A stretch of 41,200 bases of DNA, from positions 1-41,200 of the forward strand of contig JAOZPP010000020.1 of assembly GCA_029932675.1 (NCBI GenBank). The letters run 5' to 3'. The position numbers and the translations under genes are program-made. Below, in pieces: positions 1-41,200 of the stretch. This DNA is from a bacterium (GTDB taxonomy: Bacteria > SM23-81 > DAOVCL01). How positions within the stretch are numbered: the stretch's first letter is position 1; each line of letters begins with the position of its first letter. The notes under the pieces are model-generated. The model was not told the origin of the DNA. It searched no databases and saw only the letters and a list, made by a program, of their open reading frames with translations.

Positions 1-136
1 GCCCTCCAACCCCAGAGAGGATCCGGTACCTACCAGCATTGACCGTGAGGGTTAACTGCTCTGCAGTTGAGGGAGAGGTAATCCCTCCCAACAACCCCAT
101 CACCATGAGAGCTAACACCTTTTGAAACAAACTCAT
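1..136 (-). CDS. N-terminal fragment of a secreted, probably C25 (gingipain-like) peptidase-family protein; cut by window edge
   Basis: An open frame starts at ATG 136 on the minus strand and runs off the left edge, giving 45 residues. It reads as a signal peptide (MSLFQKVLALMVMGLLGG) followed by AEQLTLTVNAGRYRIL. The last part matches the start of the mature C25 peptidase at 23300 (ADNLTITLNAGEYRII), so I infer a paralogue beginning with the same propeptide type. AAAGG lies 8 nt before the ATG. A plausible promoter (195-223) lies just upstream. Only the N-terminus is visible, so the catalytic domain is not shown. Confidence 0.7.
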   Translation of the reverse strand, partial: MSLFQKVLALMVMGLLGGITSPSTAEQLTLTVNAGRYRILSGVGG

Positions 137-194
137 TGGTCAACCTTTCATCTTTCGCTGGTTAAAGTGGATCAACGATCGGTTCATCTTTTAT

Positions 195-223
195 AATATA
201 AGCATTTCTTGCCCTTGGGGCAA
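195..223 (-). promoter_or_regulatory. Probable sigma70-type promoter for the secreted-protein fragment
   Basis: On the minus strand TTGCCC (223-218) and TATATT (200-195) are 17 nt apart, leaving a leader of about 50 nt before ATG 136. The pattern matches the promoters at 12918-12946 and 18172-18200. A palindrome, CTTGCCC/GGGCAAG (208-224), covers the -35 box and part of the spacer, so it may be an operator. Confidence 0.5.
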
Positions 224-229
224 GTTTTT
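208..229. terminator. Hairpin after the EamA gene; weak terminator or operator
   Basis: A perfect 7-bp stem, CTTGCCC/GGGCAAG, with a 3-nt loop. A run of five T follows on the plus strand only. It lies just beyond the stop of the minus-strand EamA gene but has no T-run in that direction, so it may instead act with the overlapping promoter. Confidence 0.3.
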
Positions 230-240
230 CCCATTCATCA

Positions 241-1158
241 TCAGCCCAGAGAAACGGCCCCTACACCAAGGAAGGCCAAAAATATGGCGGCGACCTTCAA
301 TGGGTTGACTCGTTCCTTAAGGAATAAGAGCCCAAGGATGAAAATAAAGACGTTGCTTGTTTGATTTAAGGCCGATGCGACAGAGGCCTGGGTGTATTTC
401 ATCCCTCCCATCCAAACTACCAATGAGACATAAGCACCCAGAAAGGAACCGGGGAGGACAAATCGCCAGCCAGGCATAGGAAAAAGGGAGTGAAGGATTT
501 TCTGGCGATTTGGATGAAAGAGCAAGATGATCCCCAAGACGAGACAGCCGCCCACCAGCCGCCATTCAATCACCCACAGCAAGGGGGAGCGGTTCAAAAG
601 CGGCTTGATCATTACTATCCCCACCGCCATAAGGGCCATAGAGAGAACTCCCAACCCAATCCCCATCAATAGGTTGGCACGGGAGACATAGTCCCTCTTT
701 CTCTCTTCAGAGACCATAAGCACGGCGGAAACGATTAACAGGGCGCCAAGGAGCTGTAAGGGGCCCATCCTTTCCTGGAGAAAGATAATCGAAAGGGTGA
801 TGGTGAACGGGCTGTATAAACTATCCACAATTGCGGATAGTCCTGCCCCCAAGATGTTTAGGCTCCTAAAGAATATGGTGTCCGCTAATCCTATTCCAAT
901 GGCCCCACTGGCTAAGACTAAAAGGTAATCACTCAGTGGAACCCTTAGGGTTAGTGCCTCACCGAAAAGTAGGGACGTAGGAATAAAGAGGGAAAGGCCT
1001 AAAAGGTCCTTGAAGAGATTCAGGCCCAGTGGAGGCATGGTCTCCCCGCTTTTGCGAAAGAGGACAACAGCGATTGCCCACACAATGGCACAGCCGAGGG
1101 AGAGTATCTCCCCCAGGTAAGGTAGCTCGGTAAGCATCAGCGGATATACATCTTTCAC
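241..1158 (-). CDS. EamA/DMT-family membrane transporter
   Basis: A 305-residue protein with about ten hydrophobic segments in two similar halves, the usual size and layout of EamA (drug/metabolite transporter) permeases. The first half begins near residue 16 (LGCAIVWAIAVVLFRKSGE) and the second near residue 165. The end of the protein carries the family-typical pattern of 'ASALNQTSNVF' followed by 'FLKERV'. It should sit in the inner membrane; the substrate cannot be told from sequence. The GTG start overlaps the thiE stop (GTGA) with GGGGAG immediately before it, indicating translational coupling. An alternative ATG lies at 1137. It is the last gene of the tamB > bamA-like > thiE > EamA operon; the thiE neighbour could hint at a thiamine-related solute, which is speculation. 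Confidence 0.88.
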   Translation of the reverse strand: MKDVYPLMLTELPYLGEILSLGCAIVWAIAVVLFRKSGETMPPLGLNLFKDLLGLSLFIPTSLLFGEALTLRVPLSDYLLVLASGAIGIGLADTIFFRSLNILGAGLSAIVDSLYSPFTITLSIIFLQERMGPLQLLGALLIVSAVLMVSEERKRDYVSRANLLMGIGLGVLSMALMAVGIVMIKPLLNRSPLLWVIEWRLVGGCLVLGIILLFHPNRQKILHSLFPMPGWRFVLPGSFLGAYVSLVVWMGGMKYTQASVASALNQTSNVFIFILGLLFLKERVNPLKVAAIFLAFLGVGAVSLG

Positions 1159-1844
1159 CTCCCCACTAAGGGATCGTCGCCTGGGAGAGGTCTATCCCCC
1201 CTCAATGCCCTCTTGGCCTCAATCACCTTCCCCTTTAACCTCTGGACTTTAGCTTTTTTGTCCGGCGCGCCCATAACCGAGCTAATAACTGCTACCCCCC
1301 CGGCACCATTGATGATGGGAGCTTGTACATTATCCTCATCAATCCCCCCTATGGCCAAAACCGGAAGGCCGACCGCCTTCGTTATCCTCCTCAATACTCC
1401 AACCCCCAGGGATGGACCAGCGTCCTTGGTACTCGTTTGGTAGATGGGGCCAACCCCCAAATAGTCTGCCCCATTTTCATAAGCCCACTGGGCATCAGCT
1501 ACACTCTTAACCGAATAGCCAATGATCTTCCCAGGCCCAAGGATCTTCCTAACCAAGGGAAGGGGGAGATCCTCCTGGCCGATATGTACCCCATCTGCTT
1601 CCAAGGCTAAAGCCTGATCAACCCGGTCATCAATCATAAACAGTGCTCCAAACTTCCTTACCACTTTCTTCAACCTCAAACCCAAATTATAGAACGCCCT
1701 GTCTCCCATGCTCTTCTCCCTAAACTGCACCATCTCGGCTCCTCCCAAGAGAACCTGCCTGACTACTTCTTGCAGATCCTGATGAGCGGCGATCCTCTGG
1801 TCGGTAATTACGCAGATGTTCACTTCCCTCAGTCTCTTATTCAT
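1155..1844 (-). CDS. thiE: Thiamine-phosphate synthase
   Basis: Joins the hydroxymethylpyrimidine diphosphate and thiazole-phosphate moieties to make thiamine phosphate. Family motifs are clear: VQFREKSMGDRAF (pyrophosphate binding), MIDDRVDQALALEADGVHIG, GADYLGVGPIYQTSTKDAG, and VLAIGGIDEDN with GGVAVISSV near the end, in TIM-barrel order. I place the start at ATG 1844, giving 229 residues. The frame is open further upstream, but that part overlaps the 3' end of the bamA-like gene and does not resemble ThiE. The stop of the bamA-like gene is one base upstream (1846-1848), so translation is probably coupled. No other thiamine genes are visible in the window. The stop overlaps the EamA start by 4 nt. 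Confidence 0.95.
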   Translation of the reverse strand: MNKRLREVNICVITDQRIAAHQDLQEVVRQVLLGGAEMVQFREKSMGDRAFYNLGLRLKKVVRKFGALFMIDDRVDQALALEADGVHIGQEDLPLPLVRKILGPGKIIGYSVKSVADAQWAYENGADYLGVGPIYQTSTKDAGPSLGVGVLRRITKAVGLPVLAIGGIDEDNVQAPIINGAGGVAVISSVMGAPDKKAKVQRLKGKVIEAKRALRGDRPLPGDDPLVGR

Positions 1845-1845
1845 C

Positions 1846-3687
1846 TTAAAAGGAGTAAAGGATGCTGAAATGGAATCTCCCCCCTGGTTTAACTCCTTCG
1901 GAGACGATCCTCTGACCATAGTCCAAACGGAGAGGCCCAACTGGTGTAAATAATTGAACTCCATATCCCATGCTTAGATTAATTCTATTTAAGGAGATTC
2001 TATTTAAGGAGATAGAGGCCCAATCCCCCCATACTCCACCCCCATCCAAGAAGATCGTTCCCCCCAACCTCCAAAAGAGAGGAAATCTTAACTCGAAATT
2101 GGAAACAAGAAGGGCCCTCCTCTCCATAGCAACCCCTAAACTATCTTTGGGTCCAATGCTCCTCTCCGCAAACCCCCTGATAGAACTTCCCCCGCCGGCG
2201 AAGAACCAATCTGTGCTGGGAATCTCCTTGGTCGGCCCGTAGGGTTGGGCAAATCCTATCTTCAACCGGTTAGCTAAGATAAGACCCTTGTTGAGCCTCT
2301 GGTATCTACACCAGGAGCCACTTAGTCGGTAAAAGCTGAGATCCCCCCTCAGGGGACCACCAATAAAGGTACCCGAGAGCTGGGTCCAGGAGCCACGATG
2401 GGGGATGAACACATTATCCCTGGTATCCTTAGTTGCTGAAAGGCTAACTCCCCGCCTCACGGTGATACCCTTTTCCTTCTTAATCTCCTCAGCCATACTT
2501 GGGGGGACACCAAAGATGTTTACCTGCTCATAGGAGTAATCGGCGCGCAGGATGAAGTTCTTCTTTATCTCATGGCTTAAATCCAGATCCCCTCCCCATC
2601 TCTGTATGCGGTATCCCATCACCCTATCCTTAACCCCTGGGTCAAAATAGAGCCTTAAAGATAGGGGTGTTCTGGTGTGCAGAAACCAGGGTTCAGTATA
2701 GGTAAGTACAAACCTGTTCTTTAGGTTGGCCCAATTACCGAGGACCTGAAAGCGAAGGATGGTGCCTAAGGTTAGTTTCCTACCACTCCCCCCGATATTT
2801 CGGTTGCCCCATTCCCCGGTGAGATCAAAGGTAACATCATATTGCTCATCCTGGCCTAAGCCAGTGCGCAGGCCAAACCATCTATTCTCCCTTTCCATAA
2901 CCGAGATGATGAAATCGGGATTTTCTGGTTTCTTGAAGGGGTTCTGGGCATAGATTCTCACATAACTGAAGAGACCCGTGGAATATATCCTTTGTTGGCT
3001 CTCCTCGATTTGGGAACGACTATAAACTTGGCCTGGCTTGATAGTTAGCTCCCTTTTAACCAAGTGTTCATGCACAGATCTAAGTCCCCTTATCTTTATT
3101 CCCCCATACCTCACTAAAGTCCCCTCCCTAATTAGAAAAGTAACCTCTGCTGAAGTACTATCTGGGGAAAGCTGATAGATTGGTTCAACCTGGGCGTAAG
3201 GGTGACCATTATCTGCATAGAGGGAGATAAGCCTTCCCTTATCCTCCTCTAACTTTTTTAAGGAGAGAGGATCACCAACCTTGGTAGCTATATCCTCCAA
3301 AAGCCTGGAAATGGGAAGATGGGTGGCACCGGAGAGTTCAACCCCACTCACCAAGGTTTGGACTCCTTCGTGAATTGTAATGATGAGATCAAGTTTCTCC
3401 CCCTCACCCCAGGATGTATCCGCGTCTACCTTTGCTTCTAAAAAACCATAGTGATGGTATAGGGCGGCTATCTTTACCAGATCAACTTTTAGGGCCCGTT
3501 GATCAAAGTAGTGATGGCTCCACCAGTGATCCTCCTTGGTGTACATCTGGTCCTTTATCAGGCCAGAGGGGAGATGAACGTTTCCCCTGATGAGAATTCT
3601 TCCTATGGGCTGGGAGAAAAGGTTTGCTGCTAATCCGAGGATATAGAAGAAGAGGAAAAGAATTGATAAGCCCCTTGAGGAAACCAT
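1846..3687 (-). CDS. BamA/TamA-type outer-membrane protein (POTRA domains plus Omp85 barrel)
   Basis: A 613-residue protein with a signal peptide (hydrophobic stretch LSILFLFFYILGLAANLFS). About three POTRA-like modules follow up to roughly residue 270; one reads VRYGGIKIRGLRSVHEHLVKR, with GLFSYVRIY as a typical POTRA end. The C-terminal half is a 16-strand Omp85-type barrel. SSIRGFAERSIGP matches the conserved VRGF/Y loop-6 motif, and the chain ends in an aromatic (LYSF), as barrel proteins do. Family members insert or export proteins at the outer membrane. The partner directly upstream is a TamB-like gene, so this is probably the TamA-like half of a TAM complex rather than the main BamA. 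A GTG at 3702 would add five residues and overlap tamB; I prefer ATG 3687, 2 nt after the tamB stop. Confidence 0.88.
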   Translation of the reverse strand: MVSSRGLSILFLFFYILGLAANLFSQPIGRILIRGNVHLPSGLIKDQMYTKEDHWWSHHYFDQRALKVDLVKIAALYHHYGFLEAKVDADTSWGEGEKLDLIITIHEGVQTLVSGVELSGATHLPISRLLEDIATKVGDPLSLKKLEEDKGRLISLYADNGHPYAQVEPIYQLSPDSTSAEVTFLIREGTLVRYGGIKIRGLRSVHEHLVKRELTIKPGQVYSRSQIEESQQRIYSTGLFSYVRIYAQNPFKKPENPDFIISVMERENRWFGLRTGLGQDEQYDVTFDLTGEWGNRNIGGSGRKLTLGTILRFQVLGNWANLKNRFVLTYTEPWFLHTRTPLSLRLYFDPGVKDRVMGYRIQRWGGDLDLSHEIKKNFILRADYSYEQVNIFGVPPSMAEEIKKEKGITVRRGVSLSATKDTRDNVFIPHRGSWTQLSGTFIGGPLRGDLSFYRLSGSWCRYQRLNKGLILANRLKIGFAQPYGPTKEIPSTDWFFAGGGSSIRGFAERSIGPKDSLGVAMERRALLVSNFELRFPLFWRLGGTIFLDGGGVWGDWASISLNRISLNRINLSMGYGVQLFTPVGPLRLDYGQRIVSEGVKPGGRFHFSILYSF

Positions 3688-3689
3688 TT

Positions 3690-6600
3690 TCAATAGGTCC
3701 ACTTAAGGTTTAAGCTAAGTCGATATAGCCCCTTCCGATCCCTCACCCCTTGGAGAGAGAAAAGTCTGCTAAGCCGGTAATCTATTCCCACCTCCTGACC
3801 ACTCTCCATGGAGAGCCGCCTAGAGTATTGAAGGTAGACCCGATTGGAGATATACTTCCCTACAGTAATTTCTATCTTGCCTAAGGCAAGCTCTTTCTCC
3901 CGATCAGCCTTTATCTGTAAGGTCTCTACCTGTAGGCTCTTGGCAATCTCCTTCTCCAACTCATGTTCCAGATAGGAGGTGAAGAAGTCCGTAGCTCGCG
4001 GGGCTATGGTCCCCTTAGCTCCTAAGGTATCGATTCCCACAGGGGTCTGATGGACAGCCAAAAGGGCCAGGATATCTTCCTGGGGATAGTGATGAGGGAC
4101 TGAGTCAAAGGAAATTATTGGCTGCTTCAAAGTCCCCTTTACTGTGAGAAGTATGGTTTCATCTCCCACCTCTGTCTTACCCTCTATCTCAACCCTAGGG
4201 TTAAAGTCAGGAGATTCCTCGAAGCTTATCAATCCAGAGCTTATGTGGAAAGTGCTCCCATAGAGAAAATACTCTCCCCTTTTCAGATTAAGGTCTCCCA
4301 AAACTTGGAGCTCTTTTCTGACCGATGAAACCCTCAGGTCACCAGCCAGTTCTACCGACGTTTGTGGGTTCTTGATCCAGAGGTTTTGGGGAAAGGAAAG
4401 GTCAAGGTCAAGAGTGAGGGGTAATTCCCGCTTTCCCTGGGGTAAAGACCAAGAGAGGGGAAGGTGGTAGACCAGTTTGTGGACCAGAATCCTACCTTGA
4501 AGCAAGGGGGGCCTTTGACCGATGAGCTGGAGGGAACCATCGAGATTACATTCCCCCATACCCTCGGCGAGGAGAATTGAAAGCCTGTTGACTTCTATCC
4601 CCAGATTGAAATTGGGAAGCGTTAATTTGGAGAGGTCAATATTCCCTGAGATTCGGAGGTGACCAACTTCTTCTTTTCCCCGGCCAGAAAGAGCGCCCCA
4701 GAGTTGATAGAAGATACCTCTCCCTTTCTTTCTCCCAACGGATTGGATCTCCATCCGATTGATGGATAAGATATTCTGCTTAAGGGATAAATCAAGGTTT
4801 AATCCAGTAAGTATATTTTCAATCCCCTTTACTTTTAGCTCACCGGATTTTATGTTTAAACCACCCCCTAATTTGAGTTTGTTCGGAGGGCCCTCTGCTT
4901 TCCCCCAAAGGAGAAAATCCCCTTTACATTTCTGAACCAAATCAGTCCAAAGCAGGGGAAGATCAAACCTCTTCCCTTTTCCCTTTATGTTTAGGTTTAA
5001 CCTCTTATCCAATAACCCCACCCCTGGTGGTTGAAGGGAGATATAGAAGGGGATGGACGCCGAGAGCTCGTAGCTACCCCCTTTCATCCTCCATTCCAAC
5101 CCCTCAAGGGTAAGTAAACTATCTTTATAGCATATCGGGGAGGAGAGCGATTGAAATTCGAGCTTTCCCCATCTTCCCCTCTTTATCTCAAACTTCCCTG
5201 AGAGAGAGAGCTGGTTCGACCTCACACTTAGGTCCAGGCTGGCCGTAAGAAGGCCATCGAGTTGCGGTAGAAGGCTTCCCCAAATGGAGACGGGCCGCAA
5301 ATCATCAACCCTAAGGGAGAGGTTCAACCCCTCCTTCCCCCATAACCCACTACAGAGGATAGTCCCCTCCTCTGTTTGGAGATTTATCTCCCCAAAGGAA
5401 ACCATATCCTGCAGCAAGAAAACCTTAAATGGTTTTTCACTAAAGAAGTTAACCCCTTTGTATTGGCCCCTAAGCCTTTTTATCTGCAAAGCATCCTTCC
5501 CCCCCTCCCTCTGGAGACTGCCAATTAGGGAAAACTCGCTCTCCCCCCCTTTTACCCAAAGGGAATCAAAATCTATCGAGTCCCCCACAAACCTCAGTTG
5601 AGCAGCCCCCCGCTTCCATTTTAACCCCTTAACCTCTATGGAATCCCCCTTAAGCCAAGCTTTTCCCTCCCTTCGACTAAAGATTCCGGAGAGATCAATC
5701 TCACCCCTTAGCCTTCGCACGGTAAAGAGATCATTGCTCAAGCTATCGATGAGCAGATCCGCCCTCAAATGCGGATCTCTGATCCATCCTTGAAGGGTGA
5801 AATGAGCGGAAGGTTCCCCCCCCCACCCATGAGGCAGCCAGATCTCCTCCAAAGAAGAGAGGTCTGCCGCCCTAATCTCACCTGAAATGTTTATCCCCCC
5901 CCAGAAATCTATATCCCCTTCCCACTGGGCAGATGCTCCTTCAAGATAAGCTTGAAAACCCGGAAGAAAGACCATGCCGTTTCTATCAATAAAGATTTTC
6001 CCCCTAATGGTATCAATGGGGATTCCCTGAATTTTGGATTCCCTCAGATCAACTTGAAAGTCAAACGCTAAATCATCTACGCACAGTCCCTTCCCTTCTA
6101 ACTTGACATTACCGCTCAGATCGGTAGTCAAGGGGGAATTTACCACCTCATCTATGTCCAATCCAAAAAGGCCGAGATCAGCAAAATAGGTGGGGGGAGA
6201 AGTAGAAAAGTTAAGCCATCCATCTCCCTTCATTAAGGCCCTAAAATAAATCCCATTAGCATTATGGAGATAAAGGACGTTCTCCTTCCAGCGGTATTCA
6301 AAAGAGAAGTCCTCCATCTTCCTCCCCAGGAAAATTCCATCTACCTTCGCTTTACCACGGAAGTCACCTAACTTTCCCCTGGCATTAAAGTCGGTTATTA
6401 CCGTCCCGGAGAGGATACCGCCTAAATTAGCTAATTTGTCCATTTCATTTAAATTCAGTTTATTGCCAGAGATACTTAAAGTAAACTCTGGATTTTTGAG
6501 CTTCGTTATCCATCCGTCTGCCAAAAGATTGGAGTGACCGGTTATCAGGGTTATGTTAGATAAAAAGAGGCTATCATTTGAGAAGGAGAACTTCCCCCTC

Positions 6601-7184
6601 AAACTCTTTAGGTGAAAATCCCTTTCCAAAAGATCGAAGGAGAGATCTTCAAGCTCTCCCTCAATTCTATTACCACTTAGAGAGATAAAAGGTAGGTTTA
6701 GGTTAATACCTATGAAGCTGAGATCTCCGTGGGCAGTCACAATCTTCAATTCCCCGTTATCAATGAAGAACCTTTGAATAAGCACTAAGGGAAATGCGGG
6801 GGGAGCGGGCGACGATGAAGTTTTCCTTCCCTCCTTGAGAATAATTCTGGGCTCCTTGAGAGAAACTTCTTTCACCCCTATCTTTTTGCCGCGTAGAAGA
6901 TCGATTAGCTTGTATTTAAATCGAATTTCCTTGATTTCAAGTGAAGAAGATGAGTAGCCTGGCAGATCGACCTCTCCTTTGATGCCCTCTAATTTAACTT
7001 CAGTAAAGAAATTACCTTTTATTTTCTCAACCTTTACTTTAAAAGGAAAGTTTTTCCTTTTGATCCAGGTGTTCACCCCATCCCTCAAAAGTGGGGTTTT
7101 TTGGAGGATGAGGTATAAACTAAGGAGAATTATTATCCCCCCACCTAAAATAAAAGCTAATGTTTTCAAGAAATGTTTAATCAT
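3690..7184 (-). CDS. tamB: TamB-like (DUF490/AsmA-related) translocation and assembly protein
   Basis: About 1164 residues. One N-terminal transmembrane anchor (LAFILGGGIIILLSLYLIL) is followed by a very long periplasmic region of alternating amphipathic beta segments with recurrent G-x-hydrophobic patterns. This is the layout of TamB/YhdP-type bridge proteins. The final 300 residues carry the conserved DUF490 core: GDLNLKRGEYFLYGSTFHISSG, then FNPRVEIEGKTEV, then PIISFDSVP and QEDILALLAV, ending in a barrel-like YLQYSRRLS. The family spans the periplasm and works with TamA/BamA in outer-membrane protein insertion or lipid transport. The following gene encodes an Omp85 protein, which supports this. 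ATG 7184 is chosen; a TTG at 7190 is also possible, and neither has a well-spaced ribosome binding site. It is the first gene of the operon. Confidence 0.9.
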   Translation of the reverse strand: MIKHFLKTLAFILGGGIIILLSLYLILQKTPLLRDGVNTWIKRKNFPFKVKVEKIKGNFFTEVKLEGIKGEVDLPGYSSSSLEIKEIRFKYKLIDLLRGKKIGVKEVSLKEPRIILKEGRKTSSSPAPPAFPLVLIQRFFIDNGELKIVTAHGDLSFIGINLNLPFISLSGNRIEGELEDLSFDLLERDFHLKSLRGKFSFSNDSLFLSNITLITGHSNLLADGWITKLKNPEFTLSISGNKLNLNEMDKLANLGGILSGTVITDFNARGKLGDFRGKAKVDGIFLGRKMEDFSFEYRWKENVLYLHNANGIYFRALMKGDGWLNFSTSPPTYFADLGLFGLDIDEVVNSPLTTDLSGNVKLEGKGLCVDDLAFDFQVDLRESKIQGIPIDTIRGKIFIDRNGMVFLPGFQAYLEGASAQWEGDIDFWGGINISGEIRAADLSSLEEIWLPHGWGGEPSAHFTLQGWIRDPHLRADLLIDSLSNDLFTVRRLRGEIDLSGIFSRREGKAWLKGDSIEVKGLKWKRGAAQLRFVGDSIDFDSLWVKGGESEFSLIGSLQREGGKDALQIKRLRGQYKGVNFFSEKPFKVFLLQDMVSFGEINLQTEEGTILCSGLWGKEGLNLSLRVDDLRPVSIWGSLLPQLDGLLTASLDLSVRSNQLSLSGKFEIKRGRWGKLEFQSLSSPICYKDSLLTLEGLEWRMKGGSYELSASIPFYISLQPPGVGLLDKRLNLNIKGKGKRFDLPLLWTDLVQKCKGDFLLWGKAEGPPNKLKLGGGLNIKSGELKVKGIENILTGLNLDLSLKQNILSINRMEIQSVGRKKGRGIFYQLWGALSGRGKEEVGHLRISGNIDLSKLTLPNFNLGIEVNRLSILLAEGMGECNLDGSLQLIGQRPPLLQGRILVHKLVYHLPLSWSLPQGKRELPLTLDLDLSFPQNLWIKNPQTSVELAGDLRVSSVRKELQVLGDLNLKRGEYFLYGSTFHISSGLISFEESPDFNPRVEIEGKTEVGDETILLTVKGTLKQPIISFDSVPHHYPQEDILALLAVHQTPVGIDTLGAKGTIAPRATDFFTSYLEHELEKEIAKSLQVETLQIKADREKELALGKIEITVGKYISNRVYLQYSRRLSMESGQEVGIDYRLSRLFSLQGVRDRKGLYRLSLNLKWTY

Positions 7185-7230
7185 CTCCAACTATGCTTAT
7201 CTAAAGTTTCTGAAAGGTTGCTCTTTCCGT

Positions 7231-7301
7231 AACCTGAATTATTCATAAAAAAGTGAGGCAGATGAGACTGGCCCGTGGGAAATTTATGAATAATTCGGGT
7301 C
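7231..7301. mobile_element. Short MITE-like element with about 18-bp terminal inverted repeats (copy 1)
   Basis: ACCTGAATTATTCATAAA at 7232-7249 is the reverse complement, with one mismatch, of TTTATGAATAATTCGGGT at 7283-7300. The 33-nt centre has no coding potential. The same terminal sequence bounds the element at 18477-18665, so this is a repeated family and not a local hairpin only. It lies upstream of the tamB operon in a 357-bp gene-free gap (7185-7541). The rest of that gap is AT-rich and holds only the promoter at 7405-7434. Confidence 0.6.
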
Positions 7302-7404
7302 AAAGCCTTAGACCAACTCTTCATAATTAATATAGGAGGAACTGTCAAAAGTCAAGCCAAATTACTTATCCGCAAAAGGAGGAAAATAAAAGTAGAGAAA
7401 GCAC

Positions 7405-7434
7405 TTGACATTACTAGCGTTTCAATTTTATTCT
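7405..7434 (+). promoter_or_regulatory. Probable sigma70-type promoter for the patatin/FG-GAP gene pair
   Basis: TTGACA (7405-7410) and TATTCT (7429-7434) are 18 nt apart. The predicted transcript start is about 100 nt before the patatin ATG at 7542. The -10 box is weak, so the exact position is tentative. Confidence 0.45.
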
Positions 7435-7541
7435 ATAAGGTGAGGTCCTACAATTCATAGTTTAATTAACTGAGCTACGAAGAGACAAAGTGTTGATCAG
7501 AACTAAAAACCAAGACCCTTTAATCTTAAAGCTGGGTTAAC

Positions 7542-8450
7542 ATGTTTAACTCCCTTCAGCCAAAAGTAGGTCTGGCTCTGGGCGGTGGTGGAGCTAGGGG
7601 TCTGGCCCATATAGGCGTTTTAAAGGTTCTTCAAGAGGAGGGGGTACCAATCGATGCACTGGCCGGTACCAGTATGGGTGCCATTGTGGGGGGCGCCTTT
7701 GCCCTCAGACCCGATGCTGACTACCTAGCCAAACAGGCCGTTGAGCTCCTTCAGGATAAGGGTATCCTCAGCCTTGATAAGATCTCCATAAGATCCATCC
7801 CCAAGAAAAGAAGGTGGGCAGTAAAGAGGCTGATCTCTTTCATCAAGGAGCTTTACCTGATAAACTTGGAGGTGGCAAAGAAATGGCTGATAGATGGGAA
7901 GAAGATCAAGCCTCTATTGGAAATGGTGGTGGGAGAAAAAACTTTCGCTGATCTTTCCCTACCCTACCTGGCAGTGGTTACCGACTTGAGAACGGGGAAA
8001 GAGATCTGGCTTAGGGAAGGAAAGCTCTCCGATGCCCTTATGGCCAGTTCAGCCATTCCGGGAATATTCCCTCCTATTGAAAAGGACAATTGGCTCCTGG
8101 TAGATGGAGGGGTGACCAGCTTAGTGCCGGTGGAGGCAGTGCGCAGCTTAGGGGTTGATCTGGTAATTGGTGTTACTGTAGAGGGAAGCATATTCCGGCA
8201 GGATTTTCCCCATGGGATAGATATCCTCTACCAGGCTGACGACATTCGGGGACACGAGTTAACTAAGCTTAAATTAGCTAAAGCAGATTTAGTAATCCAG
8301 CCAAACTTAGATGGGATCAATTGGGCCCATTTCTCCAAAGTCAAATTTTGTATAGAAAGGGGAGAAAGAGCAACCTACGAGGCGCTCCCGATGATTAGGA
8401 AGAAGTTAAAAAGGGTTAAAAGAAGACTCCTCTGGAAGAGGCTATTTTAG
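7542..8450 (+). CDS. Patatin-like phospholipase (RssA/YchK-type)
   Basis: A 302-residue patatin-fold serine hydrolase. The oxyanion loop is GGGGARGLAHIGVLKVL (about residues 14-30). The nucleophile elbow is GTSMGA, with the serine at about residue 45, and the catalytic aspartate lies in VDGGVTSLVP (about residues 187-196). These make the Ser-Asp dyad of patatin-like lipid acyl hydrolases, and the length fits the short RssA/YchK group. There is no signal peptide, so it is probably cytoplasmic or peripheral to the inner membrane. The C-terminus is strongly basic (KKLKRVKRRLLWKR), which could bind acidic lipid; that is inference. The ribosome binding site is weak. The FG-GAP gene follows after 36 nt with no terminator, so the two may be co-transcribed. 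Confidence 0.9.
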   Translation: MFNSLQPKVGLALGGGGARGLAHIGVLKVLQEEGVPIDALAGTSMGAIVGGAFALRPDADYLAKQAVELLQDKGILSLDKISIRSIPKKRRWAVKRLISFIKELYLINLEVAKKWLIDGKKIKPLLEMVVGEKTFADLSLPYLAVVTDLRTGKEIWLREGKLSDALMASSAIPGIFPPIEKDNWLLVDGGVTSLVPVEAVRSLGVDLVIGVTVEGSIFRQDFPHGIDILYQADDIRGHELTKLKLAKADLVIQPNLDGINWAHFSKVKFCIERGERATYEALPMIRKKLKRVKRRLLWKRLF

Positions 8451-8486
8451 AGGAGGAAATCTATCAAATTTAAACTGGGAGGCACT

Positions 8487-10154
8487 ATGAAAAAGAAGGC
8501 TTTTACGGTTGCTTGTCTTTTCACTCTCCTCATAATATCTCTCCCTTCAATTGGTTTGGAGAGATCTCTCCCCCCTTCCCAAGCTCTGGAAGGTTGGTCA
8601 AGGGATGAAAACCTGGGTATGTCCGTGGCCAACGCAGGAGATGTCAACGGTGATGGCTACGATGATATCATAGTCAGTGGCTTCCCCTCTCAAAGCCCTC
8701 AGGTCAGTCCGGTCTACATCTACTATGGCGGAGAAGAGATGGACAATCTTCCCGATGTTAGTTTGCGGAATGAGGACAACGCGGGGTCATTTGGCTGTTC
8801 AGTAGCTGGGGCAGGAGATGTTAATGGAGATGGTTATGGTGATATCATCGTTGGCGTGCACAGCAGTTATACCGGAGGAGGAAAAGGGGGCTTGGTCTAC
8901 ATCTATTATGGGGGTAAGGATATGAGTGATATCCCCGCTCTCTGTCTAACCTCTGGAGAGAACTTCGATGGGTTTGGGGAGGGAATTGCTGGCGTGGGAG
9001 ATGTCAATGGCGATGGCTTTGCTGATTTGGCGGTAAGCGCTTACCGAGGTCAGAGGAGGGATGGGCCGGGGCTAGTTTATATCTTCTACGGTGGCAAGGC
9101 CATGGATGGTTTGCCTGATTTAGTCCTCTCCGGCAGTGATGGGTTCGACTGGTTCGGGAGATCCCTGGCCGGAGCTGGGGATGTAAACGGAGATGGATAT
9201 GCTGATGTCATCATCGGGGCCCCCTGTCATAGGTTAAGCGGTAGTAGTAAGGGAAGGGCTTATATTTATTTCGGGGCCAAAGATATGGTTGATACTCCCG
9301 GCCTTATCCTGGAGGGTCACTCCCCTGGGGAATACTTGGGCTGGTCTGTGGCCGGAGGGGGAGATTTAAACGGGGACGGTTTTTCCGATGTAGTAGTCGG
9401 TGCGACAAAAGGCAAAAGAAGAGTGGGGAAAGGGATTATTCTGGTATACTTCGGGGGGCCGGGGATGGATGACCAGCCCGATGTGATCCTGAAGAACAGA
9501 GGAGTTATCTCCTGGTTCACTTACTCCTTGGCCAATGTGGAAGATATAAATGGAGATGGCTTCGCCGATATGCTCGTTGCCTCGTATTGTGGTAATCCGT
9601 GGAATACCCAAGGCCCTTTGGCCTACCTTTACCTGGGGGGGCCAGGGATGAGCTCATCTGCGGAGGCAATCTTATCTGGGGAAAGCGGTTCAGGTTGGTT
9701 TGCCTGGGCAGTGGCCGGAGGGGGAGATATCGATGGGGACAGAAAAGCTGATCTCGTTATTGGGGCCTTAAAAGTTGACCAAAATCGGGGCTATAAGACG
9801 TATATTTATACCACTAAATCCCCCTCTAACCAGATGGAGATTTCATCCTCTCTCCTACCCTCAACTTTCCACCTTGGACAGAATTACCCCAACCCCTTTA
9901 ATCCCCTAACAACAATTTCCTTTCAGATCCCGGATGTTGGCAACCAGCAATCAGTACCTACCACCCTCAAAATCTATAATATAAACGGACAGGTGATCCG
10001 TACCCTGATAGACGAAAGAAAAGAACCTGGTTCTTACCTGGTTTCCTGGGATGGAAGGAACGATAGCGGTAAGGAAGTCTCCTCAGGTGTGTATTTCTAC
10101 CGACTGTTGGCCGAGGGTTTCAGCGATTCAAAAAAGATGACCCTCATCAGATAG
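8487..10154 (+). CDS. Secreted FG-GAP (integrin-alpha-like) beta-propeller protein with FlgD-like C-terminal sorting domain
   Basis: 555 residues. A signal peptide (KKKAFTVACLFTLLIISLPS) is followed by seven FG-GAP repeats spanning about residues 30-440, each with a GDVNGDGYDD-type calcium loop and a preceding 'FG.S.AG.GD' strand. The last repeat is degenerate (GDIDGDRKAD). Seven repeats predict one complete seven-bladed propeller. Residues from about 465 form the FlgD-like domain: LGQNYPNPFNPLTTISFQI, a hydrophobic 'TLKIYNINGQ' strand, WDGRNDSGKEVSSGVYFYR, and the tail KKMTLIR. In the FCB group such domains direct export and surface anchoring by type IX-like secretion. GGGAGG lies 5-6 nt before the ATG. 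The ligand is unknown; adhesion or a cell-surface role is inferred from the fold. Confidence 0.9.
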   Translation: MKKKAFTVACLFTLLIISLPSIGLERSLPPSQALEGWSRDENLGMSVANAGDVNGDGYDDIIVSGFPSQSPQVSPVYIYYGGEEMDNLPDVSLRNEDNAGSFGCSVAGAGDVNGDGYGDIIVGVHSSYTGGGKGGLVYIYYGGKDMSDIPALCLTSGENFDGFGEGIAGVGDVNGDGFADLAVSAYRGQRRDGPGLVYIFYGGKAMDGLPDLVLSGSDGFDWFGRSLAGAGDVNGDGYADVIIGAPCHRLSGSSKGRAYIYFGAKDMVDTPGLILEGHSPGEYLGWSVAGGGDLNGDGFSDVVVGATKGKRRVGKGIILVYFGGPGMDDQPDVILKNRGVISWFTYSLANVEDINGDGFADMLVASYCGNPWNTQGPLAYLYLGGPGMSSSAEAILSGESGSGWFAWAVAGGGDIDGDRKADLVIGALKVDQNRGYKTYIYTTKSPSNQMEISSSLLPSTFHLGQNYPNPFNPLTTISFQIPDVGNQQSVPTTLKIYNINGQVIRTLIDERKEPGSYLVSWDGRNDSGKEVSSGVYFYRLLAEGFSDSKKMTLIR

Positions 10155-10172
10155 TAGAGGTTGCCACCTTGG

Positions 10173-10220
10173 AGAAGAAAAAGAGAGCCCCACAGGCCTT
10201 CTAAGCTTGTGGAGCTCTCT
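10173..10220 (-). terminator. Terminator between convergent genes, best oriented for the Thr-Cys repeat gene
   Basis: An imperfect hairpin at 10182-10220 (AGAGAGC arm pairing with GCTCTCT, then CCACA/TGTGG) is followed on the minus strand by a T-rich tract (TTTTTCTTC). It lies in the 98-bp gap between the FG-GAP gene (plus) and the Thr-Cys repeat gene (minus) and could serve both. Confidence 0.65.
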
Positions 10221-10252
10221 CCTTATTATCTTCTCACCTCAAAGGTAGACCA

Positions 10253-12511
10253 TTACCTTACCAGAACCATCTTCGTCGTCGAGGTGAATCCACCAGCAGT
10301 GATCTTACAGAGATAGGTTCCACTGGCTACCCTCTGACCCTGTTCATTCCTCCCATCCCAAGTAGCGGTGTAGGTTCCAGCCAGTTTATATTCGTTGATC
10401 AAGGTCTTGACCAACTGTCCCCTGAGGTTGTATACCCGCAGGGTTACCTGGCAGTCCTCAGGCACGCCAAACTCCACTGTAGTGGATGGGTTAAATGGGT
10501 TAGGATAGTTCTGGCGTAACTGGTAGCCCTCTGGCATCAGTTGCTGCATCTGCTCCTCCTCTACACCCACGCATACCGGGAGGCAGGTTGGACTACCGTC
10601 ACAGGTAGGACCTGCGGCACAGGTAGGCATCCCCGGAGTGCAAGTAAGGGGCGCACAGGTAGCCGCCCCATTGCAGGTGGGGCCTCCCGCGCAGGTGAGG
10701 GCGACACAGGTCTGGTTGCCATCACAAGTTGGCTGTGCTGGGCTACAAGTGGGCATAGCCGGATCACAGGTGGGGTTGACAACATCACAAGTCGGCATTG
10801 GCCCTCCACAGGTCACATCCTGGCAGGTGAAGTTAGGGGCACAGGTCTCGCTACCGTCACAGGTAGGTGATGCCGGATCGCAGGTAGGCATACCTGGGTC
10901 ACAGGTCTCGTATAATCCACAAGTATAATTTTCATCGCAGGTAAGATAACCAGTGCAAGTTTCGCTGCCATCGCAAGTTTCGCTGCCATCACAGGTAGGC
11001 GATGCCGGATCGCAGGTAGGCATACCCGGATCACAGGTCAGATAGTCTGGATCACAGGTGATAGTCCCGTCGCAGGTAATCATACCGTAACAAGTGGAGT
11101 AAGGCGCACAGGTCTGAGCCCCATCACAGGTAGCTCTACCATCACAGGTGACCATATCCGGATCACAGGTCACACTGCCGTCGCAGGTGGGTTGCTGGGG
11201 ATCACAGGTGGGGCTGCCATCACAGGTCTCGGTCATATCACAGGTCTCGCTACCGTCACAGGTAGGGCCACCCTGGCAGGTATTGTAACCTGTGCAAGTC
11301 AAACTTGCGTCACAGGTCTGGGTCCCATCACAGGTGGGGGACATATCACAGGTCTGGCTGCCGTCACAGGTAGGGCCACCCTGGCAGGTGTTGTAACCTG
11401 TGCAAGTTGGACTGGTGTCACAGGTCTCCACCCCTTCGCAGGTTTCATTGGGAGCACAGGTTGCCGATCCATCACAGGTCTGGTAGTCCTGACAGGTCGG
11501 ACTAGCATCACAGGTCTCCATGCCATCACAGGTGAGGTAGGGGGTACAAGTAAGGGCCTCACCCATACAGGTATGACTCCCATCACAGGTCACCTCTGTC
11601 CCTAAGCAGGTCTCGGACTGATTGCAGGTCGGTGTGCCATTGCAGGTCGGATAGCCTGAACAGGTGTTAGAAAGTGCACAGGTCTCGGTGCCGTCGCAGG
11701 TTGAGCCTCCATCACAGGTCGGACAGCCCTGACAGGTGGGACTATATGCATCGCAAGTGGGGGCATACGGATCGCAGGTTAGCTCGAAATTGTCGCAGGT
11801 ATACATATTTGGATCACAAGTCTGAACCCCTCCTATACACGTTGGCTGGCCGGGCTCACAGGTAAAATGATACAGACAAGTGGGGCCGTTGCTGTCGCAG
11901 GTGGGCATCGATGGATCACAGGTCTCGTACGGAAGGGGTTGACAGGTCTCCGTCCCATCACAGGTAGGACTACCAGCTTGACAGGTGTAGTTGGGGGAAC
12001 AGGTCTGCCCCTGGAGACAGGTCTCTGAGGTCCATTCGCAGGTAGGCATCGGCTCACAAGTGGGGAGGTAGGGCTCACAGGTAAGTTGAGGAGGGTTATA
12101 GGTGAGATTCCTTGCACAAGTATACCCAGCGTTATCGCAGGTAAAACTTCCATCACAGGTGGGTGCACCCTGTATACAGGTGAGATTCGGAGCGCAGGTT
12201 GCTCCACCAGTGCAGGTCTCTGTCCCATCACAGGTCGCACCAGCATAGGTGGGATTAAGGGGAGCCGGGGGGCTCCTATCGCCCGAGCGGGACATCCGGC
12301 AGACTTTACCCTGATGGCCCCGATTCGCGTTCATAACTGGAGGGGTATGAATTTGCTGCTCCAGGTTTGCTTTAGCCAACTCCAGGGAATGCTGAAAGAG
12401 CGGGGAACTCACTACCCTTTCATCCTCAGTCCTCGCCATGGAAAAGAGAAGGAGAACTGCCATAAGTGCGGGCAACCAAAGGATTACCGCCTTGCCTTTA
12501 TCAATTTTCAC
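10253..12511 (-). CDS. Secreted Thr-Cys tandem-repeat protein with FlgD-like C-terminal domain; function unknown
   Basis: 752 residues. An N-terminal signal segment (AVILWLPALMAVLLLFSMA) and a short linker precede residues 90-647, which consist of 87 TC dipeptides at intervals of mostly 6 or 7 residues (units such as TCDGSET, TCDASP, TCTGYN, TCDPGMP). The protein has about 90 cysteines. From C328 to C436 the spacing is exactly 6 residues, 18 times running. The end (from about residue 663) is a FlgD-like sorting domain: RQNYPNPFNPSTTVEFGV, WDGRNEQGQRVASGTYLC, TKMVLVR. The start is GTG with a very strong AAGGAGGTGA about 9 nt upstream. I do not recognise a family. The 6-residue Thr-Cys spacing is like the disulfide beta-helix of Tenebrio antifreeze protein; this is an analogy, not demonstrated homology. 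No CxxCH haem motif is present. Confidence 0.88.
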   Translation of the reverse strand: MKIDKGKAVILWLPALMAVLLLFSMARTEDERVVSSPLFQHSLELAKANLEQQIHTPPVMNANRGHQGKVCRMSRSGDRSPPAPLNPTYAGATCDGTETCTGGATCAPNLTCIQGAPTCDGSFTCDNAGYTCARNLTYNPPQLTCEPYLPTCEPMPTCEWTSETCLQGQTCSPNYTCQAGSPTCDGTETCQPLPYETCDPSMPTCDSNGPTCLYHFTCEPGQPTCIGGVQTCDPNMYTCDNFELTCDPYAPTCDAYSPTCQGCPTCDGGSTCDGTETCALSNTCSGYPTCNGTPTCNQSETCLGTEVTCDGSHTCMGEALTCTPYLTCDGMETCDASPTCQDYQTCDGSATCAPNETCEGVETCDTSPTCTGYNTCQGGPTCDGSQTCDMSPTCDGTQTCDASLTCTGYNTCQGGPTCDGSETCDMTETCDGSPTCDPQQPTCDGSVTCDPDMVTCDGRATCDGAQTCAPYSTCYGMITCDGTITCDPDYLTCDPGMPTCDPASPTCDGSETCDGSETCTGYLTCDENYTCGLYETCDPGMPTCDPASPTCDGSETCAPNFTCQDVTCGGPMPTCDVVNPTCDPAMPTCSPAQPTCDGNQTCVALTCAGGPTCNGAATCAPLTCTPGMPTCAAGPTCDGSPTCLPVCVGVEEEQMQQLMPEGYQLRQNYPNPFNPSTTVEFGVPEDCQVTLRVYNLRGQLVKTLINEYKLAGTYTATWDGRNEQGQRVASGTYLCKITAGGFTSTTKMVLVR
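10571..12244 (-). repeat. Coding minisatellite: 18/21-bp units encoding Thr-Cys repeats
   Basis: The plus strand shows 'atcacaggt'-type units (ACCTGTGAT in the coding sense) about every 18 or 21 bp across 1.7 kb. Higher-order copies are visible. The block at 11345-11404 recurs almost identically at 11237-11296 (108-bp offset). The block at 10973-11035 recurs at 10841-10903 (132-bp offset), encoding the same 21 residues. This points to growth by tandem duplication. Confidence 0.9.
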
Positions 12512-12626
12512 TCTTTTTCACCTCCTTTCCGTTGAATTTTGGGAATGTTTTCTCATACCATCCCCCTTTTTGGAGATTAAGATTCCCGGAAATCGCTCCA
12601 TAACCGCTAAGTTCACCGCCTCAGAA

Positions 12627-12910
12627 CAGGGGTTCTCACCCCTGAATTTTTGATGAGATTAACTCCTTAATGAACACAAAAAGCCGGGGCACTGACAAAA
12701 GAACTGGTGTCCCAATTCCTGGGTGGCCCGGCATTACAACAAAATCCCCCCCTACCTGATTTCCAAACACCCCTAAAACCGCGGCTTTGCATTCCTCCCC
12801 TTTCTTAAGGGTTAAAGACTACATCCCACATCAACTGCAAGCAATTTAGCAAATAACAATGTAAGATGGGAGTGGTTCATCAGTGAAATCTGAGGTGCTT
12901 TAACCCGACT
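12627..12910 (-). ncRNA. Structured 5' leader RNA of the Thr-Cys repeat gene (riboswitch-like)
   Basis: A good promoter at 12918-12946 puts the transcript start about 400 nt before the GTG. The leader contains, in order: a CCCTT/AAGGG hairpin, the block ATGCAAAGCCGCGGTTTT (12776-12793), an intrinsic-terminator hairpin (12678-12732), a perfect 7-bp stem CAGGGGT/ACCCCTG closed by a GAGA tetraloop (12627-12644), and then the strong ribosome binding site at about 12519-12531. GCAAAGCC followed later by GCCGGGCCACC recalls the core of class-I cyclic-di-GMP riboswitches, but I cannot fold the full aptamer, so the class is unassigned. Confidence 0.45.
12678..12732 (-). terminator. Intrinsic terminator/attenuator inside the leader
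   Basis: The outer stem GCCGGG (12732-12727) pairs with CCCGGC (12688-12683), with inner pairing around CCCA/TGGG, and is followed by TTTTT (12682-12678). It lies about 170 nt upstream of the start codon in the same transcript, as expected for an attenuator. Confidence 0.6.
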
Positions 12911-12917
12911 GAACTTA

Positions 12918-12946
12918 AATATACATCAAAAAGCCCATTTTGGCAA
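12918..12946 (-). promoter_or_regulatory. Sigma70-type promoter of the Thr-Cys repeat gene
   Basis: TTGCCA (12946-12941) and TATATT (12923-12918) are separated by exactly 17 nt, just beyond the stop of the upstream minus-strand gene. The spacing and -10 box are the same as in the promoter at 18172-18200. Confidence 0.7.
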
Positions 12947-12966
12947 GAACTTTTTTAAGTTTATCA

Positions 12967-15504
12967 CTACCTACCCCTATGACTTGGGATTAGATAAGGA
13001 AGTTGTAGCTTTCCGCCGAAGGATTTTATAGGGGGTTTTCCCTGATTCAGTCCCATTAACCTCCTGAAGATGAAGAACTCCATTTCATTGATCTTAATCT
13101 GCTCTGGAGTGGGGGTCACGCCAGTGTGGCCCATCGACCTGGTATTAAACAAAGAGGAATTGGCAAAAACCATAATCTTTCCCTTCCCCCATTCTTTCTC
13201 CACCAGAACTGCCCCTCCATTCCTTAACCGCAACACAGGGGTCCCTCCAGTCACTCGGCCGGGATTTCTGGCTGTGGCTACTACCCTTAGCGAATCGTCA
13301 TAAATTGGCAAGGTCCGCGGGGGGAGTAACCCAATCTCCAAGCCGAATAAGGTGAGGAGTTGGTTGGCTGTGGATCGGCGGTTTGTAGGGTCATCCAACA
13401 CCAGAACCCTACCTCCCCTTTCCACGTATTCGGAGACCAAATCTACATCTTGAATAGAAAAAGGCTTCTGGGGTTCGATTACCACTACAGCATCTCCCTC
13501 CCTAATGGCCCCATCCAATTTAGAATATGCTTTGGGCACGAATCCCAACCTCTGCGTCCAGACAAAGAAAGTATGAAAGTTGTTATCCTGATTGCTCCCT
13601 AGTCTGAGGGAGGGTATAAAAAAGTCAGAATGTTCCTGCTCAAAAGCGATCCTGGTGTATTTGGTATGGGGAGTTGGAATGGGGTAAAACTTATCGTAAT
13701 TAAGGAAGGAAACCACCCTGAGAGCTATAGGAGAGGCCATCATAATGCCACCCAAAAGGAAAAAGGCCAGGGTCTCCTTTGCCACCTTAGAGCCAGCACG
13801 GATCGATAAGTACCCACACAAAGCAAATAGGATGAAGAAGATCCAGTTGAGGAAAGAATACTTGTTTCTTCTATTCAACCATTCGATGGTTCCCAAGGCA
13901 AGTTCGGGTTTTCCTGGAATGAACATAAAGAAGTTGGAAAAAACAGTGCTGTCGGTGAATCCCACCACCCTTCCCCGGCCATACTTTCTGGCCACGGCCT
14001 GCAGGAAAAGTCCAAAATCATAATCCTTGTAACTCTGTCCTTTGGCTGGGAAGAAGCTCCTCTGGGAGTAGTCCAAGGGTAAAGTCCGCAGCTTATTGCC
14101 CACAATCACCCCTTGGGCAAGCAGTGATGCACCTATAGTGCACGAGGTGGCAAAGAGAAAGGGGGGCATATGGGCCACAATGGGATGGGGCAAGACTCCT
14201 GGCCGTCTGTAGACGGAAAGGGCGGAAGTAGCGAGGTCATAGGTAGAGTCGAATCTGAAGTGGAAACCGAACAGACGGGCAAGCTGGTTTAAGTAACCGC
14301 TGGAACCGAAAACATTGGTGTGGTCACCAATTAAGTAGAGACCACCTCCCGCGCGAACGAAGTCCCTGATGGCGGCAATTTCCTCTTGGAGGAGGGCTTC
14401 CGTAGGGGTTTTGATGATCAAAACATCGTAGTTGCTGAGGAGTTCTTTGGTCAATTTCTCATGGCCTCGGCTAATTTTGTAATAGTAGCCCAGAAATTCG
14501 GCTAAACAATAATAATTATAACCCGATTTTCGCCCATACCACTTGGTGTCGAACTCCTGTTCGGTCCACTCCCAATCACTATGGAATTCATCAATTAATA
14601 CTCTTCCGGCCTTCTTCTCCCCTGGATCTTGAAAACCGAAAGCAAAGAGGAAAAAGAAAGTGCTCAGAAAAGCTAGGCCAAAAACTGAGACATACTTTAA
14701 GGGAGTGACTTCCCCAAGGGTTAAGGTCAAGTTGGTTTTAGCTGCCGGTATCCATCTGGCCAGGAGGAGAAAAAGGGGGAGGAATGTGACCATTGTAACA
14801 AGAGGAGACCAATAACAATTTAACCGATTAGTGGAAAGCACAACAAGAATCAGAAAGATGTGACGAACGAGGGGGAAGACAACCAATAGAGAGGCAAGGA
14901 TGAGCAAACTTCTTCTCCAGGATTTGGAGAGGAAGAGTAGAACAAATCCACCGATAAGGGTGAGAATGACGAGCAGGAGGCCAAGTCTCTGCCAAGTGGT
15001 GATGAAGTAGAAGATATCAACCACCCGAGGGACATATATGATGCCTTGGTTAAGATAGGCATTAACTCCAATCAGCTTCAGTCCTCTACAGACTAAGGGA
15101 GCAAGGACATCAACCCGATGATAACGAGATCCCAGGATGTAGTATAAGGAAATGGCCAAATTCTGAAAGAAAAGTATGACTCCACTAAAAAAGAGTCCAA
15201 GGAGAAGCGATGTAATTCGCCTAAAATACCGCCTCAAAGGGGAAAGGGCAAGACTGGCCAAGATAAGCAGACTTCCCAGATTATGAGGAAAGGGGAGGAG
15301 GAAGATAAACAGGAGAAGGGGAATACCTAACAGGTAGTGCTTCACCGAAGGGGTAGACGCTTTTGCCCGCCAAAAGGCGAATGTGTTGAAAAGAATTCCA
15401 CCTATGAGACACGGTATCCAATACCCAGATGCATCTGCAAAGATAGGCAAGGTGAATAACCAGGTTGAGGAAAGTAAAAAAAGACCAATCCAGAGAAGGT
15501 TCAT
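12967..15504 (-). CDS. Membrane protein with exosortase-like region (no catalytic Cys) fused to two amidotransferase-like domains (paralogue 2)
   Basis: 845 residues. Residues 1-290 are a multi-pass membrane region. Within it LIGVNAYLNQGIIYVP (144-159), then a hydrophobic run, SKSWRRSLLILASLLVVFPL and VRHIFLIL follow the order of exosortase/EpsH proteins. However, the place of the catalytic CSG motif reads FITTWQRL, so the cysteine is absent. Residues 298-530 form a Rossmann/class-I amidotransferase-like domain (YDVLIIKTP, IRDFVRAGGGLYLIGDHT, GRGRVVGFTDST). Two membrane segments (551-600) and a second similar domain (615-820; VSEYVERGGRVLVLDD, GKGKIMVFANSS) complete it. The first domain resembles DUF4350/GIFT-type non-enzymatic folds; no catalytic Cys-His pair is evident. 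It shares its whole architecture with the gene upstream, 100 nt away on the same strand. Function unknown. Confidence 0.82.
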   Translation of the reverse strand: MNLLWIGLFLLSSTWLFTLPIFADASGYWIPCLIGGILFNTFAFWRAKASTPSVKHYLLGIPLLLFIFLLPFPHNLGSLLILASLALSPLRRYFRRITSLLLGLFFSGVILFFQNLAISLYYILGSRYHRVDVLAPLVCRGLKLIGVNAYLNQGIIYVPRVVDIFYFITTWQRLGLLLVILTLIGGFVLLFLSKSWRRSLLILASLLVVFPLVRHIFLILVVLSTNRLNCYWSPLVTMVTFLPLFLLLARWIPAAKTNLTLTLGEVTPLKYVSVFGLAFLSTFFFLFAFGFQDPGEKKAGRVLIDEFHSDWEWTEQEFDTKWYGRKSGYNYYCLAEFLGYYYKISRGHEKLTKELLSNYDVLIIKTPTEALLQEEIAAIRDFVRAGGGLYLIGDHTNVFGSSGYLNQLARLFGFHFRFDSTYDLATSALSVYRRPGVLPHPIVAHMPPFLFATSCTIGASLLAQGVIVGNKLRTLPLDYSQRSFFPAKGQSYKDYDFGLFLQAVARKYGRGRVVGFTDSTVFSNFFMFIPGKPELALGTIEWLNRRNKYSFLNWIFFILFALCGYLSIRAGSKVAKETLAFFLLGGIMMASPIALRVVSFLNYDKFYPIPTPHTKYTRIAFEQEHSDFFIPSLRLGSNQDNNFHTFFVWTQRLGFVPKAYSKLDGAIREGDAVVVIEPQKPFSIQDVDLVSEYVERGGRVLVLDDPTNRRSTANQLLTLFGLEIGLLPPRTLPIYDDSLRVVATARNPGRVTGGTPVLRLRNGGAVLVEKEWGKGKIMVFANSSLFNTRSMGHTGVTPTPEQIKINEMEFFIFRRLMGLNQGKPPIKSFGGKLQLPYLIPSHRGR

Positions 15505-15604
15505 CTCTTATAATCCTCTGTTTACACTACACATAAGAACTAATTTTTTAAGCCCACCAGGCGGTGAGGCCAACCGAAGCCGGGGAGAAACTCTGGCCCT
15601 TCAG

Positions 15605-18022
15605 TTATATTTTTGTTCGGATGAGAAAATCATTCCCCGTTTTAAAATCCCTTCGGCTTCCAGCCCCTCGCTTCTCCCCCTTTACCTTCCTTTCTATGAG
15701 CTCCTTAATGAACATAATGTTGCCTAGGTGATAGGTCTTCCTCCCCTCCAGATTTTCGTTGAAGAAGAAATGGGAGTCAGCGACCAGAAAGACCCCTCCC
15801 GCGCCTATCCGTTTGTAAACCATAACCGGATATCCCCACCTTTTGGCAATAACCTCTACCTGGGTAGTGTCTGCCCTGATGGGGTAGACACAGTGGAACC
15901 TCACCTTTTGACCATAAGCGAGGGACTCTCCCGGCCCTAAGGGAACATCTTCGATATCCAGGTTAAAGTGCTGGAGCAGCTTCCAGGAGGGCAACCTCTC
16001 CTCCCAACCAATGCTAAGCATCAAAAAACCGCCAGCGTCAACATATCCATCTATAGCCTTGATCTCCTTAGCAGAAAATGGCTTCATCGGGGAAAAGAGG
16101 ACGAATATTTTGCTTTCGGGAAGCCTTTTAGAAGAAAATTGACTTATCATCAGCGGGAAAAAACCGTTTCTCATCAGGTTATATTCAAATCCACCTACTG
16201 ACTTATCCTGCCAGCTCATCAGGTCGAACAATTCCCCATGAGAGCGATCGATGTGGGCGATGTTTCCGGTAAGTCTTACCCCCTCCCAACCACGTCCATA
16301 GAGGTAGTCTGAAATCGGGGACACAACCAGTAAGAGGGTTCCCCCGGCCATGAGAGCAACGCTTGCTGGGGAAAGAAAGAGGGCAAAAATAGCCCCTAAA
16401 AAGAGAAGCAACGATATAAGTAAACGGTGCTTACTCAAGAAATCAGAACTTTCTTCTTTGGTCAGCCAATCGAAGACCCGATCCACAAAATCATGGCTCT
16501 TCACTAATGCCCCATTTTGAAATGGAGAGGTATCGCCAAAGACCATCACTTTCCCTTTGCCGTATTTGGCTTCAGCTACAAGGATGACATCTCCGAGTCG
16601 CTCACCGGGGCTATATCTTCTGTCGCCCAAAAAGGCACCTTTGGTGTTGAAAAGGTTGCCCATATCAGAAAAAGCATATCTTCCCACAATCACTGGTTTG
16701 GCTGGATGGTGAATGGAGAGGGAGGCTCCAATCCAAACCTGAACTTGGCTTTCATCCCCGATCCCATAGTTGATGGGGTGCTTAAAGAACTCCATAGTAT
16801 TGATCCACGCCCGCCTATTATTCTGAGCACAATCAAAATTGAACTCAATTTTCACCGGCCTCAACAACCTATTAAATGGATCTCGGATCCCCTTCACCGC
16901 CGTATGGTCACCCAAGGCGAGGAGAGAACCACCTTTGGCCACAAAATCCCAAATAATTTTGCTCTCCTCCTCACTAAACCTCTCCATTAGATTTATAACT
17001 ACCAAGGTGCTCGCCTCTCTTAGGCCCTCCTCGCTAATTAAGGCCTTCTTGACTTTATAACCCCTCATTTCCAAGTATTTGGGGAGATAGCCAAACATAC
17101 CTCCGCTTCTGTCGCCATAATAACCAAAAACTGGTGTCCGCCAATTGAGGTAGCCTTTGTCATAAAGGAGAATTTCCCCAGTATTCGTCCCTTGAGATTG
17201 AGGCATTACCAGGAGGATCAAAGAGAGTATAAGTAATCCAAAGCCGATTAAAGGCTTAGTTTTGGAACTGGAGAAGAGAGGGACCCTCTTCACTGGAGTT
17301 CTTCTGAAATAGAAATATGTAGGCAGACAGGCAAGAAGGAAGAAAATAATCTGCGAATGGAGATGAGTAATCTCTCTTGCTTTAACGAATTTCAGCAAAA
17401 GCGTAGCAAGAGGAAAATGGATGACAATATAGGCAACCTCAGCGAAGAGGATAGACAAGAGGAGAATCGCAGGCAACCAAAGGTTCTTCCTTCTCTCAGA
17501 AAGAAGAAACAGTGATAGATAGAAAAAAGCAAAGAGCAAGAGGATATGAACCCCCGCAGCGTTGCTTCCTAAGAGGAGCCCCCTGCCCAGCAGGATATCT
17601 GCACATCTGGAGAGGAACAGGGCAACCTCTTGCTCCATCTGCCATATTTGGGGGATATATTGATAAGCGAAGATGAAGAATGCGAACAAAACGGATGTGA
17701 GCAGCAATACCGGAAGCTCACCTTCATATCTATCATTTCCTCTAAGGGTAAGGTCAAAGAAGAAAAGGAAAAAGGGGAAAGCCATCAGTCGAGGGATCGT
17801 TCCCCAGCTCGGGAGGAGGGTAGCTGCGATAAAAGCCAAAGCAGCCAAAATCCCCCTCCAAAGATTCTTTCTTCTCAATCTAAAGGGAAGATAGGTAAAA
17901 ACAAAGCCTGCTAAAAGGAGGAGGATAAATAGATTATTGAATTCATACCTTAGGTTTCCAAGGTCGTTAGTAAGAAGCAGAAGGGCCAACAACAGTATGG
18001 GAATTCTGATAAACCTTTTCAA
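15605..18022 (-). CDS. Membrane protein with degenerate exosortase-like region fused to two amidotransferase-like domains (paralogue 1)
   Basis: 805 residues from TTG 18022. The multi-pass N-terminal half includes LLLGSNAAGVHILLLF at the position of the exosortase CSG motif (no Cys) and ITHLHSQIIFFLLACLP resembling the His-containing last helix. A soluble domain follows (about residues 285-525: LVVINLMERFSEEES, FVAKGGSLLALGDHT, GKGKVMVFGDTSPF). Then comes a membrane hairpin (about 532-572) and a second domain (about 610-785: IDGYVDAGGFLMLSIGW, GAGGVFLVADSHFF). An ATG at 18046 lies inside the -10 box TATAAT of a strong promoter, so it cannot be the start of that transcript. TTG 18022 with AAGGGGG 5 nt upstream fits. 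It is the first gene of the two-gene unit with its downstream paralogue. Confidence 0.82.
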   Translation of the reverse strand: MKRFIRIPILLLALLLLTNDLGNLRYEFNNLFILLLLAGFVFTYLPFRLRRKNLWRGILAALAFIAATLLPSWGTIPRLMAFPFFLFFFDLTLRGNDRYEGELPVLLLTSVLFAFFIFAYQYIPQIWQMEQEVALFLSRCADILLGRGLLLGSNAAGVHILLLFAFFYLSLFLLSERRKNLWLPAILLLSILFAEVAYIVIHFPLATLLLKFVKAREITHLHSQIIFFLLACLPTYFYFRRTPVKRVPLFSSSKTKPLIGFGLLILSLILLVMPQSQGTNTGEILLYDKGYLNWRTPVFGYYGDRSGGMFGYLPKYLEMRGYKVKKALISEEGLREASTLVVINLMERFSEEESKIIWDFVAKGGSLLALGDHTAVKGIRDPFNRLLRPVKIEFNFDCAQNNRRAWINTMEFFKHPINYGIGDESQVQVWIGASLSIHHPAKPVIVGRYAFSDMGNLFNTKGAFLGDRRYSPGERLGDVILVAEAKYGKGKVMVFGDTSPFQNGALVKSHDFVDRVFDWLTKEESSDFLSKHRLLISLLLFLGAIFALFLSPASVALMAGGTLLLVVSPISDYLYGRGWEGVRLTGNIAHIDRSHGELFDLMSWQDKSVGGFEYNLMRNGFFPLMISQFSSKRLPESKIFVLFSPMKPFSAKEIKAIDGYVDAGGFLMLSIGWEERLPSWKLLQHFNLDIEDVPLGPGESLAYGQKVRFHCVYPIRADTTQVEVIAKRWGYPVMVYKRIGAGGVFLVADSHFFFNENLEGRKTYHLGNIMFIKELIERKVKGEKRGAGSRRDFKTGNDFLIRTKI

Positions 18023-18044
18023 ATGTTCCCCCTTTGACCTGCCC

Positions 18045-18072
18045 ATTATAACCCTTTTTCCACAAAAGTCAA
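18045..18072 (-). promoter_or_regulatory. Strong sigma70-type promoter for the paired membrane-protein genes
   Basis: TTGACT (18072-18067), a 16-nt spacer and a perfect TATAAT (18050-18045). The transcript should begin near 18038, leaving a leader of about 15 nt before TTG 18022. Confidence 0.75.
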
Positions 18073-18171
18073 GCCAAATATTAGTAAAATTTAGTTGATG
18101 GCTTCACATGGCGAATAGCTTAGCTAACCTCTCCCTTGACAAATCAAGCCACTATCACCCGAAAAAATCTA

Positions 18172-18200
18172 TTGACAGAATGCCCCCAAAGCAGTATATT
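18172..18200 (+). promoter_or_regulatory. Near-consensus sigma70-type promoter upstream of the structured RNA
   Basis: TTGACA (18172-18177), a 17-nt spacer and TATATT (18195-18200) followed by TAAAC. It fires rightward toward the RNA at 18207-18333 and the secreted-protein gene at 18685. Confidence 0.75.
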
Positions 18201-18206
18201 TAAACT

Positions 18207-18333
18207 GGCAATTTTAAAGAGAGGTTAAAATGCCCAAAGCCACGGCTTTGATAGAATCCCCCCATAAGAGGTCTTATGGTGCGAGTTACATAAGGCTGAG
18301 TCAGGGAGTTTTTTGCCTGGATCAGCCTTTTTT
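18207..18333 (+). ncRNA. Structured small RNA or leader with intrinsic terminator
   Basis: Just after the promoter come three hairpins: CAAAGC/GCTTTG with loop CACG (18235-18250), CCATAAG/CTTATGG with loop AGGT (18262-18279), and the terminator (18292-18333). The first hairpin lies in ATGCCCAAAGCCACGG, the counterpart of ATGCAAAGCCGCGG in the leader of the Thr-Cys gene. Downstream, at about 18371-18384, the same GGAAAGGAGGTGA ribosome-binding sequence appears, but without a start codon at proper distance. It is either a riboswitch-like leader of the gene at 18685 or a separate about 127-nt RNA. Confidence 0.5.
18292..18333 (+). terminator. Intrinsic terminator of the structured RNA
   Basis: AAGGCTGA (18292-18299) pairs with TCAGCCTT (18322-18329); an inner CAGG/CCTG pairing lies within. 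A run of six T (18328-18333) follows the stem. Confidence 0.8.
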
Positions 18334-18421
18334 GGTGGCCGTTTTTGCCCGAAGGCGGAGACGAGTGAGAAGGAAAGGAGGTGACACCTGAGTAAACCTA
18401 TAGTTCAGAGGAAGAGAGGGG

Positions 18422-18478
18422 GTGATAAAGGATACTGCAGGCTCCTGTTCGCGAATATTCAGAACCTTTAATAATTAA
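18422..18478 (+). other. Very small open frame between the RNA terminator and the inverted-repeat element; doubtful
   Basis: GTG 18422 opens an 18-codon frame (MIKDTAGSCSRIFRTFNN) preceded by GAGGAAGAGAGGGG. It ends with TAA exactly at the edge of the inverted-repeat element, so it could be the stump of a gene interrupted by that element, or chance. There is no homology evidence. Confidence 0.15.
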
Positions 18479-18665
18479 CCCGGATTATTCACAAATTCAC
18501 AGCACCTCTCAAATCGCTGAGGCCTCTTGCTGGAGGGACTCCGCCTTAGCGGAGTCCTGAGGAAGCGGACAGACATAAATGTCTGTCCCTACGAAACAAA
18601 TACACAAATCATTGGCCTTGAAAAATTTATGCCAATTCATTTTCAGTTCATGAATAATTCGGGTT
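18477..18665. mobile_element. MITE-like element with terminal inverted repeats (copy 2), about 189 bp
   Basis: The left end AACCCGGATTATTCACAAA matches the reverse complement of the right end (AACCCGAATTATTCATGAA) at 16 of 19 positions. These termini match those of the element at 7231-7301. No transposase is encoded; the interior carries two perfect hairpins (18536-18588). The right end abuts the ribosome binding site of the gene at 18685. No convincing target-site duplication is seen. Confidence 0.6.
18536..18588. repeat. Two REP-like palindromes inside the element
   Basis: GGACTCCGC/GCGGAGTCC (18536-18557, loop CTTA) and GGACAGACA/TGTCTGTCC (18567-18588, loop TAAA) are both perfect 9-bp stems. 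The second, followed by CTACG, resembles dispersed intergenic palindromes found in many environmental bacterial genomes. Confidence 0.6.
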
Positions 18666-18684
18666 GAAATTAAAAGGAGAAAAA

Positions 18685-21600
18685 ATGAACAAGTTCAAAT
18701 TTGTGGGGCTGTTGGCTTTGGTGGGGGTTATTCTTTATGTTGGCTTGGGAATGGGGCAAGAATTGAAGATTTCCCCTTTGGCCAAGGGTGTCGGTCGGTC
18801 CATGACACTACAGGAGGATACGCTATGGTATTTCAAAGCCTGCTATGACTCCAACTATGCTCCCGCCGGTATGCCAGACTTCGATCAGAAGCAGGATAAC
18901 TGGACCAATCCTACTTCTGGAAAGTGGTCTTTCTGCGGACCAACAGCTTTGGCCAATTGCCTTTGGTGGCTTGACTCCAGGTTTGAGCATTGGTTGGCCA
19001 GGGTCAACGGAGGCCCACTTGGGCTTCCCGGCGACCAATATGACAGGTTCCCGTTGGTAAGGGATTATACCGACAACTTGGCTCAGGCCTATATCCCACC
19101 CAATCCTCCCCCAGGCACGAACAACGACGATCACGCTGCGGACAACGTGGACAATCCCAACACCACACCGTGGTCTCTATGGCCCCCAGGTGCTCCTCCT
19201 GGGCCGTATAATCCATTTGCCCCAGGTCTACAACCTATTCCGCAGTACCCCCAATGGGGTGAGCTTATTGAGAGGCTGGCATGGTGCTGCAACTGTGACG
19301 GGGCACAACAGGGAGGTGGTTGGGAGGGGACTTATGTCCACGATATGGAAAACTGCATAGACAATTGGCTGATGGCCGAGGGTCTGGATACACTCCTCTA
19401 TGAGCACACCGTAGATTGCAGCTGCTATTATGACCTCCCTTGGTTTATTGATGAGCAGATCCACAAGAGCCAAGATGTTATCCTCCTCCTGGGCTTCTGG
19501 TATAACGAAGGAGAGGTTTGGTATAGAGAGGGTGGCCACTATGTAACCGTTGCCGGTGTAGGCACGGATCCACTGGGCGGAACGATTCTGGCAATTTCTG
19601 ATCCATATTATGACAATGCTGAACCTGCTCCCCAAGGAAACGGAGGTCCCGGCTGCGTCCACAATTCCATCTATCAGGCTCATCCAACCCCCCATCCTGC
19701 TTCCCTCCACAATGATGCCGGCAATGCCTCTCACGATTGGTATGCTCTCGCCCCTACCGCGCCCCCTCATTGGGCATATCATTGGATGCTCGTAGGTTAT
19801 CCTGGCCAATACAAGTGGGATAACTTCTTCGGGCAGAACGTTCCCAAGGGGCTAGAAAAATATCAGGATGTTAAAAGAGAGCACAAGAACAAACAGGGGT
19901 TTTTTACGCTCATCGAATATGCGGTGGTCGTCTCTCCCTATCCTGACCACGGCGATGCTCCAGCCCCCTATCCCGATGCCCATCATTCTGACTGGACTGA
20001 GGAATGGCTGGGCGCAAAGGTAAGTGGTGATATGGCGCCCCGCTTAGTGAACCTGGATACTTATGACGACGGGGTAACCTTCCTTACCCCTCTCTGCCCC
20101 GGTGAAGAGGGAAGCCTTAAAGTAACCATCTCGGTGAGGGACAGGTTTGCCTGCGAGGCTCACGGCGGGCGCTATGATGGTCAGCATCAGCTCTATCTCC
20201 ACGGCTGGATAGACTGGAGCGGAGACGGGAACTGGGATGATCCGGGTGAGAACATCTTCTGTGGCGTCCCATTTGACCCTTCAACCTGGGCTTCTAACAG
20301 CAATATCTATATCACTACTTTCACCGTTCCTACTGATGCCCAGATTGGCGACACCTGGGCCAGGTTCAGGTTGGATTATAATCAAAGCCTAAATGATCCG
20401 GCGGGACAAGCCTATTGTGGTGAGGTGGAAGATTATCCCGTGGAGATAATGGAGAAGCAATCATCTGTGGTTATTAACGAGTTTATTGCCAAAGGGACTG
20501 AGTGGATAGAGCTTTACAACTACGGCGCCTGCCCGGTGACGATGACCGGTTGGTATGTGCAGGATGACGGCGGGACCGACAACTCCATCAGCGGTGTTAC
20601 CATACCTGCCGGCGGCTACTACTCCTGGAACACCACCCTAAACCTCGGCACCAGCGGGGATTACATAGAGCTCTACGACGGCAGCAAGGCTCTCATTGAC
20701 CGAGTGGCTTATGGCAACAAAGGTGGATGCCCACTTCCTCCATATGGCTCAAATATTTCGGCATGTCGGGCTCCCAATGGATCAGACACTGATGATGATG
20801 CCAGGGACTGGACCCTGGATCGTTCATCCACTCGGGATGCGGCCAATGACGCCCCAGCGCCTCAATTGGGTTCCTCCTTGATCCTCAACGAGATCGACCC
20901 TTATCCTTCTGCCGACGGTGACTCCCTGGAACTCTACAACCCCACTGGTTCAGCAGTGGATATCACCAATTGGTGGTTCTCCGATGGAGATGATATCATT
21001 GACCTACCCAGCGGAGGGACAGTCCCTGCAGGAGGATGGTTAGTCCTGGCTGAGGGCTCTGGCGATTGGCCCGATGGCCAGTGTGATTTCTCCAGTGGTG
21101 ATGTGGCTTATCTCTTCAATGCCAGTGGAGTGAGGGTTGACCAGTTAGGCTGGTATGGAGAATACAACGACCACTCCTTCCAGAGGTGTCCGGATGGGAA
21201 CGGTCCAAACGACGGTTACGATTGGACATCTTCCGGTGGGGACACAAGCCTCTTTGACACCACCGCCACCTGGGGAGCAGCCAACTGCGTCTACTGTGAG
21301 CCCCCCCAGCCTCCCTCAAATCTCATCTGTGAGGCAACTGATACCTGTATTGTCCTAAATTGGACAAACACATCGGAGTATGACAGCGTTGCCGTATACA
21401 GAAGTTGGGGTGGAGTTTCGGAAATGCTCTTAGTGATTCTACCAGGAGGTTCAGAGAGTTACCACGATGCCACCTGTTGTTGCAGCGGCAACTACGACTA
21501 CCATGTGACCGGTTTTCATTGTGACGAGGAGAGTGGGCCAAGCGATACCTGTTGGGTCTATAAACTGGGCGAGGTCCAATATTCTTGGGACTTCAACGAG

Positions 21601-23181
21601 AGCGACCAGGGTTGGATGCACTATCCAGATCCCCCTGGAGTGGACTCCTGGCAATGGGGTATGCCCACATACGGGCCTGAGCCGGGAATGCCAACCTGTC
21701 CCGACACAGGAGGAACTCCCGTGCCCCTGACCAACTGCTGGGCTACCATTAGCCAAGGTCCGTACTCGCCCTTCTCCTGCTGTCGCCTGTTCTCGCCCCC
21801 TGTCCAGCTCGATAGCTGTGGTGCTCTCTTAGAGATCTGTCACTGGTATGCGATGACACCTGAACCTCCGGATGGTGGAAATGTCAAGGTTTCCACCGAT
21901 GATGGAGTGACCTGGGAGCTGATTACACCCTGTCAAGGCTATCCTTGCCCGTTTCTGGACACCGAGTGCGATAAGATAGTTGGTCTGCCCGGTTACTCCG
22001 GAATGAGCCCTGGTTGGGTGCTTGACTACTTCGATCTCGCTGCACTGGGTTATGGTGACTCCACCGTTCAGATAGCCTTCGACTTCGGCTCAAATGACAA
22101 CCCCGATGCGTGGCCAGGGTGGTATATCAAATGGGCCAAGATCTACCATTGTCCGGTAGTTGGAGGAGCATTCATCAGGGGTGACTATGACGAGAACGGG
22201 CAATTATTGACCAATGACCCTCTGATGGAATTGCAATTTATCTTTGGTGTCCCTGGTGCCACTCCGCCGTCTTGTGAGGATGCTGCCGACTATGATGATG
22301 ACGGTAAAATTTTGACCAATGATCCACTGATGGCTTTGCAATTTATCTTTGGGGTCCCAGGTTCTGTCCCTCCTCCACCTCCCTATGGTCCATTCCCAGG
22401 CGGCTGTGGGCCGGATCCAACCGATGATGACTTGACTTGCGCAGACCATGCTTGTCAACATTTGAAAGCTACGCCTTCTTATAAGCCTTCTGTAAGTGTG
22501 TCTAATGCCCCTAACAAGCTGTTGCTGGAAGAAGCTGAGTTTATTAATGGCAAAGTAAGGGTTCCCTTTGACCTGACAATTAATGAGCCTGTATGTGGTT
22601 TTGACATTTCAGTTACCTATAATACTTCTTCCTTACGGTTTGAGAAGGTTGTTGGTGGAGATGGGTATGACTTCTGGGCTGTGGACACTCGTCAGGCAGG
22701 TGTAGTGCGGATAGGAGGGGTACCTGATATAGAGATGGCCAAGCTGCTGGAGCCTGGAACGTACAGAGTTGGTGAAATGATGTTTGAGGTAAAGGAGATG
22801 GGTAATATGGGTCTGAGGTGGAAGAAGGCAGAAGTGTATGGAGCTCAAGTACAGCCTCTGTCTGTAGAGTGGGTAGTAAAAACTGGGGAAAGCATATTGC
22901 CTACCCAGTTTGCCTTAGAGCAGAACTATCCTAACCCATTCAATCTGCAGACAGCGATCAGGTATCAGCTCCCCGAGGATTGCCGGGTGACCCTGGAAAT
23001 TTACAACTTACTGGGAGAGAAGGTGAAAACCCTGATCAGCGGCGAGCAGAAGGCCAACTACTACACTGCCTATTGGGATGGAAAGGATGCAGAAGGCAAG
23101 GAAATCTCCAGTGGAATCTACTTCTACAAACTTCAGGCTGGCAGCTTTACTCAGACCAGAAAGCTAGTCATCCTCAAGTAG
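18685..23181 (+). CDS. Giant secreted multidomain protein: C39-like cysteine-peptidase fold, GEVED, two lamin-tail domains, dockerin, cohesin-like and FlgD-like sorting domain
   Basis: 1498 residues. After a signal peptide (FKFVGLLALVGVILYVGLG) comes a C39/papain-like module with FCGPTALANCLWWL (Cys about 84), GGHYVTVAGVG (His about 285) and AISDPYYDN (Asp about 306). A GEVED domain ends near residue 585 (YCGEVEDYPVEI). Two lamin-tail domains (INEFIAKGTEWIELYN; LNEIDPYPSADGDSLELYN) span about 592-870, then an Fn3-like stretch and a jelly-roll-like region (about 965-1158). A type-I-dockerin-like pair of calcium loops (GDYDENGQLLTND; ADYDDDGKILTND; 1162-1228), a cohesin-like beta region (about 1268-1395) and the FlgD-like end (EQNYPNPFNLQTAIRYQL, tail RKLVILK) complete it. 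ATG 18685 follows AGGAGA; an in-frame TTG at 18664 lies in the mobile element and is rejected. Peptidase activity is inferred from the residue order. Confidence 0.88.
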   Translation: MNKFKFVGLLALVGVILYVGLGMGQELKISPLAKGVGRSMTLQEDTLWYFKACYDSNYAPAGMPDFDQKQDNWTNPTSGKWSFCGPTALANCLWWLDSRFEHWLARVNGGPLGLPGDQYDRFPLVRDYTDNLAQAYIPPNPPPGTNNDDHAADNVDNPNTTPWSLWPPGAPPGPYNPFAPGLQPIPQYPQWGELIERLAWCCNCDGAQQGGGWEGTYVHDMENCIDNWLMAEGLDTLLYEHTVDCSCYYDLPWFIDEQIHKSQDVILLLGFWYNEGEVWYREGGHYVTVAGVGTDPLGGTILAISDPYYDNAEPAPQGNGGPGCVHNSIYQAHPTPHPASLHNDAGNASHDWYALAPTAPPHWAYHWMLVGYPGQYKWDNFFGQNVPKGLEKYQDVKREHKNKQGFFTLIEYAVVVSPYPDHGDAPAPYPDAHHSDWTEEWLGAKVSGDMAPRLVNLDTYDDGVTFLTPLCPGEEGSLKVTISVRDRFACEAHGGRYDGQHQLYLHGWIDWSGDGNWDDPGENIFCGVPFDPSTWASNSNIYITTFTVPTDAQIGDTWARFRLDYNQSLNDPAGQAYCGEVEDYPVEIMEKQSSVVINEFIAKGTEWIELYNYGACPVTMTGWYVQDDGGTDNSISGVTIPAGGYYSWNTTLNLGTSGDYIELYDGSKALIDRVAYGNKGGCPLPPYGSNISACRAPNGSDTDDDARDWTLDRSSTRDAANDAPAPQLGSSLILNEIDPYPSADGDSLELYNPTGSAVDITNWWFSDGDDIIDLPSGGTVPAGGWLVLAEGSGDWPDGQCDFSSGDVAYLFNASGVRVDQLGWYGEYNDHSFQRCPDGNGPNDGYDWTSSGGDTSLFDTTATWGAANCVYCEPPQPPSNLICEATDTCIVLNWTNTSEYDSVAVYRSWGGVSEMLLVILPGGSESYHDATCCCSGNYDYHVTGFHCDEESGPSDTCWVYKLGEVQYSWDFNESDQGWMHYPDPPGVDSWQWGMPTYGPEPGMPTCPDTGGTPVPLTNCWATISQGPYSPFSCCRLFSPPVQLDSCGALLEICHWYAMTPEPPDGGNVKVSTDDGVTWELITPCQGYPCPFLDTECDKIVGLPGYSGMSPGWVLDYFDLAALGYGDSTVQIAFDFGSNDNPDAWPGWYIKWAKIYHCPVVGGAFIRGDYDENGQLLTNDPLMELQFIFGVPGATPPSCEDAADYDDDGKILTNDPLMALQFIFGVPGSVPPPPPYGPFPGGCGPDPTDDDLTCADHACQHLKATPSYKPSVSVSNAPNKLLLEEAEFINGKVRVPFDLTINEPVCGFDISVTYNTSSLRFEKVVGGDGYDFWAVDTRQAGVVRIGGVPDIEMAKLLEPGTYRVGEMMFEVKEMGNMGLRWKKAEVYGAQVQPLSVEWVVKTGESILPTQFALEQNYPNPFNLQTAIRYQLPEDCRVTLEIYNLLGEKVKTLISGEQKANYYTAYWDGKDAEGKEISSGIYFYKLQAGSFTQTRKLVILK

Positions 23182-23198
23182 GAGAGACTAAGATCTCT

Positions 23199-23238
23199 AA
23201 GCTAGTGGGGGGCGGAGGAATTCGCCCCCCACTAGCTT
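23199..23238 (+). terminator. Long perfect hairpin after the first giant gene
   Basis: A 16-bp perfect stem, AAGCTAGTGGGGGGCG / CGCCCCCCACTAGCTT, with an 8-nt loop, 17 nt after the stop. There is no T-run after it, so it may terminate inefficiently or protect the mRNA end. Confidence 0.6.
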
Positions 23239-23299
23239 CATCTCATCAGGAATCGTCTTAGAGGAAATGAGGATTCCAATTGATTAGGAGATGATGGTG

Positions 23300-26200
23300 A
23301 TGGAAAAATCACAAAAATTGTTAGCTTACTTGAGTATAGGTTTACTAGTAACAATCCCCTTTTTTACCAGTTCCACGCTGAAGGCAGATAACCTAACCAT
23401 AACGCTCAATGCTGGTGAGTATCGGATTATCAATGTGGATAAAGGGCAAGATATAATTAAAATGAATGGTTTCAGTAACCTCTTGGTCCCTGGTAAACCT
23501 ATGCTGCCGGCAAAGGGATTTATGATAGCCCTTCCTCCTGGGGCAGAGGTTTCTTCAGTCATTACTATAGGCACAAGTCCTGTTGAAATTAAAGGAATCC
23601 ACAAGATAAAACCAGCACCACCCTTTTTGCCCTCCAACAACCGGAAAGACACAGTCAAAAAATGCCTGCAAGAATGGCAGCAAAACTACGATGCTACCTA
23701 TTCTTCAGATCAGATCTACCCCCAGGATGTGGGGAAATATTTGGGAGTCGGAGGTTTGAGGAAATATACCTTTGTCAGGGTGGCATACTTTCCTTTCTCC
23801 TATCGCCCCAAATCGGGCAGGCTAACTTTTAATCCCTCCCTCATAGTCTCCATTGATTATAACTTTCCCTCATCAGGTAGCAAAGAAGTAGAGCGATTGC
23901 TGTCAGATACGATGGCAGACGATCGAGCTTCCCGGCTGTTTGTCAATTATTCCCAGGCAAAGACCTGGTATACTCCTGAGAAAGGGGAAGCCCCAAAACA
24001 AAGTTACGATTATGTAATCATCACCACAGAGACTCTGCAGGATGCAGTGAATCCGTTCGCCTCTTGGAAACAGGCGATAGGTTATAGGGTTAATGTGGTC
24101 ACCCCTTCCTGGATAGAAGCCAACTACTCTGGAGTTGACCTACAAGAGAAGATAAGAAATTTCCTCATCGATAAGTATCCCCAATCCCAATGGGGGATCG
24201 AATATGTCCTCTTAGTTGGTGACATCGACGCGGTCCCTATGCGCTACTGTTATCCAGACCCATCTGATCACGATCCAAGTTCGGATTACTGCACACCCAC
24301 GGACTATTACTACGCCGACCTCACTGGAGACTGGGATTCAGACGGGGACGGATATTACGGGGAGTATGGGGAAGATAACGTCGATTTTGTTCCCGAAGTC
24401 CATGTTGGGCGAATCCCCTGGAGTGACCCCACCACCGTGACTTCTATTTGTCAAAAATTGGTTAACTTTGAAAATGACAACTCCTCCTGGAAGAATAATG
24501 CCTTACTCCTGGGTGCAATGAGCAACTATGCCAATGAAGACTCTTCAGAATGGGACAGAACTGATGGGGCAAACCTAATGGAGGAAATGATCTCCGATAT
24601 GCCCACCGGTTGGAGTTACACCAAGATGTATGAAAAGGCGGGACTTAACCCTTGCCCATATTCTTGTGACTATCCTATTACCCATGCCAATGTGGTGAAC
24701 GACTGGTCGTCAAATGATTACGGTATCGTCAACTGGTGGGCCCACGGTGGCCAGACCGGTGCTTGGAGGAAATGGTGGGCCTGGGATGATGGGGATGGAG
24801 TACCAGAAACTGAGAGCCCGGACGAGATAAGCTGGCAGGCATTTATCAGTAACTCAGACGTCTCCTCCTTGGATGATGATCACCCTTCCTTGATCTTTTC
24901 CTGCTCCTGCAACAACGGCTGGCCAGAGGTGGACAATCTGGGTAAGGAACTCCTGAAACATGGATCGTCTGGAATAGTGACCTCCACCAGGATCTCCTGG
25001 TATACAATTGGTTGGTTAGATGAAAGCTGGGGGGGGAATGCCTCCATCGATTACTACTTCTTTCACTATCTGATCACTAACGATGAGAAAGTTGGGGATG
25101 CCCTTTTTGATTCCAAAGTTTACTATCTCAATAACTTCTTCTGGTGGGGGGAGGCGAGTCAACAAAATATGTTTGACTTTTGCCTCTATGGTGACCCGGC
25201 ATTAAAGAGAGGAGGGGTTCCATCAGCGGATCTGTTTATCCGAGGTGATGCCAACTGTGACGGGAGGGCAGATATCTCAGATGTAGTCTACAATCTCAAC
25301 TCGTTCTTTGGCTTTCTCCCCTCTCCTCCTTGTATGGACGCAGCAGATGCCAATGATGACGGACAATGGAACATTCCTGATGGCTTTACTCTATATCTCT
25401 CTCAATTTGAAGGCTACCCACCACCACCACCACCTTATCCTTATCCCGGTCCTGACCCAACTGAAGATGAACTCACCTGTCCTGGTGGATGCCCTTATCC
25501 TCCTGATACTACCGTCTCACCCTCAGATACTTTTATGATAGTAGATACACAAAGATTACAAGGGGATAGCACCTCTTCCTTCATAATACTCGGAACCTCA
25601 CATTTGAATAATGCGGGTTACTCTATAGGCTTTTGTTTTAACCCCTCACAGTTAAGAGTGGATAGTGTGGATATACTTTTCAATTATTCAGGACAGGATA
25701 ATGCGATATGGAACAATGAGGAGGGCTGGTGCAAAATAGGTGCCTTTGCCATTGTTGGGGTATACAATTATAACCCTCCCTTCGCCCATAAACCCTTGGC
25801 TACCGTTTACACTACCATCTCGCCCAACGTGGCTATGGAAGAGACCCTCTGGCTCGATTTAAAGAACGGTTGTGGAGGGATTACTAACCTCTTTTCCGAT
25901 GAAGTTGGAAATTCTACCCTTGCTACCCTTATAGATGGCCGAATCCTTCCCCCACATTTCGCGTTCCAAACCCAACCCACTTTCCCTTTGGCAATGGCGG
26001 AAAAAGAAACTCTGGCGATTATCGTCATAGCTAATGATTTCTTATCTCAAAATTTCACCTTGAATGTGAAGGCACATCCCCCTAATTTCTTTTCCTGGAC
26101 TGGACCGGTATTTAGCACAACGGGGACTGCAGTCGGAACCCTAACCGTCATCCCTCATAAGGGTGATAAAGGAGTATATTACCCTTCTTTTTATCTCAGT

Positions 26201-27730
26201 GATACTTTAGGGGACGCTGTCTTAGGCCCTTATGAATTAGATGTCTGGCCTTGCGACCAGTCCCCCTTAAGCGGAAAGCTCTCTGGGTTGCTATCGAAGA
26301 AGAACAGCCCTTACCGAGTTGTGGGGGATATCATCGTACCTGCTGGGGATAGCCTAATAATCGAACCAGGGGTAGAACTAAGATTTGGCTGGTTCAACTC
26401 TCCAGAGAAACATTGCTTCAAGATTAGGGGAATCCTAAAGGCACTGGGAACTGAGACTTATCCCATTACCTTCACTTCCAACCAGTTTATACCCAGAATC
26501 GGCGATTGGGAATCCATTGAGTTTGATAGTGCAAATGCCTCAACCAAACTGAGCCACTGCAGAATTGAATATGCCGAAAAAGGACTTTACTGCAAGTATT
26601 CATCACCTCATATAGAAAAGAACCTTATTGATGGAAACCTTTATGGAATATATTGCGACCATTCAACTCCCCTCATCCTCAACAACGAGATATCCAGAAA
26701 TATTTATGGAGTTTATTGCTCCTCATCTTCGCCACTGATTAGGGAAAACGAGATAACTCAAAATTCTAATCCAGGAATTACCTGCACAGGCGAACTATCT
26801 TCACCCTTAATAGAGCATAATGAAATCATCTCAAATGGAAGCAATTTCTTCTTAAATAGAGGGGAAATTGAGTGCAAGTATAAGTCCTCCCCTATAGTGC
26901 AAGGGAATTTAATCCAGGGGAAGTTAGGAATTTCTGGCACTGAATCCTGTTCACCACTGATTTATAACAATCTGATTTGTGTTAAGGAATGCGGAGTGAG
27001 TTTTTGGCAATGGAGCGGAGAAAGCATGATAAGCAACATAGTTAACAATACAATTATAGGTAAAGGAGGAGAAGCTTTTTTAGGAATTAGTTGTGGCCAA
27101 GGGGTTTATTCTATAGCTAACAATATTATCACCGGTTATCAAGCTGGTATTGATCAACGTGAAAGCTCCTTACGCATAAATTACAACGACGTTTGGGGGA
27201 ATGGAACCAACTTCTCAAACTGTGCTCCTGGAGTTGGCGACACAACCTGGGGAGAGAACCCCAATGGCATCCCTTGTGACAGTTTCTACAATATTATCAG
27301 AAACCCACTCTTCTGCGATCCTGACAGCGGGGATTACCATTTGGCCAAAAACTCCCCCTGTGTAGGCGCTGGTCAAGACAGCTTGGGCAATCCGGTAGAC
27401 ATCGGAGCCTTTCCAGTAGGCTGCCCTCCTATTGGCATTGAGAGGGAAAGAAGGGCGAAGATCCCTCAGAAGTTCTCCCTCTCATCCAACTACCCAAATC
27501 CGTTTAATCCGGTTACTCAGATCAGATATGCACTTCCGCAGGGGTGCAGGGTAAGATTGGAGATATACAACATTCTGGGTCAAAAGGTAGTGTGCTTAGT
27601 GGATAGGGAGCAAACTCCCGGATACAAGACAGTTTCGTGGAATGCAAAGGATATGAGTTCTGGCATCTACTTTTACCACATTCATGCTGGCAACTTCACC
27701 CAGACCAGGAAGATGGTCGTCCTCAAGTAG
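23300..27730 (+). CDS. Secreted gingipain-like C25 cysteine peptidase with dockerin-like, cohesin-like, beta-helix and FlgD-like domains
   Basis: 1476 residues. A signal peptide is followed by a C25 propeptide-like region (NLTITLNAGEYRII; PGKPMLPAKGFMIALPPGAEV). The peptidase runs from about residue 235 to 640: YDYVIITTETLQDAVNPF, YVLLVGDIDAVPMRY, PEVHVGRIPW, the His motif NWWAHGGQTG (His about 482), and IFSCSCNNGW with the probable catalytic Cys at about 537. Then come a dockerin-like segment (RGDANCDGRADISD, about 650-710), a cohesin-like region, a right-handed beta-helix with many 'N.I..N..GI.C' turns (about 1005-1350), and the FlgD-like end (SNYPNPFNPVTQIRYAL, tail RKMVVLK). Four start codons lie in a row (ATG ATG GTG ATG); ATG 23300, 9 nt after AGGAG, is best spaced. 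It is likely surface-anchored or released after cleavage of its tail. Confidence 0.9.
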   Translation: MEKSQKLLAYLSIGLLVTIPFFTSSTLKADNLTITLNAGEYRIINVDKGQDIIKMNGFSNLLVPGKPMLPAKGFMIALPPGAEVSSVITIGTSPVEIKGIHKIKPAPPFLPSNNRKDTVKKCLQEWQQNYDATYSSDQIYPQDVGKYLGVGGLRKYTFVRVAYFPFSYRPKSGRLTFNPSLIVSIDYNFPSSGSKEVERLLSDTMADDRASRLFVNYSQAKTWYTPEKGEAPKQSYDYVIITTETLQDAVNPFASWKQAIGYRVNVVTPSWIEANYSGVDLQEKIRNFLIDKYPQSQWGIEYVLLVGDIDAVPMRYCYPDPSDHDPSSDYCTPTDYYYADLTGDWDSDGDGYYGEYGEDNVDFVPEVHVGRIPWSDPTTVTSICQKLVNFENDNSSWKNNALLLGAMSNYANEDSSEWDRTDGANLMEEMISDMPTGWSYTKMYEKAGLNPCPYSCDYPITHANVVNDWSSNDYGIVNWWAHGGQTGAWRKWWAWDDGDGVPETESPDEISWQAFISNSDVSSLDDDHPSLIFSCSCNNGWPEVDNLGKELLKHGSSGIVTSTRISWYTIGWLDESWGGNASIDYYFFHYLITNDEKVGDALFDSKVYYLNNFFWWGEASQQNMFDFCLYGDPALKRGGVPSADLFIRGDANCDGRADISDVVYNLNSFFGFLPSPPCMDAADANDDGQWNIPDGFTLYLSQFEGYPPPPPPYPYPGPDPTEDELTCPGGCPYPPDTTVSPSDTFMIVDTQRLQGDSTSSFIILGTSHLNNAGYSIGFCFNPSQLRVDSVDILFNYSGQDNAIWNNEEGWCKIGAFAIVGVYNYNPPFAHKPLATVYTTISPNVAMEETLWLDLKNGCGGITNLFSDEVGNSTLATLIDGRILPPHFAFQTQPTFPLAMAEKETLAIIVIANDFLSQNFTLNVKAHPPNFFSWTGPVFSTTGTAVGTLTVIPHKGDKGVYYPSFYLSDTLGDAVLGPYELDVWPCDQSPLSGKLSGLLSKKNSPYRVVGDIIVPAGDSLIIEPGVELRFGWFNSPEKHCFKIRGILKALGTETYPITFTSNQFIPRIGDWESIEFDSANASTKLSHCRIEYAEKGLYCKYSSPHIEKNLIDGNLYGIYCDHSTPLILNNEISRNIYGVYCSSSSPLIRENEITQNSNPGITCTGELSSPLIEHNEIISNGSNFFLNRGEIECKYKSSPIVQGNLIQGKLGISGTESCSPLIYNNLICVKECGVSFWQWSGESMISNIVNNTIIGKGGEAFLGISCGQGVYSIANNIITGYQAGIDQRESSLRINYNDVWGNGTNFSNCAPGVGDTTWGENPNGIPCDSFYNIIRNPLFCDPDSGDYHLAKNSPCVGAGQDSLGNPVDIGAFPVGCPPIGIERERRAKIPQKFSLSSNYPNPFNPVTQIRYALPQGCRVRLEIYNILGQKVVCLVDREQTPGYKTVSWNAKDMSSGIYFYHIHAGNFTQTRKMVVLK

Positions 27731-27748
27731 AAGGGAGCCCTTGTCACA

Positions 27749-27785
27749 CAAGGGGGGGTGAAAGGAATTTTTTCACCCCCCCTTG
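27749..27785 (+). terminator. Hairpin terminator after the C25 peptidase gene
   Basis: A 14-bp perfect stem, CAAGGGGGGGTGAA / TTCACCCCCCCTTG, followed by TTTCG. A second smaller hairpin (CCCTTGT/ACAAGGG) overlaps its left arm. Confidence 0.7.
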
Positions 27786-27859
27786 TTTCGTTAAGAAAGC
27801 AGTTAAATCCATTTTCTGTCTGCTTCCATCGAGCTCTCACCTATTCAAGGAGGAGAATT

Positions 27860-30373
27860 ATGTTTCAGAAAAGTGTATGGAGAACTTTTTCTCTATCTGT
27901 CAGCCTATCTTTCTTACTTATCCCAACATCTCATCTAACTGCAGCAAATAAAGCCACTTTTAGCATAAAGGGAAATGTAAGAAAGCCGATTATCATCCCG
28001 GCTTCACTTGAGGAGTTGGAGCAAAGGGCTGCAGAAAGCCCAGACCGTATCCCTCTTGGACCAGTGGCTAACACCAACGGGGGGGCAAAGGGGCTGGATT
28101 GGAGGTTCCTGGGGCCAAAGCCAATTCTGAACGAATACTGGTCTGGATATGCCGATGCCTCTGGCCGCGTCTCCTCAATTATTGTTGATCCCTTGGATGC
28201 TCACAGAGCATACATAGCAGGAGCCCAGGGTGGGGTCTGGAGGACCACCGATGGGGGTATAAGCTGGACCCCCCTCACCGACCATCTCTCCTCCCTTGCC
28301 TCGGGGGCCTTAGCATTTGATCCCCTCAACCCCGATGTAATCTACTATGGAACTGGGGAGCAACATTATTCTGGGGACAGCTTCTATGGGGATGGGTTGT
28401 TCAAGACAACAGATGGGGGAACAACCTGGAGCAAGATTGCCACCAAGGCCACCGTAGGCAGCTATATAGCGCGCATCATTGTAAAACCTGCCAACTCGGA
28501 CACCATCCACTTGGCCAGCGATCGGGGCTATCTGCGCAGCACAGATGGAGGAAATTCCTGGAGCCTCATTTTGAATCCATCCCAATGCAACGACCTGGCA
28601 GTTAGCCCTATGACCCCAAATGTGGTCTTTGCTGCCTTTTTAAGAGAAGGTATCTACAGATCGACTAATAGTGGAGCTGACTGGGTTAAATTGACCAATG
28701 GGTTACCGTCTGGTGGTTTCGCACGTATAAATATGGCCATCTCCACAAGTGGCAATGTGCTATACGCCAGTTTTGTAAATGACACCACTGGTGGTCTCTT
28801 AGGAATGTATAAAACCACTGATGGAGGAGATAGTTGGTTTAATCTTCCCAATACCCCCAATTACCTTGGAGGTCAGGGCTGGTATGACAACTGTATCATC
28901 GTCGATCCTACAGATTCCAACATCTGTTATGCTGGCGGGGTATTCCCTTATGGGGGCGATATCTATGGCCTAATCAGGACCACTGACGGGGGGAACAGTT
29001 GGGCGGATATCACCATCGGGATTGACGGTAGCCAACTGCATCCGGACCAACACTGTTTGGCAATTGGGCCTGATGGCACCCTCTGGGTGGGCAATGACGG
29101 CGGGGTTTGGAAGACAACCGATAATGGACAGCACTGGATAAATTTGAACAACAATTTAGGTCTCACCCAGTTCTATACCTTGGGCATCCATCCCACTGAT
29201 TCCACATTTCTCCTGGGGGGCAATCAAGATAATGGAACGGTGCGTTACGAAGGGAATCTGGGTTGGCCTCAAGTTATGGGAGGAGATGGAGGACCAGTAG
29301 CTATAGAATGGGACAGCCCAAATATTTACTACACCACCTATGTCCGGATGACCTATCTCACCAAGTGGGACAATGGAACCTATATAGCCGATGTCACAGG
29401 GCCTTGGTCTGGCGAGAGGGCCAGTTGGTGCAATGGGCCCCTAGTGGTTGATCCAAATCAGCCCAACACCCTCCTGGTGGGCACCTATCGGGTATGGCGC
29501 ACCACAGATAGTGGTGCAAGCTGGGATTCCATAAGCAATGATCTGACCGGTGGCGGAGTGCTACGAGCCCTCGCCGTAGCCCAAGGGAACTCCAACATCA
29601 TCTACACCGGCAGCAGCGATGGTCGGGTCTATCTTACCACAGATGGTGGAGCAACCTGGAACCCAAGATATAGCGGTTTGCCCTGGGCTCCGATTCCCGA
29701 TATCGTCCTTCACCCAAGCAATTGGCAGATTGCCTATCTCTGTGTGGACCGATCCAGCGGGGGAAGGGTCTATAGGACAACCAATGCTGGGGTAGACTGG
29801 ACCGACATCACCGGAGATCTGCCCAACGGGTTGCGGGGAATCTCCTTGACCATAAACTTCTCCACCCCCTCACCCCTCCTATTCCTGGGCACAGATTATG
29901 GGGTCTACTTCTCCCCCAACAATGGCACCAACTGGACCAAGGAAGGGGACAACCTTCCCAGCTTAGCAATCTATGACCTTGGCTATGATGTCCATAATCA
30001 CCTCCTGGTAGCAGCCACCCATGGCAGGGGTATGTGGCGGGCGACGGTCAGCGATACTATCGGGATCCAGGGAGACCAGAACTTAGCTCAGTTGCCCCAG
30101 GGCTTCTCCCTCTCCCAGAATTACCCCAACCCTTTCAATGCCACTACCCTTATCCGCTACGCAGTTCCGGCGGTCAGCGGTCAGCAATCAACCGTCAGCT
30201 TAAAAATTTACAACATCTTGGGACAAAAGGTAGCCACCTTAGTTAATGAGAAACAACCCCCTGGCTATAGAGCTGTGAGCTGGGATGCCGGGGATATGGC
30301 CTCGGGCATCTATTTTTATCGGCTCCAGGCCGGTGAATTTGTGCAGACGAAGAGGCTCCTACTGCTCAAGTAG
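27860..30373 (+). CDS. Secreted BNR/Asp-box (sortilin/sialidase-type) propeller protein with FlgD-like sorting domain
   Basis: 837 residues from ATG 27860, which follows AAGGAGGAG at ideal distance; upstream codons of the same frame run through the terminator hairpin of the preceding gene and are excluded. A signal peptide (SLSVSLSFLLIPTSHLTAA) is followed by at least ten Asp-box turns with the pattern 'S/T-x-D-G-G-x-x-W' (for example RTTDGGISW, KTTDGGTTW, RSTDGGNSW, LTTDGGATW) over about residues 60-730. This repeat number fits one or two VPS10/BNR-type propellers. No sialidase arginine triad is recognisable, so enzymatic activity is not claimed. The end is FlgD-like: SQNYPNPFNATTLIRYAV, WDAGDMASGIYFYR, tail KRLLLLK. 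It is the last gene of the plus-strand secreted-protein series. Confidence 0.9.
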   Translation: MFQKSVWRTFSLSVSLSFLLIPTSHLTAANKATFSIKGNVRKPIIIPASLEELEQRAAESPDRIPLGPVANTNGGAKGLDWRFLGPKPILNEYWSGYADASGRVSSIIVDPLDAHRAYIAGAQGGVWRTTDGGISWTPLTDHLSSLASGALAFDPLNPDVIYYGTGEQHYSGDSFYGDGLFKTTDGGTTWSKIATKATVGSYIARIIVKPANSDTIHLASDRGYLRSTDGGNSWSLILNPSQCNDLAVSPMTPNVVFAAFLREGIYRSTNSGADWVKLTNGLPSGGFARINMAISTSGNVLYASFVNDTTGGLLGMYKTTDGGDSWFNLPNTPNYLGGQGWYDNCIIVDPTDSNICYAGGVFPYGGDIYGLIRTTDGGNSWADITIGIDGSQLHPDQHCLAIGPDGTLWVGNDGGVWKTTDNGQHWINLNNNLGLTQFYTLGIHPTDSTFLLGGNQDNGTVRYEGNLGWPQVMGGDGGPVAIEWDSPNIYYTTYVRMTYLTKWDNGTYIADVTGPWSGERASWCNGPLVVDPNQPNTLLVGTYRVWRTTDSGASWDSISNDLTGGGVLRALAVAQGNSNIIYTGSSDGRVYLTTDGGATWNPRYSGLPWAPIPDIVLHPSNWQIAYLCVDRSSGGRVYRTTNAGVDWTDITGDLPNGLRGISLTINFSTPSPLLFLGTDYGVYFSPNNGTNWTKEGDNLPSLAIYDLGYDVHNHLLVAATHGRGMWRATVSDTIGIQGDQNLAQLPQGFSLSQNYPNPFNATTLIRYAVPAVSGQQSTVSLKIYNILGQKVATLVNEKQPPGYRAVSWDAGDMASGIYFYRLQAGEFVQTKRLLLLK

Positions 30374-30383
30374 AAACAAATAG

Positions 30384-30423
30384 AGGGAGCTCACTCCTAC
30401 TTCGATTTAGCGGTGAGCTCCCT
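30384..30423. terminator. Bidirectional hairpin between convergent genes
   Basis: AGGGAGCTCAC (30384-30394) and GTGAGCTCCCT (30413-30423) form an 11-bp perfect stem between the BNR gene (plus) and mlaF (minus). The minus-strand side continues TCTATTTGTTT, a weak T-rich tail. Confidence 0.65.
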
Positions 30424-30496
30424 TCGCGACTTACTATATTTCCCTCGGGCTTAGCCACTCGCCCCCAGGGGATAATAAGGGATTATCTGAGCAATC

Positions 30497-31222
30497 CTAT
30501 CGTCTCCCCCTGACGAACCCCTGGACTAGGCTATTTTCCGTCCCCTCCATTTCCTCAGGACTACCTTCAAAGGCGATTTTCCCTTGATGAAGAAGGGCAA
30601 TGCGGTCGGCAATTCTCTTGGCACATCCCATATCGTGGGTAACGGCCACTGAGGTTACAGAAAGGTATCTTTTCAAACCGATGATGAGTTCGTTTATCGA
30701 CTCCGCCATTTGGGGATCAAGGCCTGTGGTGGGTTCATCATAAAGTATTACATCTGGATCCATAGCTATGGCCCTGGCTAAGCCCACCCTTTTCTTCATC
30801 CCCCCGGATAACTCAGGTGGCTTCAACCCCTCCATTCCCTTCATTCCCACAAGTTCCAACGCTTGGGTCACCTTCTGCTCGATCTCTGATCGGTTTAGAC
30901 CTCCCCTCTCCCTTAAACCTAACCCTACATTCTCCCCCACCGTCATGGAATCGAAAAGGGCTGCTCCCTGAAAGACCATACCAAATCTTCGCCGTAGCGA
31001 ATAGAGGCCTTTGGAGCTCAACCCGGTTATATCCTTCCCCTCTATCAATATCCTGCCTTGATCAGGCCTTAAGAGACCGATGATCAATTTCAGAAGGACG
31101 GTCTTCCCACAACCACTTGGTCCCAGGATAACTAAGCTCTCCCCCCTCTCCACCCTTAGATCCACCCCCTCAAGCACCCTCTTTTCACCGAAGTTTTTGT
31201 AAAGTCCAGAAATCTCGATCAA
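30497..31222 (-). CDS. mlaF: Mla-type ABC transporter ATP-binding protein
   Basis: 241 residues with all ABC ATPase motifs: Walker A GPSGCGKTVLLK (about 34-45), signature LSGGMKKRVGLARAIA, Walker B VILYDEPTTGLDP, and the switch histidine in VAVTHDMG. The GGMKKRV signature variant is typical of MlaF/MkL ATPases that drive phospholipid transport with MlaE. The TTG start overlaps the mlaE stop (TTGA), so translation is coupled. It is the last gene of the long minus-strand run. An MCE-domain MlaD gene, usually next, is absent: the gene converges directly on a terminator. Confidence 0.93.
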   Translation of the reverse strand: MIEISGLYKNFGEKRVLEGVDLRVERGESLVILGPSGCGKTVLLKLIIGLLRPDQGRILIEGKDITGLSSKGLYSLRRRFGMVFQGAALFDSMTVGENVGLGLRERGGLNRSEIEQKVTQALELVGMKGMEGLKPPELSGGMKKRVGLARAIAMDPDVILYDEPTTGLDPQMAESINELIIGLKRYLSVTSVAVTHDMGCAKRIADRIALLHQGKIAFEGSPEEMEGTENSLVQGFVRGRR

Positions 31223-31980
31223 AATATAATTGAGGCGATAAGAAAGTCCCAGAAGAGAATGAGAACAGCGGAGATCACCACAGCTTTAGTGGTAGACTTA
31301 CCCACCCCCCCTGCTCCTCCCGATGTTCCCAGTCCCTGAGAACATCCAATTATACCTATTATTCCGCCAAAAAAAAACGCTTTTAGAAGGCCAGTGGAGA
31401 AATCTCGCATCTGGAAAAATCCTCTTAAGCCCTCTAAAAACGTGTAGTGCCCCACCCTTTCCAGAAGGAGGGCAACGAGGAGGCCTCCAAGAATGGCGAC
31501 CAGGTCTGAAAAAATAGTAAGAATGGGAAGCATAATCAGTAAAGAGAAGAACCTGGGGGTCACCAGGAAACGAATTGGATCGATGGCCAAGGACTCCAAA
31601 GCGTCAATCTGTTCGGTAACCTTCATTGTACCCAACTCAGCAGCTATGGACGCCCCTACCCTTCCGGCGAGGACTAAACCAGTGAGCACCGGACCAAGTT
31701 CAATAAATATAGCCTTACCCACCGCTGCCCCCAAGTATCTGAGAGTAATATAGCCCTTAAGTTGGTAAGCCGCCTGCACAGAGGAGACAGCACCGGTAAA
31801 GACAGAGGTAACCAGTACTAAAGGAAGGGACTTCACTCCCACCGACTCCATCTGTTCGAGGAAGCTATCGAACCTGGAGAAAAGCCGCGGAAAACCTCTT
31901 ATGGCTCGCAAGAGGAGGAGCGCAATTGCTCCTGTCTCTTGAAGAAAGAGTATAAACCCTCTGCCTAAAGCCCTTATCAA
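31219..31980 (-). CDS. mlaE: Mla-type ABC transporter permease
   Basis: 253 residues, the usual MlaE length, with five or six membrane segments. The conserved core reads YLGAAVGKAIFIELGPVLTGLVLAGRVGASIAAELGTM (seen in pieces around residues 80-120), followed by EQIDALESLAIDP and the family-typical GGVGKSTTKAVV near the C-terminus. MlaE/MlaF move phospholipid between inner membrane and periplasmic carriers. The start is TTG 31980 with GGGGAGG 11 nt upstream, 7 nt after the dnaB stop. The genes' place after dnaB in a housekeeping run suggests constitutive expression. Confidence 0.93.
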   Translation of the reverse strand: MIRALGRGFILFLQETGAIALLLLRAIRGFPRLFSRFDSFLEQMESVGVKSLPLVLVTSVFTGAVSSVQAAYQLKGYITLRYLGAAVGKAIFIELGPVLTGLVLAGRVGASIAAELGTMKVTEQIDALESLAIDPIRFLVTPRFFSLLIMLPILTIFSDLVAILGGLLVALLLERVGHYTFLEGLRGFFQMRDFSTGLLKAFFFGGIIGIIGCSQGLGTSGGAGGVGKSTTKAVVISAVLILFWDFLIASIIF

Positions 31981-31986
31981 AATGGC

Positions 31987-33366
31987 CTATGCCTCCCCTT
32001 CAATAACCGGTTCCTCTTCTATGAAGGTTGGATTCTCAAACTTGGCATACTCATCGATGAAGGCAAGCTTCACGCTGCCTGTAGGGCCATTACGTTGTTT
32101 ACCGATGATTATCTCCGCGATCCCTTGTAATGGATTGCCCTTTCTATCCTGGAGAATGCCATAAAGCTCTGGTCTGTAAATAAAGAGGACCAGATCAGCA
32201 TCCTGCTCAATGGCACCAGACTCCCTCAGATCGGACAACTGCGGTCGGTGCTCCTTACCTCTAACCTCCACCTGACGGGAGAGCTGGGAGAGGGCTACTA
32301 CAGGGACATCCAACTCTTTAGCCAATCCCTTAAGGGAACGACAGATAATGGAAATCTCCTGCTGCCGATTCTCTGCCCCTTTAGGACCCTGCATAAGTTG
32401 AAGGTAATCCACCATCACCATCCCTATGTTCTGTGATGATTTCAACCTTCTTGCCTTGGCTCTCATCTCCAATATCCCTATAGCTGGGGTATCATCGATG
32501 AATATGGGGGCCTCAGAAAGAGGACCTACAGCTATGGAGAGCCTGGGCCAATCTTTGCTTGGCAACCTTCCGGTGCGCAAGAGGTGGGAATCAACCCTAG
32601 CCTCTGAACAGAGCATCCTCTGGACCAATTGGCTCTTGGACATCTCCAAGCTGAATATAGCCACCGGAATCTTCTCCTTAATGGCTACATATTGGGCTAT
32701 AGAGAGGGAGAAGGCCGTCTTACCCATTGAAGGACGTCCAGCAACGATCACCAGGTCCGATTTTTGAAAGCCTGAGGTGAGAGAGTCCAATTCCTTGAAG
32801 CCAGAAGGGATGCCGGTGACAAAGCCCTCCCTTTTATGAAACTCCTCTATTGCCTCAAATGTGTGGGGAAGTATCTCCCCTATATGGACAAACCCTCCCC
32901 TCATTCTATTTTCGGAGAGGTTGAATATCTGTTGTTCGGCTTTATCTAAGAGGTTGTCAGCCTCTACCTGGGGTTGATAGCATTCGCTCACTATTCCCGT
33001 GGCCACATCGGCCAGTTTCCTTAAGGTAGCCTTCTCTAAAACGATGCGGGCATAATGGTCTATATTGGCCGCTGTGGGAGTAGACTCTAAAAGGGCCATT
33101 AGGTAGACCCTCCCCCCCACCTCCTTCAACTTTCTTCTCTTCTTTAACTCTTGGGTGAGAGTTATCAGGTCTACAGGTTTGTTTTGATCATAAAGGGAGA
33201 CTATGGCCTGAAAGATCTGCTGATGTTCCCCTCGATAAAAACAGCTCTCATCGAGTAGTTCCACTGCTCTTCCTATAGCCTCCTTGCTCAAGAGCATAGC
33301 CCCTAAAACCGACTGTTCTGCCTCTACCGCCTGAGGAGGCAACTTTTCCCCATTTGGCTGATTCAT
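31987..33366 (-). CDS. dnaB: Replicative DNA helicase DnaB
   Basis: 459 residues. The N-terminal DnaB domain begins PPQAVEAEQSVLGAMLLSKEA. The RecA-like motor starts near residue 190 with Walker A GRPSMGKTAFSLSIA, then VAIFSLEMSKSQLVQRML (H1a) and Walker B MVMVDYLQLMQG, and ends with LSDLRESGAIEQDADLVLFIYR carrying the arginine finger. There is no intein. It unwinds DNA at the replication fork. ATG 33366 is preceded by AGGGGGTGA at good distance; an upstream start (33396) would overlap the glycosylase gene and adds residues not seen in DnaB. It lies 7 nt after the uracil-DNA glycosylase stop. Confidence 0.97.
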   Translation of the reverse strand: MNQPNGEKLPPQAVEAEQSVLGAMLLSKEAIGRAVELLDESCFYRGEHQQIFQAIVSLYDQNKPVDLITLTQELKKRRKLKEVGGRVYLMALLESTPTAANIDHYARIVLEKATLRKLADVATGIVSECYQPQVEADNLLDKAEQQIFNLSENRMRGGFVHIGEILPHTFEAIEEFHKREGFVTGIPSGFKELDSLTSGFQKSDLVIVAGRPSMGKTAFSLSIAQYVAIKEKIPVAIFSLEMSKSQLVQRMLCSEARVDSHLLRTGRLPSKDWPRLSIAVGPLSEAPIFIDDTPAIGILEMRAKARRLKSSQNIGMVMVDYLQLMQGPKGAENRQQEISIICRSLKGLAKELDVPVVALSQLSRQVEVRGKEHRPQLSDLRESGAIEQDADLVLFIYRPELYGILQDRKGNPLQGIAEIIIGKQRNGPTGSVKLAFIDEYAKFENPTFIEEEPVIEGEA

Positions 33367-33373
33367 GCTCAAA

Positions 33374-34069
33374 TCACCCCCTCTCCAATTGACCACGGAG
33401 AAGTTTCATATCCTCCCACGCCGGCCTCTTTAGGTGAATATTCCGTAAGAGGGCGGCGGGATGGTAGGTGACGAGAAGCTTTCTCCCCCTAAACGGATGA
33501 ACAAAACCCCTCAACTCCCCCAAGCTTCGGGTGGTATCCAAGAGGGTCTGAGCAGCTACCCTGCCTAAGGCGCATATGATTTTGGGGTTAACTATCTCTA
33601 TCTGTTGGTCCAAATATGGACGACAGACTGCGACCTCAGAGGGGAGTGGATCCCTGTTGCCCGGTGGCCGACATTTGAGAATGTTTGCTATATAAACCTC
33701 CTCCCTCCTTAAATCAATGGCCTCGATCATCTTGGTGAGAAGCCCACCTGCCCTTCCCACAAATGGTCGTCCCTGCAGATCTTCCTCTGCCCCAGGGGCT
33801 TCCCCCACTAAGAGGAGATCTGCTCGGGGGTTTCCCTCCCCAAATACTAAATTCTTCCTTGACTTGGCTAATGAACACCTCTGGCAATACTTCACCCTTT
33901 CATAGAGCTCCTCCAATCGCTGACGAGAAGTGATCCTGACTGGAGCCCTATGGGTAGGTGGGGTCAAATAAACTTCCTTGAACCCCAGCTCCATCTGTTG
34001 GGCTATAAACCTGCGGAGAAGCTGAAGTACCTCCTTATCTATCTTAAGGCCTCCACTATCCGATCCCAT
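33374..34069 (-). CDS. Type-4 (iron-sulfur) uracil-DNA glycosylase
   Basis: 231 residues. Family 4 UDGs remove uracil from deaminated DNA and hold a 4Fe-4S cluster. The cluster cysteines are visible as YCQRCSLAKSRKN and ILKCRPPGNRDPLPSEVAVC. The active-site motif is LVGEAPGAEEDLQGRPFVG and the second motif is TYHPAALLRN. A 45-residue N-terminal extension precedes the core. The start at ATG 34069 overlaps coaBC by 31 nt. The position between coaBC and dnaB places it in the housekeeping operon. Confidence 0.93.
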   Translation of the reverse strand: MGSDSGGLKIDKEVLQLLRRFIAQQMELGFKEVYLTPPTHRAPVRITSRQRLEELYERVKYCQRCSLAKSRKNLVFGEGNPRADLLLVGEAPGAEEDLQGRPFVGRAGGLLTKMIEAIDLRREEVYIANILKCRPPGNRDPLPSEVAVCRPYLDQQIEIVNPKIICALGRVAAQTLLDTTRSLGELRGFVHPFRGRKLLVTYHPAALLRNIHLKRPAWEDMKLLRGQLERG

Positions 34070-35232
34070 ATCCTCTCTGCCACCTCCAACTTGGGCAACT
34101 TAGGTAAAGGCTCAGTTCTTCCATCCTCCCATATCAGGGTAACCACATTCGTCTCCACTTCAAAACCAGCCCCCTCTTGGGTGAGATCGTTGAGCACGAT
34201 CAGATCGAGGTTTTTCTCTACGAGCTTCTTCCTCGCCCTCTCCACGTTAGTCCCGCTTTCTAAGGCAAAACCAATCAAAAACTTGTCATTCTTTTTTCCA
34301 CCCATTTCTTTGAGAATATCCGGGGTAGACTCAAGGTTTAAGCTCATCCTCCTCCTATTGAGCTTCTCTCCCGGTACCTCTGCGGATCTAAAGTCAGCCA
34401 CTGCTGCGGCCATTACCACAATATCCGCCTCTTTAAAGGCTTCGAGGGCTCTTTTCCTCATCTCTTCGGTCGTCCTTACCCTTTGCACTTTAACCCCAAA
34501 GGGAGGGGAGAGATTTGATGGACCACTGACCAAAGTGACCTTTCCCCCTCTCCACTCAGCTACCTGGGCAAGGGAGTATCCCATCCTCCCAGAAGAGCGG
34601 TTGGTTAAAATCCTCACTGGGTCTAAATCCTCCTCTGTCCTCCCCGCGGTGACCAATATCCTCTTCCCCAAAAGGTCTTTCTTTGGATAAAGTATTTCTT
34701 TAAGTTTCCCCAATATTTCTCTAATTTCCACAAATCTACCTTTGCCAATTTCTCCAGAGGCTAATTCTCCATAACCTGGCCCTACAAACTGAAAACCGAA
34801 ATCCCTTAACCTTTTGCAATTAAGTTTTAGAACCTCATTTTCCCACATACCAGAGTTCATTGCTGGGGAGACAAGCTTGGGTGCCTGGGAGGCTAGGCAA
34901 AGACTACTAAGCAAATCGTCGGCCAGACCAGAAGCTAGCTTGGAGATAAAGTTTGCAGTGGCCGGGGCGATGAGGATCAGCTCCCCCCACTGGGCGAGAC
35001 TTATATGTTCGGGCTCCCATTGGCCTTCCAATCTAAAGAGGTTAGTGTAGACTGGATTACCCGAGAGAACCTGAAATGTAAGGGGCCTCACAAACTCCTG
35101 AGCGGCTTCAGTCATCACTACCTTCACCGCAACCCCTTGTTTCCTTAGTTCCCTTACTAACTCCCCTGCCTTATATGCGGCTATGCTCCCAGTAACTCCA
35201 ACTATTATTCGTTTGTCCATTAAAGGATTCAT
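34039..35232 (-). CDS. coaBC: Bifunctional phosphopantothenoylcysteine decarboxylase / phosphopantothenate-cysteine ligase
   Basis: 397 residues for two coenzyme A steps. The CoaC flavoprotein half starts VGVTGSIAAYKAGELVREL, has the catalytic His in EPEHISLAQWG and the substrate motif PAMNSGMWENEV. The CoaB half starts near residue 185 (LGKRILVTAGRTEEDLDPVR), with ITN-type LTNRSSGRMGYSLA and the lysine motif KKNDKFLIGFALES. GGAAGG lies 4 nt before ATG 35232. It overlaps the downstream glycosylase gene by 31 nt. Confidence 0.97.
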   Translation of the reverse strand: MNPLMDKRIIVGVTGSIAAYKAGELVRELRKQGVAVKVVMTEAAQEFVRPLTFQVLSGNPVYTNLFRLEGQWEPEHISLAQWGELILIAPATANFISKLASGLADDLLSSLCLASQAPKLVSPAMNSGMWENEVLKLNCKRLRDFGFQFVGPGYGELASGEIGKGRFVEIREILGKLKEILYPKKDLLGKRILVTAGRTEEDLDPVRILTNRSSGRMGYSLAQVAEWRGGKVTLVSGPSNLSPPFGVKVQRVRTTEEMRKRALEAFKEADIVVMAAAVADFRSAEVPGEKLNRRRMSLNLESTPDILKEMGGKKNDKFLIGFALESGTNVERARKKLVEKNLDLIVLNDLTQEGAGFEVETNVVTLIWEDGRTEPLPKLPKLEVAERIWDRIVEALR

Positions 35233-35293
35233 CTGACCTTCCTTTTTCCCCTATGGAGATTAAGTTTTTACTTGACCCGAAAAGCCACCCTTT

Positions 35294-36919
35294 TCACCAC
35301 TTGTAACTTAGCCCTAAAAGGCAATTCATTCCAGGTTCTTTATATCCTCCCCAGATCTCATATTGGGAGTTGGTCAAGTTGTTTCCTTCAAATATCACTT
35401 TAAAATGATCATTTAATTTCTTATTTAACTTGATGTTAATCAAATAAAAGGGGTTGATCCGTTCATTGGAGGCTAAGGATGTATACCTTCTGCCATGGTA
35501 TTGGCCCTCAAGCCAACAATTTATTCCCCATCCCAACGATAGGTCCAATCCTAATTGAAGGCTTGATTTCTCCCAATAGGGAACATGCTTGATCGATAGA
35601 CTACTTCCCTTAGTCAGGTCAGCATCTTTAATCAGAAGGGTTAACTCTATATCTAATTTTTCATAAGGAAAGAATCTAAGCATAAGGTTATTCTCTATAG
35701 TCCTTACCTCAGGAAAGGTCTTGAATCTGAAGAGCCCTGATGAATCCCCAGCCCAGAAAAGGTAATCTCTGATCTGCTGATGAACCAATACATCTTTAAA
35801 AAAGAGTCCCTTCCTCACTTCATACTCCATCCCCAAAGAGAGTTTGATCACCCTATCCTCCCAAAATTCCTTTTGGGGGAAACGGAAGTATCTATTTTGA
35901 GAAAAACTCTCCTGCAACGTATGGGGAATGTATCCACCGGTCAGATGAAAGAAGAAACCCCTTCCTTCCCCCGGGTTATAGTTAATATGAAACAGGGGGG
36001 AGAATTTCCATCTCTCCTTCATTTGGAGGAATTGAACTTTGAGCCCCCCACCTAGGTGAATCCCTTTAGTAAGGGGCCCTTCTCCCTCAACCCTTACTTC
36101 CTCGCAGTTCTCCCTTCTCTTTAGTTTAAAGCTCCGCACCTGGAAATCAGAAAGCAGAGCTACTTTCCGATACTTAGCCTTACCCCTTAGCTTCCACCTC
36201 CAGATCCCCTCCCTCCCAGTTGAAGTAGAGACCCTTCCCCCTTTATCCTTCACCCTCATCTCTTGGTATCCGAGACCCATCTCCCATTGATGATATTTCC
36301 CTCCCCTTTTCAGGCCGAGGTTGAAGTCAACCTTTTGAAGTTCCCTTCTCCTTAGGGGGGGATTGAGGGAACCATAAAGTCCGAATTCTTCCTGACTATA
36401 GCTCAAGTTTGAGGTTAAGTCAAATAAATCAGTAAAGGAGTATCCCCCCCATCCCCCTATTCTTCCTCTCGAATAATCGGCACCTGGGAGGTGACCATGG
36501 CTGCTCTCATAGGCACCTTGCAATTGGTAGTGGAAAGGCTCAACCGCTTGCGACCTCCATCCACAAAAGCGGAAATGGTGGAACCTTCCGTATCCGGCAT
36601 AGAGAAGGTTAAAGAGTGGTTTTGATTCCCATAATGGAGGCAAGGAGCGTTGAAGCTTAATGGCCGCCATTGGCTTTACCGCTTTGGGCTGAGGGTAATT
36701 CACCCCCACCTCCCCCCCTTTGAGCTTTGTCCCCCCCTCCTGTCTTTCTATATCTTCACCATAAATGATGATATCAGGGATCCTGAGGGTATGGCCAAGG
36801 GAATCCAGAGAAGTTCCCTCCCCCTTGAGACTGTCTTCTTGAGCGTAAACCATACTGGCTATAGCGCCAATAAGTAGGCAAAAAGACCAAACCAAGGTTT
36901 TTCTCTTCAATTTCCTCAT
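35294..36919 (-). CDS. Outer-membrane beta-barrel protein, TonB-receptor-like barrel without plug
   Basis: 541 residues. A signal peptide (KTLVWSFCLLIGAIASMVYA) is followed by a short linker containing LRIPDIIIYGED. The remainder alternates charged turns and aromatic/hydrophobic strands (for example DLFDLTSNLSYSQEEFGLYG), as in barrels. The C-terminus (FKVIFEGNNLTNSQYEIWGG, then LLGLSYKW) closely resembles the last strands of TonB-dependent receptors, ending in an aromatic. The length and the lack of a 120-residue plug argue against a normal siderophore receptor. It directly follows the giant TPR gene, 88 nt downstream, so the two may form an envelope pair. ATG 36919 is preferred to the in-frame TTG 36940. 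Confidence 0.75.
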   Translation of the reverse strand: MRKLKRKTLVWSFCLLIGAIASMVYAQEDSLKGEGTSLDSLGHTLRIPDIIIYGEDIERQEGGTKLKGGEVGVNYPQPKAVKPMAAIKLQRSLPPLWESKPLFNLLYAGYGRFHHFRFCGWRSQAVEPFHYQLQGAYESSHGHLPGADYSRGRIGGWGGYSFTDLFDLTSNLSYSQEEFGLYGSLNPPLRRRELQKVDFNLGLKRGGKYHQWEMGLGYQEMRVKDKGGRVSTSTGREGIWRWKLRGKAKYRKVALLSDFQVRSFKLKRRENCEEVRVEGEGPLTKGIHLGGGLKVQFLQMKERWKFSPLFHINYNPGEGRGFFFHLTGGYIPHTLQESFSQNRYFRFPQKEFWEDRVIKLSLGMEYEVRKGLFFKDVLVHQQIRDYLFWAGDSSGLFRFKTFPEVRTIENNLMLRFFPYEKLDIELTLLIKDADLTKGSSLSIKHVPYWEKSSLQLGLDLSLGWGINCWLEGQYHGRRYTSLASNERINPFYLINIKLNKKLNDHFKVIFEGNNLTNSQYEIWGGYKEPGMNCLLGLSYKW

Positions 36920-37007
36920 CTGTTCACCAACTCTGCCCAATCTCCCCTCTACATTAAGATCGGGGATAGGGGTTTTAGCTCAGCCTTCCGATGAATTACC
37001 AAGATCC

Positions 37008-40000
37008 TCATCTCCCCTTGAGGGAGTCAAGCTTTGCTTGCGCCCTGGCTTTGAAGATATCCCCGTAGTTCCCCTTTAATATAGAGAAGTAAATCTTCTT
37101 GGCTTGGGGCCATTTTTTTTCCTTCTCATATAGGGCGGAGGCCTCAAGGAGGCTCCTGGCGATCCAGGTGGGATATCCTGGATAGAGGTATTTCACCTTA
37201 AGAAGCTCCACTATTGCCCTGTCTAAATCGCCCTTCCGAGAGTAGGCAAGCCCGATTTGATATTGGGCTTGAGCAGCAAGCCCATCCGATCTCTCTTTAA
37301 CCACCTTCTGAAACTGCTCCAACCCAAGGGAGAATTTCCCCTCATCTATTAGAATTTCACCCATCTTTAACCTAGCCCTATAGCTTACTATCTTACCCTT
37401 ATTCTGTTCGATTATCTTGGTGAAATGCTCCTTAGCCCTCCCTACTTTGTTTAACTTAAGGTAACAAAGCCCGATCTGGAAGAGGGCATCTGGAGCTGAG
37501 GAGCCCTGTGGGAAATCCTTAATCAGAAGTTGGTATTGGGCCAGGGATTCCTCAAATTTCCCCTTCTCAAAGTAGATCGTCCCCAAATTATAGAGGGCCT
37601 CTGCAGTTTGAGTTTGGTGGGGATGATCCTCAATCTGGGACTGAAAGGAACTGATGGCTTGCTCGACCTTTCCCCCTTTAAGCTGGGAGAGTCCAATCCA
37701 GTACCACCCCTCCATCGATTCCGCACTTCCTTTATAGGAGGAAAGGAGTTTCCTAAATTCCTCCTCTGCGCGGTCAAATAGCTTCGCATCCAGGTAGAGC
37801 TGCCCTTTTCTGAGCTGTAGTCTGGAGTTAAGACCTTCTTGCAGATTCAAGGAGATGAAAGAGTCGGTCAAAGCTATGGCTCGATCAAGCCTGTCCAGTT
37901 GGACCTCACAGTACTGGATACCTTCTATCGCATCACCCACTAAACTGCTTTGAGGAAATTGGGAAATAAGTTTTTCATAAATAGCTACGGCTTGGGTGTA
38001 CTCCCCTAAGTTATAAAGACAATCCCCGATGGAATAGTTGGCGTCATCGATTAGGTTGCTCTGAGGGTAGGTGGCTATCAGTTTCCGGTAGTCAGAAATG
38101 GCTGACTTGAAATCAGATAACCTAAAGTTACATTTAGCCTTCATATAGAGGGCATCATCTGCCCAGGGAGCTTGGGGATAGAGGAAAAGGAGACTATCGA
38201 AGTCACCCTTCGCCTCTTGAAAAAGGGAGAGCTTGTAGTCTGACTGCCCGATCTTGTAGAGAGCCTCCGCCCTCCTTCCCTCTGATAGCTTAGCTGCTGC
38301 CTGGTATGCCTTTTTAGCCCTTTTGAACCTTTTCAAATTGAAATAGCAATCACCAACCATCAATTGAGCATCAAGCCTAATTTGAGAAGATGGATTAAGC
38401 TCTAATACCTTCTGAAATTCCTCTATAGCGAGCCAGAACTTACCCAGCTTGAAGTCTGACCAACCCAAACCGTACCAAGCCTTAGAAACCTCATCTGAGT
38501 GGGGAAAACTTTTTATAAAACTTTGATATTCCCCTTTTGCCCTGGTATATTCACCAAGCTGAAAAAAGGACTCCGCCTGCCAAAGTTCGGCCTTCTGGGC
38601 CAAATCGTCCTTTAATCCCTTTCTCAGAAGGTCACCAAACATCTTAGAAGCGGCTTTAAAATCCCCTAATTGGAAGAGACACCATCCCAGCTTGAATTTG
38701 GCCTTGTTGGACAGGTCGATCTCCGGTTTTACATTTAAGAGGGTTTGAAAGGATACCTTGGCTTTCTCCAATTCATTTTCCTTGATCCAACACTCTCCGC
38801 TCATATAGATGGCGGAGGGGAGGATGGCTGATTGGGGGTAATCCTCCCTAATCCGATTAAAATTAAGATTTGCCCCGCTGTAATCCCCCTTTTGAAATTG
38901 GATGAGGCCGAGTTGATAGAGAGCATCAGGGACAACCTTGCTCTGGGGATAATCCAAGACAACTCTTTGAAAATCCTTAACGGCTGGGTCTATGTCTTTT
39001 AAATGTAAGTAACCTCTTCCCCTTTCATACCGCGCCTGTGGGGCCACCGAGCTTTGGGGATAACCCTCTAAAAGTTGGGTGAATGTTTTGATCCCCGCTT
39101 CATAGTCCGCGAGCTTCAGCTCACACCATCCTCGCCCATATAGGGCTAAGGGTAGATACTGAGATTTGGGGAAAGAATCTATGAAATTGATATATTTCTC
39201 TTTGGCTTCTTCATACTTCCCCTCCTGATATAGGTTCTCCCCTAAGAGAAACTTAGCTTTTTCTACCCATTGAGCATCCGGATACTCGGATAATGCCTTA
39301 TTGAGGATCTCAAGGGATCGGTTAAAATCCTTATTTAAGTAATAAATCTCTCCCATCTGAAAATAGGCGGAAGGGATGAGTTTGCTTTGGGGAAATTGAG
39401 AGATCAACCTTTGATAGTCTTCGATGGCCTGTGCATACCTTCCTTCCTCACCATTTATCCAAGCCAAAGAGTAAAGGGCATAATCGGCTAATGCGGAGGT
39501 GGGATTTTCGTTTAAGAGATGTTCATATGCCTGGGCTGCCCTCTGGGAATGGCCAAGTCTATACTCCGCTTCTCCCAGCCAATAATAGGCCCTCCCTCGA
39601 AGAGTACTCCGAGGATGTTGGGAAAGGAAATTCCTCAGTGAGGAGGCTGCTCCCTCATAGTCATTCAATTTGAACTTACATTGGCCAATTCTGAACTCAA
39701 CAGTATCCCTCAGATCTATAACAGGATAGTGAGTAAGGAGACCCTGATAGTCCTCGATCGCCTCCCCAAACCTTCCCAAGAGGAATTCAGATTCACCTTT
39801 ATAGAAGAGGGCCTGGGGGGAACGGAAGCTTTGCGGGTAGTCCTGAAGGAACTGTCCAAAACTCCGGGAGGCCAACTGATAGAGGCCATCTCGATAGAAA
39901 CCCATAGCCACTGAGAAATCCTCCAACTCATCCGCCTGAGATGGATAGCAGAAGAGAAAAGCCCCAAAGAAGATGAGTAGTGGCAAAGAAACTCTTTTAA

Positions 40001-40010
40001 CCAATTCCAT
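37008..40010 (-). CDS. Giant exported tetratricopeptide-repeat protein (about 25 TPRs)
   Basis: 1000 residues. After a signal peptide (SLPLLIFFGAFLFCYPSQA) the whole chain is TPR units of 34-38 residues, each with the pattern 'A...G......G....A...Y...L..YP.S'. Examples are GRFGEAIEDYQGLLTHYP, GRYAQAIEDYQRLISQFP and GDYSGANLNFNRIREDYP. The P-x-S ending between units is typical of the BamD/CpoB(YbgF)-type TPR_6 family, and this is far longer than those proteins (about 250 residues). Periplasmic scaffolding of envelope proteins is inferred from the signal peptide and the barrel gene downstream. AAAGG lies 5 nt before ATG 40010, and the start overlaps the dusB stop by 14 nt. Confidence 0.85.
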   Translation of the reverse strand: MELVKRVSLPLLIFFGAFLFCYPSQADELEDFSVAMGFYRDGLYQLASRSFGQFLQDYPQSFRSPQALFYKGESEFLLGRFGEAIEDYQGLLTHYPVIDLRDTVEFRIGQCKFKLNDYEGAASSLRNFLSQHPRSTLRGRAYYWLGEAEYRLGHSQRAAQAYEHLLNENPTSALADYALYSLAWINGEEGRYAQAIEDYQRLISQFPQSKLIPSAYFQMGEIYYLNKDFNRSLEILNKALSEYPDAQWVEKAKFLLGENLYQEGKYEEAKEKYINFIDSFPKSQYLPLALYGRGWCELKLADYEAGIKTFTQLLEGYPQSSVAPQARYERGRGYLHLKDIDPAVKDFQRVVLDYPQSKVVPDALYQLGLIQFQKGDYSGANLNFNRIREDYPQSAILPSAIYMSGECWIKENELEKAKVSFQTLLNVKPEIDLSNKAKFKLGWCLFQLGDFKAASKMFGDLLRKGLKDDLAQKAELWQAESFFQLGEYTRAKGEYQSFIKSFPHSDEVSKAWYGLGWSDFKLGKFWLAIEEFQKVLELNPSSQIRLDAQLMVGDCYFNLKRFKRAKKAYQAAAKLSEGRRAEALYKIGQSDYKLSLFQEAKGDFDSLLFLYPQAPWADDALYMKAKCNFRLSDFKSAISDYRKLIATYPQSNLIDDANYSIGDCLYNLGEYTQAVAIYEKLISQFPQSSLVGDAIEGIQYCEVQLDRLDRAIALTDSFISLNLQEGLNSRLQLRKGQLYLDAKLFDRAEEEFRKLLSSYKGSAESMEGWYWIGLSQLKGGKVEQAISSFQSQIEDHPHQTQTAEALYNLGTIYFEKGKFEESLAQYQLLIKDFPQGSSAPDALFQIGLCYLKLNKVGRAKEHFTKIIEQNKGKIVSYRARLKMGEILIDEGKFSLGLEQFQKVVKERSDGLAAQAQYQIGLAYSRKGDLDRAIVELLKVKYLYPGYPTWIARSLLEASALYEKEKKWPQAKKIYFSILKGNYGDIFKARAQAKLDSLKGR

Positions 40011-40995
40011 TGGACCTTTCCTGGATTATATGTTTTCCATAAAGCATCAGTTTTTCCATTACCTCTGCTGAGCTCTCCATCTCATATACCTTCCTCTTCA
40101 AAGAGGCGCTTTGAGGGAAACCCTTTGTATACCAGGCAATGTGTTTCCTCATCTCCCTTACTGCTTTGAACTCCCCCATCTCCTCCAAAGCCATCCGATA
40201 ATGCTGCAAACAGAGTTCCAATTTTTCCCTTAAACTTGGTGGTTGAGGGAGGGTTTCCCCATTTAAATGAGCCTGTATTTGAGTAAAAATCCAGGGATTC
40301 CCTAGAGCACCCCTTCCTATCATAACCCCGTCACACCCAGTTGTCAAGATCATCTTTTGCGCCCTTTCCGGGGTATTTACATCTCCGTTCCCAATCACCG
40401 GAATCGAAACCTCCTCCTTCACCCTAGCAATTATCTCCCAATTAGCCTCTCCAGAAAACCTCTGGCTTGCAGTACGTCCATGAATAATTATCCCTTTAAT
40501 CCCATAGTCTTCGGCAAGCTTAGCTAATTGAAGGGCAACAATGGAGTTGCTGTTCCATCCTGTTCTCATCTTCAAGGTAATGGGGAAGGAACTGACCTTG
40601 GTTACTCTCTCAATTATCCTCTTGCAGAGATCAAAGTCCTTGAGAAGTGCAGCCCCCGCTCCTTTTCTTGTCACTTTCCTGGCCGGACAGCCGAAATTGA
40701 GATCGATAAGATCCGGTTTAAACCGGGCGACAATCTGAGCAGCCTGGGCCATAGCCTCTGGTCCTGAACCAAGCAACTGAATACCAATTGGCCTCTCCTC
40801 CTCTTGGAACTTAAGCATCAATAGGGTACGAGGATTACCCCTTATCAATCCTTCGGCGCTAATGGCCTCGGTGAAAACCAAAGCTGCTCCATACCTCTTG
40901 GCTATCCTTCGGAACAACGAATTGGTTACTCCAGACATAGGAGCGAGGATGACTCTTCCTGGAAGGGAAAGCTGCCCTATTTTTAAATTAACCAT
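39997..40995 (-). CDS. dusB: tRNA-dihydrouridine synthase, DusB type
   Basis: 332 residues, an FMN-dependent TIM-barrel enzyme that reduces uridines in the tRNA D-loop. Motifs: ILAPMSGVTNSLFRRIAKRYG at the FMN site, DLNFGCPARKVTRKGAGAALL with the catalytic Cys, IHGRTASQRFSG, IPVIGNGDVNTPERA and GVMIGRGALGNPWIF. It is the first gene of the minus-strand run. Its stop overlaps the TPR gene. The TTGCTA (-35) and TATTTT (-10) 16 nt apart just upstream could form a promoter, but would leave almost no leader. Confidence 0.95.
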   Translation of the reverse strand: MVNLKIGQLSLPGRVILAPMSGVTNSLFRRIAKRYGAALVFTEAISAEGLIRGNPRTLLMLKFQEEERPIGIQLLGSGPEAMAQAAQIVARFKPDLIDLNFGCPARKVTRKGAGAALLKDFDLCKRIIERVTKVSSFPITLKMRTGWNSNSIVALQLAKLAEDYGIKGIIIHGRTASQRFSGEANWEIIARVKEEVSIPVIGNGDVNTPERAQKMILTTGCDGVMIGRGALGNPWIFTQIQAHLNGETLPQPPSLREKLELCLQHYRMALEEMGEFKAVREMRKHIAWYTKGFPQSASLKRKVYEMESSAEVMEKLMLYGKHIIQERSNGIG

Positions 40996-41200
40996 TTACC
41001 ATCCAAAATACATTTTTTGCTGAAAATAGCAAGGGAAAAGTAGCGGCTCTCCAGGGTATTTACCCCTCCGAAAGAAGTGTAGCGGAATTCCTGATCAGTC
41101 GAGGAGTTTAAACTTGCCAAGGGGATCATTTCCCTTTATATTTTGAACCTGAAATCGGCATTTGGGGATTCGATATTTTGCTAAGTGTCTATAGTGTAGC
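40996..41200. other. Gene-free right edge of the window
   Basis: 205 bp upstream of dusB without an open frame that I can support. It may hold the dusB promoter; the candidate boxes are weak. Confidence 0.3.

Follow-up and report, generated by a model that had tools for sequence, protein, structure and literature searches.

A gene for a secreted cysteine-repeat protein, with two membrane-protein genes, points to an undescribed system for cysteine-loaded surface proteins

What is a bacterial protein in which 87 of 92 cysteines stand in closely spaced Thr-Cys (TC) dipeptides, and does it act alone? The gene for this protein (gene A) lies in a 41,200-nucleotide stretch of bacterial DNA, here called the window (Table 1). 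We find that A is one member of an unnamed, multi-phylum family of secreted, surface-anchored cysteine-repeat proteins, and that the A gene together with two membrane-protein genes, B and C, points to an undescribed system that makes or matures cysteine-loaded surface proteins. The component folds and anchors are already known; the motif family and the cassette are undescribed in the sources searched, namely open-access papers, profile libraries and the PDB. An odd ORF thereby becomes a testable system, with a candidate secreted Cys-rich substrate, a conserved motif and two dedicated membrane proteins, which recurs across distant phyla and is known here from metagenome-assembled genomes.

Table 1. 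Features of the window and the three proteins retained from the pattern scans
Feature	Position	Strand	Details
Gene A, TC-repeat (cysteine-comb) protein	10253..12511	-	GTG start, 752 aa
T9SS type A / FlgD-like sorting tail of A	10265..10507	-	residues 669-749
TC array of A	10583..12235	-	residues 93-643, 87 TC
Start unit PTYAGATC of A	12230..12253	-	residues 87-94
Conserved mature N-terminal motif SPLFQHSL of A	12383..12406	-	residues 36-43; 28 aligned members
Sec-type signal peptide of A	12434..12511	-	residues about 1-26, judged by eye
Gene B	12967..15504	-	845-aa polytopic membrane protein, two GIFT/GATase1-like domains; cassette partner
Gene C	15605..18046	-	813-aa B paralogue, DUF4350/GIFT domains, N-terminal TM region; cassette partner
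L050			Candidatus Zixiibacteriota DeMMO3_3; dockerin end
L060			Clostridiales Gx485_bin32; SLH end
L089			Bacillota Cu122P5bin5; SLH end

The TC array and the C-terminal tail of A

A preliminary description, made from the DNA letters and their translations, had reported a protein of 87 Thr-Cys repeats, and both the ORF and the count hold, with every TC dipeptide inside the array. Shuffling of the repeat sequence gave a mean of 16.6 TC and a maximum of 29. The dipeptides are spaced mostly by 6 or 7 residues (81 of 86 intervals; 6, 54 times; 7, 27 times; 5, three times; 8 and 13, once each), and the interval of 13 arises where a TC has become TY, so that it covers two units. The cysteine content, called extreme in that description, is indeed 92 in a chain of 752 residues. 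Its statement that the repeat has no named family is also borne out, as neither Pfam, NCBIfam nor the literature yielded a match to the repeat; the C-terminal tail is the sole part of A that matched, and the profile libraries placed the repeat in no characterised family.

An array of this kind might be a neutral low-complexity expansion, in which the repeat has no function, and some of the 108-bp tandem copies in A are recent. However, the Thr and Cys codons of the repeats show 46 synonymous versus 2-3 non-synonymous differences (p about 1e-25 against a neutral expectation that is rough, the direction being clear). This excess of synonymous variation means that selection maintains the TC dipeptide and that the array is not merely young repeat DNA. 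The TC dipeptide of A is thus under strong purifying selection. Since the proteins are also conserved across phyla with a fixed pair of partners (see below), we consider neutral expansion highly improbable.

The ends of the protein agree with the earlier view of a secreted, surface-directed protein with a FlgD-like tail. The signal peptide, MKIDKGKAVILWLPALMAVLLLFSMA, has by eye a basic n-region, a hydrophobic core and S-M-A, and the tail exceeds the curated cut-offs of both FlgD_ig (42 bits, cut-off 27) and the T9SS sorting domain TIGR04183 (38.8 bits, cut-off 23). More than 100 other ORFs of the same genome (G000, 3.03 Mb) match A through this FlgD/T9SS-like tail. A therefore shares its tail with T9SS type A/FlgD-like cargo (TIGR04183, PF18962, PF13860), but in the A family this tail is merely one of several interchangeable anchors, and the repeat and the N-terminal motif lie outside every tail family. 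Elsewhere in the window, positions 23291-27730 encode a C25 (gingipain-family) peptidase with a propeptide, a right-handed beta-helix region and a T9SS-type tail, and the genes adjoining it (18664-23181 and 27758-30373) also encode tailed proteins.

An N-terminal motif and relatives in several phyla

The preliminary description overlooked three features of the locus, namely the SPLFQHSL motif, the PTYAGATC start unit and, upstream, both partner genes. An alignment of 28 members gives the family form of the motif as [ST]P[LA][FY]xx[S]Lxx[STA][VIL]xx[FLM], in which position 0 is S/T, position 1 P, position 2 L/A, position 3 F/Y, position 6 mostly S, position 7 mostly L, position 10 S/T/A and position 14 F/L/M with one Y; position 11 is V/I/L in all members except the window protein. 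The spacing of these residues fits one face of a helix, and the motif is probably helical. After a variable linker, the array starts with PT[MYL]xG..TC in several groups; where the window protein has PTYAGATC, several other members have PT[ML]xGxxTC. The plan of the family is a signal peptide, an SPLFxxSL-type motif, a Cys array with 8 to 230 cysteines and an anchor that varies between a T9SS-like tail, a dockerin, SLH or none. What unites the family is the N-terminal motif together with spaced cysteines; the TC dipeptide itself is not what its members share.

To find relatives, we scanned contigs for five TC at 6-residue spacing and searched with a profile, A2. Most of the listed pattern matches in genome and viral contigs were simple-repeat DNA or reading frames lacking the motif; among the matches listed, we retained L050, L060 and L089, which have more than the repeat in common: a signal peptide is followed by the motif (ISPLYEQSL, YSPLFEASL and YSPLFDASL-like forms) and then by TCxGxx-rich Cys repeats. 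By the profile search, 9 of the 133 genomes in the Zixibacteria phylum encode TC proteins, with several genes per genome and up to 217 TC and 230 Cys per ORF. Complete Zixibacteria members mostly end in dockerin-like repeats, and L299 carries a tail of the window type. The architecture is present in Zixibacteria (L050, L297-L312) and Bacillota (L060, L089), and it is found as well in the small phylum of G410/G273 and in the class of G403. All three genomes of the order of the Clostridiales genome (G062) carry TC proteins, as do 5 of 8 genomes of the G410/G273 phylum, whose forms are shorter, with the motif SPAFxxxLxxAIARLEG and no recognised anchor. The window protein alone, used as the query against 60 relatives, gave no match, which means only that close copies are rare.

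A few members depart from this picture. Some, such as those at L302 (1-2602) and L312, have a long non-repeat domain and arrays that are SC-rich rather than TC-rich. At L300 (1759-6162) an ORF contains 217 TC, and from about 6077 another frame contains 92 TC and a dockerin-like end; the two frames reflect a frameshift or a fault of the assembly, or else belong to one chain with about 309 TC. The TC matches in G266 were rejected as spurious, since one has internal stops and the other is weak, with no array ORF in the stretch examined.

Linkage to two membrane proteins

To define the neighbourhood of the TC genes, we compared the ORFs around 20 TC loci, all against all. Apart from TC genes, the most widely shared neighbours encode two paralogous membrane proteins of 760-900 aa, B and C. 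These lie beside TC genes in the window and in G191, G193, G410, G273, G521 and G522, and also in G061, there at a contig edge. Most often the genes run A-C-B, or else A diverges from C-B, and in the window they run C-B-A on one strand; the C and B genes often overlap by 4 bp. A search with B in the 133 Zixibacteria genomes matched exactly the 9 that hold TC proteins (Fisher P value 3.7e-14, counting genomes, of which related ones are not independent). In five Zixibacteria genomes (G060, G187, G188, G190 and G192) B/C are present, and no TC gene was seen in the sequence around the pair.

Among 386 diverse genomes, B had 7 matches: G000, G273, G410, G295 (by its coordinates the same genome as G188), G054, G331 and G403. 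The last three have B and no TC match, and in all three a motif-bearing Cys protein adjoins B/C. The protein in G054 (L398) has SPLYQYQT, units like CATDPQWC and, by eye, a FlgD-like tail; that in G331 (L399, 14337-19310) is 1657 aa long with TPLFDYQT, more than 140 Cys and the repeat C-x-T-[ND]-P-x-[FYW]-D-P-x-C (units like CQTNPEFDPIC); that in G403 (L400) has SPLFEESL, with its Cys core in another frame. B is found in 5 of 9 genomes of the class of G403. At L421-L423 (G529, G530) the A proteins are short, 190-223 aa, contain 8-10 Cys and have a core resembling PTLAGNTCSTTCGVRSTC. Beside a second B/C pair in G273, a Cys protein is built of pentapeptides (CVGSYCFGSA), and a stop codon interrupts the frame within its motif region (L410, 5100-5720). 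Two divergent B/C pairs, L425 (G532) and L426 (G403:C219), have no Cys protein next door; upstream of the former is a Tyr/Asn/Pro-rich secreted ORF.

In a phylogeny, B and C form two well-supported clades, each with all six groups sampled (the tree has some long branches and an uncertain internal order), so the duplication predates their spread and the pair is old. In our view, A, B and C very probably form one functional unit. None of the three matched PADLOC.

The predicted fold of B relates it to GIFT-domain proteins. An AlphaFold2 model of B (15 rows; pLDDT 81.8, pTM 0.83) matched, in a Foldseek search of the PDB, first the N-terminal GIFT domain of IFT52 (TMt 0.71, E 3e-7), and further leading matches were GATase1-like domains of glycoside hydrolases and OST48 of oligosaccharyltransferase. 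Similarly, the Pfam families DUF4350, ABC_transp_aux and IFT52_GIFT match 15 of 15 B proteins, and B itself scores 35.7 bits against PF23355 (IFT52_GIFT; cut-off 27.2). With this cut-off reached and an IFT52-like predicted fold, B is assigned to the GIFT-domain superfamily. Its invariant polar residues (D305, H308, E312, K365, H395, N406, H440 and D518) could be an active or binding site. Hydropathy places a long TM region ahead of the first GIFT domain and further TM segments between the two domains; the GIFT/GATase1-like domains are probably outside the cytoplasm. A resemblance of the N-terminal TM part of B to exosortases, suggested by eye, was dropped, as no exosortase model in NCBIfam or Pfam matched at E up to 10.

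Among the GIFT-domain proteins IFT52, OST48/DDOST and GldG (PF23355, PF09822), B thus resembles IFT52 in profile match and predicted fold and OST48 in predicted fold, but B/C differ from these in the long N-terminal TM region, the two GIFT-like domains and the linkage to Cys-repeat proteins. The ABC_transp_aux and DUF4350 matches in all 15 B proteins would suit a GldG-like accessory of transport or sensing, with A as a co-regulated surface protein or ligand that stays unmodified. However, B scores 22.8 bits on the GldG equivalog TIGR03521, for which the cut-off is 389.85, no ABC transporter gene was recognised as part of the cassette, and B/C are tightly linked to motif-bearing Cys proteins, and we consider this role quite unlikely.

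Possible states and functions of the array

The preliminary description had named a disulfide solenoid among the candidate structures, and a disulfide-laddered beta-solenoid stalk like the beetle antifreeze protein, which would not need B/C, has some appeal. In the beetle protein, Cys occupy positions 2 and 8 of 12-residue coils, and the hexapeptide TCxGxx looks like half a coil of the Tenebrio molitor protein (TmAFP), with Cys every 6 residues. Runs of perfect hexapeptides reach 58, and counts of mature Cys are slightly more often even than odd (19 versus 10, which is not decisive). The AlphaFold-type modelling proposed at the time gave no fold for the repeat, however: with 20 perfect hexapeptides of the window protein (29 rows), AlphaFold2 returned pLDDT 38, pTM 0.13 and no secondary structure, hence no strands. 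Repeats are hard cases, and this failure argues weakly against a regular solenoid. In addition, 1216 repeat units contain no 12- or 18-residue super-period, spacings of 4, 5, 7 and 8 are interspersed, and relatives with only 8-10 Cys have the same motif and partners. No antifreeze-like solenoid protein came up when the PDB was searched by sequence with A; a match of the repeat to a PDB entry named for a LIM domain was a low-complexity alignment and was set aside. Unlike the Tenebrio protein, A is far longer, is irregularly spaced and lacks a TxT face, position 3 being Thr in 4% of 1651 units of relatives and in 5 of the 54 units of six residues in A itself.

The redox setting also bears on this question. 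Two standard enzymes of disulfide generation were looked for and not detected in the carrier genomes tested: DsbB (PF02600) in 0 of 16 genomes, all family carriers, and VKOR (PF07884) in 0 of 10, of which 8 are carriers (G000, G060, G061, G062, G187, G193, G410 and G273) and two, G001 and G300, have no TC match and are excluded from the carrier count. In the controls, matches occurred in 6 and 3 of 14 genomes, which makes a lack of such enzymes no rarity; moreover, the carriers are phylogenetically clustered, and the counts that bear on the question are for carriers alone. The solenoid idea therefore lost ground with the model, the absent super-period and the enzyme searches, and we regard it as very unlikely.

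The same enzyme counts favour a reduced array, a thiol polymer that binds metal, metalloid, sulfide or mineral, with B/C aiding its export or loading. In agreement with this, no fold is predicted for the array, and what is conserved is the spacing of Cys and not a fold. However, the Cys in the array of the window protein are at least 5 apart except in TCQGCPTC and TCLPVC, and there are almost no CxC/CxxC pairs (only TCQGCPTC), in contrast to the clusters of metallothioneins. Lack of DsbB/VKOR is also common in anaerobes, and exported Cys are not confined to A, since two further exported proteins of the window carry 35 and 44. We therefore hold the thiol polymer to be possible but doubtful.

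Starting from the family with its motif and anchors, the selection on TC, the gene linkage and co-occurrence and the predicted GIFT fold of B, we favour, at about even confidence, a reading in which A is a substrate that B/C recognise by its SPLF motif and that the cell surface presents as a flexible comb of cysteines. A would be exported by Sec, and its mature N-terminal SPLFxxSL motif would serve as the tag by which it docks on a membrane complex of the two polytopic proteins B and C, which may mature or escort the cysteine array. Depending on the host, a C-terminal T9SS-like tail (as here), a dockerin or SLH would then anchor A to the surface, where the array, mostly unstructured and bearing a thiol at roughly every sixth residue, might form a cross-linkable or ligand-binding comb (fibre or matrix). 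Modification of A by B/C would amount to a new protein-maturation chemistry outside the cytoplasm; without it, the proteins would still represent a novel class of surface polymers whose chains hold up to 230 cysteines. GIFT domains are tied to glycosylation through OST48, so glycosylation of Thr/Ser or Cys is one option among several. Against the reading of A as a substrate stand the five Zixibacteria genomes in which no TC gene was seen around B/C and the two divergent pairs that lack a neighbouring Cys protein. GIFT domains occur in non-enzymatic proteins too, and we know of no GIFT-fold enzyme that modifies Cys or Thr.

A more specific form of such a system would be RiPP-like and extracytoplasmic. 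SPLF would be a leader that survives removal of the signal peptide, and B/C would install covalent modifications or cross-links (thioether, S- or O-glycan, or other) on Cys and Thr/Ser of a core that was amplified from about 8 to more than 200 Cys in some lineages. We think this unlikely. A differs from RiPP precursors in its Sec signal peptide, no known RiPP enzyme was recognised, and other A members have large arrays and surface anchors. The short A members do resemble RiPP precursor peptides: their conserved N-terminal motif is followed by a spacer and by a C-terminal core rich in Cys and Thr, and their genes adjoin the membrane-protein pair.

Follow-up and report, generated by a model that had tools for sequence, protein, structure and literature searches.

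A possible transcription-attenuated leader, sharing blocks with c-di-GMP-I riboswitches, ahead of a gene for a secreted Thr-Cys repeat protein

The window (the whole stretch of DNA analysed, 41,200 nucleotides) contains an intergenic stretch of 455 nt (12512-12966), which from its sequence is best read, with modest confidence, as the attenuated leader of the Thr-Cys gene that it precedes. Transcription would start near 12911 from a predicted sigma-70-type promoter, giving the gene a 5′ leader of approximately 400 nt. Some 230 nt on, RNA polymerase would meet an intrinsic terminator and either stop there or read on to a strong ribosome site and GTG, the approximately 175 nt lying 5′ of the terminator being the likely sensor part. 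We infer that termination is regulated, and that this is done by a ligand. The leader appears to stand outside the c-di-GMP-I family and is probably one of a kind of attenuated leader used repeatedly by this lineage.

The stretch lies between two minus-strand genes, in agreement with the first-pass annotation, which had placed a leader before the Thr-Cys gene. The upstream gene (12967-15504) codes for an 845-aa ABC-transport-auxiliary-like protein. The Thr-Cys gene (10253-12511) codes for a 752-aa secreted protein with many Thr-Cys repeats, possessing a signal-like N-terminus and a C-terminal FlgD_ig/Por_Secre_tail, the sorting tail of type IX-like secretion, and is closed by a terminator (10183-10219, minus strand) about 70 nt past its stop codon. 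The protein has one Thr-Cys step per 6-7 residues, a spacing that we take to recall the beta-helical insect antifreeze proteins. On the minus strand the order of elements is promoter (12946-12918), the block GGAGGAATGCAAAGCCGCGG (12798-12779), a hairpin with TTTTT (12732-12678), a GAGA-capped stem (12642-12629), GGAAAGGAGGTGA and GTG. Promoter, intrinsic terminator and ribosome binding site thus follow one another on one strand, as in an attenuator.

The promoter-like TTGCCA-17-TATATT picked out at first pass is present 20 nt past the stop codon of the upstream gene. By score alone it is not above chance (3 sites in the scan against 2.1 in shuffles), but it fits the promoter type of the genome itself, in which 69 intergenic TTG[AC]CA/TATATT-like sites were found in 1.2 Mb, mostly with a 17-nt spacer. 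A very similar promoter, TTGCAA-17-TATATTAAAGTTGAG, is found in the sister genome immediately 5′ of a small gene. The ribosome binding site GGAAAGGAGGTGA (12518-12530, minus strand), which had been described as near-perfect, is perfect and lies just 5′ of GTG; the identical 13 letters recur at 18372 in a second leader of the window, termed leader B. Of 21 AAAGGRGGTGA sites in 1.2 Mb of the genome that are complementary to 16S rRNA, perfectly or nearly so, 12 have no suitably spaced start codon and ORF, examples being 18374 in the window, L242:2188 (minus strand), L255:8853 and L263:6780 (minus strand).

The intrinsic terminator, the putative attenuator, was also confirmed. It consists of a long imperfect hairpin, GCCGGGCCAC...GTGCCCCGGC, followed by TTTTT (12678-12732, minus strand), and the hairpin (12732-12683) has a predicted energy of -25.2 kcal/mol, the fifth among 173 candidates in the window, with a local fold z of -2.3. 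It ends approximately 285 nt past the upstream stop codon and 230 nt past the predicted start. For two genes of the window with a clear terminator at their end, the distance from the stop codon is 55-70 nt, and the hairpin is therefore unlikely to serve the upstream gene. Some weight should still be given to an account, on balance unlikely, in which this hairpin merely stops transcripts running in from the upstream operon, or ends a short RNA that starts at the 12946 promoter, with the Thr-Cys gene transcribed from a promoter between 12678 and 12530 and no attenuation. The upstream genes are indeed on the same strand, and the 150 nt from terminator to ribosome site leave room for a promoter; however, a scan of 12678 to 12530 gave no sigma-70-type site, the distance from stop codon to terminator is long for this window, and leader B has the same layout with no upstream gene that could be read through.

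Leader B (18172-18663, plus strand) precedes a sorting-tail gene and has TTGACA-17-TATATT at 18172-18200, CAAAGCCACGG at 18235-18245 and a terminator at 18294-18333. Its upstream gene is divergent, which leaves the leader as the only possible target of the terminator. The layout of promoter, 120-230 nt, terminator and gene recurs in the genome before secreted sorting-tail proteins, being found in leader B, in the true c-di-GMP-I leader, in a family of leader RNAs termed family U and in other leaders before such proteins. Where sorting-tail genes have at least 150 nt upstream, a terminator occurs in sense in 9 of 32 cases against 2 of 32 in antisense, and for other divergent genes in 8 and 9 of 94 respectively, all of these being small numbers. 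This within-genome comparison upholds the arrangement of an attenuating leader from the earlier proposal of a transcription-attenuating riboswitch, while assignment to c-di-GMP-I did not stand in Rfam.

The leader had also been described as structured, which folding did not bear out. As a whole (409 nt) it is not unusually structured (z -0.91), with 20 of 100 shuffles folding equally well, and the part 5′ of the terminator folds no better than shuffles (z -0.46). Its first bases, GUCGGGU (12903-12909, minus strand), are predicted to pair with the 5′ arm of the terminator as a possible antiterminator, and simulated folding of the nascent RNA suggests that they may hold this arm until the 3′ arm has been made. 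In a weak, post hoc comparison, pairing of the terminator arm with the first 20 nt was equalled in 5 of 200 shuffles, and in 87 of the 200 when any upstream part was allowed as partner, so only the position of the putative antiterminator stands out, not the pairing itself. Such an ordinary fold, together with the lack of conservation among 98 genomes, is what would be expected if promoter, terminator, worn repeat and ribosome site had been assembled by chance with nothing regulatory about them; this is very improbable, as the blocks shared with other leaders are missing from shuffles and the layout is recurrent. Another reading, to which we attach hardly any probability, is a leader-peptide attenuator, in which the position of a ribosome on the Cys codons of a 41-codon ORF (12792-12667) would control the terminator of the Cys-rich gene. 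Directly 5′ of the terminator 5′ arm the ORF carries two Cys codons in a row, and it has GGGGAGG as an SD-like sequence, but its SD-to-ATG distance is too short, short ORFs of this sort arise by chance, and no relative was found in which to look for its conservation.

In the first-pass annotation GCAAAGCC and GCCGGGCCACC were said to recall the class I c-di-GMP core, and an Infernal search with Rfam RF01051 was named as the check. Rfam gave no match for the leader at gathering score, and a search with the stretch by itself (581 nt) brought up no relevant model even at E 10. The membership cut-off of RF01051 is its curated score of 35 bits, and the same search picked up, as a positive control, two genuine c-di-GMP-I riboswitches at other places in the genome (72 and 46 bits); the leader was accordingly rejected as a member of this family. 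The stronger riboswitch (72 bits) has a leader with TTGACA-17-TATATT, terminator arms GCCGGGCTGCC and GGCAGGTCGG and a large sorting-tail protein downstream. A true c-di-GMP-I riboswitch at L233:13950-14042 (G000:C85:33950-34038) has a leader of approximately 400 nt, two terminator-like hairpins and a sorting-tail protein of at least 1897 aa.

The likeness itself does exceed chance, although it does not amount to a full c-di-GMP-I riboswitch. The block GGAGGAATGCAAAGCCGCGG (12779-12798, minus strand) resembles both the c-di-GMP-I core GCAAAGCCNCGG and the family U sequence GGAGGAACAAAGCCACGG. Two c-di-GMP-I-like blocks occur in order in the leader, AAAGCC-N-CGG and then GCCGGGC as a terminator arm, and the conserved order of GCAAAGCCNCGG and AGCCGGGC is present as GCAAAGCC-G-CGG and GCCGGGC, with the A before GCCGGGC being T here. 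Within 1.2 Mb, GGAGG-(0-5)-CAAAGCC-N-CGG is found only in the Thr-Cys leader and two members of family U, against 0.3 expected in shuffles. A composite pattern (AAAGCC-N-CGG, 20-75 nt, GCCGGGC, 10-80 nt, TTTTT) is found there only in the Thr-Cys leader and one U leader, with none in ten shuffles and none in the reversed sequence; its spacing limits were chosen after the leader had been seen, making it supportive and not conclusive. A looser form additionally picks up the true c-di-GMP-I leader. The motif CAAAGCC-N(1,2)-CGG is itself enriched in the genome (36 copies against 7 for the reversed pattern). Outside leaders, CAAAGCC-N-CGG lies mostly within genes or a second repeat, and the intergenic CAAAGCC-N(1,2)-CGG copies belong to this second repeat-like element, the Thr-Cys leader, leader B, a tmRNA-adjacent leader (L170, L180) and the U leaders. 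The second repeated element, of the form GGTGGGCCTTCAGCCTCCACACAAAGCCACGGGAGAAATACGGAAACTTCCAGCCCACC, is closed by a GGTGGGC/GCCCACC helix and also carries the CAAAGCCACGG block (L168:2073, L174:1988 and L178:2045, all minus strand; L179:135 and 3681; L165:869).

Because the AAAGCC-N-CGG block and GCCGGGC as terminator 5′ arm are both found in the true c-di-GMP-I leader of the genome, the Thr-Cys leader is probably related to c-di-GMP-I-type attenuated leaders, though strongly diverged from them, or else mimics them through shared parts. It is improbable that it is a true, very divergent c-di-GMP-I (GEMM-I) riboswitch binding c-di-GMP. The two ordered signature blocks, the like use of GCCGGGC in the terminator and the two real riboswitches in the genome would suit this, but against it stand the empty Rfam search, a gap between blocks of 45 nt compared to 28 in L086, and the lack of a GEMM-like three-way junction in the predicted fold. 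In type I c-di-GMP-I riboswitches P2 is capped by a GNRA tetraloop docking into a P3 receptor (PMC11218506), whereas the sole GNRA-capped stem noted in the leader (12629-12642), left over from a repeat, comes only after the terminator.

This GAGA-capped stem exists as described at first pass, with -12.9 kcal/mol, but not as part of an aptamer. It lies within a decayed copy of a REP-like hairpin (12618-12643, minus strand) that agrees with a member of the family in 23 of 26 positions; among 60 shuffles and 60 other segments of the window, the highest agreement was 19. Three C-to-G differences break the stem of the repeat and generate the GAGA hairpin, and against the covariance model of the repeat (R1) only the exact 14-nt core scores (18 bits). 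This core, AGAACCCCTGTTCT, has eight occurrences in the genome of the window and another eight in the sister genome, as against a single one in all 29 remaining genomes searched, and forms the middle of a 10-bp palindrome whose loop is CCCT. The palindrome stem varies by paired changes (24 cells altered on both sides against 7 in shuffles). Its covariance model found at least 155 and at least 152 copies in the two genomes (G000 and G001), which are lower bounds with 150 candidates scored per genome, and none among the candidates scored in four other genomes. The full palindrome, GAGGTGGCAGAAC-CCCT-GTTCTGCCACC, is genus-specific (G000 and G001), examples being L051:547-578, L074:145-176 and L081:1493-1524. 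Many copies are in inverted pairs and some lie near Y1-transposase genes (e.g., G000:C72, G000:C78, G001:C223), an arrangement that matches REP/BIME elements with TnpA_REP (PMC8266576). The family thus has the high-copy intergenic inverted-pair palindromes and TnpA_REP-like genes of REP elements, and the window copy shares these features only in part. As judged from sequence, the GAGA stem downstream of the terminator is what remains of a REP-like repeat and has no needed role. The finding is a caution that a neat GNRA hairpin in a leader may be a repeat fossil.

A DNA search of 98 genomes found no homologous leader, only short chance matches, matches to the ribosome binding site and the REP-like repeat. 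Without its tail, the Thr-Cys protein has no relative in the phylum, and a wider scan with the protein gave three distant Planctomycetota repeat proteins. For the upstream gene no orthologue was found in the nearest genomes, so synteny yields no second leader.

Family U is a leader RNA of approximately 170 nt with about 20 copies in this genome (G000) and at least three in the sister species (G001). Copies in G000 include L237:15096-15223 and 16189-16321, L261:158-287, L230:5326-5449, L226:15822-15942, L248:6738-6856, L214:1451-1569 and L250:882-1002. Its terminator helix shows covarying pairs, and towards its 3′ end the family can be aligned with the true c-di-GMP-I leader, with which it shares the conserved terminator. 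The two copies searched had no Rfam match, and the family may be a riboswitch, a small RNA or a mobile RNA. It precedes sorting-tail proteins, toxin-antitoxin-like genes and others. With the covariance model of the family (R2), the Thr-Cys leader scored 2.2 and 0 bits against 27-110 bits for U members, and was rejected as a member. No meaningful match to it was found with nhmmer profiles of four leader families (U, two further and c-di-GMP-I), and when it was aligned globally, pair by pair, to U members and to the true riboswitch, the best z among 13 comparisons was 2.8, which is not significant once corrected.

Other leaders were also observed in the genome. One lying directly after tmRNA (L170:786-987, L180:903-1120) is conserved between both species and precedes a large secreted protein; in L170, a helix of the first bases, TATAGGTGGTTTA/TAAACCACCTAT, would exclude the terminator AAACCACC...GGGGTGGTTTTTT. 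Two homologous leaders of approximately 230 nt with terminator ends precede sorting-tail proteins (L226:7400-7174 and L239:13715-13486, both minus strand).

On a wider and speculative reading, which we hold to be rather unlikely as it stands, the Thr-Cys leader, leader B, the tmRNA-adjacent leaders and family U could be branches of an undescribed riboswitch-like group controlling the secreted sorting-tail proteins of this uncultured lineage, with a common c-di-GMP-I-like core block and terminator platform, different sensor parts and possibly new ligands. Should the Thr-Cys leader indeed work as an attenuator, it would belong with the other long leaders by which a little-known lineage seems to control large secreted proteins. 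The c-di-GMP-I-like block across otherwise unrelated leaders, including the many-copy family U, would make the spread and diversification of a riboswitch core testable within one genome, and family U is the most interesting by-product of the analysis.

Compared with known systems, the repeat around the GAGA stem resembles REP/BIME elements with TnpA_REP (RAYT) through its family of inverted-pair palindromes, some by Y1 transposases; the 5′ foot of the palindrome is GAG, not GTAG, and the window copy is worn, with the stem of the repeat broken. With family U, the leader has GGAGGAA-CAAAGCC-R-CGG and GCCGGGC...CCGGCUUUU blocks in common, in the same order, but it lacks the CUCAAG/CUUGAG helix and the AAUAACCA segment. 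From c-di-GMP-I (RF01051) it differs in giving no Rfam match, in that no P2-GNRA and no closing P1 were found, in its longer block gap and in an unrelated 5′ part. However, with the riboswitch at G000:C85:33950-34038 it shares an AAAGC(C/T)-N-CGG block and GCCGGGC as terminator 5′ arm, and that riboswitch likewise has a promoter (TTGACA-17-TATATT) and a long leader before a large sorting-tail protein. The Bc1 c-di-GMP riboswitch, which has a long expression platform (PMC11218506), possesses, unlike the Thr-Cys leader, a recognisable aptamer and two terminators; the two are alike in having a long leader with termination before a distant ribosome site.

Follow-up and report, generated by a model that had tools for sequence, protein, structure and literature searches.

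A conserved gene pair that joins cysteine-less, exosortase-related membrane cores to GIFT domains often lies beside genes for secreted cysteine-repeat and leader-bearing proteins

The window, a stretch of 41,200 nucleotides of bacterial DNA, carries two tandem minus-strand genes, P2 and P1, which are separated by 100 bp and encode proteins that are 28% identical (Table 1). Both open reading frames lie where the initial annotation had placed tandem paralogues, and the end it gave for the upstream gene, 18022, is a plausible TTG start with the Shine-Dalgarno-like AAAGGGGGA in front. The shared order that it had proposed, namely, a multi-pass region followed by two GATase-like domains with a membrane hairpin between them, was borne out for both proteins by Pfam and hydropathy and, for P1, by an AlphaFold2 (AF2) model with the same domain order (alignment of 62 sequences, mean pLDDT 92.2). 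From the charged loops, both soluble domains of P1 are predicted to be outside the cytoplasm, and the model contains no sizeable cytoplasmic domain.

Table 1. Features of the gene pair and the neighbouring client gene in the window
Feature	Position	Strand	Remarks
P2, upstream gene of the pair	15605..18046	(-)	813 aa from ATG; 805 aa from TTG at 18022
P2 exosortase-like membrane domain, about residues 8-287	17186..18025	(-)	hydropathy; hhalign score 34.7, decoys at most 16.9
P2 A163-A164-G165, site of exosortase CSG	17552..17560	(-)	family motif [TS]-A-S-G
P2 first GIFT/DUF4350 domain, about residues 300-530	16457..17149	(-)	Pfam DUF4350 at 323-515
P2 membrane hairpin, about residues 536-580	16307..16441	(-)	hydropathy
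P2 second GIFT-like domain, about residues 590-790	15677..16279	(-)	Pfam IFT52_GIFT at 636-680
P1, downstream gene of the pair	12967..15504	(-)	845 aa
P1 exosortase-like membrane domain, residues 1-290	14635..15504	(-)	hhalign of residues 134-227 with exosortase core; AF2 helices and strands
P1 R173-L174-G175, site of exosortase CSG	14980..14988	(-)	preceding position 172 mostly Glu in relatives
P1 Arg214, site of exosortase N..R arginine	14863..14865	(-)	invariant in 62/62 P1-like proteins
P1 first GIFT domain, residues 298-546	13867..14613	(-)	IFT52 structure match
P1 membrane hairpin, residues 551-606	13687..13854	(-)	AF2 and hydropathy; basic loop predicted cytoplasmic
P1 second GIFT-like domain, residues 618-816	13057..13653	(-)	IFT52 profile match; AF2
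Client, secreted cysteine-repeat protein, 752 aa	10253..12511	(-)	GTG start, AAAGGAGGTG upstream; 455 bp after P1
Client leader, residues 36-55, SPLFQHSLELAKANLEQQIH	12347..12406	(-)	predicted helix directly after signal peptide; SPLF type
Client TCDGxx-type cysteine repeats	10526..12250	(-)	repeat spacing
Client C-terminal FlgD-Ig/type IX secretion sorting domain, residues 669-749	10265..10507	(-)	TIGR04183 (Por_Secre_tail) 38.8 bits, cut-off 23

The best functional clue to the pair is the gene that follows it, which the initial annotation had left out and which encodes a secreted protein that we refer to as a client. This protein contains 92 cysteines, and 80 of their spacings are of 6 or 7, compared with at most 23 in shuffled sequences. 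AF2 left the repeats unmodelled (pLDDT about 30) and gave better scores only for the signal peptide, the leader helix and the C-terminal domain. Elsewhere in the window (18664-30373), three more large secreted proteins with type IX secretion (T9SS) tails are encoded divergently from the pair: an LTD/GEVED protein, a peptidase C25 with a beta-helix and a sortilin/Vps10-like protein.

The exosortase family has been described by its conserved Cys, Arg and His (PMC4343526). The window genome encodes one bona fide exosortase with a CSG site (L001, G000:C75:45883-46641), which adjoins an EpsI-like gene and a gene for a protein with a FlgD/T9SS-like tail. HMMER detected no match to PF09721 in P1, P2 and the 46 + 49 family members scanned (E 0.1); the resemblance of the pair to exosortases lies below single-sequence HMMER detection. 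An earlier profile of 8 exosortase sequences was suggestive only, with E-values of 0.018 and 0.0085 and reversed controls down to 0.029. The resemblance was settled by the use, after this thin profile, of 33 real exosortases together with matched decoys, that is, 60 versions with the exosortase columns permuted within hydropathy classes. In profile-profile alignments of 87 P1-like and 70 P2-like N-terminal regions, the P1 core scored 42.8 (decoy mean 12.3, maximum 20.0) and the P2 core 34.7 (mean 10.6, maximum 16.9), and none of the 60 decoys reached the real score in either case.

In the P1 alignment, GVNAYLNQGIIYVP falls on the exosortase hairpin; CSG is matched by an E-x-L-G segment, and the Arg of N..R by Arg214. 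The initial annotation had noted features of exosortase helices after GVNAYLNQGIIYVP, and this sequence does align with the segment just before the exosortase active site, where the model predicts strands. The strands within 150-168, the helix from 176 and the subsequent Arg214 helix succeed one another in a way consistent with the exosortase sequence pattern, which was the standard of comparison rather than an exosortase structure; a sequence search found no solved structure of the family. The exosortase His (H247 of L001) is outside the P1 profile alignment, and P1-like proteins have a conserved F/Y-W nearby at 231-232. For P2, the [TS]-A-S-G motif falls on CSG, and the positions aligned with the exosortase Arg are mostly Leu/Ile in P2-like proteins. 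The replacement of the CSG site, noted earlier for both window proteins, extends through the family, as no Cys occurs at 172-174 in 62 of 62 P1-like proteins or at 163 in 49 of 49 P2-like proteins. Because the nucleophilic Cys has been lost, exosortase-type cysteine chemistry is impossible for these cores. Judged by their profiles, both cores are exosortase relatives by descent and not members of the active family, in line with the earlier proposal of inactive exosortase relatives; an unrelated membrane family was not the outcome. We also considered the pair as a helper of the host's own exosortase and dropped this idea because two pair-bearing genomes, G138 and G275, lack any PF09721 exosortase.

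The assignment of the soluble domains to DUF4350 and GIFT, likewise anticipated by the initial annotation, was confirmed by Pfam, with scores for P1 and P2 of 48.1 and 46.1 for DUF4350 (cut-off 30.4), and with scores for the pair of 35.7 and 42.8 for IFT52_GIFT (cut-off 27.2). Structure matches, which covered residues 298-826 of P1, placed the first domain on the IFT52 GIFT domain with Z 23.4 and an rmsd of 2.2 over 207 residues; it also superposed on site-1 protease, with Z 19.4, and on OST48, with Z up to 19.0. The second domain matched IFT52 (5fmr) by sequence profile (E 1.2e-8, profile positions 667-753). GIFT is a docking module in the IFT52 and OST48 complexes, which act in ciliary transport and N-glycosylation, respectively.

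A scan of 84,980 species genomes yielded 131 relatives, and the best 80 of these 131 were examined. A P2-like gene adjoins the P1-like gene in 70 of the 80 loci, one of which has the two genes the other way round; of the 10 loci that lack an adjacent P2-like gene, 5 lie at contig ends. Such P1-like genes without an adjacent partner are found in L057, L074, L081 and L092, and SPLF cysteine-repeat clients still lie beside the lone gene in L057 and L081. In a tree of 40 pairs, the P1-like and P2-like proteins formed two clean clades (support 1.0); therefore, the duplication is old and not local, and we dropped a recent tandem duplication of the pair as an explanation. Among the best 80 of 131, the archaeal carriers are Thermoplasmata and other Euryarchaeota, and the bacterial carriers include Desulfobacterota, Planctomycetota, Eisenbacteria, Latescibacterota, Zixibacteria, KSB1, Bacillota, Verrucomicrobiota, Polyangium, Methylobacterium and others, according to record titles, whose precision may be limited where MAGs are concerned. 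Named isolates are represented by Methylobacterium nonmethylotrophicum, Desulfonema magnum and Polyangium. The window's phylum is represented by only four genomes, and none of the other three carries the pair; no relatives were found on plasmids or, in a single-protein scan, on viral contigs, and NCBIfam has no model for the pair. No third conserved enzyme recurs near the pair across loci outside the Thermoplasmata synteny. In 10 Thermoplasmata loci, the archaeal clients are followed downstream by a conserved 361-aa protein of unassigned family (L055:15276-16361). Genome G160 carries short tandem repeats in the DNA immediately before its P2-like gene, and every frame read through them contains stops (L040:12800-13208).

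Cysteine-repeat proteins were found beside the pair in the neighbourhoods of the first homologues read. Overall, 38 ORFs with at least 7 regular cysteines were located within 2 kb of the pair, 34 of them on its strand, compared with 5 at greater distances, where 2.4 times more sequence was covered (binomial 8e-16), and the control loci retrieved without the cysteine-repeat query gave 0 matches in this count. Leader-bearing ORFs numbered 48 near the pair and 7 far from it; these loci were also the source of the search expression, but the contrast between near and far is internal. The link to exported proteins is thus stronger than could be seen when it was first suggested from the window. In a search of approximately 280 genomes, TCDG-type proteins were present in 3 of 6 other pair-bearing genomes versus 1 of 273 without the pair, this one being weak.

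Bacterial clients contain runs of evenly spaced cysteines, in repeats of the types TCDGxx, ETxCPxV, STCGST, CxGSx, TMNPMDxxC, TFDPNDxxC and CTTDPxW, and often possess an N-terminal ‘SPLF + helix’ leader. Most Thermoplasmata loci encode, just downstream of the pair, up to 3 copies of a protein of about 220 residues with the leader SPLFAVRTQRSL and a hydrophobic C-terminal segment. Most of these archaeal clients have the same leader as those of bacteria on a different body, without cysteine repeats; short cysteine-containing versions occur in the archaeal locus L062. Clients encoded away from the pair in G160 and G275 keep the leader. Neither the SPLF leader nor the cysteine repeats are universal: SPLF is missing from the Planctomycete clients and from some Desulfobacterota clients, and cysteine repeats from most Thermoplasmata clients. 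About a third or more of the loci have no client nearby, many of these being cut by contig ends. The C-termini vary among a type IX tail (window), SLH domains (L108), a TTWG tail or neither. The linkage of the pair to secreted client proteins is new here, and neighbourhood linkage is not the same as function.

The initial annotation had offered a sensor, a scaffold or a transporter for exported proteins as possible roles. We tentatively favour, at a little short of an even chance, the reading that P1 and P2 form a complex of exosortase descent that is not catalytic and that serves in the docking and maturation of these exported proteins. P2 and P1 would each be one subunit of this dedicated and probably non-catalytic assembly, which would sit in the cytoplasmic membrane, and each would supply a Cys-less exosortase-fold core and, facing outward, two docking domains of GIFT/GATase-like type. 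This putative heteromer would receive a special class of exported proteins and recognise them, at least partly, through the short ‘SPLF + amphipathic helix’ that follows the signal peptide. The body of the held client, which in bacteria mostly consists of tandem cysteine repeats, would then mature, with disulfide or thiol chemistry as the likeliest step, before the client is released to the surface by the route of its host, such as the type IX tail in the window or the SLH domains in L108.

This reading is favoured over its main rival, catalysis by the pair, because the leader is modular and occurs fused to a DsbA-like domain. In Desulfonema magnum, just after the pair, the SPLF leader precedes a DsbA-like thioredoxin domain with CVHC (L085:12977-13753, Thioredoxin_4 E 5e-23), and this gene is followed by one for a separate long cysteine-repeat protein without a leader. 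The fusion suggests that thiol chemistry happens at the complex. Such chemistry would also be consistent with the client sequences. A few loci have neighbours that are CcmH-like or contain CAPC, but these are weak Pfam matches (CcmH E 0.024, Omp28 E 0.013) and carry little weight in this reading. A broader picture, which we regard as possible but doubtful, is an as yet undescribed maturation pathway common to bacteria and archaea in which a heteromeric pseudo-exosortase with four GIFT domains docks exports by their N-terminal SPLF helix and in which bacteria build a novel cysteine-ladder surface material.

Strongly conserved polar residues in the pocket of the core and in the first GIFT domain could, however, mean catalysis. 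One form of this rival is a re-invented active site in P1, in which Glu at 172, Arg214, His129 and Gln114 would cleave or transfer the client, for example, beside SPLF. Arg214 is accompanied by His129 in 55, Gln114 in 54 and Glu at 172 in 47 of the 62 P1-like proteins, and the leader sits just after the signal peptide. However, the nucleophilic Cys is lost in all, the window P1 itself has Gln at 172, P2-like proteins lack the Cys and apparently also the Arg, and not every client has SPLF, so that we consider this form unlikely.

In another form, P1, P2 or both would have a first GIFT domain that is itself an amidotransferase- or ThuA-like enzyme and modifies the clients, which would then be new extracytoplasmically modified peptides. 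The invariant residues of P1-like proteins in the 62-sequence alignment include W311, E312, K365, E375, H395, T396, D419, H440, D518, S519 and T520, and a ligand or active site in the first domain of P1 is therefore possible. H381, T382, D405, D461, E482, D505 and T506 are invariant in the first domain of P2, and R626, D757 and E767 in its second. The pentad-type clients L121, L118 and L109 share CxGSx repeat composition with the ‘Cys-every-fifth’ RiPP CefA (NF038108), L121 scoring best with 25.3 bits against a cut-off of 30, but this match may reflect repeat composition only. The window client is unmatched, and in contrast to CefA, the clients have signal peptides and, elsewhere, other repeat types. 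The closest solved folds, IFT52 and OST48, are not known to be enzymes, and no modification enzyme family recurs near the pair across loci, which makes an enzymatic GIFT domain quite improbable.

It is more doubtful still that the pair acts like GldG, as a component of export or motility machinery, and drives transport of the clients and not their maturation. The soluble domains match the GldG/ABC_transp_aux/DUF4350 Pfam families above cut-off; however, against the GldG model itself (TIGR03521), the pair scores only 22.8 and 10.3 bits with a cut-off of 389.85, and the membrane part differs. An ABC ATPase is near the pair in 5 loci only, no transporter partner recurs widely, and the window client has its own T9SS tail. 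An envelope sensor that is merely co-regulated with surface-protein genes would suit large outside domains on a multi-pass core but is highly improbable given the lack of a sizeable cytoplasmic domain in P1, of any regulator family recurring nearby across loci, and the leader common to clients of bacteria and archaea.

Relatives are known for each of the folds that make up the pair, and what is new is the system as a whole; we found no description of it in the CC-licensed literature searched, which is an incomplete sample. With exosortases and archaeosortases (EpsH, ArtA; PF09721), the pair shares the core related by profile, the order of hairpin, site and Arg helix, and the link to exported proteins. 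It differs from them in the missing catalytic Cys, in P2 also the apparent loss of the Arg, in the two added GIFT domains and in the pairing of the genes. Moreover, its clients have an N-terminal SPLF segment or cysteine repeats and no recognised CTERM tail, and the pair also occurs in genomes without any exosortase. IFT52 and OST48 have the fold of the first P1 domain; unlike the pair, they belong to eukaryotic complexes and have a single GIFT module without an exosortase-like core. The window client resembles type IX secretion cargo (TIGR04183) in its sorting domain, whereas other clients have different C-termini and the pair is also present in archaea.

Three uncharacterised elements come together here in one testable system: a branch of the exosortase superfamily that has been inactivated, GIFT domains, and secreted proteins in which evenly spaced cysteines can number in the dozens. 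Should the leader be a docking tag, it would permit genome-wide prediction of clients, as CTERM tails did for exosortases, and would mark a new route of envelope-protein maturation in bacteria and archaea, named isolates included.

Several minor observations were made in individual loci. Small membrane-anchored CcmH-like proteins with several cysteines are encoded after P1 in L096 (7370-7723) and in L076, L077, L079 and L040 (approximately 7000-7400). In the client of the second G138 pair (L036:4310, also L105), the SPLF leader contains an in-frame TGA, where the homologue L117 has an Arg codon; this may be a pseudogene, a sequencing error or recoding. In Eisenbacteria-like genomes, TTWGxxK ends clients and other secreted proteins (L035:7203 and 19498, L037:4700, L061:7453 and L069:7427) and is possibly a C-terminal tag. 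The corresponding DNA pattern was counted 8 times in G138 and 10 times in G275 versus 2 in G000, 1 in G054 and 0 in backward controls.

Follow-up and report, generated by a model that had tools for sequence, protein, structure and literature searches.

The plus strand of the 41,200-nucleotide window (the whole stretch of DNA analysed here) carries at 18172–18333 a genuine regulatory-looking leader RNA that is driven by its own promoter and ended by an intrinsic terminator. Judged from sequence and predicted folds, this 18.2-kb leader is with about even probability a strongly diverged relative of the c-di-GMP-I (GEMM-I) riboswitches. It opens with a sigma-70-type promoter, TTGACA-17-TATATT (18172–18200; −35 at 18172–18177, −10 at 18195–18200), that has 11 of the 12 consensus letters and from whose position RNA synthesis should start at about 18206–18208. 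The RNA predicted from about 18207 contains four hairpins. Hairpin 1 (18207–18234, GGCA-A-UUUUAA/UUAAAA-UGCC) is the counterpart of the GEMM P2 with its 5′ GGCAA, while hairpin 2 (18235–18250, CAAAGC-CACG-GCUUUG), which contains AAAGCCACGG, has 6 bp and a CACG loop in the minimum-free-energy fold. Hairpin 3 (CCAUAAG-AGGU-CUUAUGG) is predicted at 18262–18279, and the last is the intrinsic terminator (18292–18333; −19.1 kcal/mol), with 13 bp in two helices followed by six T, which is absent from the list of a simple terminator scanner because of the scanner's 3–8 nt loop rule. The leader folds at −42.4 kcal/mol (z −3.47), and none of 200 shuffled sequences folded as well. Downstream lies a Shine–Dalgarno-like string, GGAAAGGAGGTGA, at 18372–18384 (+). 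The promoter, the hairpin at 18235–18250, the terminator and this string had been proposed in an earlier note on this DNA; all four are present, the string as an exact match. With up to one mismatch the string occurs at two places in the window against 0.16 expected, but it is the complement of the 16S rRNA 3′ end, so that its sharing between leaders is expected of strong starts. No gene with an ATG, GTG or TTG start follows the string at 18372: only short frames lie there, and the gene begins at 18685.

We propose, with about even confidence, that 18172–18333 is a transcription attenuator, most likely a strongly diverged GEMM-I leader, that acts as an ON switch before a type IX operon. The fold of 18207–18299 (−23.6 kcal/mol) favours pairing of CGGCUUUG (18243–18250) with UAAGGCUG (18291–18298), enclosing hairpin 3. 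Since the UAAGGCUG strand is common to the 5′ arm of the terminator, the predicted antiterminator and the terminator are mutually exclusive, and hairpin 2 and the CGGCUUUG/UAAGGCUG helix likewise exclude each other in the predicted folds. Once the 3′ arm of the terminator exists, the terminator wins in the predicted fold. The RNA would thus start near 18207 with GGCAA and present a P2-like hairpin, the junction word CAAAGCCACGG and a P3-like arm bearing hairpin 3. Unaided, it would form the terminator at 18292–18333 and transcription would stop. A ligand holding the junction would allow CGGCUUUG to pair with UAAGGCUG, leaving the terminator without its 5′ arm, and the operon from 18685 would be transcribed. 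The ON direction is proposed on the plan of the paralogous leaders of this genome, and the ligand would by kinship be c-di-GMP, although the pocket is altered and the leader may be a relic. c-di-GMP is plausible because the genome (G000) has six GGDEF matches, five of them over the cut-off. The predicted antiterminator pairing exceeds chance only modestly, as 146 of 1,000 shuffles paired as well as CGGCUUUG/UAAGGCUG and 41 of 1,000 as well as a second possible antiterminator, GGUCUUAUG with CAUAAGGCU, which is the best pairing. The pilM c-GAMP riboswitch of Geobacter is described in PMC9262584 as an ON switch with a mutually exclusive aptamer and terminator, the same plan as in the paralogs of this genome and in the present proposal. 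The terminator of the pilM switch takes up the ligand-pairing C (PMC9262584), the counterpart of which is not assignable in the 18.2-kb leader.

The junction word CAAAGCCACGG (18235–18245) agrees in every letter with the Rfam consensus junction of c-di-GMP-I (GEMM-I, RF01051) riboswitches. The leader also shares with that class the GGCAA start, a P2-like hairpin, a P3-like arm and a downstream terminator platform. RNAs of the class open with G20-G21-C22, which pairs with the GC preceding A47, and their P2 contains a 3x3 internal loop. Here the GGCAA lies at 18207–18211, and one of the two closing pairs is non-standard in the alignment to R3, a model of the complete aptamer built from 12 ordinary GEMM-I RNAs, three of them from this genome. 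Unlike RF01051 members, the 18.2-kb leader has no Rfam score, an altered P2 internal loop and neither a GNRA loop on P2 nor the P3 3′ strand CCGGGCU. The GNRA tetraloop on the P2 of GEMM-I RNAs docks to P3; a 7-nt loop, AGAGAGG, stands in its place here. The P3 is eroded, and the shifted CGGCUUUG/UAAGGCUG helix is predicted where a P3 of AGCC-A-CGG/CCG-GGCU is expected, the P3 3′ strand being placed at 18282–18289 by R3 and at 18291–18298 by the fold. The junction, CAAAGCcacgG, includes A47 in a numbering mapped by our own alignment; the ligand-pocket residues of c-di-GMP-I riboswitches are G20, A47 and C92, and A47 is needed for binding (PMC9049102). The history of GEMM and its c-AMP-GMP variants is treated in PMC7266159.

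GEMM-I-like leaders exist elsewhere in this genome. RF01051 gives two matches over the cut-off (C85 and C103) and eight weaker ones, several of which look real by sight, with ACAAAGCC-CGG...GATAGCCGGGCTGC followed by a terminator with the 5′ arm CCGGGCTGC. The related model c-di-GMP-I-GGC (RF03167) is the best for two leaders, of which C85 is over and C105 below the cut-off. R1, a model of nine lineage leaders aligned here with the window sequence excluded, detects 12 places in G000 and two in G001 at E<1e-14, the nine training leaders being among these 14, and gives one weaker match (E 6.2e-6) in G003. The P3 of the family covaries, with a two-sided change in 4 of 10 pairs and a score of 0.214 versus 0.141 in shuffles, in a set of 19 members that includes genomes of other phyla. 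Three types were grouped by eye. Type A (C19, C11, C109, C2, C34 and C62 of G001) has a long P2 arm of approximately GACCTGCGGGAGAGTGTGGCC and, in all but C62 of G001, the P3 tip AAGCTGGAGT-YTAAT; type B (two leaders each at C93 and C84, and those at C3 and C46) has a different long arm. Type C (C2:8933, C112, C90 and C57 of G001) has a similar P3 tip and terminator and mostly lacks the CAAAGCC-CGG junction. The conserved type A arm replaces the usual short tetraloop hairpin (loci L009, L010, L022, L078, L079 and L082) and perhaps makes a different P2–P3 contact. The type C loci (L084, G000:C2:8933; L086, C112:8604; L087, C90:366; L071, G001:C57) keep CTGGAGTCCAATAGGA...CCGATYTGC and the terminator, and the leader at C2:8933 has a type A leader as its tandem neighbour. 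At C93 the two leaders are almost the same in sequence and separated by 1.1 kb. The long-arm leaders (C19, C11, C109, C2, C34, C93, C84 and C3) share with the 18.2-kb leader the promoter type, the junction, the terminator (except in one C93 copy) and partly the type IX cargo; unlike in that leader, their P2 arm is long and their P3 (AGCC-CGG/CCG-GGCU) intact.

The 18.2-kb leader precedes a gene for a 1,498-aa secreted protein with lamin-tail and GEVED domains and a type IX sorting tail (18685–23181, +), followed on the same strand by a C25-family peptidase with a type IX tail (23291–27730) and a third type IX tail protein (27758–30373). The three may form one operon reached by read-through to 18685. 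The other leader of the window, at about 12.8 kb on the minus strand, precedes a 752-aa Thr/Cys-rich protein with a type IX tail (10253–12511, −) that is built of short TCDG-type repeats. Both window leaders thus precede type IX genes, and the window itself is rich in such genes. At 5 of the 12 strong leaders of G000 (C105, C11, C3, C2 and C85) the first long gene downstream encodes a type IX tail, the cargo of C3 and C11 being under the Pfam tail cut-off yet having an FlgD_ig match and a typical end; two of the remaining leaders are at contig ends (C19 and C34) and five have other genes (C93 twice, C84 twice and C109). G000 has 124 type IX tail matches (E≤0.001), counted as matches and not as genes, and enrichment of type IX cargo behind the leaders is only an impression. 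Leaders of types B and C also precede toxin–antitoxin-like genes (L007, G000:C93, 468 and 1561; L081, C84; L109, C90), and an Unstab_antitox, a PemK-like, a DUF3368 and a HicB-like antitoxin gene are found behind the leaders at C93, C84 and C90.

In a wider interpretation, which we advance tentatively and consider rather improbable, the GEMM-I scaffold has radiated in the genus and given rise to considerably more than twelve paralogous leaders (types A, B and the mostly junction-less C), whose P2 and P3 arms have been rebuilt and which are wired to type IX cargo and toxin–antitoxin modules. The 18.2-kb leader would be an extreme branch in which the P3/antiterminator is re-registered and the pocket so changed that it senses another ligand. 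If the preferred GEMM-I reading is right, an uncultured lineage would switch type IX-secreted surface proteins by c-di-GMP-type riboswitches, and the leaders would form a natural series of paralogs, from canonical to barely recognisable, in which changes of aptamer arms, pocket and ligand could be studied. Literature searches found no paper on a c-di-GMP-I riboswitch with type IX secretion and none on riboswitches with Zixibacteria.

Both R3 and R1 rank the 18.2-kb leader first in the window. Over the whole window R3 places 18197–18293 (+) first of 26 matches (11.1 bits, E 0.13) and R1, with filters off, 18222–18314 (+) first of 29 (12.4 bits, E 0.24); on the 213 nt of the leader the E-values are 0.00065 and 0.0012, respectively. 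The two models are not independent because both reward the junction. Chance scores in 34.5 kb of control loci reached 13.6 bits with R3 and 13.4 bits with R1, the R1 maximum falling on a chance occurrence of the word, and genome-wide R3 has four unassigned matches of at least 11.1 bits (C61, C70, C104 and C27). R3 gives scores of 11.9 to 33 to the lineage leaders that it matches and 52.6 to that of G003, with no match to the type C leaders or C46. The 18.2-kb leader is absent from the results of the genome-wide searches by RF01051, R1 and R3 at E up to 10; it is below the RF01051 gathering score, an Rfam search of 601 bases gave it no match at E up to 10, and it is not matched by RF03167. R2, a model of the 3′ half (P3) only that was meant to score both window leaders, misses it, the best R2 match in the window lying elsewhere. 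No known Rfam family reaches its gathering score in the window, and candidates at 18530–18690, preQ1-II, flavi_FSE and others, were rejected as far below threshold. The stretch TATMTTTAAAC-N-GGCAA is common to the 18.2-kb leader and the confirmed type A member at C11. The pattern TATMTTTAAACN{1,8}GGCAA occurs at only two places in four genomes (18195–18211 and C11; controls 0), in a search that was not blind because the likeness had been noticed beforehand. A DNA search of the four genomes for an orthologous leader gave short chance matches only; homologs of the gene at 18685 are present in G002 and G003, with none in G001.

Much of this also bears on a serious competitor, which we somewhat doubt, that the leader is an attenuator of unrelated origin, or simply a leader with a terminator, and CAAAGCCACGG a chance word, found also in intergenic repeats and coding genes. 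The word CAAAGCCRCGG occurs twice in the window (0.00 expected, 100 shuffles) and 16 times in the genome, against two for the reversed control, mostly outside leaders: four copies belong to the two window leaders and the two leaders at C93, whereas seven of the other 12 lie inside open frames of at least 100 codons and five outside. At these 12 copies R3 has no match at the word itself, which speaks for kinship of the 18.2-kb leader; R1 awards 13.4 bits to one of them, which speaks for a chance word. Since CACAAAGCCACGGG recurs in similar-looking intergenic stretches (L121, L124, L129 and L133), probably as a repeat, the word is by itself an unreliable marker. An unrelated attenuator would further agree with the failure of R2 and Rfam to detect the 18.2-kb leader, and with a likeness to the 12.8-kb leader that is within chance (below). 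However, promoter, 5′ GGCAA, spacing and junction co-occur in the GEMM order, and the first rank in the window with both R3 and R1 argues for kinship.

As a sub-case of the preferred GEMM-I reading, the leader could be a decayed riboswitch, GEMM-derived and non-switching, separated from its gene by a repeat insertion and yielding a short terminated RNA only. The eroded P3 and the Shine–Dalgarno string without a gene are consistent with decay, as is the presence of a palindromic repeat in the stretch 18384–18685. The palindrome, GGACAGACATAAATGTCTGTCC (18567–18588, +), belongs to a dispersed intergenic repeat that recurs at the C11 leader (L010, 1895–1916), with variants near other leaders. The near-consensus promoter, strong terminator and strong folding are not those of a decaying element, and we regard this sub-case as fairly unlikely.

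The earlier note had instead suggested a multi-copy RNA family controlling secreted-protein genes, represented by the two window leaders; taken as a new two-member family, these would be unrelated to any known class. The 12.8-kb leader (12678–12946, −) has a promoter at 12946–12918, CAAAGCCGCGG at 12789–12779, a terminator at 12732–12678 (by eye) and GGAAAGGAGGTGA at 12530–12518. The claimed identity of order holds, and that of the −35 element does not, the promoter being TTGCCA-17-TATATT. Compared without promoter and Shine–Dalgarno string, the two leaders share as their longest common stretch, with up to one mismatch, the 11-mer CAAAGCCRCGG, and among 60 dinucleotide-shuffled pairs 32 reached a likeness of 11 nt. 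The resemblance of the two leaders does not exceed chance, and the pair alone therefore makes no family. The genome-wide search suggested in the note brought up no further copies: ATGC-N(0-3)-AAAGCCRCGG recovers the two window leaders only (control 0), which favours a two-member family, as does the common order of elements. Yet the likeness is limited to the junction word, which is that of GEMM, and no compensatory changes were seen between the two, so that a separate family of these two is very improbable. A multi-copy family partly preceding secreted-protein genes does exist, as the GEMM-I-type leaders elsewhere in the genome, but it is not demonstrated by the two window copies.

The 12.8-kb leader scores below the 18.2-kb leader with the models. 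R1 misaligns it, R2 places it at 12719–12795 (6.9 bits, E 3.5) and R3 at 12719–12808 (5.9 bits, E 4.8). Inspection by eye shows AGCC-G-CGG and CCG-GGCC in it, GCCGGGCC doubling as the terminator arm, which is the family plan. Its folds are not better than those of shuffles (z 1.37, −0.71 and 0.82), and 904 of 1,000 shuffles match its antiterminator pairing.

A leader-peptide attenuator, in which the position of a ribosome on the 53-codon open frame crossing the leader (18230–18391, +; SD-like AGAGAGG at 18218–18224, ATG at 18230) picks the hairpins, is highly unlikely in spite of the frame and its suitable Shine–Dalgarno spacing, as no series of regulatory codons precedes the terminator, the frame continues through it and the 12.8-kb leader has a different frame relative to the shared word.

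One further copy of CAAAGCCACGG lies in a leader-like stretch behind the tmRNA (Rfam RF00023) at about 770–985 of C79 (L126). It was rejected as a sister of the 18.2-kb leader, Rfam and R3 giving no GEMM match there. Upstream in the stretch are 12 nt, ATAGGTGGTTTA, complementary to its terminator arm, and the open frame that follows the stretch begins in a signal-like manner.
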